Virus record (IMG/VR): IMGVR_UViG_3300010158_000128
Coordinates: 1-43,728 of that record
Strand: one strand, 5' to 3'
Length of the DNA: 43,728 nucleotides
From: a virus
The translations under genes were made by a program, and so were the position numbers. The stretch's first letter is position 1. Every line of letters begins with the position of its first letter. A model generated the notes under the pieces. It worked only from the letters and a program-made list of their open reading frames with translations. It ran no database searches and was not told the origin of the DNA. Positions 1 to 43,728 of the stretch are shown one piece after another.

Positions 1-69
1 ACAACATATCCTTGTTGTTTAGGTAATTAACTTTTGCTGTCATTAGATGAGTCCTCGTAAGTTACATTA

Positions 70-101
70 TAAACTACGCACTTATTAAAGTCAAATAAAT
101 A
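70..101 (+). promoter_or_regulatory. Late-promoter-like element upstream of the baseplate operon
   Basis: AATAAATA at 94-101 resembles the T4 late promoter TATAAATA and lies 19 bases before the start codon at 121. It is preceded at 70-86 by TAAACTACGCACTTATT. A near-identical 17-base string sits the same 7 bases ahead of the same octamer at 5924-5955. An AGGAGAT ribosome site follows at 110-116. That this is a gp55-type late promoter is inference from position and recurrence; the octamer alone is common in AT-rich DNA. Confidence 0.55.
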
Positions 102-120
102 GAGTATCAGGAGATACATT

Positions 121-1146
121 ATGAGTTTCAATTTAGGTTCCGGACTAACGTCCTCGCTAGGAAATCTTGGCAATTTGGCTTCTGCCGGTGCCAGCGGATT
201 TAATACCGCGAGCAGACTAAGTTCTGCAATTGCAAGCGGATTCAACTCAGATGGAGGAAACAATATTGCTGGTGCTATTCGAGCAATTAATTTACCAGCG
301 GCAGGCGAAGCAATTGGTGATATCATAGGTGCTGTCAGTGCCTTTACAGAAGATACATATGCAAACGATTGGCGTGTTCGATTAAGTCTTGCTAACTGGA
401 CTAGTTTTAAAGGTAGCCCTGTATTACAACCATTAAAAGATTCAGGTGGTTTAATATTTCCATACACTCCTAAAATTTCTATACACAGCGGTGCAAAATA
501 TAGTCCAGTTGACACTGTGCATACAAACTACACATTCCAGGCATTTAAAAATAGCGAACCAGGACAAATTAAAATAACGGCTCCAATGTATGTGTCAGAT
601 CCTACAGAAGGCCTTTACTGGATTGCCATGGTGCATTATTTAAGAAGTTTAACCAAAATGTTCAGCGGATCTGATCCAAAGGCCGGTAATCCTCCTCCTG
701 TTATCATGTTAAACGGTTATGGTAATTATGTTTTTAAAAATGTTCCGGTTGTAGTTACTTCCATGGATGTAAGTTTAGAAAGTACCTGCGATTATATTGG
801 CGTTAATGTTGTTGGTAGTGCTGCCGGTGGTGTGGAAGGAACAGCAGATGCTATTGGAGGGTTAGCTAACACAATTGGCGGTGCTTTTGGCGGAGCTTTT
901 GGCGGAGCACTTGGATCAGCAACTTCTATTATTAGCGGTGTTGCGGGCGGGGTAGGACAAGTTGCTGGTTTATTAGGCAGTTTAGGACTTGGCGGAACTA
1001 CCAGCGGCGGCGTATCACATGTTCCTACTAAAAGTACTTTCAGTGTAACACTGCAACCTATTTACAGTAGAAACAGTGTGCGTAAATTTAGCCTTGACAG
1101 GTTTGTTGGTGGCGGTTATCTTAATAATAATTTTGGATATATCTAA
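121..1146 (+). CDS. Tail tube-baseplate junction/cap protein, T4 gp48/gp54-like
   Basis: 341 residues. T4 gp48 and gp54 sit on top of the baseplate hub and start polymerisation of the tail tube. Seen here are segments typical of this family: FPYTPKI (113-119), HTNY (134-137), a SEPG turn (145-148), YWIAMVHYLRSLTKMF (166-181) followed by GNPPP (189-193) and LNGYG, then a VVTSMDVSLE strand. The C-terminal third (about 232-298) is a Gly/Ala/Ser-rich low-complexity stretch containing a tandem GGAFGGAFGGAL. The start codon follows an AGGAGAT ribosome site. It opens the structural block, 2 bases before gp53, as expected for a baseplate operon. I cannot separate gp48 from gp54, which are related to each other; the fold and location call is firmer than the number. 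Confidence 0.75.
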   Translation: MSFNLGSGLTSSLGNLGNLASAGASGFNTASRLSSAIASGFNSDGGNNIAGAIRAINLPAAGEAIGDIIGAVSAFTEDTYANDWRVRLSLANWTSFKGSPVLQPLKDSGGLIFPYTPKISIHSGAKYSPVDTVHTNYTFQAFKNSEPGQIKITAPMYVSDPTEGLYWIAMVHYLRSLTKMFSGSDPKAGNPPPVIMLNGYGNYVFKNVPVVVTSMDVSLESTCDYIGVNVVGSAAGGVEGTADAIGGLANTIGGAFGGAFGGALGSATSIISGVAGGVGQVAGLLGSLGLGGTTSGGVSHVPTKSTFSVTLQPIYSRNSVRKFSLDRFVGGGYLNNNFGYI

Positions 1147-1148
1147 TT

Positions 1149-1451
1149 ATGTCTGCTAATTATAAAAATACCAGCCCTTGGTACTCTACAAAAACAACTA
1201 ATAATTATTTAGGTGTACTAACAATTAGACCGGTTAGTGCTGAAAAAGATGACTTTTTATATACAATTGAAAGTCAGTATACTTATCGTCCAGATTTATT
1301 AGCATTTGACTTATACGGCGATGCCGCTCTATGGTGGGTTTTTATACAACGTAATCTTGATGTACTACAGGATCCAATTTTTGATTTTGTCCCAGGCAAA
1401 AAAATATATATTTGTAAAAATAGTAGCCTTAAACTAGCACTAGGATTATAA
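1149..1451 (+). CDS. 53: Baseplate wedge subunit, gp53-like
   Basis: 100 residues, about half the length of T4 gp53 (196). gp53 joins neighbouring baseplate wedges around the hub. The conserved signature is visible: RPDLLAFDLYG (47-57), LWWVF (61-65), QDPIFDF (74-80) and a PGKKIYI strand (82-88). This is the compact form common in marine T4-like phages. The start codon lies 2 bases after the preceding stop with no strong ribosome site, which suggests translational coupling. The next gene begins 1 base after its stop. Placement between a junction protein and the hub/spike genes repeats the T4 order 53 then 5 and supports the call. Confidence 0.82.
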   Translation: MSANYKNTSPWYSTKTTNNYLGVLTIRPVSAEKDDFLYTIESQYTYRPDLLAFDLYGDAALWWVFIQRNLDVLQDPIFDFVPGKKIYICKNSSLKLALGL

Positions 1452-1452
1452 A

Positions 1453-3669
1453 ATGGATTTTTTAAATGCGGCAACAAATGCAATAAGCACTATTAAAACT
1501 GCATTTAATAGTCTGGGCCCTGCGTCAGGGTTATCATCTGCGTTTGATAATGTTACTGGATTTCTTGATAGTTTTATAGGTCCCCTTAAGACATTGGGTA
1601 TAAAACTGCCACTACCAAACCCATTATTTGATTATGCCAGCTATGATTATGTATTAGGTATAGGATGTTTGTCTGATGACGAAGCTAATGCTCCTGATGC
1701 AACTTACATGTCGGGTAGTCGAATTGATTTAATTTGTAAATCTGCAAACGCCGACTTTAGTAATAGGGTCCAAACTGCGTATGGACAATTTGACTTTTTT
1801 ATAGATAATCTTGTACTAGAACAATCAATTGGCTTTGAGCACGATTCAAATACTAATGTTACTGATATCAGTTTTAATATCACTGAACCCTATAGCATGG
1901 GAATGTTTTTTATATCATTAGAAACATTAGCTAGAGATAAAGGTCATAAGAACTGGAGAGATGCAACGTGGACTCTCACAATTGAATTTAGAGGAAATTT
2001 AGAAACTGGTAAAATGGGTAATATTCCCACCACATTCCGTTGCATACCGTTTGTTATAACTGATATTGACATGACAGTTGATAATAAGGGTGCAATATAT
2101 CAAATAAGTGCAATGCCAACCAGCCAAGCCGCATTGGCAAACGAATACAAAAATTTTAAAACTGAAGTATCTGTTGACGGGAAATCTGTCCAAGAAGTTT
2201 TACAAACAGGCCCAAATAGTTTACAAGTATATCTCAATAAAGTGGCAGAAGAAGAAGCTGCCCGTCGCGGTCCGGATTTTGTGCCAGACGAATATGTTAT
2301 TTTATTTCCAAAAGTTTGGTCTTCTGCATCTGGCAACGATATCGTTAAAGATGCAGGTGCAACCACCGATTTGATATTAACTCCAACTGGATTAAAATCT
2401 ATATTGGGAGTCACTCGTGCGACTCCGGTAAAAGAAGGAACACGCGGGAATCTAGAACAAGACGGTGCCAACTGTAATGTTCTTGGCAGTGCAATAATTG
2501 ATGTTGATGGCGATCGTACTGCCACTCCACCAACTCGAAAAAATAACGAAGTGTTTGATGACGCCGGAAATATTATTAAAGGTAAAGTAAACACTTTAAA
2601 AGATCCTAAAACTTCTAACTTTAAATTTCCGCAAGATAGCGATATTCCAAATGCAATTAATCAAGTATTATTAAAAAGTGATTTTGTTAGAAAAACACTT
2701 GGGCCTGAAGCATTAACACCTCAAGGCTGGCGTCAGTGGTGGCGTCTTGACATGCAAGTTTATAAAATTACAACCGATGCTAATTTGGGATACACCGGAG
2801 AAAAACCCAAAGTTATAGTAATTAGAGTTATTCCCTATAACGTACATGCCAGTAGAGTAACTGCCCCTAACATTAAAGTTAAAGGTTTTGACCAATTAAA
2901 AAAACAAGCGGTTAAAGAATATAACTATATCTACACAGGAAAAAATGTTGATATTATAGATTTTAAAATTTACTTTGATAACGGATTTGTAACGTCAATG
3001 CTTGCAGATTCGTTCTCTAAAAATTCTGATATTGTTACCGGCACTCAAAATGGAGAAGGCGTAGTCAAAGCCCCGTTGAATCCGGTTGGTAAAGGAAATG
3101 AACCTGAGGAAGGTGTACTTCCAACAATTACAAAATTTTTTAAAACACTAACTAATACTGATAAAAAAGGCGGCAGCGGTCCTGATAGTTCGGTAACCAG
3201 AGCTGCTCGTTTATTCCACGATGCAATTACTAAAACACAAGGTGATATGATTGAATTAGATATGACAATTATAGGAGATCCGTATTATATTGCCCATAGC
3301 GGCATGGGGAATTATACAGGATCATCTACCTCAGACAGTTCAAATATATTAGACGACGGTAGTATAAATTATCAAAACGGAGAAGTTGATGTTGTTGTTA
3401 ATTTTAGAACTCCAATTGATATTAATCAAGGAACTGGTTTGTACACATTTACAGGTACAACAATGAGTGCTCCAGTTAATTCTTGGAGCGGACTCTACCG
3501 GTTAACTGAAGTTACCAGTACATTTAAAGGCGGAGAATTTAGACAAAAGTTAGGAGGCTATCGCAGACCATACCAAGAAGCTACAACCACTGACGATAAT
3601 TCAAAAGTATATAACACCGGTGGCGACACAATACCTGCAGAATCAGATTCTTCAGATCCAAGCGAATAA
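1453..3669 (+). CDS. Putative baseplate hub protein (gp27 position)
   Basis: 738 residues. It lies directly before the gp5-like spike, where a hub protein that grips the spike would be expected. The N-terminus (1-50) is a small helical/Gly-rich segment. It is followed by a beta-rich domain with YDYVLGIGCLS (about 64-74) and a conserved-looking core, DFFIDNLVLEQSIGFEH (about 116-132) to LETLARDKGHKNW. A long central region (about 260-400) holds hydrophilic linker-like sequence. The C-terminal part (about 590-738) carries LDMTIIGDPYYIAHSGMGNY and ends in a Ser/Asp-rich tail. LDMTIIGDPYYI-like segments are typical of hub domains in phage gp27/gpD-type proteins. At nearly twice the length of T4 gp27 (391) the assignment rests mainly on context. 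Confidence 0.5.
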   Translation: MDFLNAATNAISTIKTAFNSLGPASGLSSAFDNVTGFLDSFIGPLKTLGIKLPLPNPLFDYASYDYVLGIGCLSDDEANAPDATYMSGSRIDLICKSANADFSNRVQTAYGQFDFFIDNLVLEQSIGFEHDSNTNVTDISFNITEPYSMGMFFISLETLARDKGHKNWRDATWTLTIEFRGNLETGKMGNIPTTFRCIPFVITDIDMTVDNKGAIYQISAMPTSQAALANEYKNFKTEVSVDGKSVQEVLQTGPNSLQVYLNKVAEEEAARRGPDFVPDEYVILFPKVWSSASGNDIVKDAGATTDLILTPTGLKSILGVTRATPVKEGTRGNLEQDGANCNVLGSAIIDVDGDRTATPPTRKNNEVFDDAGNIIKGKVNTLKDPKTSNFKFPQDSDIPNAINQVLLKSDFVRKTLGPEALTPQGWRQWWRLDMQVYKITTDANLGYTGEKPKVIVIRVIPYNVHASRVTAPNIKVKGFDQLKKQAVKEYNYIYTGKNVDIIDFKIYFDNGFVTSMLADSFSKNSDIVTGTQNGEGVVKAPLNPVGKGNEPEEGVLPTITKFFKTLTNTDKKGGSGPDSSVTRAARLFHDAITKTQGDMIELDMTIIGDPYYIAHSGMGNYTGSSTSDSSNILDDGSINYQNGEVDVVVNFRTPIDINQGTGLYTFTGTTMSAPVNSWSGLYRLTEVTSTFKGGEFRQKLGGYRRPYQEATTTDDNSKVYNTGGDTIPAESDSSDPSE

Positions 3670-3671
3670 TT

Positions 3672-5486
3672 ATGACACAAGATAACAGTTATTACAGTTC
3701 TAACACATCCGACGATCCCCGTCCAGGCCCGTACCTTGCCAAAGTAATTGGACATTTAGACAGTACCTACATGGGAATTTTAGAAGTTCAATTATTAAGA
3801 CCTGTTGGCGGTAATACCGCAGAAACTAAAACATTTCAGGCTAGATATATGAGTCCGTTTTACGGAGTAACTAGTGCTGATTACTTAATTGGAAAGCCTG
3901 GCGAAACAGGGTCTGATACATATGATAATACACAAAAATCATATGGTATGTGGATGGTACCACCTGACGTTGGAACTTTGGTAGTTATTATTTTTATTGA
4001 CGGTGCAGCCGATAAAGCATTTTGGATAGGGTGTGTAGCTGACGAAGGCATGAATTTTATGGTGCCAGGACTTGCCGCAACCCAAAAAGTAGTTGAAGAT
4101 GTTGATCCAGATAAAGCAGACCGGTTAGGCAGAGTACCAGTAGCAGAATATAATAAAGCAGTTAATAACACAGACGATTCGGATATCACACAAGGATTAA
4201 AACCCAGACATCCTTTTACAGATGTGCTGTCCAAACAAGGATTATTGTTTGATGATATTAGAGGAATTACATCTTCCAGTGCCAGAAGAGAAGTGCCTAG
4301 TATGGTGTTTGGAATCAGTACACCTGGCCCGGTTGATAAGAATGGTCCTAAAGGAAAAATTGGTAATTTAGAATCTAAAGTTGATACTTTTGTTAGTCGT
4401 CTTGGTGGTACAACATTTGTTATGGACGACGGCGACAACAGATTTTTACGTAAAACTAATGCCAGCGAAGGTCCTCCAGAATACGCCAGTGTAGAAGATC
4501 AAGAAACAGATGGCGATGTTACATTACCTCATAATGAATTATTTAGAATTCGTACTCGAACTGGGCATCAAATTTTATTCCATAATACAGAAGATTTAAT
4601 CTACATTACCAATGCCCGCGGTACAAGCTGGATAGAACTAACCAGCGACGGCAAAATAGATATTTACGCCCAGGATAGCATTAGTGTACATACTCAAAAC
4701 GATTTGAATTTTTATGCAGACAGAGACATTAACCTAGAAGCAGGTCGAAATATTAATATTAAAGCTAACGAAGAAATGCATACACATGTTCTTAAAGATC
4801 ACATATTAATTGTTGATGAGAATCAAAAAATTCATGTTAAAATGGATGTAGATAAAACGTACGAGCAAAATTATACGCATCATGTTAAACAAGATGTAAA
4901 CAAATTATACGATACTAACTATTTGCAACATGTTTTAGGAGATGCAGATAAAGTGTTTGACGGTGCATATCAACACAAAGTAGGCGGAAGTTTTGATTTT
5001 AATATTGGCGGACATAATTTTCAAACTTCCGGCGAGAATATGGAAGTCAAAGCTGCCAATACTACTATATCTGGCGGCAACATAAATTTTAACGGGCCCG
5101 CTGCATCTACCGCAAGTGAAGCAAGTGAAGCAAGTAAGGCAGGATTACCCCAGCGATTAAAACTTCATAAGTTATCAGTTGAAACTGGCGAATACGATGA
5201 CACTCAAATTCCGCCCACTATTATGCGTCGAGTTATTACAACTGAGCCGTATGTATATCATGAAAATATAGATCCGCTTAAAGTTAAGATTGCAGAAACT
5301 GATAGAGATATTGACGGCAGATACGAAAATACTGATGAAGATCAACTAAGCGATCAAAGTGATTTTAGTGAAACAATGCTTGCTCCTCCAGACTTGTGGC
5401 AAAATTATACCACTAACATAGATACTTTTAAAACAGTAATACCACCCGCTACAGAACAAGAACAAGAGGAGGCAGGACCACAATGA
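3672..5486 (+). CDS. 5: Baseplate central spike, gp5/VgrG-like
   Basis: 604 residues. This is the trimeric needle that punctures the outer membrane. An OB-fold-like domain (about 10-140) contains GPYLAKVIGHLDSTYMGILE and VPPDVGTLVVIIFIDG. Residues about 290-450 form the triple-stranded beta-helix: HNTEDLIYITNARG, WIELTSDGKIDIYAQDSI and DINLEAGRNINIKA, then four 16-residue repeats (372-435), then GGSFDFNIGG. A hydrophilic tail of about 130 residues follows. I see no T4-type lysozyme domain between the OB fold and helix, so this appears to be a spike without peptidoglycan hydrolase activity. The stop overlaps the gp25 start (ATGA). The order hub, spike, gp25 supports the call. Confidence 0.85.
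   Translation: MTQDNSYYSSNTSDDPRPGPYLAKVIGHLDSTYMGILEVQLLRPVGGNTAETKTFQARYMSPFYGVTSADYLIGKPGETGSDTYDNTQKSYGMWMVPPDVGTLVVIIFIDGAADKAFWIGCVADEGMNFMVPGLAATQKVVEDVDPDKADRLGRVPVAEYNKAVNNTDDSDITQGLKPRHPFTDVLSKQGLLFDDIRGITSSSARREVPSMVFGISTPGPVDKNGPKGKIGNLESKVDTFVSRLGGTTFVMDDGDNRFLRKTNASEGPPEYASVEDQETDGDVTLPHNELFRIRTRTGHQILFHNTEDLIYITNARGTSWIELTSDGKIDIYAQDSISVHTQNDLNFYADRDINLEAGRNINIKANEEMHTHVLKDHILIVDENQKIHVKMDVDKTYEQNYTHHVKQDVNKLYDTNYLQHVLGDADKVFDGAYQHKVGGSFDFNIGGHNFQTSGENMEVKAANTTISGGNINFNGPAASTASEASEASKAGLPQRLKLHKLSVETGEYDDTQIPPTIMRRVITTEPYVYHENIDPLKVKIAETDRDIDGRYENTDEDQLSDQSDFSETMLAPPDLWQNYTTNIDTFKTVIPPATEQEQEEAGPQ
4785..4976 (+). repeat. Four tandem 16-residue repeats in the spike beta-helix
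   Basis: Residues 372-435 of the spike form four units of exactly 16, each starting His-Val: HVLKDHILIVDENQKI, HVKMDVDKTYEQNYTH, HVKQDVNKLYDTNYLQ and HVLGDADKVFDGAYQH. Sixteen is twice the 8-residue period of the T4 gp5 beta-helix. The repeats probably lengthen the needle by whole turns. The DNA copies have diverged, so the duplication is old or selected at protein level. Confidence 0.8.
5112..5138 (+). repeat. 9-base tandem repeat (three units) in the spike gene
   Basis: GCAAGTGAA occurs twice in a row and is followed by GCAAGTAAG, encoding Ala-Ser-Glu units (ASEASEASK) in the linker just after the beta-helix. The unit is a multiple of three, so copy-number change by slippage would keep the frame. 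Confidence 0.8.
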
Positions 5487-5926
5487 GCTCAAATGCTAAT
5501 CTATATAAAAAAATAACACTACCGGCTATCAATCACACTGAGTCGGTAAGGCCAAAAATGTACAAAGGATTCAGTACTGTTAATACTAATACTGAGAATT
5601 ATAATTTATACGATTTTGAGTTAATTAAGCAGGACTTGTTCAATCATTTTTATACACGGCAGGGTGAGCGTTTAATGCAACCTAACTTTGGTACAGTGAT
5701 ATGGGACTTGTTATTTGAACCATTAACTCCAGAGATAAAAGACATTATATTGAAAAATGTTAATACTATTATTAATTATGACCCTAGAATTAAAGCGGAA
5801 AATGTTGTTGTAACGGGCTACGATCAAGGTATACAAATTCAATGCACGCTGACATTTCTTGCTTACAACATTCAACAAACGCTACAATTAAGATTTGATC
5901 AAGCTAACGGTTTACTGGCACAATAA
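5483..5926 (+). CDS. 25: Baseplate wedge subunit, gp25-like
   Basis: 147 residues, close to T4 gp25 (132). gp25-like proteins form the inner core of the wedge and start sheath assembly. Seen here: YDFELIKQDLFNHFYTRQGERLMQPNFG (about 43-70), then WDLLFEPLTPEIKDII (74-89). FEP (78-80) stands where the family has its conserved EPR motif, with Leu replacing Arg. The C-terminal half is a beta-alpha region with DPRIKAENVVV and IQCTLTFLAYNIQQTLQLRFD. The start codon overlaps the spike stop by 4 bases (ATGA) and is preceded by a strong AGAGGAGG purine run. It ends just before a late-promoter-like element. Confidence 0.88.
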   Translation: MSSNANLYKKITLPAINHTESVRPKMYKGFSTVNTNTENYNLYDFELIKQDLFNHFYTRQGERLMQPNFGTVIWDLLFEPLTPEIKDIILKNVNTIINYDPRIKAENVVVTGYDQGIQIQCTLTFLAYNIQQTLQLRFDQANGLLAQ

Positions 5927-5955
5927 ACTACGTACTTATTGATATAAAATAAATA
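5924..5955 (+). promoter_or_regulatory. Late-promoter-like element upstream of gp6
   Basis: TAAACTACGTACTTATT (5924-5940) begins with the gp25 stop codon and is followed after 7 bases by AATAAATA (5948-5955), 16 bases before the gp6 start. The 17-base string differs by one base from that at 70-86, with the same spacing. AATAAATACACGATA (5948-5962) is also identical to 24035-24049. Function as a late promoter is inferred. Confidence 0.6.
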
Positions 5956-5971
5956 CACGATAGGATACATC

Positions 5972-8900
5972 ATGAGTTCAACTGATAGACAAAATAATTT
6001 ATTAATTAGCGAAGACTGGAAGAAAATTTATCAGTCGTTCCGCAATGCAGATTTTCAAAGCTACGACTTTGAAAACTTGCGTAGGACCATGATTACATAT
6101 TTGCGTACCAATTATCCTGAAGATTTTAACGATTATATTGAGTCTAGCGAATACCTTGCCCTTGTGGATCTTATTGCATTCTTGGGCCAAAGCATAGCTT
6201 TCCGTGTGGACTTAAATGCTCGTGAAAATTTCTTAGAACTAGCAGAACGTAGGGAAAGTGTGCTAAGATTAGCACGTTTGATAAGCTACAATGCTAAACG
6301 CAACATACCTGCTAGCGGTTTATTAAAATTCACAACAATCAGAACTACTGAAACAGTGGTTGATAGTAACGGTAGAAATTTGGCCGGGCAAATTATAACT
6401 TGGAATGATCCTGCCAACTCAAATTGGTACGATCAATTTATCAAAGTTATGAATGCCGCAATGAGTTCAACTCAACAGTTTGGAAATCCTAGTGATAAAG
6501 CAACAATATACGGAATTCCTACTAGTCAATATCGCTTCCAAGGTGCAAATACTGATATTCCTATCTATACTTTTTCAAAGTCAGTTGCTGGTAGAAATAT
6601 GAATTTTGAGATTACCAGCACAACTTTTAGCGGCCAAGATTATATCTACGAAGAAACTCCTAAAATTGGAAATCATCCAGCTTGCATTTACAAAGAAGAC
6701 GGCCACGGTTCAAGTAGTCCAGGAACAGGATTCTTTTTTAATTTTACACAAGGTACATTGAGTACTGGCTCTTTTACAATTACTCAGCCAAGTTCAAATG
6801 AGTCAGTTGATGTAGCAACTACAAATATTAATAATAATGATGTGTGGTTGTATCGATTAGACGAACGGGGTTCTGAAACTGAGCTATGGACAAAAATTTC
6901 AAGCCTCGAAGGTAATAATGTAATTTATAACAGTCTTAACAAAAGTATTAGAAATATATATTCTGTAATCACACGAGCAAACGATTCTATTAGTTTGGCA
7001 TTTAGTGACGGCACATTTGGAAATTTGCCACTTGGCACATTTAGAACATATTATAGGATTAGTAACGGACTTAGGTATGTTATTAACCCTGCTGATATTA
7101 GAAATATTTCTATTTCCATTCCTTATATTTCAAAAAAAGGACAAACTGAAACATTAATAGTTACACTAAGTCTTCCTACTTCTATTTCTAATTCAGATAT
7201 TGCTGAAACTAATACATCTATCAAAGCAAATGCTCCAGCAACATACTATACACAAAATAGAATGATTACTGCTGAAGATTATAATATTAGTCCGTTATCT
7301 GTTACACAACAAGCCGCTAAAATTAAAGCAGTTAACAGAACTGCTAGCGGAATTAGTCGATATTTTGACCTTAAAGATCCTACGGGAAAATATAGTTCAA
7401 CTAATTTGTATGCCAATGACGGTGTGTTATATCAAGATTCATATGTAGAATATACAAAATTTAATTATGCAACTAAAACAGATATTGAAGGAATTATACG
7501 AAATACAGTATACGACATTATTAAAAAATCTGAGTTAAGAAATTTTTATTATTCCAACAACGTTACTTTTTTATCTGCAAGTCTTCCTATTGCATGGTAT
7601 AGACAAACAGCAGATAGTAATTCTTCTACGGGATATATCGGTGATATCTCAGATAACAATGTTGCTTACTCTGTAGGATCATATACTTCTACAGATTTAA
7701 AGTATCTCACACCTGGTGCATTAATTAAATTTTTACCGCCAACTGGAAAATACTTTGATTCAACTAATGGAAATGTATTAGTATCAATTCCTACCGGATA
7801 TACTACTGCGGATAAGCCTGGTGCATTGTCTTATATATGGGCAGAAGTTATATCAGTAAACAGTGCAGGAACAGACTTGTCTCAAACTAACGGCCCAATA
7901 ACGTTAAATCAAGTTATCCCATCAAATGCAAAAATTATTCAGATTATACCTAAATTAGCTACCTCATTGAGTACCTCAATAATTGCAACAATGATTGATT
8001 TAGTTTATTCTAACAGGCCATTTGGGTTGCGATATAATGCTGTTATACAATCCTGGCAATTAGTTTTTGAAACTAATTTAGATCAGACTAACGCATTTAG
8101 TTTAAGTAAACAAGGCAATAATACTAATAAAAATCAAGACTCGAGTTGGATATTGATGTTCACAACTGATAATGAATATTATACTATAACTACTCGGTTG
8201 TTAAGATATGTATTTGAAAGCGATAAAGAAACAAGATTTTATTTTGATGATAACATTCGAATTTACGATAATACTTCTAACTCTATCGTTGGTGATACAA
8301 TTAATATTTTGAGTATTAATACCAAACCTTCGAGTATTACATCTTTTACAACAGATCTATCTTGGGATGTTATTTCTTCATATAGCGGAATGGATGGATA
8401 TATTGATAATAAAAAACTAGTAGTATCTTTCCAAGATAGCGATAATAATGGAGTAGTTGACAATCCACAAATGTTTTTAGATATTGTTTCTGCAAACGGA
8501 GTAGACTTTACATCATACATTGTACAAGAAAGATATGCAATTTCAGCCGGTCAAGAAGACTATCGATACGTTAGTAATGACAATAATAAAATATTGATTT
8601 TAAGTTCACAGCCTAGATCATTTGCAGGATATGCAGACGGACAATATTTTTATTTTGCAGATACTGGAGTTGTAAAAGTATACAGTACTAAACTTGGTAT
8701 TGCTCAACCAACACTCGATTATAAAGTATATCCTGGCCGAGCTGATTTAAAATTTCAATACACACATAGTGCTGATTACGAATCTAGAATTGATCCAGGT
8801 GCAAGCAATATTATTGATATCTATGTTTTAACCAAGGCATATGATACACAATTTAGACAATGGATTGACGGTGCCGCCACAAAACAACCATTGCCGCCAA

Positions 8901-9427
8901 GCTCAGCTGAGTTGTATAATACAATTGGACCGTCTTTGGGATTAATTAAATCTATTAGCGATGAAATTGTATACCACCCTGTAAATTATAAAATTTTATT
9001 TGGAAGCACAGCAACAATAGATGTTCAAGCTAGTTTTAAAATAACTAAAAATGTAAACTCGGTGGTGTCTGATAACGATATTAAGTCGAGGGCAATTACT
9101 GCAATAAATCAATTCTTTACATTGGACAATTGGAACTTTGGCGATATATTTTATTTTACAGAATTATCTACTTATGTAATGAATCAACTTGCTCCTGACA
9201 TTACAAATTTTATTATTGTTCCAAGACAAGCTGGGTCTTATTTCGGTAGTTTATTTGAAATTAAATGCCCAAGCGATCAAATCTTTATTAATGGTGCAAT
9301 TGTTTCTGATATTGAAATTATTTCTGGAATCACTTCCGGCAATATTAAATCAGTAACGGGAACGGCATTAGATTCAATATATACACAAAACATAACTAGT
9401 TCAAACTACGGAGCATCGAATGGCTGA
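5972..9427 (+). CDS. 6: Baseplate wedge subunit, gp6-like
   Basis: 1151 residues against 660 in T4 gp6. gp6 dimers form the continuous inner ring of the baseplate. The N-terminal region (about 10-115) is well conserved for the family: WKKIYQSFRNADFQSYDFENL, then LRTNYPEDFNDYIESSEYL, DLIAFLGQSIAFRVDLNARE and AERRESVLRLARLISY. The middle (about 330-480) contains LAFSDGTFGNLPLG and TYYTQNRMITAEDYNISPL, the baseplate-J-like segment in which gp6 relatives have a beta-alpha fold. The extra length lies mostly in the beta-rich region about 500-1000. The C-terminus returns to conserved sequence (FTLDNWNFGDIFYFTELSTY). It starts 16 bases after a late-promoter-like motif and overlaps the giant gene by 8 bases. 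Confidence 0.88.
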   Translation: MSSTDRQNNLLISEDWKKIYQSFRNADFQSYDFENLRRTMITYLRTNYPEDFNDYIESSEYLALVDLIAFLGQSIAFRVDLNARENFLELAERRESVLRLARLISYNAKRNIPASGLLKFTTIRTTETVVDSNGRNLAGQIITWNDPANSNWYDQFIKVMNAAMSSTQQFGNPSDKATIYGIPTSQYRFQGANTDIPIYTFSKSVAGRNMNFEITSTTFSGQDYIYEETPKIGNHPACIYKEDGHGSSSPGTGFFFNFTQGTLSTGSFTITQPSSNESVDVATTNINNNDVWLYRLDERGSETELWTKISSLEGNNVIYNSLNKSIRNIYSVITRANDSISLAFSDGTFGNLPLGTFRTYYRISNGLRYVINPADIRNISISIPYISKKGQTETLIVTLSLPTSISNSDIAETNTSIKANAPATYYTQNRMITAEDYNISPLSVTQQAAKIKAVNRTASGISRYFDLKDPTGKYSSTNLYANDGVLYQDSYVEYTKFNYATKTDIEGIIRNTVYDIIKKSELRNFYYSNNVTFLSASLPIAWYRQTADSNSSTGYIGDISDNNVAYSVGSYTSTDLKYLTPGALIKFLPPTGKYFDSTNGNVLVSIPTGYTTADKPGALSYIWAEVISVNSAGTDLSQTNGPITLNQVIPSNAKIIQIIPKLATSLSTSIIATMIDLVYSNRPFGLRYNAVIQSWQLVFETNLDQTNAFSLSKQGNNTNKNQDSSWILMFTTDNEYYTITTRLLRYVFESDKETRFYFDDNIRIYDNTSNSIVGDTINILSINTKPSSITSFTTDLSWDVISSYSGMDGYIDNKKLVVSFQDSDNNGVVDNPQMFLDIVSANGVDFTSYIVQERYAISAGQEDYRYVSNDNNKILILSSQPRSFAGYADGQYFYFADTGVVKVYSTKLGIAQPTLDYKVYPGRADLKFQYTHSADYESRIDPGASNIIDIYVLTKAYDTQFRQWIDGAATKQPLPPSSAELYNTIGPSLGLIKSISDEIVYHPVNYKILFGSTATIDVQASFKITKNVNSVVSDNDIKSRAITAINQFFTLDNWNFGDIFYFTELSTYVMNQLAPDITNFIIVPRQAGSYFGSLFEIKCPSDQIFINGAIVSDIEIISGITSGNIKSVTGTALDSIYTQNITSSNYGASNG

Positions 9428-12400
9428 TAGTATTAACCCTGCAGGATCCAACAAAGGTCTTGGAGTAAATTTTCTTCCAAATTTTTATAAAACTGATGCT
9501 AATAAGAGATTCCTCCAGGCTACTATTGATCAGTTAGTACAACCAGGAACTGTTAAAAAAGTCAACGGATATGTTGGCCGCCAGTATGCTAAATCAACTA
9601 CGGGTACTGATATTTTTATAGAAGCTGCCAGTAAAACTAGACAGAATTATCAATTAGAACCAGGGTTCACGGTAAACGATACTCTAGGAAATAATACGTT
9701 TTTTAAAGATTATATAGATTATATTAATCAGTTGGAAGTGTTTGGATCTAATACTAGTAACCATGCACGTTTAAACAAGCAAGAATTCTATTCATGGGAC
9801 CCTCATGTAGATTGGGACAAATTTGTTAATTTTCAAAATTATTACTGGTTACCTTACGGCCCTGAGACTATTAAAATATATGGACAACAGATTAATGCTA
9901 TTAGTTCGTATTCTGTAAAAATACAATTAGAAGGTGCTAACAATCAATATGTATTTACTCCTAACGGACTAACTGCTAATCCCGTTGTTAAGTTGTACCG
10001 TGGACAGACGTATAGCTTTGAAATTGACAGTATTGGTAATCCGTTCAGTATCAAAACTGCAAGAACTACTAGTGTAGCTGACATATTTTCTGCTGGAGTT
10101 ATTAATAACTCAATCGAAACAGGAATTTTAACTTTTAAAATTCCGGTAAATTCCCCTAATGTATTATATTACCAAAGTGAAACAGATTTAAATCTTGGCG
10201 GCGTATTTCAGATTTATGACATTGACGAAAATTCATTTATAGATGTTGAAACTGATATTATTGGAAAGAAATTTTATACATTGAGTAACGGAACCAAATT
10301 AAGCAATGGAATGAAAGTATCTTTTGGCGGTAATGTAAATCCAATTACGTATGCAAAAGGTGAATACTATGTTGAAGGAGTTGGCACTGCTATACAACTG
10401 ATCAACAAATCTATCTTAGAAGTATCTAGCGTATATTCACGATCTGAAGTATTGAAATTTGATTCAACACCTTTTGATAGTGACGGGTTTGGCGATTCAA
10501 CAGGATTTGCAAAAACTCTTGATTACATTGTTATCAATCGTGCAAGTTTAGACCATAATCCGTGGTCAAGGTATAATCGTTGGTTCCATAAAGATGTTAT
10601 AGAAACTAGTGCAAAATACAATAATGCAAATGTAGGACTAGATCAAACACTCCGTGCTGTAAGACCTATTATTGAATTCGAAGCTAATTTAAAATTATTT
10701 AATTTTGGTACTACTGCGGTTGCAGATATTGATCTAGTTGATTCATTTACGACTGATGCATTTTCTATTATTGAAGGTAAGCTCGGTTATAATGTTGATG
10801 GAGTCAGTCTTGCCGAAGGACAACAAATTTTGTTCCTAGCAGATACTGATCGTTTAGTAAAAAATAATTTGTATAAAGTAGAATTTATTGATGTATTACA
10901 TTTAAATGAAGGCAGCAGACAAATTCGATTGGTTAAAGTTGCTGAACCAATTCTCAACGATGTTGTGCTAGTTAAACAAGGAAATTCAAACCAGGGTTTG
11001 ATGTATTGGTATAACGGTACAACCTGGTTACCAGCACAGCAAAAAACTGATGTTAATCAAGCTCCGCTATTTGACATTGTTGATAATTTAAATCAAAGTT
11101 TTGGCAATAAGACAGTATACGACGGTACTACATTTTTAGGTACAAAGTTATTTTCTTATAAAACTGGAAACGGCACACCTGATACAAATTTGGGATTTGC
11201 ATTATCTTATAAAAATATTGCAAATATTGGTGATATTGTCTTTAATTTTAATTTAGCAACTGATACATTTCAATATAAAGATATTATTACTATTATTAAT
11301 AAATCTATTAAGACTGGATATCTTGTTAAAACTAGCTATACAGGAAAAATTAATTTTGTTAATGGCTGGCAAGTTGCAACAACACCTACTACTCAAGCCG
11401 CAATACGAATTTATAAAAACTCTAATAAAACAAATAATTTTAATATTGATCTATTTGATGATATGTCAAATCTTAACGATTTAGTTGTTCGAGTTTATAT
11501 TAATGGCAAACGTCTTGCACGAAACCACTGGAATTTAGTTAACAACTCTGATTATAAAAGTATTGTTCTCAAGTCAGATATTTTATTAACTGATGTATTG
11601 ACTATTCGAACATTTGCCGCCCAGCCTATTAATTCCAATGGTTTCTACGAAATTCCAGTCAATTTAAAAAACAATCCGTTGAATAGTGAAATTCCAAATT
11701 TTACATTAGGCGAAGTCATTGATCACGTTGATAGTATTATTGATAATATCTACATGGAAGAAGCTGACGATATAGAAGAAGCCGAATACGATCTAGCTAG
11801 CGATACCACATTCATTGGAGTATTCCCAGGTGCCAGCAATTTACGAGATTTGGGAAATGTAACTCAGTATGGCACTAAATTTGTACAGCACAGCGGACCT
11901 GCAAGTCTAAGTTTATATCATATTACATCTAGTACAAACAATATTGTTCGTGCTATAGAACAAGCACGTGATAATTATAATCAATTTAAACGTAATTTTA
12001 TTTCAACTGCTACTGCACTTGGAGTCAACACAACTCCAATCGAACAAGTAAATTTAATTTTACAAGAAATTAATAAAGATAAACCTAATAATTTTCCATA
12101 TTATTTTAGTGATATGGTTCCATATCGTGCAAGTTCTAAAAATGATATCACTGTAATAGACGGTAGGATAAAATTTTATCCTCTAACTAACGTATTTAAT
12201 TTAGACAATTTATCTAATAAAGCAGTTGGCGTGTATTTAAACGGTGTACAATTAATATACAAAAAAGATTATACGTTTGATAGTCAGGGATTTGTGAACA
12301 TTTCTGCCACATTAGTAGAAAATGATATCATTTCAATCTACGAATACGACAGCACAGACGGTAGTTTTATTCCAGAAACACCTACTAAATTAGGCATGTG

Positions 12401-15400
12401 GCCCGCATATGAGCCTAAAATATATCTTGATACTAGTTTACGAACACCTCGTATGATAATACAAGGCCATGACGGTAGCCAAATATTGGCTTACAATGAT
12501 TATAGAGATAATATAATATTAGAATTAGAAAAACGTATTTTTAATAATATAAAAATTTCTTATGATACCAATATATTTGATATTGCAGATATTATTCCTA
12601 GTTACAATAGAACAACTGATTATAGTTTATCTGAATTCAATGAAGTACTTGCACCTAGTTTTTACAAATGGTCAAGTTTAATTGATAAAGATTTTACAAA
12701 ACCTTTTGGTTATAATAAAGACGATGCTTTTACCTTTAACTATAGTGGGCATAATGCTCCTGATGGCCGAAGACTTCCAGCTTATTGGAAAGGCATATAT
12801 CATTGGATTTTAGATACTGAACGCCCGCAATTGTGCCCGTGGGAAATGCTTGGTTTCACTATTGAACCTTTATGGTGGCAGCAGTTATACGGTCCTGCTC
12901 CGTATACTAGTGATAATCGGGTAATGTGGCAAGATATTGCAGACGGTGCAGTGCGTGAGCCAGGAGCTCCTGCCACTTATTCAAAAAAATATGCAAAGCC
13001 ATTTTTAATGAATCATATTCCAGTTGACGAATTTGGAAATATCATTAGCCCCCTTGCGGCAGGATTATCAACTAGTCCGCTAACTGCCCTACCCACTGAC
13101 GGCTTTGTATTTGGAGACATTGGACCTGTTGAATCTACATGGAGACGTAGCAGTTATTATGCTTTTAGTGTTATTTTAACTTCAATGTTATTAACACCAT
13201 CAAAAACATTTGGTATACTACTTGATAGATCTAGGATCATACGGAATCTTACCGGGCAATTAATTTATAAAGATACTGGACTTCGTGTCACTCCTGCTGA
13301 TATTACATTCCCTAGTATATATTCAAGTACGACCCGAACACAAACTTCGGGAATTATAAATTATATTGTAAATTATATTCTAAGTGATAATTTAAAATCC
13401 TACACTGATTATCAATACGATTTATTACACATTAAAACACAATTAAGTTATCGAGTAGGTGGCTTCACCAGTAAAGAAAAATTTAATTTATTATTAGATT
13501 CAAAATCTCCACTGTCGTCGGGAAATGTGTTTGTCCCTCCAGAAAACTATACTACTATTTTAAATATTTCAAGCCCTGTACGTAAAATTACTTACAGCGG
13601 AGTTATTGTAACTAAAATATCTAGTACTGAGTACGAAGTAAAAGGTTACAGCAAAACTCAGCCTTATTTTAAAATTTATAATTTTTTACAATCTGGGATA
13701 ACAATAAATGTAGGCGGTATATCAGAAAGTTTTACTAACTGGATAGCTAATCAAAATTATGTTGCAGGTAAAGTAGTTAAATTTGCAAATAAATTTTATA
13801 GAACAACAATATCGCATTTATCGCAATCTAGTTTTAACCTAAATAATTTTAAATCATTACCAGCGTTACCTATTATAGGCGGACGTGATGCTATACTAAG
13901 AAAAACTTGGGATCGAGAATCGACAATTACTATCCCGTACGGAACTAGATTTAGATCTCCGCAGGAAGTTGTTGATTTTTTAATAGGATACGGTGAATGG
14001 TTGAAAGATCAAGGATTTATCTTTGACGACTTTAATACAACATTGAATGCAGTTACCAACTGGGAAACAAGTGCCAAAGAATTCTTGTTTTGGACAACAC
14101 AGAATTGGGCAACCGGCCAGGAGTACTGGGTTGAATGGAGTCCTTTAGATGCAGTAGAGTACGGCAATGTTGTTAGATACAATGGGGATTACTTTCAGGC
14201 CCTTAGAAAAGTAGAAGCCAACGCAATATTTAATGAAGAACTGTTTGTTAAACTTGAAAGTTTAAGCAGTATTGGAAGTCCAGTTATTAGTCTTAGTCCA
14301 GCCGCAGAAAAGATAATTTTTAATGCAAACTTATGTGTTATTGATGATATTAGAAATCCATTCAACGGATATGAAATTTTCAAAGCTGACGGTACTCCGT
14401 TAGAAGCAATATTTATTAATTCTTACAGAGAAGACAACGCAGTGAGCTATAGTTCTCGCACTGCTGACGGCATATACGGTGCAAGTTTTTATCTAATACA
14501 ACACGAACATGTGGTATTATTAGATAACTCAACTATGTTTAATGATACTATCTATAGTCCGTCAACTGGCTATAAACAAGATAGAATCAAAGTTGCAGGT
14601 TATGTTAGCAATGAATGGTACGGTGGTCTTGATATACCTGGGTTTATTCTTGATGTTGCAAAAATAGAAAATTGGATTGCTTGGCAAGACTACGATTTAG
14701 GAGATATTGTCAAGTACAAGCAATTCTTCTATACTGCAAGTAAATTCCTAATAGGTGCCCAAACATTTGTAGACAAAGATTGGATTAAACTTGATAAGAA
14801 ACCAACTACCCAGTTGCTACCAAATTGGTCCTACAAGGCAGCTCAATTTGAAGATTTTTACAGTCTTGATAGCGATAACTTTGACGCCGGCCAGCAAAAA
14901 ATGGCACAGCATTTAATTGGATATCAAAAACGCCAATATCTTGAAAATATCATTCAGAATGATGTTAGCGAATTTAAATTCTATCAAGGAATGATTATTG
15001 AAAAAGGTACACAGAACAGTCTTAATAAATTGTTTGATGTACTAAGTGCTGAAGGACAGGATAGTTTAACATTTTACGAAGAATGGGCACTCCGTGCGGG
15101 ACAATACGGAGCAAGTTCTGCTTTTGATAATGTAGAATTTATATTAGACGAATCACTTGTTAAAAACAATCCTCAAGGTTATGAATTATCAGACACACTG
15201 AATACATCTACTGATTTTATTATAAGACAAAATGCTAATCAAGTATATTTAAAACCTATAGGTTATAATAATAACCCTTGGCCTATAGTTAATAATTATC
15301 GACCTTTTTTACGTAGTGCAGGATATGTAAGATCATCTGAAGTATTTTTAAGTTTAAAAAATCTTAGCGATATAATATCTTATGACATTACAACATTTAC

Positions 15401-18400
15401 TAATAAATGTTATATTTGGGTAACGTTTGAAAAGAATGATTGGAACATTTATCAATTTACTAATTCTAATATTAATGTAAGTGACCTTCAATATGATCCT
15501 GGATCTACAACACTTACAGTAACTACAACAGAATTGCTAACATTAACAGTCGGTGAATATATTGGATTATCTCAAGTTCCGTTGTTGAATGGATTTTATA
15601 AAGTTACATCAGTGGCTCAAAATAAATTTACTATTTCAATAACTATTAAAGGTTGGAGCCAACAACTTGTTCCTGCATTGATACTTAAAATAAACGTAAA
15701 TTCATTGATTAGTCGCCGACTACTATCTATTGACAATATTGATCAATCTATTACTTCTAATTTAGAATTAGGCGAGCAGATATGGACAGACGATGCAGGA
15801 ACTGGCAACTGGGCATCCTGGGAATATACCCCAGTTTATGAAATCACTGAATTAACAAATTCAAGTCCTGCAAATTTACTGAATTACGGTCGATACATTG
15901 CATCTAATCTGCAAGGTACTGTAGTTGCAGTTTCAACTACATTAGGAGAATTGCAAACTTGGGACAAAGCCGGATATAAATCTCCTTGGTTACAACGACA
16001 AAACATACAACGTCCTTATATTTCAAGTGTTGCTGGTACTGGAACAATTGCTGGCCCAACTGGTAATCTTCCTAAAAACATTGCTACTGTAACTGCTATT
16101 TCGCCTGATGGTAAGTGGCTAGCGACTGGATCAAAACTAGCTAGTAATGTGTACACACGTATTAAATTATCAGGGCCTTATGAAGTAGGAGACATTGTAT
16201 ACAATGCAGTTGATACGTATTACTACGAAGCTCGTACAGCCACATCAACTACGGTGTTTAGTAATGCCAGTATTTGGAAAAAATTATTATATGTTCCGGT
16301 AACACTTACTCCTGGGGTAGATAGCGGCTTAACTGAACAGGGCGTTATTTCTTTATACAAAAAAGATTCAAATAACGTATTCACAATAGTTAATTCTATC
16401 GTTAGTCCAACTCCTACCAATTACGAACGTTTTGGTTCCAATTTAATATTTGGTGATAATGTTTTATACATTGCCGCATCTGGATACAATAGCAATTCTG
16501 GAAAAATTTATAAACTAGAATATAAAACTACAGTTTATAAGACTGCTTATTATAATCCAGTTGGTAGTTCGTCTACTACACTTGCATTATCAAAAGATGT
16601 TGGTTCATCGGTAAATTCAACGGTTGGCATTTTACTAGGAATGATTATTAGCGGTACTGGGTTTACTAAGGGTCAGACTGTTTTAGAAGTATTAGGTAAC
16701 GGAAAAACTTTAACTATTAGTGCTCCTGCTGATAGCACACCAAGCGGAAAACTTAGTTTTTCTTTTACTGGCTGGGGCTACAATAAAGAAGAAACATACG
16801 AAGGTGCTATTGCAAATGCTAATTTAGGAAGTTCGTTAGCTATTAGTTCTGATAATAATACTTTAGTAATATCGTCAAATAATGGTACAACAGCTGGAAA
16901 AGTTCTTATTGTTACTAATCCTGGCCCGGATAATACTCGACAAATATTACAAGGAACCACTACCAGTTTCGGAGAAACTATTGCACTGTCATTAGACGGC
17001 TCTTATCTTGCTATAGGAGATAAGTTATTAGCTGGCAGCAAACAATTCCAAGGAAATGTTACTGTATATGAAAAAACATTATCAGGCTATGCTGTTTATC
17101 AAGAATTAGTAAATCACAAATCAGAAGAATCTGGATACTTTGGTAGTAGAGTTGCATTTATGAACGGCGACAACACACTTGTAGTTTACAGTTCGTATGA
17201 AGATACTATTATAAAAACGTCATTAGATCAATTTGCAAATACACTATCAACGTTTTCGTATGTAGGTTCTAACGATACTATTCTAACATCAACTTATGTA
17301 AAAGATACTTTATCTACTCGAAACAAATATGCCACTACATTTGATAAAGATTCTACACGATTTGTTTCCACTAATGTTGATAGCGGCCGCATTGATATCT
17401 ATGACAAGTATTCAAGCAAGTGGGTGTATAGTGAAACTCTTAATAATACATTAAAAGTTCGAGATGGTTACGGTATTGGATTTGCAGTAGGCAATGATAG
17501 AATACTAGTAGGCTCGCCGTATGCATTGGATCGTAATTTAATTTCAGGAAAAGTATTTGATTATTTAAAACCACCTGCAACTAATAGTTGGTCAATCAAG
17601 TATCAAGAGATTAACAAACCTGATATTAATAAAATTAGAAAAGCCTTTTTATATAATCGAATAACAGGTAAATTATTAACGTATCTTGATGTAATTGATG
17701 TTGCACAAGGCAGGCCCGCTGGTCCAGCCGCAGAAGAAATTAAATACCAATCATTCTACGATCCTGCAATTTATTCAGTAGGAACTGGGAATGTTAATGT
17801 TGATGCTGACTCTCCTTGGAATAAGGCACAAGTTGGCCGACTATGGTGGGATTTACGTACTGCTAAATTTATCAATAGTTATGACTCTGATGTATTATAT
17901 AGAACCAATACTTGGAATACACTAGCAACTGGATCAAGTATTGATGTTTATGAGTGGGTTGAAACTTCGCTTCTTCCAGATGCATGGAATAAAATATCTG
18001 ATACAGAAGCAGGTATTTCAGCTGGCGTTAGCGGAACATCTTTATATGGAAATGGAGTGTATGCATTAAGGCAACGATACGATTCTATTAATCAATCTTT
18101 TAAAAATACATATTACTATTGGGTAAAGAATAAAAAAACTATCCCTAGTGTAACTGGTCGATATTTGACATCACAAGATGTTGCAAGTTTGATAGAAAAT
18201 CCAAGAGGTCAAGGTTACACTTACCTTGCACTAACTGGAACTAATTCGTTTAGTTTAATTAATGCAAAGCCGCATTTAAAAGATACAGAAGTTGTATTGT
18301 CTATTGAATATTGGACTACCGATAAAATTGACAGTAATGTACACAGTCAGTGGAAAATTATTAATAATGATGCTAACACTGTACTTCCTGGTAGTATTGA

Positions 18401-21400
18401 ATTAAAATGGTTTGATAGTTTGTGCGGAAAAGATCTAGCTGGTAGAGAGGTTCCTGATGTGACATTACCTCCTAAATTACGTTACGGTATAGAAAATCGT
18501 CCTCGACAGGGTATGTTTGTTAATCGATTTGAAGCATTAAAGCAATTTATTGAACAAGTTAACTTGACACTAAAAACAGAACAAATTGTAACAACTAGAG
18601 ATTTATCTAAATTAAAACTATATGATGTTGCACCGAGTTTAGTTACGGGTCTTTACGATAGTACAGAAAATACAAATGCTGAAATACGATTTGTAAATGT
18701 CGGAGCATTTAAACGCCCAATATTTGGAAATCCTATAATTGTAGATGGAAAAATAACTGGGCTTGATATTCAGTTTCCGGGAAGAGGGTATGTACACGCA
18801 CCTTATATAAACATTATTGGTTCAGGAATTGGTGCTAAAATACGTGCTGTAATCAATGCTGTTGGCCAGATAACTGGAGTGAAAGTATTATCACCAGGTG
18901 AAGGATACGATAGCAACACTACTGCATCTGTGAGAGACTATTCTGTATTGGTATATAGTGATAGCCAAGCTCAGGGATCATGGGCACTATATAGTTATGA
19001 ACCAACAGAAAACGTATGGTCTAGATTACAATCTCAAACTTACGACACACAAAAATATTGGTCTTATGTAGATTGGTTTGCTACTGGTTATAATCAATTT
19101 ACCGCAGTTGACCATGCAGTTGACACACTAGCAGAACTAAATTCTATTACTGTTGAAATAGGACAACTAGTTAAAGTACGCAATCCAAGTTCTGGAAACT
19201 GGTTGTTTATGGAAAAATATGCCAACAATGATTTATTTGATTATACTAGATCTTATAATGTTGTTGGTATTGGAAACGGAACAATACAATTTAATTCTTC
19301 TATCTATGAATCTGCTAATACTGATGAAGGGTATGACGGTTCAACATATGACGGTGCGGTATTTGATAATGCACCCACAACTGAATTGCGTATTATTTTA
19401 ACTGCATTAAAAGATGATATTCTAATTGATGAATTACGGGTAAATTATTTAAATTTATTCTTTACAACTGTACGTTATGCACTTAGCGAACAAGTATATC
19501 TTGACTGGATTTTTAAATCAAGTTTTATCAAAGCACGACACAATGTAGGCTTATTAAATCAGCCTGTTACATATAAAAATGATAACTTAGCTGACTATCA
19601 AGAATACATTGCTGAAGTTAAACCTTACAAAACAAAAATTAGAGAATATGTAAGCTCATATCAAAACACAGAATTAAGTAGTACACTAATATCAGATTTT
19701 GATTTGCCTCCACGATATAAAAATAACAAAATAATAACGATGGATGCATATGTAAATCACGGATCGTTAGTAACGCTCGACTCTGCGTTTAATTCTTATC
19801 CTTGGAAAAATTGGGTTGATAATTTGGGATTTGTTATCAAAGAATTAAAAATTATCAACGGTGGGTCTGGTTATATTACCGAACCTGTTGTTCGTATTTT
19901 AAGTGATTCTGGATCCGGAGCTACCGCTAGGGCATTTTTCTCTAATGGCATACTTAATCGCATTATTTTATTAACGCCTGGCAGCGGATATTTGTCAGCA
20001 CCAGCCGTTATTATTGACGGTGGCATACTTTCAAATGGAACTCCAGCCAAGGTAGTTGCAGTGATAGGAAAAGGATTACCAAGATCAAATTTAATTCAAA
20101 TAAAGTTTGATAGAATAACTCAATCTTGCTATGTTACACATTTAGAAGAAACTGAAACATTTAGTCCCAACGGTTCTCGCTTGCAATTTCCGCTAACCTG
20201 GGCACCTGATAATACAATTGGATCCTCAACTGTTACTGTTTCTGGAGTTACAGCGTTGCGTGATTCTTATAAATTATCAGTTGTATCAACTAAGATAGAA
20301 GGTAGTACACGATACTCGGGATTGATTACTTTTGATTCTGCACCAACTGGTATTATTTCTGTAACCTATAAAAAAAATATAATCTTATTAAATGCCGCCG
20401 ATCGAATTAAATATTTTTATAATCCGCAAGAAGGCGATATTGGAAATGATTTAAGCCAACTAATGACAGGCATTGATTACGGCGGTGTTGTTATCACTGG
20501 GCTAGGATTTGATATAAGCACTGGCTGGGGCGTCCTGCCTTACTTTACAGATAAGTGGGATTCGGTTGATTCAGCATTTGATGATTATATTGTCAATGTT
20601 CGTGCAAACACACATACATTCCCATCAAATGCTGCAGACTCTTTGCCTGCAACATGGGCTGTTGGATCTGAAATTAACGTCTATCATACAAAACGTAATG
20701 TAGAAACACACATAGCAGTTGCAGATCAGTTAGTATATTCTTATAATGTTTACGAAGATAATCCAGAAATTTCGCTAGTATATCCTACTATTTCTGGCGG
20801 AGTTGATTCTAATTACGATGCATCCACTAATTATGCAAGTACGACACTTAAGGTAACAAGCACTTCTGGCATCACAGCCGGCATGATTATTATTGGAACA
20901 GGATTCACATCGGGCCAGACAGTAATACGCACAATAAACAGTACAACATTGACTATTAGTGCTCCTGCAGATAGTGAACCAAACGGTACATTACATTTTA
21001 CACATAGTATCCGTGGAGGAACTACAGTACAATTGTCGTCAACAAATGGGATATTTGTCGGCGACGTCATAAAAACTTCTTCTATATCTGCATTCGGATA
21101 CGGAACGATTGTAAAAGAAATTACACCTATTGGTGTAATTCTTGATCAAATTATATATGAAACACTCTTACCAGCAACACCATTGGAATTCAGCCGAAAT
21201 TTAATAATTCCAACTAATGTTAACATTTACACAGCTGGAATTATTACATTAAAAGAACCAGCTGAAGTTGGTAGTATTATAAAAATAATTGGAAATCTTG
21301 GCCCGTTCAGATTAGATGATCCAGACTTTGGAACTTCTAATCAAACAAATCCTGAAGCAATATTGACTACACCAATATATACCGGCAATATCACACAAAC

Positions 21401-24014
21401 TATTAGCATACCAACCGATTATGTGATTAACGATAACGATACTATTATATTACGTAAAAGTACAAGCGACGGTTCAATTAAATCTCAGGATACTGATTAT
21501 GATACTGCACTAAGTGGCGGAGAGTTTGTTGGAAATTATAGTACAGGCATCTTTACTTCTGCTACTGGATTACTAGCAGATGATATTATTTTAGATGGTG
21601 ATGATTTAATTTCTCCAACAACAAGTCCTGCACCTGAGGAAGTTGTTCCTGGTCAAGTAGTTGATACAGTTGCTATTAAAGTGTACGATCAACCACCGTC
21701 TGGATCTGCTAATATTAAAATAGATAATTTTATTGCAGACGGCGAAACTACAATATTTAAATTATCTCTCCAACCAAATACTGCTGAAGCAGTAATAGTA
21801 CGCACAGGCCTAGACTTACAAACTAACGGCACTGAATATACCATCGATTATAGGAATAAACAAGTTATTTTTGATGTTGCTCCTGCGGCAGGAACAATTG
21901 TAACCGCATATATTATTGGATTCAACGGCAGTAATATATTAGATATCGATTACTTTGTTGGAGACGGTGTAACACAAGAATTTATTACAAGAGCTCCTTG
22001 GTTAGCATCTACAACTACTCTAATTTATGTAGACGGTATGCCTGTAACACCAGATATATTTAAAACTGATAACACTTATAATAGTATTAATAGAGTAGCT
22101 ATGCGTTTTGGAGTTGCTCCTGAAGCCGGTGCATTATTAAGTTTTATAGTAGTTGCTGGAGACCAACAATCATTTGCTGTAACAAAAACTGAACACATAC
22201 TTACTAACGGATCCAATGTGTATACTTTAGAATATAAAGTTGGTGATTCGTTGCCAAACGAATCAAATATGTTAGTTCGAGTTAACAATACTATTATACC
22301 AGGCCCAATTAATAGTTATTTTACAATTTCAAATAATCGATTAAACTATACAATTGATCCAGTTAAGGTAATTCCGTATTCAACTGCAATTGGTAATATT
22401 TTTGTTTATATTGGCGATATAAAATTAAATCTTGGATCAGATTACACAATTGACCTTGGAGGAATAACTGTCAAGATTAATAAATTAATTTATTCGCAGT
22501 ATGCAAAACAAACATTAGTAGTAAGTGTTACTACAGATCAGGGTTATTCTTATAACCAATCTACAAATCAAATTACGTTTGTTGAATCATATTCTAATTT
22601 AGACGTTGTAGAAGTTATTAGTTCTTATAGACACGATATTTTAGATATTGAAAGAACAACTTTAAATGTATCGTCTAATCTTTCAATAACTCCTGATTCT
22701 GTTGAATATTATTCTTACAAAGGCATTACTAATGGGACACTAACATTGGATCGTGCTATTATTAGCGACAGCTATGTATGGGTTATTCAAAATGAAAATA
22801 TACTTGTTCCTAGTGTTGACTATAAGTTAAACGAAAATCGAACAAGTATACAACTCACAGTTGACCCTTCAATCGATGATAAAATCACATTAATGACATT
22901 TGGTAGCAATATACTAATGGCCGGCATTTCTTATATGCAATTTAAAGATATGTTAAATCGTGTACATTATAAACGATTAAGCCTGAATAAACGAACTATA
23001 TTAACAACAGATTTAAGTTTTGATGATAGAATTATTGAAGTAGAAAATGCTGATAACTTTGATAAACCAAACCCACTTAAAAATAAACCAGGAATTATTG
23101 AAATTCGAGGAGAGCGTATTGAATTTTACGAAATAAATGGCAACGTGTTGAGTAAATTGCGTCGGGGAACTTTAGGAACAGGTACTCCTCTTGTACATAA
23201 AGCTGGGACATATGTCCAGGAGTTGGGCCCAACAGAATCTATACCCTATGTTGATTCTTCAATAGTTGACCACGTAATATCTGACGGAGAAAGTATTATT
23301 ATTCCGTTAAATTTTATACCTTCTAAATCAAATATTGAGAAATGGTTTACTAATTTTGGATTTACATTATTGGATAACTATAACGATTCTGGAAGTTATA
23401 ATGCAAACGATGTGGTAGTTTATAATAATTTATATTATGTAAACATAAAATCTTATGTATTCAATTCTGCTGTAACTATACTTCCAACAAACGTAACTTA
23501 CTGGAAATTGTACAATACTACGATTCCTGTAGGCTACGGGCAATGCGACAAAATTGAAGTGTTTGTTGGTGGATATGATACTAGTGTAGATTGGTTACCA
23601 AAGGTAACATATCTTCCAGGTATAATAGTAACATTAGGAAGTTATACATATCAGTGTTTAACTGAACATACTAGTACAAGTAATTTTAAAAATGATATTG
23701 CCAACTGGACATTTTTTATTGGCAATATCAGATTAAAGAAATCTCCGTACAATATGCATAACGAAAATCAAGCACCAAATAGCCCGCTAGGCGATATTAA
23801 GTTAGATGCTGAATTCTCAGTTGACGGTGTATCAGCATCGTTGCGGTTAACACATAAGTTATCTTTTGGAACACGCATTACTATTATTAAACGAAACGGA
23901 ACTGATTGGGATAGTAACACCAATATTCAATACGATAACAGTAAAATTGCTGAGTTTTTAAAGGCAACTCCGGGCATATGGTATGCTGAAAATGCTATTC
24001 CTACTGTGCAATAA
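9420..24014 (+). CDS. Giant baseplate/virion structural protein (position of T4 gp7)
   Basis: 4864 residues in one uninterrupted frame, about half a megadalton. It follows gp6 with an 8-base overlap, as gp7 does in T4, so it is probably a wedge protein of the outer baseplate. The N-terminus (about 11-153) looks conserved: NFLPNFYKTDANKRFLQATI, FFKDYIDYINQLEVFG, then HVDWDKFVNFQNYYWLPYG. A Trp-rich block at about 1114-1177 includes PAYWKGIYHWILDTERPQLC and EPLWWQQLYGP. Carbohydrate-binding-like W/Y modules lie near 1438, 1570, 1750, 2247, 4658 and 4724. A propeller-like region spans about 2154-2719, GxGY repeats lie near 3100 and 3480, and DGxTxxF beta-sandwich repeats at about 4101-4254. There is no signal peptide, coiled coil or membrane segment, so it is not a tape measure. 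The exact T4 counterpart is uncertain. Confidence 0.75.
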   Translation: MADSINPAGSNKGLGVNFLPNFYKTDANKRFLQATIDQLVQPGTVKKVNGYVGRQYAKSTTGTDIFIEAASKTRQNYQLEPGFTVNDTLGNNTFFKDYIDYINQLEVFGSNTSNHARLNKQEFYSWDPHVDWDKFVNFQNYYWLPYGPETIKIYGQQINAISSYSVKIQLEGANNQYVFTPNGLTANPVVKLYRGQTYSFEIDSIGNPFSIKTARTTSVADIFSAGVINNSIETGILTFKIPVNSPNVLYYQSETDLNLGGVFQIYDIDENSFIDVETDIIGKKFYTLSNGTKLSNGMKVSFGGNVNPITYAKGEYYVEGVGTAIQLINKSILEVSSVYSRSEVLKFDSTPFDSDGFGDSTGFAKTLDYIVINRASLDHNPWSRYNRWFHKDVIETSAKYNNANVGLDQTLRAVRPIIEFEANLKLFNFGTTAVADIDLVDSFTTDAFSIIEGKLGYNVDGVSLAEGQQILFLADTDRLVKNNLYKVEFIDVLHLNEGSRQIRLVKVAEPILNDVVLVKQGNSNQGLMYWYNGTTWLPAQQKTDVNQAPLFDIVDNLNQSFGNKTVYDGTTFLGTKLFSYKTGNGTPDTNLGFALSYKNIANIGDIVFNFNLATDTFQYKDIITIINKSIKTGYLVKTSYTGKINFVNGWQVATTPTTQAAIRIYKNSNKTNNFNIDLFDDMSNLNDLVVRVYINGKRLARNHWNLVNNSDYKSIVLKSDILLTDVLTIRTFAAQPINSNGFYEIPVNLKNNPLNSEIPNFTLGEVIDHVDSIIDNIYMEEADDIEEAEYDLASDTTFIGVFPGASNLRDLGNVTQYGTKFVQHSGPASLSLYHITSSTNNIVRAIEQARDNYNQFKRNFISTATALGVNTTPIEQVNLILQEINKDKPNNFPYYFSDMVPYRASSKNDITVIDGRIKFYPLTNVFNLDNLSNKAVGVYLNGVQLIYKKDYTFDSQGFVNISATLVENDIISIYEYDSTDGSFIPETPTKLGMWPAYEPKIYLDTSLRTPRMIIQGHDGSQILAYNDYRDNIILELEKRIFNNIKISYDTNIFDIADIIPSYNRTTDYSLSEFNEVLAPSFYKWSSLIDKDFTKPFGYNKDDAFTFNYSGHNAPDGRRLPAYWKGIYHWILDTERPQLCPWEMLGFTIEPLWWQQLYGPAPYTSDNRVMWQDIADGAVREPGAPATYSKKYAKPFLMNHIPVDEFGNIISPLAAGLSTSPLTALPTDGFVFGDIGPVESTWRRSSYYAFSVILTSMLLTPSKTFGILLDRSRIIRNLTGQLIYKDTGLRVTPADITFPSIYSSTTRTQTSGIINYIVNYILSDNLKSYTDYQYDLLHIKTQLSYRVGGFTSKEKFNLLLDSKSPLSSGNVFVPPENYTTILNISSPVRKITYSGVIVTKISSTEYEVKGYSKTQPYFKIYNFLQSGITINVGGISESFTNWIANQNYVAGKVVKFANKFYRTTISHLSQSSFNLNNFKSLPALPIIGGRDAILRKTWDRESTITIPYGTRFRSPQEVVDFLIGYGEWLKDQGFIFDDFNTTLNAVTNWETSAKEFLFWTTQNWATGQEYWVEWSPLDAVEYGNVVRYNGDYFQALRKVEANAIFNEELFVKLESLSSIGSPVISLSPAAEKIIFNANLCVIDDIRNPFNGYEIFKADGTPLEAIFINSYREDNAVSYSSRTADGIYGASFYLIQHEHVVLLDNSTMFNDTIYSPSTGYKQDRIKVAGYVSNEWYGGLDIPGFILDVAKIENWIAWQDYDLGDIVKYKQFFYTASKFLIGAQTFVDKDWIKLDKKPTTQLLPNWSYKAAQFEDFYSLDSDNFDAGQQKMAQHLIGYQKRQYLENIIQNDVSEFKFYQGMIIEKGTQNSLNKLFDVLSAEGQDSLTFYEEWALRAGQYGASSAFDNVEFILDESLVKNNPQGYELSDTLNTSTDFIIRQNANQVYLKPIGYNNNPWPIVNNYRPFLRSAGYVRSSEVFLSLKNLSDIISYDITTFTNKCYIWVTFEKNDWNIYQFTNSNINVSDLQYDPGSTTLTVTTTELLTLTVGEYIGLSQVPLLNGFYKVTSVAQNKFTISITIKGWSQQLVPALILKINVNSLISRRLLSIDNIDQSITSNLELGEQIWTDDAGTGNWASWEYTPVYEITELTNSSPANLLNYGRYIASNLQGTVVAVSTTLGELQTWDKAGYKSPWLQRQNIQRPYISSVAGTGTIAGPTGNLPKNIATVTAISPDGKWLATGSKLASNVYTRIKLSGPYEVGDIVYNAVDTYYYEARTATSTTVFSNASIWKKLLYVPVTLTPGVDSGLTEQGVISLYKKDSNNVFTIVNSIVSPTPTNYERFGSNLIFGDNVLYIAASGYNSNSGKIYKLEYKTTVYKTAYYNPVGSSSTTLALSKDVGSSVNSTVGILLGMIISGTGFTKGQTVLEVLGNGKTLTISAPADSTPSGKLSFSFTGWGYNKEETYEGAIANANLGSSLAISSDNNTLVISSNNGTTAGKVLIVTNPGPDNTRQILQGTTTSFGETIALSLDGSYLAIGDKLLAGSKQFQGNVTVYEKTLSGYAVYQELVNHKSEESGYFGSRVAFMNGDNTLVVYSSYEDTIIKTSLDQFANTLSTFSYVGSNDTILTSTYVKDTLSTRNKYATTFDKDSTRFVSTNVDSGRIDIYDKYSSKWVYSETLNNTLKVRDGYGIGFAVGNDRILVGSPYALDRNLISGKVFDYLKPPATNSWSIKYQEINKPDINKIRKAFLYNRITGKLLTYLDVIDVAQGRPAGPAAEEIKYQSFYDPAIYSVGTGNVNVDADSPWNKAQVGRLWWDLRTAKFINSYDSDVLYRTNTWNTLATGSSIDVYEWVETSLLPDAWNKISDTEAGISAGVSGTSLYGNGVYALRQRYDSINQSFKNTYYYWVKNKKTIPSVTGRYLTSQDVASLIENPRGQGYTYLALTGTNSFSLINAKPHLKDTEVVLSIEYWTTDKIDSNVHSQWKIINNDANTVLPGSIELKWFDSLCGKDLAGREVPDVTLPPKLRYGIENRPRQGMFVNRFEALKQFIEQVNLTLKTEQIVTTRDLSKLKLYDVAPSLVTGLYDSTENTNAEIRFVNVGAFKRPIFGNPIIVDGKITGLDIQFPGRGYVHAPYINIIGSGIGAKIRAVINAVGQITGVKVLSPGEGYDSNTTASVRDYSVLVYSDSQAQGSWALYSYEPTENVWSRLQSQTYDTQKYWSYVDWFATGYNQFTAVDHAVDTLAELNSITVEIGQLVKVRNPSSGNWLFMEKYANNDLFDYTRSYNVVGIGNGTIQFNSSIYESANTDEGYDGSTYDGAVFDNAPTTELRIILTALKDDILIDELRVNYLNLFFTTVRYALSEQVYLDWIFKSSFIKARHNVGLLNQPVTYKNDNLADYQEYIAEVKPYKTKIREYVSSYQNTELSSTLISDFDLPPRYKNNKIITMDAYVNHGSLVTLDSAFNSYPWKNWVDNLGFVIKELKIINGGSGYITEPVVRILSDSGSGATARAFFSNGILNRIILLTPGSGYLSAPAVIIDGGILSNGTPAKVVAVIGKGLPRSNLIQIKFDRITQSCYVTHLEETETFSPNGSRLQFPLTWAPDNTIGSSTVTVSGVTALRDSYKLSVVSTKIEGSTRYSGLITFDSAPTGIISVTYKKNIILLNAADRIKYFYNPQEGDIGNDLSQLMTGIDYGGVVITGLGFDISTGWGVLPYFTDKWDSVDSAFDDYIVNVRANTHTFPSNAADSLPATWAVGSEINVYHTKRNVETHIAVADQLVYSYNVYEDNPEISLVYPTISGGVDSNYDASTNYASTTLKVTSTSGITAGMIIIGTGFTSGQTVIRTINSTTLTISAPADSEPNGTLHFTHSIRGGTTVQLSSTNGIFVGDVIKTSSISAFGYGTIVKEITPIGVILDQIIYETLLPATPLEFSRNLIIPTNVNIYTAGIITLKEPAEVGSIIKIIGNLGPFRLDDPDFGTSNQTNPEAILTTPIYTGNITQTISIPTDYVINDNDTIILRKSTSDGSIKSQDTDYDTALSGGEFVGNYSTGIFTSATGLLADDIILDGDDLISPTTSPAPEEVVPGQVVDTVAIKVYDQPPSGSANIKIDNFIADGETTIFKLSLQPNTAEAVIVRTGLDLQTNGTEYTIDYRNKQVIFDVAPAAGTIVTAYIIGFNGSNILDIDYFVGDGVTQEFITRAPWLASTTTLIYVDGMPVTPDIFKTDNTYNSINRVAMRFGVAPEAGALLSFIVVAGDQQSFAVTKTEHILTNGSNVYTLEYKVGDSLPNESNMLVRVNNTIIPGPINSYFTISNNRLNYTIDPVKVIPYSTAIGNIFVYIGDIKLNLGSDYTIDLGGITVKINKLIYSQYAKQTLVVSVTTDQGYSYNQSTNQITFVESYSNLDVVEVISSYRHDILDIERTTLNVSSNLSITPDSVEYYSYKGITNGTLTLDRAIISDSYVWVIQNENILVPSVDYKLNENRTSIQLTVDPSIDDKITLMTFGSNILMAGISYMQFKDMLNRVHYKRLSLNKRTILTTDLSFDDRIIEVENADNFDKPNPLKNKPGIIEIRGERIEFYEINGNVLSKLRRGTLGTGTPLVHKAGTYVQELGPTESIPYVDSSIVDHVISDGESIIIPLNFIPSKSNIEKWFTNFGFTLLDNYNDSGSYNANDVVVYNNLYYVNIKSYVFNSAVTILPTNVTYWKLYNTTIPVGYGQCDKIEVFVGGYDTSVDWLPKVTYLPGIIVTLGSYTYQCLTEHTSTSNFKNDIANWTFFIGNIRLKKSPYNMHNENQAPNSPLGDIKLDAEFSVDGVSASLRLTHKLSFGTRITIIKRNGTDWDSNTNIQYDNSKIAEFLKATPGIWYAENAIPTVQ
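15879..17576 (+). other. Beta-propeller-like region inside the giant protein
   Basis: Residues about 2154-2719 contain repeated blades of the FG-GAP/WD type: YIASNLQGTVVAVST, ATVTAISPDGKWLATGSK, YERFGSNLIFGDNVLYIAAS, GSSLAISSDNNTLVISS, FGETIALSLDGSYLAIGD, YFGSRVAFMNGDNTLVVYSS and GIGFAVGNDRILVGSP. Two foreign modules interrupt the series: a W/Y carbohydrate-binding-like unit (about 2247-2294) and the GTGF module (about 2388-2449). The propeller fold is inferred from repeat pattern only. Confidence 0.6.
16581..16766 (+). repeat. GTGF module, copy 1, in the giant protein
   Basis: Encodes a roughly 60-residue beta module with GMIISGTGFTKGQTV and LTISAPADSTPSGKL. A second copy lies at 20841-21005, about 1420 residues later. 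The two share ACTATTAGTGCTCCTGC exactly at DNA level; elsewhere only the protein pattern is kept. Confidence 0.75.
18735..18920 (+). repeat. GxGY module, copy 1, in the giant protein
   Basis: Encodes FPGRGYVHAPYINIIGSGIG, then GAKIRAVINAVGQITGVKVL, then SPGEGY. This is the G-x-G-Y-x-x-x-P pattern of short beta repeats found in phage and surface structural proteins. The related copy is at 19851-20024. Confidence 0.65.
19851..20024 (+). repeat. GxGY module, copy 2, in the giant protein
   Basis: Encodes NGGSGYITEPVVRILSDSGS, then GATARAFFSNGILNRIILL, then TPGSGYLSAPAVIIDGG. It has the same spacing of GSGY, P-x-V and GATA-like strands as the copy at 18735-18920, indicating internal duplication about 370 residues apart. 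Confidence 0.65.
20841..21005 (+). repeat. GTGF module, copy 2, in the giant protein
   Basis: Encodes GITAGMIIIGTGFTSGQTV and LTISAPADSEPNGTLHF, matching the copy at 16581-16766. Here it sits outside the propeller-like region, before the DGxTxxF beta-sandwich repeats, so it behaves as a mobile domain within the protein. Confidence 0.75.
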
Positions 24015-24042
24015 ACTAGCACATTATATAAACGAATAAATA
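24012..24042 (+). promoter_or_regulatory. Late-promoter-like element upstream of the fibre genes
   Basis: TAAACTAGCACATTAT begins with the giant gene's stop codon, and AATAAATA lies at 24035-24042, 20 bases before the next start. Starting at the octamer, AATAAATACACGATA matches 5948-5962 base for base. The upstream string is a weaker version of those at 70 and 5924, with one base less spacing. Confidence 0.55.
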
Positions 24043-24062
24043 CACGATAAAGAGAGATCACC

Positions 24063-24677
24063 ATGCAGAGTCAAGAAACAACTGGAATCCACATAGAAGG
24101 GCACATTAAAATTTATAACCCAGAATCTGGGGAAATCTTTATCAATAAACGCAATGCCATACACTATGAAAACATCAGTATTGCCCTAGTCAACAGTCTT
24201 GCTGATAGTGGAAACGGGTTCGTTTATGAAATGGGATTTGGGAACGGCGGCACTGCTGTTGACCCAACAGGAATTATTACCTACTTGACGCCAAATAGTT
24301 CGGGATCAAATGCAAGTTTATATAATCAAACATATTCCAAAGTAGTTAATCAAAATTCAAGCAATAATTTAGACCCTAGTAGAAATTATATTGAAGTAAG
24401 GCATGTAACTGGTACTAATTATAGTGATTTATTTGTTACTTGTTTGTTAGATTACGGCGACGGCAACAATTCAGGACAATTGGCCTTTGATAATGCAACT
24501 ACTACAAATGGTACTTTTGTGTTTGATGAGCTGGGTTTAAAAAGTTACAGCAGTTCTGGTAATAGTTTATTATTGACCCATGTAGTTTTCCACCCAGTAC
24601 AAAAAAGTTTAAACAGGCTTATTCAAATTGATTATACTGTACGCATTCAGAGCTTAACTGGCTTAGTAGGAGTTTAA
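24063..24677 (+). CDS. Conserved virion structural protein, function unknown
   Basis: 204 residues. The pattern GHIKIYNPESGEIFINKRNA (about 13-32), YEMGFGNGGTAVDPTGII (about 55-72), YLTPNSSG, a FDELGL segment and the C-terminal HPVQKSLNRLIQIDYTVRIQ recalls a family I associate with the baseplate/fibre region of marine T4-like phages, with no assigned role. It is beta-rich, has no coiled coil and no signal peptide. It starts 20 bases after a late-promoter-like motif with a GAGAG ribosome site, and the first tail-fibre gene follows 3 bases after its stop. A small fibre-attachment or baseplate accessory protein is the most likely role, inferred from context only. Confidence 0.6.
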   Translation: MQSQETTGIHIEGHIKIYNPESGEIFINKRNAIHYENISIALVNSLADSGNGFVYEMGFGNGGTAVDPTGIITYLTPNSSGSNASLYNQTYSKVVNQNSSNNLDPSRNYIEVRHVTGTNYSDLFVTCLLDYGDGNNSGQLAFDNATTTNGTFVFDELGLKSYSSSGNSLLLTHVVFHPVQKSLNRLIQIDYTVRIQSLTGLVGV

Positions 24678-24680
24678 TAA

Positions 24681-26813
24681 ATGGCTTACCAAGTTACCTT
24701 TACTGATGCAACTAATCCTGCTAAGCCAAGCATTACAGTTGAAGATCAGGCACTTAATACTCAAACAAGTTTAACTTTTGTAGGTAAAAACTACGCTGGT
24801 TACGGCCCTGAAATTGCAAAAAGTTTTTTACATTTGTTGGAAAATTTTGCAAATACTACTGCTCCAAGTAATCCAGTCGAAGGACAACTATGGTATGATA
24901 ATAGTACCGGAGTTAGTCTATTAAAAGTTTTTGACGGAACAATCTGGACTGCCGCAGGATCAATTAAAAAAGCTGGAACTGTTCCTGCTGCCGCAAATAG
25001 TAATCCTGGAGACTTATGGGTTGATACTACAACAGCACAATTATACGTATTCTCAGGTAGTAATTGGTTGTTAGTAGGCCCCCAATTTAGTTCAGGTAAA
25101 CTTACAGGTCCCGTAATTAATACTATTGTTGATACAGATAACGTATCTCACAGTGTGATTAGTTTATACGCAAATGATTATCAATTAGCAATTATCAGCA
25201 AAGAAACATTTACCCCAAAGTCCACTGTTACTGGTTTTGCAACAATCAATCAAGGATTTAATCTTAGCTCAACCGATTCAACTAATGCTAGTTCGTTATC
25301 TAGAATTTGGGGAACAGCGGAAAAGGCCGACGCTTTACTAGTAGGAACTACAACAGTACCCGCCGCAAACTTTTTAAGAACAGATATATCAAGTGTTACA
25401 AATTATCCAATAAGCATACGTGCCGACGGTGGCATTACTGTTGGTAGTAATTTAAATTTTAATATTGGTACAGGATCAGACGGTACAAGTACTGTGTTAT
25501 ATTCTAAAGCCAGCGGAAACAGTGTTAGTTTTAGATTAAACGATAATAACAATCCTATTACTGTACTACATCTTGCCGCAAACTCTAGAGTGGGTATTGG
25601 TACAAATAATACATCTCCTACTTCAACTTTGGATGTAGCCGGATTAATTACTAGCAGTGGTGGATTAAATATTACTTCAGTATTTGACTCATCGTCTTCT
25701 ACTACAGGTAGTATTGTAACTGCTGGCGGCCTTGCAGTAAGTAAACGAACTAATCTTGGAGATGATACTACAATAAATGGTCAGTTATATTTAAATTGGT
25801 TGGATAGTACCACAAGTCTACCGCAACAAGGTTCAGCATTGTTGCCAAGTACTACTAATATTTACGATATTGGATCATCAGATTTATCATTTAGAAATAT
25901 TTACGCACAATCGTTCGTGGGTAATTTTACAGGACAATTTACAGGAACATTAGAAGGTAGTATTAGTGGCTCAGCCGCTCGACTTGCTAGTCCAACTGTA
26001 TTCAGCTTAACTGGAGATGTCACTAGTGATCCTGTTAGTTTTACAGGACAAACTACTTACGGAACTGCAATTTTTAATACTAGCCTTAGTCAAAATTTTA
26101 TTAGTAATAAAGATCCCACAACAGATTCGCTGTCCACTGATCAAATGTTAATATATCGAGTAGGTAATTCTAATTTATCTCGAATGACAAAAGATGTGTT
26201 TCTTAAACATGTGGCAACTGTTCCAGTAGGTGCAATATTTCCTTTTGCGGGCAATGTAGTGCCAACAGGTTACTTACTGTGCGACGGAAGTGAAGTGAAA
26301 ACTTCTAGTTATCCAGTATTGTATAGTATTATTGGATATACCTACAAAGCAGCCATATCTCTACAAGGTTATGCAACATTTGCTTTACCAGATTTTAGAG
26401 GAAGGTTTCCGTTAGGTCGTGACAACATGAATAACGGTGGAGTTGTGCCAAGCAAAGATGATACTGGAGTACAAATTAGTGGCCAACCAGAAACAATGGC
26501 CAATCGAGTAACTGATGTTACAGCTGATTTAATAGGAACAGGTTCGGGTAGCCAAACAGTTTCATTAACTACATCAAACTTACCAGATCATAAACATAAT
26601 TTAAGTAGTGAAACTGCACAATATTATGCCGCAGGCTTGCCAGGCGGTGTTAGTGATACTAGTGCTGTTCCGGGTTTAGGTTTACCAAATTTAAGTACTG
26701 GATCTGGATTACCTAACAGCGGCGGAGTTATTGCCGGCCAACTAGGAACTGCTGTTAATGTTATGAATCCGTACACAACTATAAACTATATAATCTTTAC
26801 TGGTGTCTTATAA
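24681..26813 (+). CDS. Tail fibre with C-terminal collar domain (gp12-like tip)
   Basis: 710 residues. The N-terminal module (about 1-150) is shared with the next two genes: LTFVGKNYAGYGPEIAKSFL, LLENFANTTAPSNPVEGQLW, GDLWVDTTTAQLYVFSGSNW. The shaft (about 190-490) has fibre-type beta repeats such as SRVGIGTNNTSPTSTLDVAG and NIYDIGSSDLSFRNIYAQSF. At about 514-584 is a phage tail collar domain: VGAIFPFAGNVVPTGYLLCD and FALPDFRGRFPLGRDNM. LPDHKHNL follows (His-x-His at about 637-639), similar to the metal-binding His pairs of T4 gp12 and gp37 tips. It is probably a receptor-binding fibre. An AGGAG site lies before the start. The stop overlaps the next gene by one base (TAATG). Confidence 0.82.
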   Translation: MAYQVTFTDATNPAKPSITVEDQALNTQTSLTFVGKNYAGYGPEIAKSFLHLLENFANTTAPSNPVEGQLWYDNSTGVSLLKVFDGTIWTAAGSIKKAGTVPAAANSNPGDLWVDTTTAQLYVFSGSNWLLVGPQFSSGKLTGPVINTIVDTDNVSHSVISLYANDYQLAIISKETFTPKSTVTGFATINQGFNLSSTDSTNASSLSRIWGTAEKADALLVGTTTVPAANFLRTDISSVTNYPISIRADGGITVGSNLNFNIGTGSDGTSTVLYSKASGNSVSFRLNDNNNPITVLHLAANSRVGIGTNNTSPTSTLDVAGLITSSGGLNITSVFDSSSSTTGSIVTAGGLAVSKRTNLGDDTTINGQLYLNWLDSTTSLPQQGSALLPSTTNIYDIGSSDLSFRNIYAQSFVGNFTGQFTGTLEGSISGSAARLASPTVFSLTGDVTSDPVSFTGQTTYGTAIFNTSLSQNFISNKDPTTDSLSTDQMLIYRVGNSNLSRMTKDVFLKHVATVPVGAIFPFAGNVVPTGYLLCDGSEVKTSSYPVLYSIIGYTYKAAISLQGYATFALPDFRGRFPLGRDNMNNGGVVPSKDDTGVQISGQPETMANRVTDVTADLIGTGSGSQTVSLTTSNLPDHKHNLSSETAQYYAAGLPGGVSDTSAVPGLGLPNLSTGSGLPNSGGVIAGQLGTAVNVMNPYTTINYIIFTGVL

Positions 26814-28483
26814 TGAGTTATACTATAATTAAAACAGATGGAACAACATTAACACAATTAGTGGATGGTGATGTAGATCAAACTGCAACAGACATTACCT
26901 TAATTGGAAAAAATGCCAGCGGATATGGAACTTATGTAAACGATAATTTTGTTTGGTTATTAGAAAATTTTGCTAACACGGCCCAACCCAATCATCCGAT
27001 AACTGGTCAATTATGGTTTGACACGAGTGAAAACAGATTAAAAGTTTATGATGGTACTGTTTTTAAAGTTAGTGGCGGCACAATTGTTTCTCCGACTGTG
27101 CCAAGTAGTATTTCAGCAGGCGACATATGGATTGACAGTACTCGCCAGCAACTTTATTTTAATGACGGAACATCAACAAAACTTGCAGGCCCATTATGGA
27201 CAGCAACTCAGGGCACTACTGGATTTTATACAGAAGATATAGTTGATTCGGTTGGTGTTAGTCATACTGTTTTAAGACTCAGCGTAGCTGGCACTCCTAT
27301 CGGTATTTTTAGTAAAGATACATTTACTCCTGCAAGTAATATTGCAGGATATACTGGAGTTGTGTATACGGGATTCAATGCAGGAACATATTCCAATATT
27401 AAATTGCACAGTCCAGTTACACAAGCAGATTATTTGTTATCTGCTGACGGAGTTACTCGCAAAACTGCTGCCAACTTCCTTTCAACAACGGATAGTTCTG
27501 CTACAACCGGCACAATTACTATTCAAAATGCAATTCCTTTAGTATTAGGAGAAGGTTCTAGTACAGAGTTCAACGCCACTACATCAATTTTTCAAGTTAA
27601 ATCAAACACTCCTAATCAGAATTATGGTATTAATTTACTCAGCGGAACAGGACTCGATACTGCATTTTTCATTAACGCCACTACTAAACGAACTGGCATA
27701 TACACTAACTTACCAACAGCCTCATTAGATGTTAACGGAAATGCAAGAATCCGAGGAGATTTAATTGTTGAAGGTGCAACAACTACAATCAATACTACAA
27801 ATTTAGAAATTGCTGATAAAATGATTGTATTAGGCAAGACTGCATTGCCCACTAATATTACAGCAGAAGCAGGCGGGATTACACTGGCCGCTGGCACAGA
27901 CGGCGACAAAACAATATCGTGGTTATCTGCAACTGCTAGCTGGACAAGTTCAGAAAACATTAATTTAGCTGCCGGAAAATCATATAAAATTAACGGATTT
28001 GATGCACTAACAGGTAGTAGTTTAGGAACATATATTACAAGTGCTCCTGGTCTAACAAGCGTAGGTGATTTAGTCAGTGTTCAAGCAGGCAATTTAAAAA
28101 TAGCTGATAATATTCTTTATTATAATAACATAACCCAAGCTGACGGCGATGTTATGATAACACCTAAAGGATTAGGTACGGTAGACGTAAGCGGACACCG
28201 TATAACATCATTAGATTTACCAATATTTGATACAGATGCTACAAATAAAACATATGTGGATGTTAAGGTTAGATCTGCACCTTTAGCACTATCTCTAACT
28301 GTACCTCTAGGTTATAGAAATGATCAAATAGCTACAAATTACTTGTCTTTGGTGTTTGACCCAGCTGATCACGAATATAATACAAAAGCCAACATTGTTG
28401 TCACTGAAGTGTCTGGCACCACAGAAATAAGGCAGTTCCAGTTATTAGCTGGAGTATGGCAGTGGCAAACTAATTTGCCTTAA
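26813..28483 (+). CDS. Tail fibre, second member of the shared-N-terminus set
   Basis: 556 residues. The N-terminal module repeats that of the preceding fibre: LIGKNASGYGTYVNDNFVWL, LLENFANTAQPNHPITGQLW, GDIWIDSTRQQLYFNDGT. The middle has ASLDVNGNARIRGDLIVEGA followed by TTTINTTNLEIADKMIVLG, the fibre shaft signature widespread in T4-like cyanophages (NLTVNGTTTTLNT type). The last about 100 residues contain DTDATNKTYVDVKVRSAPLA, a common trimeric fibre segment, and a short beta domain, with no collar or His-x-His motif. The start overlaps the previous stop by one base with no good ribosome site, so translation is probably coupled. It may be a structural shaft or an alternative adhesin. Confidence 0.72.
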   Translation: MSYTIIKTDGTTLTQLVDGDVDQTATDITLIGKNASGYGTYVNDNFVWLLENFANTAQPNHPITGQLWFDTSENRLKVYDGTVFKVSGGTIVSPTVPSSISAGDIWIDSTRQQLYFNDGTSTKLAGPLWTATQGTTGFYTEDIVDSVGVSHTVLRLSVAGTPIGIFSKDTFTPASNIAGYTGVVYTGFNAGTYSNIKLHSPVTQADYLLSADGVTRKTAANFLSTTDSSATTGTITIQNAIPLVLGEGSSTEFNATTSIFQVKSNTPNQNYGINLLSGTGLDTAFFINATTKRTGIYTNLPTASLDVNGNARIRGDLIVEGATTTINTTNLEIADKMIVLGKTALPTNITAEAGGITLAAGTDGDKTISWLSATASWTSSENINLAAGKSYKINGFDALTGSSLGTYITSAPGLTSVGDLVSVQAGNLKIADNILYYNNITQADGDVMITPKGLGTVDVSGHRITSLDLPIFDTDATNKTYVDVKVRSAPLALSLTVPLGYRNDQIATNYLSLVFDPADHEYNTKANIVVTEVSGTTEIRQFQLLAGVWQWQTNLP

Positions 28484-28490
28484 CAAATAG

Positions 28491-28498
28491 AATAAATA
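28491..28498 (+). promoter_or_regulatory. Late-promoter-like AATAAATA upstream of the third fibre
   Basis: AATAAATA followed by CTG lies 7 bases after the preceding stop and 23 bases before the next start. An AAGGAA ribosome site lies between. It lacks the upstream TAAACTACG string seen at 70 and 5924, so support is weaker than for the other three. Confidence 0.4.
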
Positions 28499-28521
28499 CT
28501 GTAGAATAAGGAACAAGTGAG

Positions 28522-30018
28522 ATGTCATATACAATAACTAGAACAAATGGAGCACAGGTTGCAGTGGTTGCGGACGGCACCATCGATGCAACTCTTGATC
28601 TGAAATTAATTGGTAAGAATTATGCCGGTTACGGTGGCGTACAAAACGAAAATTTTGTATATTTGCTGGAAAATTTTGCATCAAATAACCCTCCTCCCAG
28701 AGCAATTTCTGGTCAAATCTGGTTTGATAGCAGTTCTAGTAAATTAAAATTTTATGACGGAGTTAAATTCCGTACAACAGGCGGTGCCGAGATCAGTGCA
28801 ACTGCTCCGACAGGGCTAACTGTTGGAGATTTTTGGTTTGATACCACTAATAAACAGTTATATGCTTGGGACGGTGCAACATACACACTAATTGGCCCAC
28901 AGGGCGTAGCTGGTTCTCAAACAGTTACACAAATGCGTTCAATTAGTTTATTGGATACTGCCGGGCACCCACATGCAGTCATCCAAGCAATTGATGATGA
29001 TGTTACAATATTTACAATTAGTACTACAAATTTTACGTTAAATGCAGTAAACCCAATTGATGGCTTTGAAAATATACACCAAGGTGTTACATTATGTTAT
29101 ACTAATGATGACGGTGTAAGCAATTTAGGACAAACACAAACAGGACACAGATTTTGGGGAACTGCCACAGACAGTGAAAGACTAGGCGGCCTAACAGCAA
29201 GTTCTTTTATTCAAACAAATAATGCAACTTTTGGTAATCCTGTTCATTTTGCACATTCGGGATTCACAGTTGGCGATCCACAAGCATTGCTTCGTATTTT
29301 TAATGATTCTGAAACGACGCCGACAATTCAAAATCAACAAGGTAAAGACATTGTCTTTAAAACAACTGTTTCGGGAACTCCAACCACATCAAATATTAAA
29401 TTCACAGGCCGCACCGATACCACATATGTGGATATATTACCTAGCACAACCTTAGTATCAAATATTGGATCTTTAGATTTTTACTTTAATCGAATATATG
29501 CTGATAAATTTAAAGGGACTGCGGATAAAGCCGACTTATTAAGTGTTAATGGTAATTATCGTTCTGCTAGTACTGATTCTAGTACTAATACTATTGCCGC
29601 CAGAGATGTTAATGGTTATATAAATGCAGTAGTATTTCAAGGTGTTGCAACCAGTGCTAATTATGCTGACTTGGCAGAGAAATACCTTGCTGATCAAGAA
29701 TATGAAGTTGGAACAGTTTTAATGGTAGGTGGCGAAAAAGAAGTTACCTCTGCCCAAGTTGGATTCCGTGCATTAGGTGCAGTCTCTGCTAACCCAGCAT
29801 ATATGATGAATAGTGCATTAGAAGGCGGAACGTATGTTGCTCTTAAAGGTCGTGTTCCTGTTAAGGTAATTGGATCTGTTATTAAAGGTCAACGTTTGGT
29901 AGCTGGTGCAAACGGAACAGCACAATCCGCAATGGGCAATACTGCTGATGTATTTGCAATTGCATTGGAAACAAATAACGACCCATTGGTTAAACTTATA
30001 GAATGTGTTATTTTATAA
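28522..30018 (+). CDS. Tail fibre, third member, with distinct C-terminal domain
   Basis: 498 residues. The same N-terminal module opens it: LKLIGKNYAGYGGVQNENFV, YLLENFASNNPPPRAISGQI, GDFWFDTTNKQLYAWDGA. A shaft segment ILPSTTLVSNIGSLDFYFNR, then IYADKFKG, matches one in the first fibre. After a GYINAVVFQGVATSANYADL linker comes a beta domain of about 110 residues (ADLAEKYLADQEYEVGTVLM to FAIALETNNDPLVKLIECVI). It resembles C-terminal domains of cyanophage fibres and loosely the peptidase-G2-type autocleaving domain of fibre proteins; I cannot confirm a cleavage site. It has its own AATAAATA motif and AAGGAA ribosome site. Confidence 0.7.
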   Translation: MSYTITRTNGAQVAVVADGTIDATLDLKLIGKNYAGYGGVQNENFVYLLENFASNNPPPRAISGQIWFDSSSSKLKFYDGVKFRTTGGAEISATAPTGLTVGDFWFDTTNKQLYAWDGATYTLIGPQGVAGSQTVTQMRSISLLDTAGHPHAVIQAIDDDVTIFTISTTNFTLNAVNPIDGFENIHQGVTLCYTNDDGVSNLGQTQTGHRFWGTATDSERLGGLTASSFIQTNNATFGNPVHFAHSGFTVGDPQALLRIFNDSETTPTIQNQQGKDIVFKTTVSGTPTTSNIKFTGRTDTTYVDILPSTTLVSNIGSLDFYFNRIYADKFKGTADKADLLSVNGNYRSASTDSSTNTIAARDVNGYINAVVFQGVATSANYADLAEKYLADQEYEVGTVLMVGGEKEVTSAQVGFRALGAVSANPAYMMNSALEGGTYVALKGRVPVKVIGSVIKGQRLVAGANGTAQSAMGNTADVFAIALETNNDPLVKLIECVIL

Positions 30019-30050
30019 TGATAACTATACTTGTAGATAAAGGATAACTC

Positions 30051-30944
30051 ATGGCAGGCTTTGGCACACAGATTATAGCAACAGATTATAATGCTATACA
30101 ATCAAAAGTAAGTAATATTTTAGGAACAGGATCTGCCGACTACGGTTATGGACAAGCATTAACCAGTTCTCAAGTTGCCAGAAACAATAAAATTACAGTT
30201 ACACAATGGAATAATTTAAGAAACGATCTTCTTAAAGCAAGGCAACACCAAACAGGTAATAATGAAGGCGGATTATTAGTATTGCCAACTACTAGTACAA
30301 CAATCAAAGAAGTAGATCGTGCCGCTTACAATACGTTTGCAGATATTTCTACTAGTAATCGATTGACAATTCCTCCAGCTACACAAGGATCGTTGGCAAA
30401 CTTTACCATAGCCACTAGAACTAGTCCTTGGGCTTCTACAATTAGCCATACTGTTACTATTACATTCGCATCTGCTGATGATGCACGTTTTTATTTTAAT
30501 AGCGGCGGGAATTTTAAATTTAGTGCCAGTTTTACAAATTATACTAATGACACTAGTTATCTTGTTAATAGATCCTGGGCAACATTGTTAACCAACATGG
30601 GTATTATATCAATGAGTGCTAATACTACTACTAATACAGGTACAGGTACTCCGCAAAATATTGGATGGTATAACTTAACAACTACTAATCAGTTAATTTT
30701 TACAAAATTTGTTGATTCAGCCGATAGCCAATATTCTCCAAACCAATATGATTTATATGCTAGACGAGATGCAGGTTCTACTCAAGTTATATTCACACCA
30801 ACTTTTTCTTATACAGCCGCAGGTGCCGGCGGATATGCATATGAGCCAGCAAATGGTACATTGACTAGCATTCCTCAACAATACTATGCTACCGGATCTA
30901 ATGTATCGGTAACTCCTCCTACTGCTGTAGTTTCAGCTTTATAA
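30051..30944 (+). CDS. Conserved virion structural protein, fibre-associated
   Basis: 297 residues. The N-terminus (about 1-70) has a clear pattern, IIATDYNAIQSKVSNILGTG, then YGYGQALTSSQVARNNKIT and QWNNLRNDLLKARQHQTG, seen in virion proteins of marine T4-like phages. The remaining about 220 residues are a Thr/Ser-rich beta domain with SHTVTITFASADDARFYFNS and SPNQYDLYARRDAGSTQV, ending in a low-complexity GAGGYAYEPANG stretch. It could be an adhesin tip or particle decoration. An AAAGGAT ribosome site precedes the start. It is the last gene of the structural block before a host-type promoter. Role inferred from neighbours. Confidence 0.55.
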   Translation: MAGFGTQIIATDYNAIQSKVSNILGTGSADYGYGQALTSSQVARNNKITVTQWNNLRNDLLKARQHQTGNNEGGLLVLPTTSTTIKEVDRAAYNTFADISTSNRLTIPPATQGSLANFTIATRTSPWASTISHTVTITFASADDARFYFNSGGNFKFSASFTNYTNDTSYLVNRSWATLLTNMGIISMSANTTTNTGTGTPQNIGWYNLTTTNQLIFTKFVDSADSQYSPNQYDLYARRDAGSTQVIFTPTFSYTAAGAGGYAYEPANGTLTSIPQQYYATGSNVSVTPPTAVVSAL

Positions 30945-30955
30945 CTCTAAATTCG

Positions 30956-30984
30956 TTGACTAGATAATTAAAGTAGTGTATTAT
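30956..30984 (+). promoter_or_regulatory. Host sigma70-type promoter for the glycosyltransferase operon
   Basis: TTGACT at 30956-30961, a 17-base spacer, and TATTAT at 30979-30984 make a good vegetative promoter 19 bases before the start at 31004. TATACT at 30982-30987 is an alternative -10 with a poorer 20-base spacer. A GGAG ribosome site lies at 30994-30997. A 7-base dyad overlaps the -10 (see 30971-30991). Confidence 0.6.
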
Positions 30985-30991
30985 ACTACTT
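30971..30991. repeat. Inverted repeat overlapping the -10 region
   Basis: AAGTAGT (30971-30977) and ACTACTT (30985-30991) are perfect reverse complements around GTATTAT, which holds most of the -10. This could be an operator, or a weak hairpin ending the fibre transcripts, though no T-run follows. Confidence 0.6.
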
Positions 30992-31003
30992 GCGGAGTTA
31001 CCT

Positions 31004-31354
31004 ATGGACGAACGAATTGAGAAAGCGTTTGAAACAGCCAATTACATGGCTACGTTATCAAACCAACGAAGAATTATATTAGAAGAATTTAATCAACAGT
31101 TAATATACTATATTAACGGTGCTGTATTTAAAATTGACAGCAATTTGATTACTTATATCAAGACTGTGCTAGATCTTGGACATACAACTGATGTTGTTTT
31201 TGTCGATTCGAACAATTCACCTGTGCAAATTCAAGATGTCCAAGCATTTTTTGATGCTGTTACTGAACAGTATTTTCTTGCGTTGAATACATATTCAAAT
31301 AAATTTTCCGAAATTAAGAAACAACGTAAAATACAGGGCCTAATTGAATTATGA
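31004..31354 (+). CDS. Small conserved phage protein, function unknown
   Basis: 116 residues. It is mostly helical by eye: a charged N-terminal helix (DERIEKAFETANYMATLSNQ), a short beta segment TTDVVFVDSNNSPVQIQD in the middle, and a C-terminal helix ending NKFSEIKKQRKIQGLIEL. No catalytic motif, signal peptide or membrane segment is visible. It is the first gene after a sigma70-type promoter with a GGAG ribosome site, and its TGA overlaps the next start (ATGA), so it is translated together with the glycosyltransferases. A regulatory or accessory role in that operon is possible, but I do not recognise it. Confidence 0.6.
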   Translation: MDERIEKAFETANYMATLSNQRRIILEEFNQQLIYYINGAVFKIDSNLITYIKTVLDLGHTTDVVFVDSNNSPVQIQDVQAFFDAVTEQYFLALNTYSNKFSEIKKQRKIQGLIEL

Positions 31355-32199
31355 AATGTGGAGCAGTAATATTTGCCCAGAATAATTCTGCAATAGACTA
31401 TGTCAAAATGGCAGCTTTTGCGGCCACTCGCATAGATAAATTTTTAAAAATTCCAGTAACATTGATTACAGATAGTAAAGGGTGGTTACTGGAAAGTCAA
31501 CCCGATCATGTATTTGATCGAATAGTCGAAATTCCTAATAATGCGGCATTTCATACACGCAGATTTAATGATGGCTCGTTATCTTCTAGGATACTCGATT
31601 GGAAAAACATGTCGAGAAGTCAAGTATACGACTTAACACCTTATGATAGAACTTTGGTAATTGATAGTGATTACATAATTAATTCGTCGGTTCTTGCAGG
31701 TGCATTAACACATGATGCAAATTTACAAATATACAAAGATAGTTTAGATATTTCTAACTGGCGTACAAATAAAGAATACCTTAGAATCAATCCGTATTCT
31801 ATTCCGTTTTATTGGGCTACTACTTTCATATTTGAAAAAAATCCAGTAATGAAAACATTTTTTGATTTAGTAGAATATATAAAATTAAATTGGAACTATT
31901 TCAGAACTTTGTACAGTATTGAATCTCCTACATTTAGAAATGATTTTGCTTTTAGTATTGCTATACATATCATGAACGGTAAAATTAATGGCACATTTGC
32001 AGATGAATTGCCGGGTAAAATGATTTATTCAACTGACCGTGATGTTCTCATTACTATAGATGATACTACTCTAAAATTCCTCTTAGAAAAACAAGATTAT
32101 CTCGGAGAATATACTGCGGCAAAAACAAAAGATGTTGATGTCCATGTTATGAATAAGTCTAGTTTAAGTCGTTTTATTGATGGAGGTACAGGTGTCTAA
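31351..32199 (+). CDS. Glycosyltransferase-like protein (GT8/GT-A type), first copy
   Basis: 282 residues. GT-A fold features: an N-terminal strand-helix MKCGAVIFAQNNSAIDYVKM, a second strand IPVTLITDS, then YDRTLVIDSDYIIN with a DxD-type motif (DSD, 105-107) that would bind the metal and sugar nucleotide. The downstream PFYWATTFIFEKNPVMKTFF part resembles acceptor-side sequence of such enzymes. It is related to the next gene: LAQNTDTVDYIKQ against FAQNNSAIDYVKM, with the DxD at a similar place. The start overlaps the previous stop by 4 bases and the end overlaps the next gene by 8. The acceptor (virion protein, host glycan or modified DNA base) cannot be told from sequence. Confidence 0.6.
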   Translation: MKCGAVIFAQNNSAIDYVKMAAFAATRIDKFLKIPVTLITDSKGWLLESQPDHVFDRIVEIPNNAAFHTRRFNDGSLSSRILDWKNMSRSQVYDLTPYDRTLVIDSDYIINSSVLAGALTHDANLQIYKDSLDISNWRTNKEYLRINPYSIPFYWATTFIFEKNPVMKTFFDLVEYIKLNWNYFRTLYSIESPTFRNDFAFSIAIHIMNGKINGTFADELPGKMIYSTDRDVLITIDDTTLKFLLEKQDYLGEYTAAKTKDVDVHVMNKSSLSRFIDGGTGV

Positions 32200-33037
32200 A
32201 GGGTTCTTAGTACTTGCACAAAATACAGATACTGTTGATTATATCAAGCAGGCATATGCATTGGCATTGTCCATTAAATATAGTCAAAAATCTGTGTCGT
32301 TAATATCGTTAGTTACAAATGATAAAGTTCCAAAAAAATACAAATCAGTATTTGATCAAATTATTCCAATTCCAGGAAATGATGATGCGGTTGACAAAGA
32401 ATGGAAAGTTGAAAATCGTTGGAAATTATATCACGCAAGTCCTTATGACGAAACTATCATTTTAGATACTGATATGCTGTTGTTAGATGATATTTCTTCT
32501 TGGTGGGATTATTGCGGACATTTTAATATTAGATTTTGTTCCACCGTTAAAAACTACAAATTAGAAACGATTGTGGATACGGTACATCGTAAAGCATTTG
32601 TTTCTAACAACTTATCTAATCCTTATTTTGCATTACACTATTTTAAGAAATGCAAAGAGAGTCTTGATTTTTATAAAGTTCTAGAATTTGTGTGTAACAA
32701 CTGGGAATGGGCATATTCTAAATTTGCACCAGTAGATTATCAACCCTGGTTGAGTATGGATTTAGCCAGTGCTGTTACAATTGAAATGGCCGGCATGCAA
32801 GATGATATGTTTGATATAAATTCTCCGTTGAATTTTGTGCATATGAAAACTCCGTTACAATCCTGGCCAATATCTCCAGTAAGCTGGCAAGATACCGTTC
32901 CGTATGTATTGACATCTACTGGAAAATTAATTGTTGGAAATATTAAACAGCCTGCTTTATTTCATTATGTAGAAAAAAACTTTCTAACAGATAGCATACT
33001 TGATAGATTACAGGAATTAGCACATGAAACGTACTAA
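32192..33037 (+). CDS. Glycosyltransferase-like protein (GT8/GT-A type), second copy
   Basis: 281 residues from a GTG start at 32192, chosen because GGAGG (32182-32186) lies 5 bases upstream; TTG 32177 and ATG 32180 lack a ribosome site. The N-terminus KGFLVLAQNTDTVDYIKQAY matches that of the preceding gene. YDETIILDTDMLLLDD carries the DxD motif (DTD, about 92-94). Further on are KWKLYHASPYDE-like context before the DxD and HMKTPLQSWPISPVSWQD near the C-terminus, where GT8 relatives often place a His for the metal. Reading 8 bases over the upstream stop suggests coupled expression. It is probably a sugar transferase acting together with its neighbour, or a partner for a second sugar. Confidence 0.6.
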   Translation: MSKGFLVLAQNTDTVDYIKQAYALALSIKYSQKSVSLISLVTNDKVPKKYKSVFDQIIPIPGNDDAVDKEWKVENRWKLYHASPYDETIILDTDMLLLDDISSWWDYCGHFNIRFCSTVKNYKLETIVDTVHRKAFVSNNLSNPYFALHYFKKCKESLDFYKVLEFVCNNWEWAYSKFAPVDYQPWLSMDLASAVTIEMAGMQDDMFDINSPLNFVHMKTPLQSWPISPVSWQDTVPYVLTSTGKLIVGNIKQPALFHYVEKNFLTDSILDRLQELAHETY

Positions 33038-33662
33038 AGATTGTCTTACACCAGAAGAAATTGCAGCCTCAACTGCACCTACAGTACAAAACTACAGATG
33101 CTATTTTGATATTAAAACAGGCGATATACTGTCTATTTCAAACGAAGAAAATAACTTTTATGAAAATGGTATTGTAATAGATTATCCGTTGTATGAAAAA
33201 TTTGTGACAGGTGTAGAGCATTTTAAAGATTGGACAGTAACAAGAACAAAAAATCCTGATAGTGAATCAGGCTTAGAAATTGTTCCAAAAATGCAACAAG
33301 AGTTATTTTTTAAAAACAACATGTTTGAATGGATTACTGCCAAGGCCAATAAAAAGACAGAATTAATAATACACTGGGTAGCCTCTGATAATATGTGGAT
33401 TTTTTTAATATCTGATAAAGTTAGACAACAGTATTATGATAATAAGTATCCAATGGGAATGCTGACATTTTTTATTACAATGGAAACTGATTTTGATTTT
33501 TTAATTAGAACAATTACCATTAACGTAAAAGATCTAGTATCAGATAAAGTACATGTTCCTTTTACAACCAGTATAGAAGAAAATATAGATAAAATTTCAA
33601 TATCTACTAAATCTTTATTTTCATCGTATGGATTAACAATTTGGAAGAAAAACAAAGAATGA
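33024..33662 (+). CDS. Unknown protein inside the glycosyltransferase operon
   Basis: 212 residues. The N-terminus MKRTKDCLTPEEIAASTAPT is followed by a beta-rich stretch NYRCYFDIKTGDILSISNEE. The middle has ELIIHWVASDNMWIFLISDK, and the C-terminal part MLTFFITMETDFDFLIRTIT looks hydrophobic but broken by charges, so I do not call it a membrane segment. No DxD or other catalytic motif is seen. It overlaps the upstream gene by 14 bases and the downstream start by 4 (ATGA), and it sits exactly between the two pairs of glycosyltransferases. It may be a target, partner or carrier for them. I do not recognise the family. Confidence 0.6.
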   Translation: MKRTKDCLTPEEIAASTAPTVQNYRCYFDIKTGDILSISNEENNFYENGIVIDYPLYEKFVTGVEHFKDWTVTRTKNPDSESGLEIVPKMQQELFFKNNMFEWITAKANKKTELIIHWVASDNMWIFLISDKVRQQYYDNKYPMGMLTFFITMETDFDFLIRTITINVKDLVSDKVHVPFTTSIEENIDKISISTKSLFSSYGLTIWKKNKE

Positions 33663-34558
33663 GCAAAACAATAAAAATTATAGATCAAGACATTATTTTC
33701 CTCAGTTATGACGAGCCTAATGCTGAAAAACATTACGCAGATTTGGTTGCTAAAGTGCCATGGGCAAAACGTGTACATGGTGTCAAAGGCAGTGATGCCG
33801 CACACAAGGCCTGTGCCGCAAAATGCGAAACTGAATATTTTGTCACAGTAGACGGTGATAATATCATTGACCCTAAATTTTTAGAAGTTGAGATCAATCT
33901 AGATGATTTAGGATTAACATCTAACCATGTGTTCAGTTGGTGCGGAAAAGTACATGTAAATGATCTCATGTATGGCAATGGTGGCCTTAAAATGTGGACA
34001 CCTAAGTTTGTTAATGAGATGAAAACGCATGAAAATTCAGATGCTAATGACACTAAAGGTCTAGTAGAGTTTTGTTTTGATGACAAATATTATCAATTTA
34101 ACGAAAATTACAGTGAAAGTTTTACCAATGCAACTCCGTTTCAAGCATGGCGTGCGGGATTCAGAGAAGGTGTTAAAATGAGTTTAGATCAAGGTGCCAA
34201 AGTAAAAGATCTTAAAAATATATGGTGGCAAAATTATCACCGATTATTAGTTTGGTGCAACATTGGTGCTGATGTCACTAACGGATTGTGGAGTATGCAC
34301 GGTGCCAGAGAAGGTGCATACTTGACTAATTGTACAGATTGGGATTACAGCAATGTGCGTGATTTTGATTGGCTCACAAAAGAGTGGGAAGAAAAATACA
34401 GCAAGATTACAGACAAAATGTTGCCCTATGAAATTATGGGACTGGGAGAAACTTTAATTCGTGAATGTGGATTAGAGCTTAGTAACATTGATGCAAGTGG
34501 TAGTAAATTTTTTAAAACTGTGTTCAACAACACTCCCAGAATTATAAGGAAGCGATAA
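33659..34558 (+). CDS. Glycosyltransferase-like protein (GT2/GT-A type), first copy
   Basis: 299 residues from ATG 33659, which overlaps the upstream TGA (ATGA); a TTG 18 bases earlier is less likely. DIIFLSYDEPNAEKHYADLV (11-30) is the N-terminal strand and nucleotide loop typical of family 2 transferases. VKGSDAAHKACAAKCETEYF leads to VTVDGDNIID with the DxD (DGD, 65-67). VNDLMYGNGGLKMWTP (about 100-115) is the acceptor-side segment shared with the next gene. The C-terminal module (about 161-257) contains FQAWRAGFREGVKM and an aromatic-rich helix run; the neighbour has two versions of it. The stop overlaps the next start by 1 base. Substrate unknown. Confidence 0.65.
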   Translation: MSKTIKIIDQDIIFLSYDEPNAEKHYADLVAKVPWAKRVHGVKGSDAAHKACAAKCETEYFVTVDGDNIIDPKFLEVEINLDDLGLTSNHVFSWCGKVHVNDLMYGNGGLKMWTPKFVNEMKTHENSDANDTKGLVEFCFDDKYYQFNENYSESFTNATPFQAWRAGFREGVKMSLDQGAKVKDLKNIWWQNYHRLLVWCNIGADVTNGLWSMHGAREGAYLTNCTDWDYSNVRDFDWLTKEWEEKYSKITDKMLPYEIMGLGETLIRECGLELSNIDASGSKFFKTVFNNTPRIIRKR

Positions 34559-35928
34559 TGTACGACATTATTTTTATCAGTCGAATTAATAACAGTTCCG
34601 AATTGGATTTTGCCAGATTAAAACAAACTTGGCCTTTTGCAAAGACAGCAAATTCTTTTAGAGAAGCACAGAAAAAATCCACAACAAAATTATTCTGGGC
34701 AGTATGGCCTGATGTAGTTGTGGATATAAATTTTAACTTTGACTATCGACCTCCTGTACACGAAGAGCAGTATATACATATTTGGCCAAACAGTGCCGAT
34801 CGCAATTTACCAGCAGTAGGATTATTTCCTAAAACTAAAGAAGTTACAGATGCTGAAATAGAAAATAGATTCTTCTCAGGCATGATAAAAATGAATACGA
34901 TAGCAAGTCATACTAGATATTATGATGTAGTGTTTATTTCGTATAATGAAGAATATGCAGACGATAACTATCATCGATTGATATCACATACTGGTGTTAT
35001 ACAGAATAATGTATTACGAGTTTCTGGAGTTAAAGGAATTCATCAAGCACACATTGCCGCCGCCAAAATAGCAACAACTAATATGTTTTATGTAGTGGAT
35101 GCTGATGCAATCATTAGTGAAAATTTTAAATTTAATTTATTACTATCTGAAAAAGAAACTGATATTGTGCATGTATGGCGTAGTCAAAATCCAGTAAATG
35201 GATTGGAGTACGGCAACGGTGGCGTAAAATTACTACCCCGTGAATTAACAGTAAATCTTGATGTTAATAGTACTGATATGACAACAAGTATTTCTAGTAA
35301 ATTTAAAATCATGCCCACAGTTTCAAACATTACTAAATTTAATACCAGTCCTTTTAATACATGGCGTAGTGCATTTAGAGAATGTGTAAAATTAAGTAGC
35401 GGAGTAATTCACGGGGATGATGCAGAAGAATCTCAACTTAGATTAAAAACATGGCTTTACCAAGGCGGAGAATCTGAGTTTGGAGAATATGCTAAAAGCG
35501 GAGCGAGTGCAGGTCAGTGGTACGGAACAACATATAAAGATGATTCTGAAGCATTATCTAAGATCAATGACTATGAATGGTTAGAGATACAGTTTAAACA
35601 ACACATTGAAATGTTTCCCCCAGTTGAAACATTTAAATATTTGGTAGACCCATCTGGAACTACTACTGCATTGATGACTGACTGGATTGCCGGATTTCGA
35701 GAAAGTGCAGAATTAGCCAAATGCAATATGTCTAACTCTGATAAAATGCAAGAATTATTGTATAAAGGTGTCAACAAGTATTCACGTGGCGGAGCAAGTG
35801 CTGGCAAATGGTTTGGAGAAACATACAGGAATGATCCTGCCACTTATGCCAAAATTGAGGATGACTCATGGCTAGCGGGTCAGTTCTATTATCACATAAA
35901 AACTTACCCGCCGGAGACTTTTAAGTAA
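34558..35928 (+). CDS. Glycosyltransferase-like protein (GT2/GT-A type), second copy with extra repeats
   Basis: 456 residues, a longer relative of the preceding protein. Residues about 122-230 are the catalytic-type domain: YDVVFISYNEEYADDNYHRL, VKGIHQAHIAAAKIATTNMF, then VVDADAIISENF with DAD (181-183) and LEYGNGGVKLLP (216-227). Residues about 1-90 look like a second, decayed copy: YDIIFISRINNSSELDFARL and KLFWAVWPDVVVDINFNF, where the DxD is replaced by WPDV. The C-terminus carries two copies of an about 80-residue module (about 268-354 and 375-452), with SAGQWYGTTYKDD against SAGKWFGETYRND. Translation is coupled through a 1-base overlap. It ends with an 8-base convergent overlap with thyX. 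Confidence 0.65.
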   Translation: MYDIIFISRINNSSELDFARLKQTWPFAKTANSFREAQKKSTTKLFWAVWPDVVVDINFNFDYRPPVHEEQYIHIWPNSADRNLPAVGLFPKTKEVTDAEIENRFFSGMIKMNTIASHTRYYDVVFISYNEEYADDNYHRLISHTGVIQNNVLRVSGVKGIHQAHIAAAKIATTNMFYVVDADAIISENFKFNLLLSEKETDIVHVWRSQNPVNGLEYGNGGVKLLPRELTVNLDVNSTDMTTSISSKFKIMPTVSNITKFNTSPFNTWRSAFRECVKLSSGVIHGDDAEESQLRLKTWLYQGGESEFGEYAKSGASAGQWYGTTYKDDSEALSKINDYEWLEIQFKQHIEMFPPVETFKYLVDPSGTTTALMTDWIAGFRESAELAKCNMSNSDKMQELLYKGVNKYSRGGASAGKWFGETYRNDPATYAKIEDDSWLAGQFYYHIKTYPPETFK

Positions 35929-36583
35929 GATCAGCTGCCATTGGAAACACGGTAGCAATTACTTTAGCACAGGCAACGGCTACTTCTTGGTGCTCTTTCT
36001 GAGTACCATTTGCACTACGAAGTTCGATAAAGTGAATCCATGAACGTAGTGTACCATTCATGTATAAACGACTTTCAATAAGGCCTTCAGGCAATACAGC
36101 ACGAGCTTGCTCTTTTGCTATACCGTTAGCGATAGCCCATTCGTATTCACGTTTGGCTGCATAGATGACTCGTTGTTGAGCTCTAAACCATTCGTTTTGT
36201 AACATTGTATCATCCACTTGGACGCTGTTCTGCCTGTTCTTTGGATCCTGAAGTCTTGCTTCTCTTGTAACAAAGTTAAGGTCTCGAGTAGGGTCAGCAT
36301 ATCGCTGACTGAATTCTTGGAAACTGAAACTTCTGTGTCTAAGGATCTGTCGGGCAATATCTCTGGTGGTGGTGATTTCGATACAGGCACTGACCATTTC
36401 GAGTGGGCTCCAGTGTTGGTGTTTGACCAAGTATCGGATGAGTTTTTCTGATGTGTCTGTGTTGAGTTGATTGCTGGGATTGGACACACGGGCACAATAC
36501 GCAATGAGTTCCTGTGCATCTGAGATACCAAGATTTTTAAATTCTGGCGTTGGCTGTGAATAGGATAATAACTGAACATTCAT
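35921..36583 (-). CDS. thyX: Flavin-dependent thymidylate synthase ThyX
   Basis: 220 residues, the normal length. ThyX converts dUMP to dTMP using methylene-tetrahydrofolate, FAD and NADPH. The diagnostic RHRx7S motif is intact: RHRSFSFQEFS at residues 82-92, followed by QRY (93-95). Upstream is HWSPLEMVSACIEI (57-70). The C-terminal RAVLPEGLIESRLYMNGTLR and SWIHFIELR (161-189) form the nucleotide and flavin pocket, with the nucleophilic-region Ser/Arg/His residues present. It is the last gene of the minus-strand block, starting 3 bases after the stop of the gene at 36587-36907 with only a weak AAGAAG ribosome site. Supplying dTMP suits an AT-rich genome. The end overlaps the convergent gene by 8 bases. 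Confidence 0.95.
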   Translation of the reverse strand: MNVQLLSYSQPTPEFKNLGISDAQELIAYCARVSNPSNQLNTDTSEKLIRYLVKHQHWSPLEMVSACIEITTTRDIARQILRHRSFSFQEFSQRYADPTRDLNFVTREARLQDPKNRQNSVQVDDTMLQNEWFRAQQRVIYAAKREYEWAIANGIAKEQARAVLPEGLIESRLYMNGTLRSWIHFIELRSANGTQKEHQEVAVACAKVIATVFPMAADLT

Positions 36584-36586
36584 TAT

Positions 36587-36907
36587 TTATAGCTTCTTTT
36601 TCTTTAAGAATTTATCGGTAGATTTTTTAATATCTTTTTTAACTTTTTCAGTATCTAATTTGAAATCAACATTGTCGATCTTATCTTCGTAGTTTTTCAC
36701 CAACTCGGATAACGATTTTTCAAAAGATTCCCAGCCAGCTTTTCTGGTCTGTGGAGTCACACGAATTTCCCAAGTTTTCCCATCTTTAAAATTGACTAAC
36801 ACTGCATTCAAATAACTTATTGGTAGTACATTAAGTTTTATATCACCGAATACTTCAGGCCAATGATCGATGACATCCTTGGGAAGAATTCTTCCCTGAG
36901 AGGTCAT
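36587..36907 (-). CDS. Small conserved phage protein, Lys-rich tail
   Basis: 106 residues. The N-terminal half GRILPKDVIDHWPEVFGDIK, then LNVLPISYLNAVLVNFKDGK and TWEIRV, looks conserved among T4-like marine phages as a protein of unknown function. The C-terminal half is a highly charged helix, SELVKNYEDKIDNVDFKLDT to KSTDKFLKKKKL, which could be a nucleic-acid-binding or coiled segment. The start overlaps the upstream stop (ATGA), and thyX follows after 3 bases, so it is part of a four-gene unit from 37718 to 35921. I do not assign a function. Confidence 0.65.
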   Translation of the reverse strand: MTSQGRILPKDVIDHWPEVFGDIKLNVLPISYLNAVLVNFKDGKTWEIRVTPQTRKAGWESFEKSLSELVKNYEDKIDNVDFKLDTEKVKKDIKKSTDKFLKKKKL

Positions 36908-37491
36908 TTTTTCGTTGTAGGTACTAGCTCTTCGGCCATGCGTCTAAATGATGCCGCTTCCTTGGACAATCTGTCTGCCTTGGAACGATACTCTTTAGCT
37001 TGTGCATCAGGAGTCAATTCGATTGTAGCAGTGGCTGGCATTGCAGTAGCTTCTGCTACTGCTGGCTCTCCAAGATCCCGGGTGCGTGGAACTTCTGACA
37101 AACCCGGTTGTACAGAAAGTTCATCAACTGGAATTCCACGTTGCTCTGCAATAATTTGATTTAACTCGGACAGGGTAATGCTTTCCGCTAACGTTGGCGT
37201 CATTTCAATAGCATCGGTTGCTATTTTAATTAAACGACCAGTTGAATGTAATGCTGGCAACATTCGACTTCCGTCCGGAAATTGCGTACGATCCATTGCT
37301 TCTGCAAATTCATAAGCATCCTGACCAGCATGGCTTTCAACCAAATTGATCAATGCATCGTGATAGCTATCGGGCAAATTTTCAGTCGGTACAATTAGAC
37401 AATAGTAAGCATCGCCAGGGAGTGTGCGATATGCTACTAGACATTTTTTATTAGTAGCTTTGACCCTACCAACGTGCTTTAGTTCACTCAT
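36904..37491 (-). CDS. Conserved phage protein, function unknown
   Basis: 195 residues. The N-terminal domain (about 1-130) is compact: HVGRVKATNKKCLVAYRTLP, GDAYYCLIVPTENLPDSYHD, ALINLVESHAGQDAYEFAEA, then LPALHSTGRLIKIATDAIEM. A Pro/Ala/Thr-rich linker (about 135-160, PRTRDLGEPAVAEATAMPAT) leads to a charged C-terminal helix AKEYRSKADRLSKEAASFRR. The layout of a folded head, flexible linker and helix suggests a protein that recruits a partner. A GGAG ribosome site lies before the start, and the start shares one base with the upstream stop (TAATG). The family appears in T4-like marine phages without a known role. Confidence 0.65.
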   Translation of the reverse strand: MSELKHVGRVKATNKKCLVAYRTLPGDAYYCLIVPTENLPDSYHDALINLVESHAGQDAYEFAEAMDRTQFPDGSRMLPALHSTGRLIKIATDAIEMTPTLAESITLSELNQIIAEQRGIPVDELSVQPGLSEVPRTRDLGEPAVAEATAMPATATIELTPDAQAKEYRSKADRLSKEAASFRRMAEELVPTTKK

Positions 37492-37718
37492 TATTTCTTT
37501 GCTCCTTCAGCTTGCTTGGCAACTTGATCTAAGAATGCAGTCAACTTAGTATAAGTTTGGCCAACTGCTGTCATTTCGTTAGGCTTAAAAGCACCACGTG
37601 AGCTGGCAATATCAATGATAACTTTCATTGCATTTAAGTCGTTGATATTCAATTCATTTGCTGGCTCTTGAGTTGCAGATTCTTGAGCTTCGGTATTCTC
37701 TTGTACAGTATCAGTCAT
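37491..37718 (-). CDS. Small acidic conserved phage protein
   Basis: 75 residues. A Glu/Thr/Gln-rich disordered N-terminus (TDTVQENTEAQESATQEPAN) precedes a helical part: INDLNAMKVIIDIASSRGAF and KPNEMTAVGQTYTKLTAFLD. The SSRGAFKPNEM segment is the part most likely to be conserved in related phages. It has one of the best ribosome sites in the window (AAGGAG, 7 bases before ATG) and is the first gene of the unit ending in thyX. The 31-base gap before it holds no convincing promoter. It is possibly an adaptor or inhibitor; function unknown. Confidence 0.65.
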   Translation of the reverse strand: MTDTVQENTEAQESATQEPANELNINDLNAMKVIIDIASSRGAFKPNEMTAVGQTYTKLTAFLDQVAKQAEGAKK

Positions 37719-37749
37719 AATATCTCCTTAGTTTAAGTACGTATATAAT

Positions 37750-38037
37750 TTATCTCGTCTGCAAATGCGGACAGGCAATCGTGAAGAAACTGAGTTCTTT
37801 TTCACTTTCAAAGCCTATTTTAGTGTTGTGTGTGATAGTATTTGTACGATCCACAGTAATACCTTGCCCTATGTAATAGCGATTATTTAGATTTTTTTTG
37901 ATCCAATCGTCGATATTTTTATATAGTGTAGGGTTATATCTATCTAGATGTGTGTATTTGAAATGCGGACAGGCAAACTCAACCCTCCGCAAATCAAAAT
38001 AATTTAGAGGATTGGGCTTGCCGTTTTTTAGACTCAT
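37750..38037 (-). CDS. Small unknown protein with paired ACPH motifs
   Basis: 95 residues from ATG 38037, chosen because it overlaps the upstream TGA (ATGA); a longer reading frame to 38079 would lie inside the metallopeptidase gene. FACPHFKYTHLDRYNP (about 21-36) and FTIACPHLQTR at the very C-terminus each carry Ala-Cys-Pro-His. Two Cys-Pro-His pairs in a 95-residue protein could bind a metal such as zinc, although the spacing (over 60 residues) matches no finger I know. The middle DDWIKKNLNNRYYIGQGITV is alpha-beta. It is expressed with the VWA/MoxR genes just upstream; whether it works with them is unknown. Confidence 0.55.
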   Translation of the reverse strand: MSLKNGKPNPLNYFDLRRVEFACPHFKYTHLDRYNPTLYKNIDDWIKKNLNNRYYIGQGITVDRTNTITHNTKIGFESEKELSFFTIACPHLQTR

Positions 38038-39221
38038 GCTTCTTCTGTAGCCATGTCGTAGTAGGCAAACTCGCCCCACGGTGGAACAATACTGTTATTA
38101 CCGTGAATAATGAATACTGTATCGCAGTAGTTCTCATCTCCCCAGCTGCCATACGGATAACCGTCTGTGAACATGATAAACTTTTTAGGATTAATGTTAT
38201 GCTCTTTCATGTAATCCCAATTGGCATCAAATTCAGTACCACCACCGCCCATAACTTCATAAGTGTCAAACTCATCCATGGAGTAGCCGTCGTAGTCTTG
38301 TTCGTTGTAAACTTTAGTATCAAAGCACCATACTTTAATTTTAAAATCTTTGTACTCTTGCATAATACCTTTGATTTCACTCAAAAAGTCTTTGGCCTGA
38401 TCGTCACCAATTGAACCACTCATGTCAATAGCCACACAGATGTCAATAGTCTCTTCGTAAGCAGAACCAGGCAATATTGCACTCATGTGCCAGCCCTTAC
38501 GATTGGGACGCATAAAAGAGTAATCGTATTTGATAGTGCTTTGAATTTGTTGACGCAAAATCTCACGCCAGTTCATCTTAGGCTCTGTAAGATCTTTAAT
38601 CATGCGTTGAACACTTGCAGGCACATTTCCCGCACCCGCTGCCTGTGCCGCTTGCATTGTGGCTTCACGGATCTCGTCACGGATTTGTTTCAGTTCTTCT
38701 TTGCTGTACTTAGGCTGACCATCTTTGCCGTCCTTGTCACCCCAGTCAATGTGGTCGTCCAACAATTGACCCAATGCGTTCAGTTCATCTTCGTCCATCT
38801 CGTCAAAGATCTTGTCGTAAACTTCTTCCGCACCCATGCCGTAATATTTTGGATCATGGAAGATCTTAATGCCTTCAATGTTGTGTTCGCCAATACGGTC
38901 ACGTACCAATTGACCATTTACACAATAGTCAGCGGCAATGTTAAAGATGCGTGGATTGCGGCCTTCACGACGTCCCATGTGATCAAACACATTGTGGAGA
39001 ATTTCGTGTGCAATAACAAACTCAACTTGTTTAACTGTAAGTGGAGTAAAAAATGCACGGTTGAAATAAATGGTGCGTCCGTCTGTTGCGGCAGTGCCCA
39101 TCCACTCAGTACCTTCTTCGATTTTCAAACGGGTAGCCATGTTGCCAAAGAATGGATGGCGAAGTAATAGGCCCACACGGGCTATAATAATTTTGTCGAT
39201 AATTGGATCTACGTGTGACAT
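38034..39221 (-). CDS. Metallopeptidase-like and VWA-domain protein (DUF2201 type)
   Basis: 395 residues. The N-terminal half is a zinc-peptidase-like domain with HEILH (72-76), then FDHMGRREGRNPRIFNIAAD, where His81 or Asp98 could be the third ligand. The C-terminal half is a VWA domain with a complete metal site: DMSGS (266-270), a Thr in GGGGTEF (329) and Asp in FTDG (353). This two-domain layout matches the putative metallopeptidase/VWA-like DUF2201 family. The gene follows a MoxR-type AAA+ gene, and such pairs usually act together, the ATPase remodelling a target that the VWA protein recruits. It has a consensus promoter in the 75-base gap and an AGGAG ribosome site. The target in the infected cell is unknown. 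Confidence 0.85.
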   Translation of the reverse strand: MSHVDPIIDKIIIARVGLLLRHPFFGNMATRLKIEEGTEWMGTAATDGRTIYFNRAFFTPLTVKQVEFVIAHEILHNVFDHMGRREGRNPRIFNIAADYCVNGQLVRDRIGEHNIEGIKIFHDPKYYGMGAEEVYDKIFDEMDEDELNALGQLLDDHIDWGDKDGKDGQPKYSKEELKQIRDEIREATMQAAQAAGAGNVPASVQRMIKDLTEPKMNWREILRQQIQSTIKYDYSFMRPNRKGWHMSAILPGSAYEETIDICVAIDMSGSIGDDQAKDFLSEIKGIMQEYKDFKIKVWCFDTKVYNEQDYDGYSMDEFDTYEVMGGGGTEFDANWDYMKEHNINPKKFIMFTDGYPYGSWGDENYCDTVFIIHGNNSIVPPWGEFAYYDMATEEA

Positions 39222-39251
39222 ATTTGCTCCTAATGTTTGCTGTATGTATAT

Positions 39252-39280
39252 AGTATAACACCACCCGAAGGTGGTGTCAA
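39252..39280 (-). promoter_or_regulatory. Consensus sigma70-type promoter whose spacer is a hairpin
   Basis: On the minus strand, TTGACA (39280-39275) is followed by a 17-base spacer and TATACT (39257-39252), 31 bases before the VWA gene start. This is the closest match to the host consensus in the window. The spacer lies wholly within the 8-base-pair inverted repeat at 39258-39277. Confidence 0.75.
39258..39277 (-). terminator. UUCG-loop hairpin, possible terminator of the MoxR gene
   Basis: Minus-strand ACACCACC-TTCG-GGTGGTGT is a perfect 8-base-pair GC-rich stem with the stable UUCG tetraloop favoured by T4 terminators. It is followed only by TATACTATATA rather than a clean T-run, so it may be a weak terminator or processing/stability hairpin. 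It coincides with the promoter spacer for the next gene. Confidence 0.5.
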
Positions 39281-39296
39281 ATAGTGCTAAACCAAA

Positions 39297-40388
39297 TTAG
39301 TTCTTGTCAGTTGCTGCCGCAATGTATTTGCCAAACTTAGCATGGAACTTGTCAAAACATTCAATCTCATCTGGGTCCAGCGGCAATTTGTAAGTACTCA
39401 GTGCCAACTTAGTTCCCATGATAACCAATTCTGTTTCAAAGTTATCCATAATAAACTGGAAGAAGTTGTTGACTTGTTCGTTCCAATTCTTGGCCTTTTT
39501 ATCGCAGGAATCTTTCAATTCGTAGCACAGAGACACAGTCAAAGAGTACATGGCCGAAATTTCTTTTGACTCCATTTTCTTAACCTTGCCATTCAAAATG
39601 TCTGTAGGGTTAGGCATTTTGCTGGCATGTTTACGATGTGCCATGAACTTAATAGCCAATCCTTCACCAACTGAACCACTTACCAAATCAGTCAATGTTT
39701 CGTTATCGCAGTCATCGTCGTGCAACAACTCGGAAACAAACGACCAGCTACGTGGAGTAGCAAAGGCACGTGAGCTGGACTTTGGATCAAAGTCGTACAA
39801 GTCCTTTTTAGAGAAACTTAAGAAACCAACCACATCTTTATGCACCTTGTTTTCAGCGGCCCACTCAAAGTAGTCATCCCACTCAACAGTCATTTCCAAG
39901 TGAACAAAACGGTTTGCCAGCGGAGCAGGCATACGGAATGTGACACCTTTGTCAGTTTCGCGATTACCAGCCGCAACCATTACAACATTGTCGGGCAAGC
40001 GATAAGTGCCAACACGACGATTCAAAATCAACTGATAAGCCGCTGCCTGTACGCTGGGAGCCGCACTGTTCATTTCGTCCAAGAACAGCACAATCTTCTT
40101 GTGCTTTTTGGCAAACTCTTCATCAGGCAATTCGCTGGGAGGTGCCCAAACCATTTTATTGACATTGGAATCAAAGTAAGGAATACCTTTAATGTCAGTA
40201 GGTTCCCACAGGCTCAAACGAACATCAATAACGTGAGCGTCAAGTTCTTCGCCCAATTGTTTAATAATATCAGACTTACCAATTCCTGGGGGGCCCCAGA
40301 TAAAGATTGGACGCTGATTTTTAAAAGCCTTACGCAAAGACTTTTTAGCATTTTTTGGGCCAACGGTGCGGCTAAGGATCTCGCTCAT
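39297..40388 (-). CDS. MoxR-type AAA+ ATPase
   Basis: 363 residues. Walker A GPPGIGKS (32-39), Walker B LFLDE (101-105), sensor-1 Asn in AAGNRETD (142) and the arginine finger in PLANRFVH (Arg160) are all present. The KGIPYFD and VQAAAYQLILNRRVGTYRLP segments are typical of MoxR ATPases, which act as hexameric remodelling machines with a VWA-domain partner. That partner appears to be encoded just downstream at 38034-39221. The gene has its own TTGACT-N17-TATAAT promoter and a TAGGAAA ribosome site. The C-terminal about 130 residues (after about 220) are a helical lid-like domain. The substrate is unknown; host complex disassembly or enzyme activation are possibilities. Confidence 0.87.
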   Translation of the reverse strand: MSEILSRTVGPKNAKKSLRKAFKNQRPIFIWGPPGIGKSDIIKQLGEELDAHVIDVRLSLWEPTDIKGIPYFDSNVNKMVWAPPSELPDEEFAKKHKKIVLFLDEMNSAAPSVQAAAYQLILNRRVGTYRLPDNVVMVAAGNRETDKGVTFRMPAPLANRFVHLEMTVEWDDYFEWAAENKVHKDVVGFLSFSKKDLYDFDPKSSSRAFATPRSWSFVSELLHDDDCDNETLTDLVSGSVGEGLAIKFMAHRKHASKMPNPTDILNGKVKKMESKEISAMYSLTVSLCYELKDSCDKKAKNWNEQVNNFFQFIMDNFETELVIMGTKLALSTYKLPLDPDEIECFDKFHAKFGKYIAAATDKN

Positions 40389-40427
40389 ATATTTCCTATC
40401 TTAGTTTAAAAAGTGTTGTTGAACTAA

Positions 40428-40454
40428 CGCTGTCTATGTATGTATTATACAGCG
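40428..40454. repeat. Inverted repeat spanning the -10 and start region
   Basis: CGCTGT (40428-40433) and ACAGCG (40449-40454) are reverse complements around a 15-base AT-rich loop that contains the -10 of the MoxR promoter. It is a candidate operator; six base pairs could also be chance. Confidence 0.4.
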
Positions 40455-40472
40455 GAATAGGAAGAGAGTCAA
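40444..40472 (-). promoter_or_regulatory. Host sigma70-type promoter for the MoxR gene
   Basis: Minus-strand TTGACT (40472-40467), 17-base spacer and TATAAT (40449-40444), 56 bases before the start at 40388. Downstream of the -10, ACATACATAGACAGC resembles ATATACATACAGC after the VWA promoter, so the two initiation regions look related. Confidence 0.75.
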
Positions 40473-40510
40473 GTGTTTTTTAAGAAGTTTTTGCCAACTT
40501 TAGCCAAAAC

Positions 40511-40900
40511 TTATAGTTCTTTTTGGCGTTCGGTCATGGCTTTAACCAAACCAAATTTACGGATATCGTCCGAAAACAGCATCAATTCAAACCCTTTTTT
40601 CTCAGCAAAAACAGTGATACTTTGATTAGTAAGGTAATAGGGACAATCCACGTACCTCTCCAAAAAGATAATGGTTTGCGGGCTAAGTTCAATTGGTTCG
40701 GTAAATGGAATTTCGTATTCTTTGAGTTCTAATTCTTTAACCAAAAACTCATAACCTTCGTCACTTAGGCGGAATGCATTTGGTTTATTGACGCGATTGG
40801 ATTGCCACCATTTGTGACTGTACAAGTTTATATTAGCATCATCTGTACTCTTACCCCATTGTTGTAAAAATATCTTAGTCAATGCAGTTCTTGTTATCAT
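40511..40900 (-). CDS. Small phage protein, function unknown
   Basis: 129 residues. The N-terminus MITRTALTKIFLQQWGKSTD and the segments HKWWQSNRVNKPNAFRLSDE, GYEFLVKELELKEYEIPFTE, PQTIIFLERYVDCPYYLTNQ and GFELMLFSDDIRKFGLVKAM form an alpha-beta protein of the type seen in T4-like marine phages without assigned role. The LSDEGYEFLVKEL part reads like a winged-helix recognition helix followed by a wing, so DNA binding is possible but not shown. The start overlaps the upstream stop (ATGA). It is the last gene of the unit; a weak 7-base-pair AT hairpin covers its stop codon. Confidence 0.6.
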   Translation of the reverse strand: MITRTALTKIFLQQWGKSTDDANINLYSHKWWQSNRVNKPNAFRLSDEGYEFLVKELELKEYEIPFTEPIELSPQTIIFLERYVDCPYYLTNQSITVFAEKKGFELMLFSDDIRKFGLVKAMTERQKEL

Positions 40901-41181
40901 TTAATAATGGTGCCACTTGTTAGCTTAACAACTTGAAAATCGGTTGTTCCAAACGTTAGGTTCATTTTTTTAGCAAGATTTCTAGCATGTCCAGGATTAC
41001 TAAAACTAACTTTCTTATATTTAGGTCCAGGATAGCTTGTTAGGCTATTAAACGATTTTAAGTTAAAAGGCTCGTTCTTATAGAAAACTGCCCAAATGGC
41101 TTCTGCCTCTAAAACTTGCTCGGCTTTATAGGTTTTTTTGTTAGTGTACTCTAAAAGTACTTTGGGTTTTGGTCTCGACAT
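40897..41181 (-). CDS. Small basic phage protein with hairpin-buried start
   Basis: 94 residues, strongly basic (MSRPKPKVLLEYTNKKTYKA at the N-terminus, then PGPKYKKVSFSNPGHARNLA and KKMNLTFGTTDFQVVKLTSG). The charge and small size would suit a nucleic-acid-binding protein, but I recognise no family. Its start is unusual: the AAGGA ribosome site overlaps the upstream stop codon and is separated from ATG by a perfect 10-base-pair hairpin (see 41182-41221). The gene is followed with a 4-base overlap by 40511-40900. There is no alternative start with a better site nearby. Confidence 0.6.
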   Translation of the reverse strand: MSRPKPKVLLEYTNKKTYKAEQVLEAEAIWAVFYKNEPFNLKSFNSLTSYPGPKYKKVSFSNPGHARNLAKKMNLTFGTTDFQVVKLTSGTIIK

Positions 41182-41221
41182 GATATGCGTATCCCGTTAA
41201 TATACGCATATATTTATCCTT
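41182..41221 (-). promoter_or_regulatory. Hairpin between Shine-Dalgarno and start codon
   Basis: Minus-strand AAGGA (41221-41217), TAAAT, stem ATATGCGTAT (41211-41202), loop ATTAACGGG, stem ATACGCATAT (41192-41183), C, then ATG (41181). Both stem arms pair perfectly. Leaving out the hairpin places AAGGA 6 bases from ATG, an ideal spacing; with it unfolded the distance is 35 bases. This is the arrangement described for split initiation sites in T4 such as gene 38 and gene 25. GATAAATA just before the hairpin could alternatively be a late-type promoter. Confidence 0.65.
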
Positions 41222-41468
41222 ATTTTGACTCGTCAAACCCACCGCCATCCATTTGTACATTTATCACTTCTGTGGCAGAATTGCTTTTAACCGCATTATA
41301 AACAGTTTCTAAGTCACGATTCAACTTGTCCAGCACTTCAGTTAGCGTTAAACTCAGTAATCGTGCCTGTTGGATAGATAACTTAACTTCTTTTTGCTGA
41401 CCCAATTCAGCCGCTCTTACTGCTTGGGTAAACTGTGCAATAGGGCTTGTATTAATCAGATTTTGCAT
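41220..41468 (-). CDS. Small helical conserved phage protein
   Basis: 82 residues. SPIAQFTQAVRAAELGQQKE, then VKLSIQQARLLSLTLTEVLD and KLNRDLETVYNAVKS, is one amphipathic helical run with heptad-like Leu/Val spacing, followed by a short acidic-Gly tail (VQMDGGGFDESK). The pattern recalls a small protein family of T4-like cyanophages without known function. It is probably a coiled-coil dimer or an adaptor. It overlaps the upstream gene by 17 bases and has no good ribosome site, so it is probably expressed by coupling. Its stop codon is part of the ribosome site of the next gene. Confidence 0.6.
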   Translation of the reverse strand: MQNLINTSPIAQFTQAVRAAELGQQKEVKLSIQQARLLSLTLTEVLDKLNRDLETVYNAVKSNSATEVINVQMDGGGFDESK

Positions 41469-41934
41469 TGGTAAGTATTGCCTTCATTTCAAATTTATCT
41501 TTGAACGGACCCTTGTAAGGATATCGTTCGATTGTGATTGCTTTTGGGCAAAAACTCTTTACCCATCCTTTGTTAAATTTAATAACATAGTATCCTGCAC
41601 AATATAGACTCTTGCTTTGTTCGCTTTTGGTAAACAAGGGCAATTTACGTCTAACATCATACATGCTATTATATGGAGAACACAGTGTCGGATACCCGTG
41701 GCATTCATGCACTTCTTCCACAGCAGTTACTTTGATTTTGGTATTCTTCAAAAAGAAGTTGCTACCAAAGTGTTTGGTCAAGTCCTCTTTCTTGTTAAAC
41801 ATAACTTCACCTTTGGTGCTACTGAGAACAAATTTATTGTTTTCTTTCTTATGTAGAGTAGCAATCTTGGTACCGTCTTGTTCGACAATCCAAAACTTAC
41901 CATCTACAATAGGCTTTGCGTGTATCTCTGTCAT
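41452..41934 (-). CDS. Conserved phage protein, function unknown
   Basis: 160 residues from ATG 41934, chosen because an AGAGGA ribosome site lies 6 bases upstream and it overlaps the previous TGA (ATGA); a 9-codon longer frame is less likely. The N-terminal part (IVDGKFWIVEQDGTKIATLH, then NNKFVLSSTKGEVMFNKKED) is a small beta sheet. The C-terminal part contains VEEVHECHGYPTLCSPYNSM and SKSLYCAGYYVIKFNKGWVK, then SFCPKAITIERYPYKGPFKD. Five Cys and two His are clustered here (HECH, C, YC, FC), so a metal site is possible. I associate this pattern with a T4-like marine phage family but not with a function. Confidence 0.65.
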   Translation of the reverse strand: MTEIHAKPIVDGKFWIVEQDGTKIATLHKKENNKFVLSSTKGEVMFNKKEDLTKHFGSNFFLKNTKIKVTAVEEVHECHGYPTLCSPYNSMYDVRRKLPLFTKSEQSKSLYCAGYYVIKFNKGWVKSFCPKAITIERYPYKGPFKDKFEMKAILTNAKSD

Positions 41935-42443
41935 TCTTTTTCCTCTGTTGGAAACGGCCACGGTGCAAAAGATGCTTTAAGTTCTGCACTAGTTGGACGT
42001 TTTGCTAATTCTATATTTTCTATAATAATAGTACCATCATCTTCGCATAAGCTAACTTGAAATGGTGCGTATACAAGTACAGAAGTATCTTCTTCTTGCC
42101 AATCATGTTCGCCGTCAAACAACCAACCTGCCCCGCCTTCGTAGTAGGCTTCACGGATAGCTTCTTGTTCTTCTTCGGTAATATCTTCGCTAAATTCTAT
42201 TTCAATATTGATACTGTCATCAAACTCACAACCCCAGCCAGGTTCGGATTTAGCATAGACAACATTGCTATCTGTGTATGGCAAGTTGCAGTCCATATCT
42301 TCTTCGATGAAACCTTGTCCCCATCGAAATGTTTCGTCAAGATTGAACCAGCTTATGCTACCGTCTTTGTTATGACGGTACATTTCTACATGATAAACAA
42401 TACTTTTCTTTTCAAGTGGTTTAATTAGATATACTTTAGACAT
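41931..42443 (-). CDS. Very acidic phage protein, function unknown
   Basis: 170 residues from ATG 42443, one base after the upstream TAA with GAGG at a 9-base spacing; a 5-codon longer frame would lack a ribosome site. The N-terminus SKVYLIKPLEKKSIVYHVEM is basic. The rest is rich in Asp/Glu and Trp: WFNLDETFRWGQGFIEEDMD, FSEDITEEEQEAIREAYYEG, GAGWLFDGEHDWQEEDTS. Such strongly acidic phage proteins can mimic DNA or bind host enzymes, but nothing here proves it. It is coupled to RNase H upstream and to 41452-41934 downstream. Confidence 0.6.
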   Translation of the reverse strand: MSKVYLIKPLEKKSIVYHVEMYRHNKDGSISWFNLDETFRWGQGFIEEDMDCNLPYTDSNVVYAKSEPGWGCEFDDSINIEIEFSEDITEEEQEAIREAYYEGGAGWLFDGEHDWQEEDTSVLVYAPFQVSLCEDDGTIIIENIELAKRPTSAELKASFAPWPFPTEEKE

Positions 42444-42444
42444 A

Positions 42445-43461
42445 TTAATTTGCCTCAAATAAATTTATTGCCGCGTGTGTAAGCGGATATCTTGCCTGGA
42501 AAGGTTCGGCATATGATTGAATGTTATCTGCAATCTTTTTCATATCATAACTATTACAGAATTTAAGCATACGGATACCAACTTGGTCTACAGTTTTAGG
42601 CACTGCATGAGTTGCGATGGTTTCACGGATATGTTCTTTAATGTCATCGGGTTGTGCAGTCAAATCGCATAACTGTACATTGCGTTGATAATCTTCTAAT
42701 ACTCTGTGTTCTTCGCCATTGTGGTCAACCCAACGTTGCAACATGAGATTGTTCCACGCATATCCGCGGCTTTTACGGTCTTCGAACGCTTCAGTAAGCC
42801 CAACTTTGTTTTTAGAACCTTTAGTACGCACACCTGGATACGCCGAGAACACATTATCACTGGTATCACCACGCATACATTTCTCAAACAGCATCCATTG
42901 TGGATCTTGTGCGGCTTTAGGCTCACCTGTCTTTTTGTCTTTAACGGGTTTACCCTTGGCATCAAATGTGCCTTCGTGTGTGATATGCAAATCGCCTACA
43001 CCATTATATTGGCTAACATTATGTGTAATCAACTGTGCAAAATCTCCGTCTGTACTAATGATCACATGTTTGTCGTTTGGATGTGCTTGTACCCAACCTG
43101 CAATCAAATCATCTGCTTCCAGCCTGGGATGTTGCATTACTGTGCAGTTGGTTTTCTCTGCCACAAAGTTTTTAAACTCGTCAAATGCTTCCCAGAAGAT
43201 CTTTTCTTCTTCTGCTTCTTTAGCAGTATGTGCCGCACGTACAGCAGTGCGATTGGCCTTATACGGAGTATAAAAATCTTTACGCCACGAGCGACCTTCG
43301 AGACAGAACACCACATGAGTGCCACCAAAGTCTTTCCATGCTTTCTTGATACTGTTAAATGTAATATGAAATGCCATGCCAAGTTTAATATCGGCAGCAC
43401 CCTGTACCACGTGTCTAGCACGAAAAAATGTGTTAGCAGTATCAACAATAATATATGTCAT
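42445..43461 (-). CDS. rnh: RNase H / 5'-3' exonuclease, T4 Rnh-like (FEN family)
   Basis: 338 residues, near T4 RNase H (305). It removes RNA primers and 5' flaps from lagging-strand fragments. Metal-binding acidic motifs are present in order: IIVDTAN (4-10), EADD (115-118), STDGD (136-140) and GDTSDN (198-203), followed by the helix-hairpin-helix-like PGVRTKGSKNKVG. The N-terminal GRSWRKDFYTPYKANR (56-71) is the helical-arch region that threads the 5' end. It overlaps the upstream gene by 4 bases (ATGA) and is followed after 1 base by 41931-42443. Among viruses this gene type is typical of T4-like phages and supports the classification. Confidence 0.9.
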   Translation of the reverse strand: MTYIIVDTANTFFRARHVVQGAADIKLGMAFHITFNSIKKAWKDFGGTHVVFCLEGRSWRKDFYTPYKANRTAVRAAHTAKEAEEEKIFWEAFDEFKNFVAEKTNCTVMQHPRLEADDLIAGWVQAHPNDKHVIISTDGDFAQLITHNVSQYNGVGDLHITHEGTFDAKGKPVKDKKTGEPKAAQDPQWMLFEKCMRGDTSDNVFSAYPGVRTKGSKNKVGLTEAFEDRKSRGYAWNNLMLQRWVDHNGEEHRVLEDYQRNVQLCDLTAQPDDIKEHIRETIATHAVPKTVDQVGIRMLKFCNSYDMKKIADNIQSYAEPFQARYPLTHAAINLFEAN

Positions 43462-43728
43462 TCGATTTCCGATTTGCCACCAGGCAATTTTCTTACATTG
43501 ATATAACCAGCACCACGAGTAGTATCTTGACCTTCGTCGGCTAGCACGTTTCGGGCCAGGTCTTTGAACCAGCGATCCACAATTTCTTCATCTGGATCAC
43601 CATCATAGCCATAGCCTTCTTTCTTTAATTGTACTACAAACTCGGCGTTCCAGTCAAGCTCAAAAAAGCCATTTCTAATATTATCTTTATTGACATGCGT
43701 ATCCAAAACAGCTACCCAGGGTTCGCCT
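43458..43728 (-). CDS. Conserved phage protein, 5' end outside the window
   Basis: The reading frame is open to the window edge. The visible 89 residues begin GEPWVAVLDTHVNKDNIRNG and continue FFELDWNAEFVVQLKKEGYG, then EEIVDRWFKDLARNVLADEG and RGAGYINVRKLPGG. A TTG at 43706 could be read as a start, but the conserved-looking PWVAVLDTH runs through it and no ribosome site precedes it, so the gene is taken as truncated by the edge. I associate the pattern with a conserved T4-like marine phage protein of unknown function. It overlaps RNase H by 4 bases (ATGA), so the two are co-translated. Confidence 0.65.
   Translation of the reverse strand, partial: GEPWVAVLDTHVNKDNIRNGFFELDWNAEFVVQLKKEGYGYDGDPDEEIVDRWFKDLARNVLADEGQDTTRGAGYINVRKLPGGKSEIE

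Follow-up and report, generated by a model that had tools for sequence, protein, structure and literature searches.

A 4,864-residue phrog_10938 protein encoded directly after gp6, most likely in the structural place of T4 gp7 in the baseplate wedge of a jumbo myophage

Giant virion proteins encoded directly after the baseplate wedge gene gp6 have already been catalogued in jumbo phages, where they form the family phrog_10938. The PHROG label for this family is just "virion structural protein", in the category head and packaging, which counts against a wedge assignment. We found homologous giants in 10 named jumbo phages, and in nine of these the gene directly follows gp6: Phosso (XYS97451, 4,555 aa), Atu_ph07 (gp180, 4,449 aa), PA5oct (gp355, 3,857 aa), Vibrio phage 2.275.O (3,771 aa), CBB (CBB_236, 3,340 aa), PBECO4 (gp538, 3,333 aa), RaK2 (ORF070, 3,326 aa), XacN1 (3,313 aa) and RAS14 (3,138 aa). 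The order gp25-gp6-giant is common to PBECO4, CBB, PA5oct, RaK2, Vibrio 2.275.O and XacN1; in Phosso, Atu_ph07 and RAS14 it was judged from the size and place of an unnamed gene before gp6. In SCTP-2 (L100), the giant (3,807 aa) is preceded by a 9.3-kb frame that is not gp6, and a gp6 match lies elsewhere in the genome. CBB_236 was detected in virions with 21 peptides (PMC5259590), and the record of PA5oct gp355 is tagged ESI-MS/MS.

Cyanophages have giants of their own. In S-CAM3, MED4-213 and ACG-2014e, genes for gp25, gp6 and a giant (3,045, 4,458 and 3,495 aa, respectively) are followed by a separate gp8. Judging from the matching KGT position and size, these giants very probably correspond to phrog_2885 (4,179 positions, "baseplate wedge subunit"). 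T4 gp7 matches phrog_2885 weakly at the KGT position (E 1.3e-4), and the gp7 profile matches the MED4-213 giant at the KGT motif (E 0.006). It has been reported that pelagimyophages and cyanomyophages lack T4 gp7 and that VrlC appears to substitute for it (PMC7029224). Here, VrlC was set against the giants by annotation. It is probably not the gp6-adjacent giant and may be a neighboring gene, because the "virulence-associated structural protein" annotated in S-CAM3 follows gp8.

The stretch of DNA analyzed here (the window, 43.7 kb) is an entire IMG/VR record and probably belongs to a larger genome. Its baseplate and fibre genes near the giant are as follows, with the basis of each assignment in parentheses.

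1149..1451, + strand: gp53-like wedge protein (profile comparison)
3672..5486, + strand: gp5-like hub protein (profile comparison)
5483..5926, + strand: gp25-like wedge protein (phrog_261, phrog_43)
5972..9427, + strand: gp6-like baseplate wedge protein, 1,151 aa (phrog_10646, phrog_219)
9420..24014, + strand: giant virion protein, 4,864 aa, phrog_10938 family (frame, PHROG match, relatives, codon comparison)
24063..24677, + strand: 204-aa protein after the giant (phrog_11259; genes of similar size stand there in other jumbo phages)
24681..26813, + strand: collar-domain fibre protein with a gp12-like domain (Pfam Collar)

Thus gp53-, gp5-, gp25- and gp6-like genes precede the giant in that order. 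As the sequence-only reading had stated, one open frame of 14.6 kb lies directly after gp6; it runs from ATG to stop without an internal stop and encodes a protein of about 542 kDa. Its ATG falls among the final codons of the preceding gp6-like gene, so that the two frames overlap, and is immediately preceded by GGAGCATCG. The gp6 homologue is enlarged too, with 1,151 aa here versus 660 in T4. Downstream, three successive fibre-like genes at 24681-30018 (phrog_15511, phrog_14394 and phrog_8309) have an N-terminal region in common, which is perhaps a shared attachment domain. On the opposite strand, the window also encodes a ThyX-type thymidylate synthase (35924-36583; Pfam Thy1, E 1.9e-44) and a MoxR-VWA pair (38037-40388), in which an AAA/MoxR-type ATPase adjoins a VWA-like DUF2201 protein that has a putative metallopeptidase domain.

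The giant belongs to phrog_10938, which it matches in five stretches covering most of the protein (E 1.7e-295). An AlphaFold2 (AF2) model of residues 1-1060 (pLDDT 85, pTM 0.70) has Foldseek matches to the structures predicted for giants of other jumbo phages, among them Atu_ph07 (E 4.6e-65). The window protein therefore shares with its named homologues sequence, predicted fold and gp6-adjacent gene order, and homologues have proved to be virion proteins where this was tested; for the family, these data bear out the earlier description as a virion protein in the gp7 position. It is longer than all ten named homologues (4,864 versus 3,138-4,555 aa), and several modules, the cupredoxin-like one among them, are missing from or not aligned in PA5oct, SCTP-2, RaK2 and others. 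At least 590 stretches in IMG/VR encode relatives of its N-terminal part, and at least 587 encode relatives of residues 1440-2110. The proposal that it is a distinct architectural solution holds relative to T4, but a giant in the gp6-adjacent place is standard for this group of phages and already catalogued, not a new architecture.

The earlier view of the protein as a mosaic was largely correct, and most of the proposed modules were confirmed. The following features were mapped along the chain.

9420..9899, + strand: conserved N-terminus, residues 1-160, proposed docking part (family alignments)
9897..10235, + strand: cupredoxin-fold module, residues 160-272, copper ligands replaced at N207 and S253 (AF2 model, Foldseek)
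13737..13877, + strand: CBM5/12-like module, residues 1440-1486, strong (Pfam PF02839, family HMM, high-confidence model)
14133..14273, + strand: CBM5/12-like module, residues 1572-1618, strong (family HMM, high-confidence model)
14670..14810, + strand: CBM5/12-like module, residues 1751-1797, strong (family HMM, model, fold match)
14802..15194, + strand: helix-KGT-helix region, residues 1795-1925 (alignments, motif profile; low pLDDT in model)
15885..17519, + strand: FG-GAP-like propeller region, residues 2156-2700 (blade motifs)
16176..16304, + strand: weak CBM5/12-like module within the propeller region, residues 2253-2295 (family HMM, domain E 3e-4)
19866..20054, + strand: GSGY repeats, residues 3483-3545, common to cyanophage giants (sequence comparison, family HMM)
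22020..22631, + strand: beta-sandwich repeats, residues 4201-4404, weakly like T4 gp10 domains 2 and 3 (profile comparison)
22986..23228, + strand: module like the N-terminal insert of cyanophage gp7-position giants, residues 4523-4603 (hhalign probability 94.7%)
23376..23468, + strand: marginal CBM5/12-like module, residues 4653-4683 (family HMM, domain E 0.13)
23589..23711, + strand: weak CBM5/12-like module, residues 4724-4764 (family HMM, domain E 2e-5)

The N-terminus is strongly conserved in family alignments, as had been proposed; L19-P20, N28, F31, L39, G53, P81, Y124, W126, N137, Y141 and W143 are invariant in a 16-row alignment. The adjacent cupredoxin-fold module, which the sequence-only reading overlooked, matches CueO and rusticyanin in Foldseek searches and is related to cyanophage tail proteins. 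Type-1 copper ligands are absent from this module in the window, where N207 and S253 occupy positions at which His and Cys are expected, whereas modules of the relative L091 and of cyanophages S-SKS1 and Bellamy retain the His, Cys, His, Met pattern. Judging from these residues, the window's clade may have lost a metal site.

Carbohydrate-binding-like modules were likewise recovered. Pfam detects CBM5/12 above its cut-off in two stretches (E 9.2e-9), the family HMM finds six copies (three strong and three weaker), and the module fold was modeled. By their sequence and modeled fold, these candidate modules make it possible that the giant carries its own glycan-binding sites. The fold matches of the model of residues 1440-2110 include chains from the Milano structure of baseplate and receptor-binding complex, so the modules may instead be structural. 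Matches of the same model to Uba1 were dismissed (query TM <=0.10). The predicted propeller stands insofar as FG-GAP-like blade motifs occur at residues 2156-2700, but FG-GAP_2 passes the cut-off in relatives L008 and L013 and falls below it in the window's own sequence. A WD40 reading was rejected (Pfam E 0.005-0.07, below cut-off). Tryptophan is indeed enriched, but at residues 1001-1200, 1401-1600, 2001-2200 and 2801-3000 rather than in one core. The tandem beta-sandwich repeats were found again at the C-terminus, with a weak gp10 signal. PDB searches turned up no sequence-related solved structure except for the small CBM modules: phmmer with the whole giant gave chance matches only (picornavirus VP2, E 0.5), and the A4 profile fared no better (influenza PA, E 0.23).

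Comparison with gp7 itself centers on one motif. A KGT or KGS is present in all aligned giants between two predicted helices; in the window it lies at residue 1862, and K1862 and G1863 are invariant in a 24-row alignment. Similar motifs (KGI, KGV or KGT) are found in T4-type gp7, in cyanophage giants, in P2 gpI and in a protein of a Desulfovibrio phage. When a motif profile built from gp7, cyanophage and gpI sequences was used, the two KGT windows ranked first and second of all windows with probabilities of 9-18%; the maximum is 17.7%, and the next decoy or unrelated windows score close. The KGT part, modeled by AF2 without partners, has pLDDT mostly <=50. In RAS14 and XacN1 (L112 and L113), whose chains have 3,100-3,300 aa, the motif comes later, near residue 2340 rather than at about 1,480-1,980 as in other giants, so the order of modules or the size of an insert differs.

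T4 gp7 (1,032 aa; phrog_964) and the giant thus have in common their place after gp6 and a KG(I/T/V) motif that stands behind an FYS segment. They differ in that T4 gp7 is about five times shorter and has no significant profile or fold match to the giant. Profile comparison of the giant with gp7 gave no signal clearly above decoys, the phrog_964 and Pfam Gp7 domains (helical, V and VI) did not match it, and gp7 was not among the best 50 Foldseek PDB matches of the giant's models. When the KGT region was scanned against Pfam and PHROG, phrog_10938 alone came back with confidence, without Tail_P2_I, and profile comparisons of the giant with gp5, gp6, gp9, gp11, gp12 and wac found nothing. As a positive control, the jumbo gp6 profile matched T4 gp6 with 75% probability, so in this one case the method recognizes a diverged wedge protein, if without great strength. 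P2 gpI (Tail_P2_I) is the counterpart of gp7 in simple myophages. This 176-aa protein resembles the giant in having an N-terminal LLP and a KGT motif, but its motifs are about 75 residues apart versus about 1,840, and the profile comparison is not significant. Searched over their full length, 16 jumbo phage records yielded no separate T4-type gp7 (phrog_964); six of these records are IMG/VR contigs and possibly incomplete, and the absence pertains to related genomes, the window itself being a 43.7-kb record. Replacement of gp7 by the giant, as first proposed, agrees with position and with the absence of phrog_964 from those records, but is not reflected in a clear profile signal. Descent from T4 gp7 is no more than plausible, with the motif as a weak sequence lead.

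We consider it probable that the giant serves as a large wedge protein in the baseplate of a jumbo myophage, most likely at the structural position that gp7 has in T4. Its conserved parts (residues 1-160, about 300-1100, 1500-1560 and 1795-1925) would dock on the inner baseplate of gp6, gp25 and gp53, and the remainder, with its cupredoxin-like, CBM-like, propeller and beta-sandwich modules, would form a long radial arm that reaches outward and holds the fibres encoded just downstream. We infer contact with gp6, this geometry of the arm and one chain per wedge. A more specific proposal, which we advance only tentatively, makes the giant a genuine wedge protein of the gp7/gpI type in which the ancestral core was split: inserted modules of about 1,840 residues would lie between the N-terminal LP helix and the pair of helices around KGT, and an arm of a further 3,000 residues would follow, so that one chain would organize the whole outer baseplate.

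A role as a peripheral scaffold for tail fibres or adhesion, merely encoded after gp6 while part of the enlarged gp6 or another protein performs the task of gp7, appears unlikely. It would explain the many modules of tail-fibre type (cupredoxin-like, CBM-like and GSGY repeats) and the lack of significant gp7 homology. However, the family conserves the N-terminus over about 1,100 residues along with the KGT region but has a variable C-terminal arm, which is the pattern of an anchored core, and SCTP-2 is the sole exception to gp6 adjacency among the named relatives inspected.

The sequence-only reading had proposed that the giant replaces gp7, gp8 and gp10 together, a fusion that we regard as quite improbable. 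In its favor, the jumbo genomes searched yielded no full-length gp8 profile match, and the giant's C-terminus has a weak likeness to gp10 domains 2 and 3 that exceeds reversed decoys (32.5 versus 18.2). The gp10 match is nevertheless weak (28.8% probability over 177 columns), and its beta-sandwich type has been described also in branched tail fibres (PMC10253068). PA5oct moreover encodes, downstream of its phrog_10938 giant, a protein of gp10 C-terminal type (E 2e-17), which argues against absorption of gp10. For gp8, no domain was found in the giant by profile comparison, the score being barely above decoys (22.2 versus 20.7). Cyanophages keep gp8 as the gene next to their own giants. Those giants share with the window's protein the gp25-gp6-giant order, the GSGY repeats, the module at residues 4523-4603 and the KGT motif; they differ in lacking end-to-end homology, in their unlike N-terminal sequences and in this separate gp8.

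That several genes were joined by an assembly error or a hidden frameshift, for which unusual length is the sole argument, has practically no chance of being correct, since the same single frame occurs in independent contigs and isolate genomes and dN/dS is low from end to end. Close relatives (L008, with 4,866 aa counted from its first Met; L010/L011; L014) have full-length frames of nearly equal length, and all 4,864 codons align with those of L008. With dS near 0.9, dN/dS is 0.04-0.15 in each 400-codon block, with maxima near codons 2401-2800 and 3601-4000, and the giant is under purifying selection along its whole frame. More than 40 IMG/VR contigs carry giants, either complete or truncated by the contig end; intact lengths span 3,042-6,343 aa, the longest being that of L093. 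A broken giant was seen in one contig only (L068:5504-15114, two overlapping frames of 1,678 and 1,542 aa), reflecting either a frameshift or an assembly error.

The window protein is real and striking, yet it is one more giant of the phrog_10938 type. Aquatic jumbo phages commonly encode wedge giants of 3,000-6,300 residues, and the presence of phrog_10938 members in cultured phages makes their proposed role testable. If they are indeed expanded gp7 proteins, the conserved core of the contractile tail tolerates very large insertions, and the giants would supply a modular scaffold for host-binding parts.
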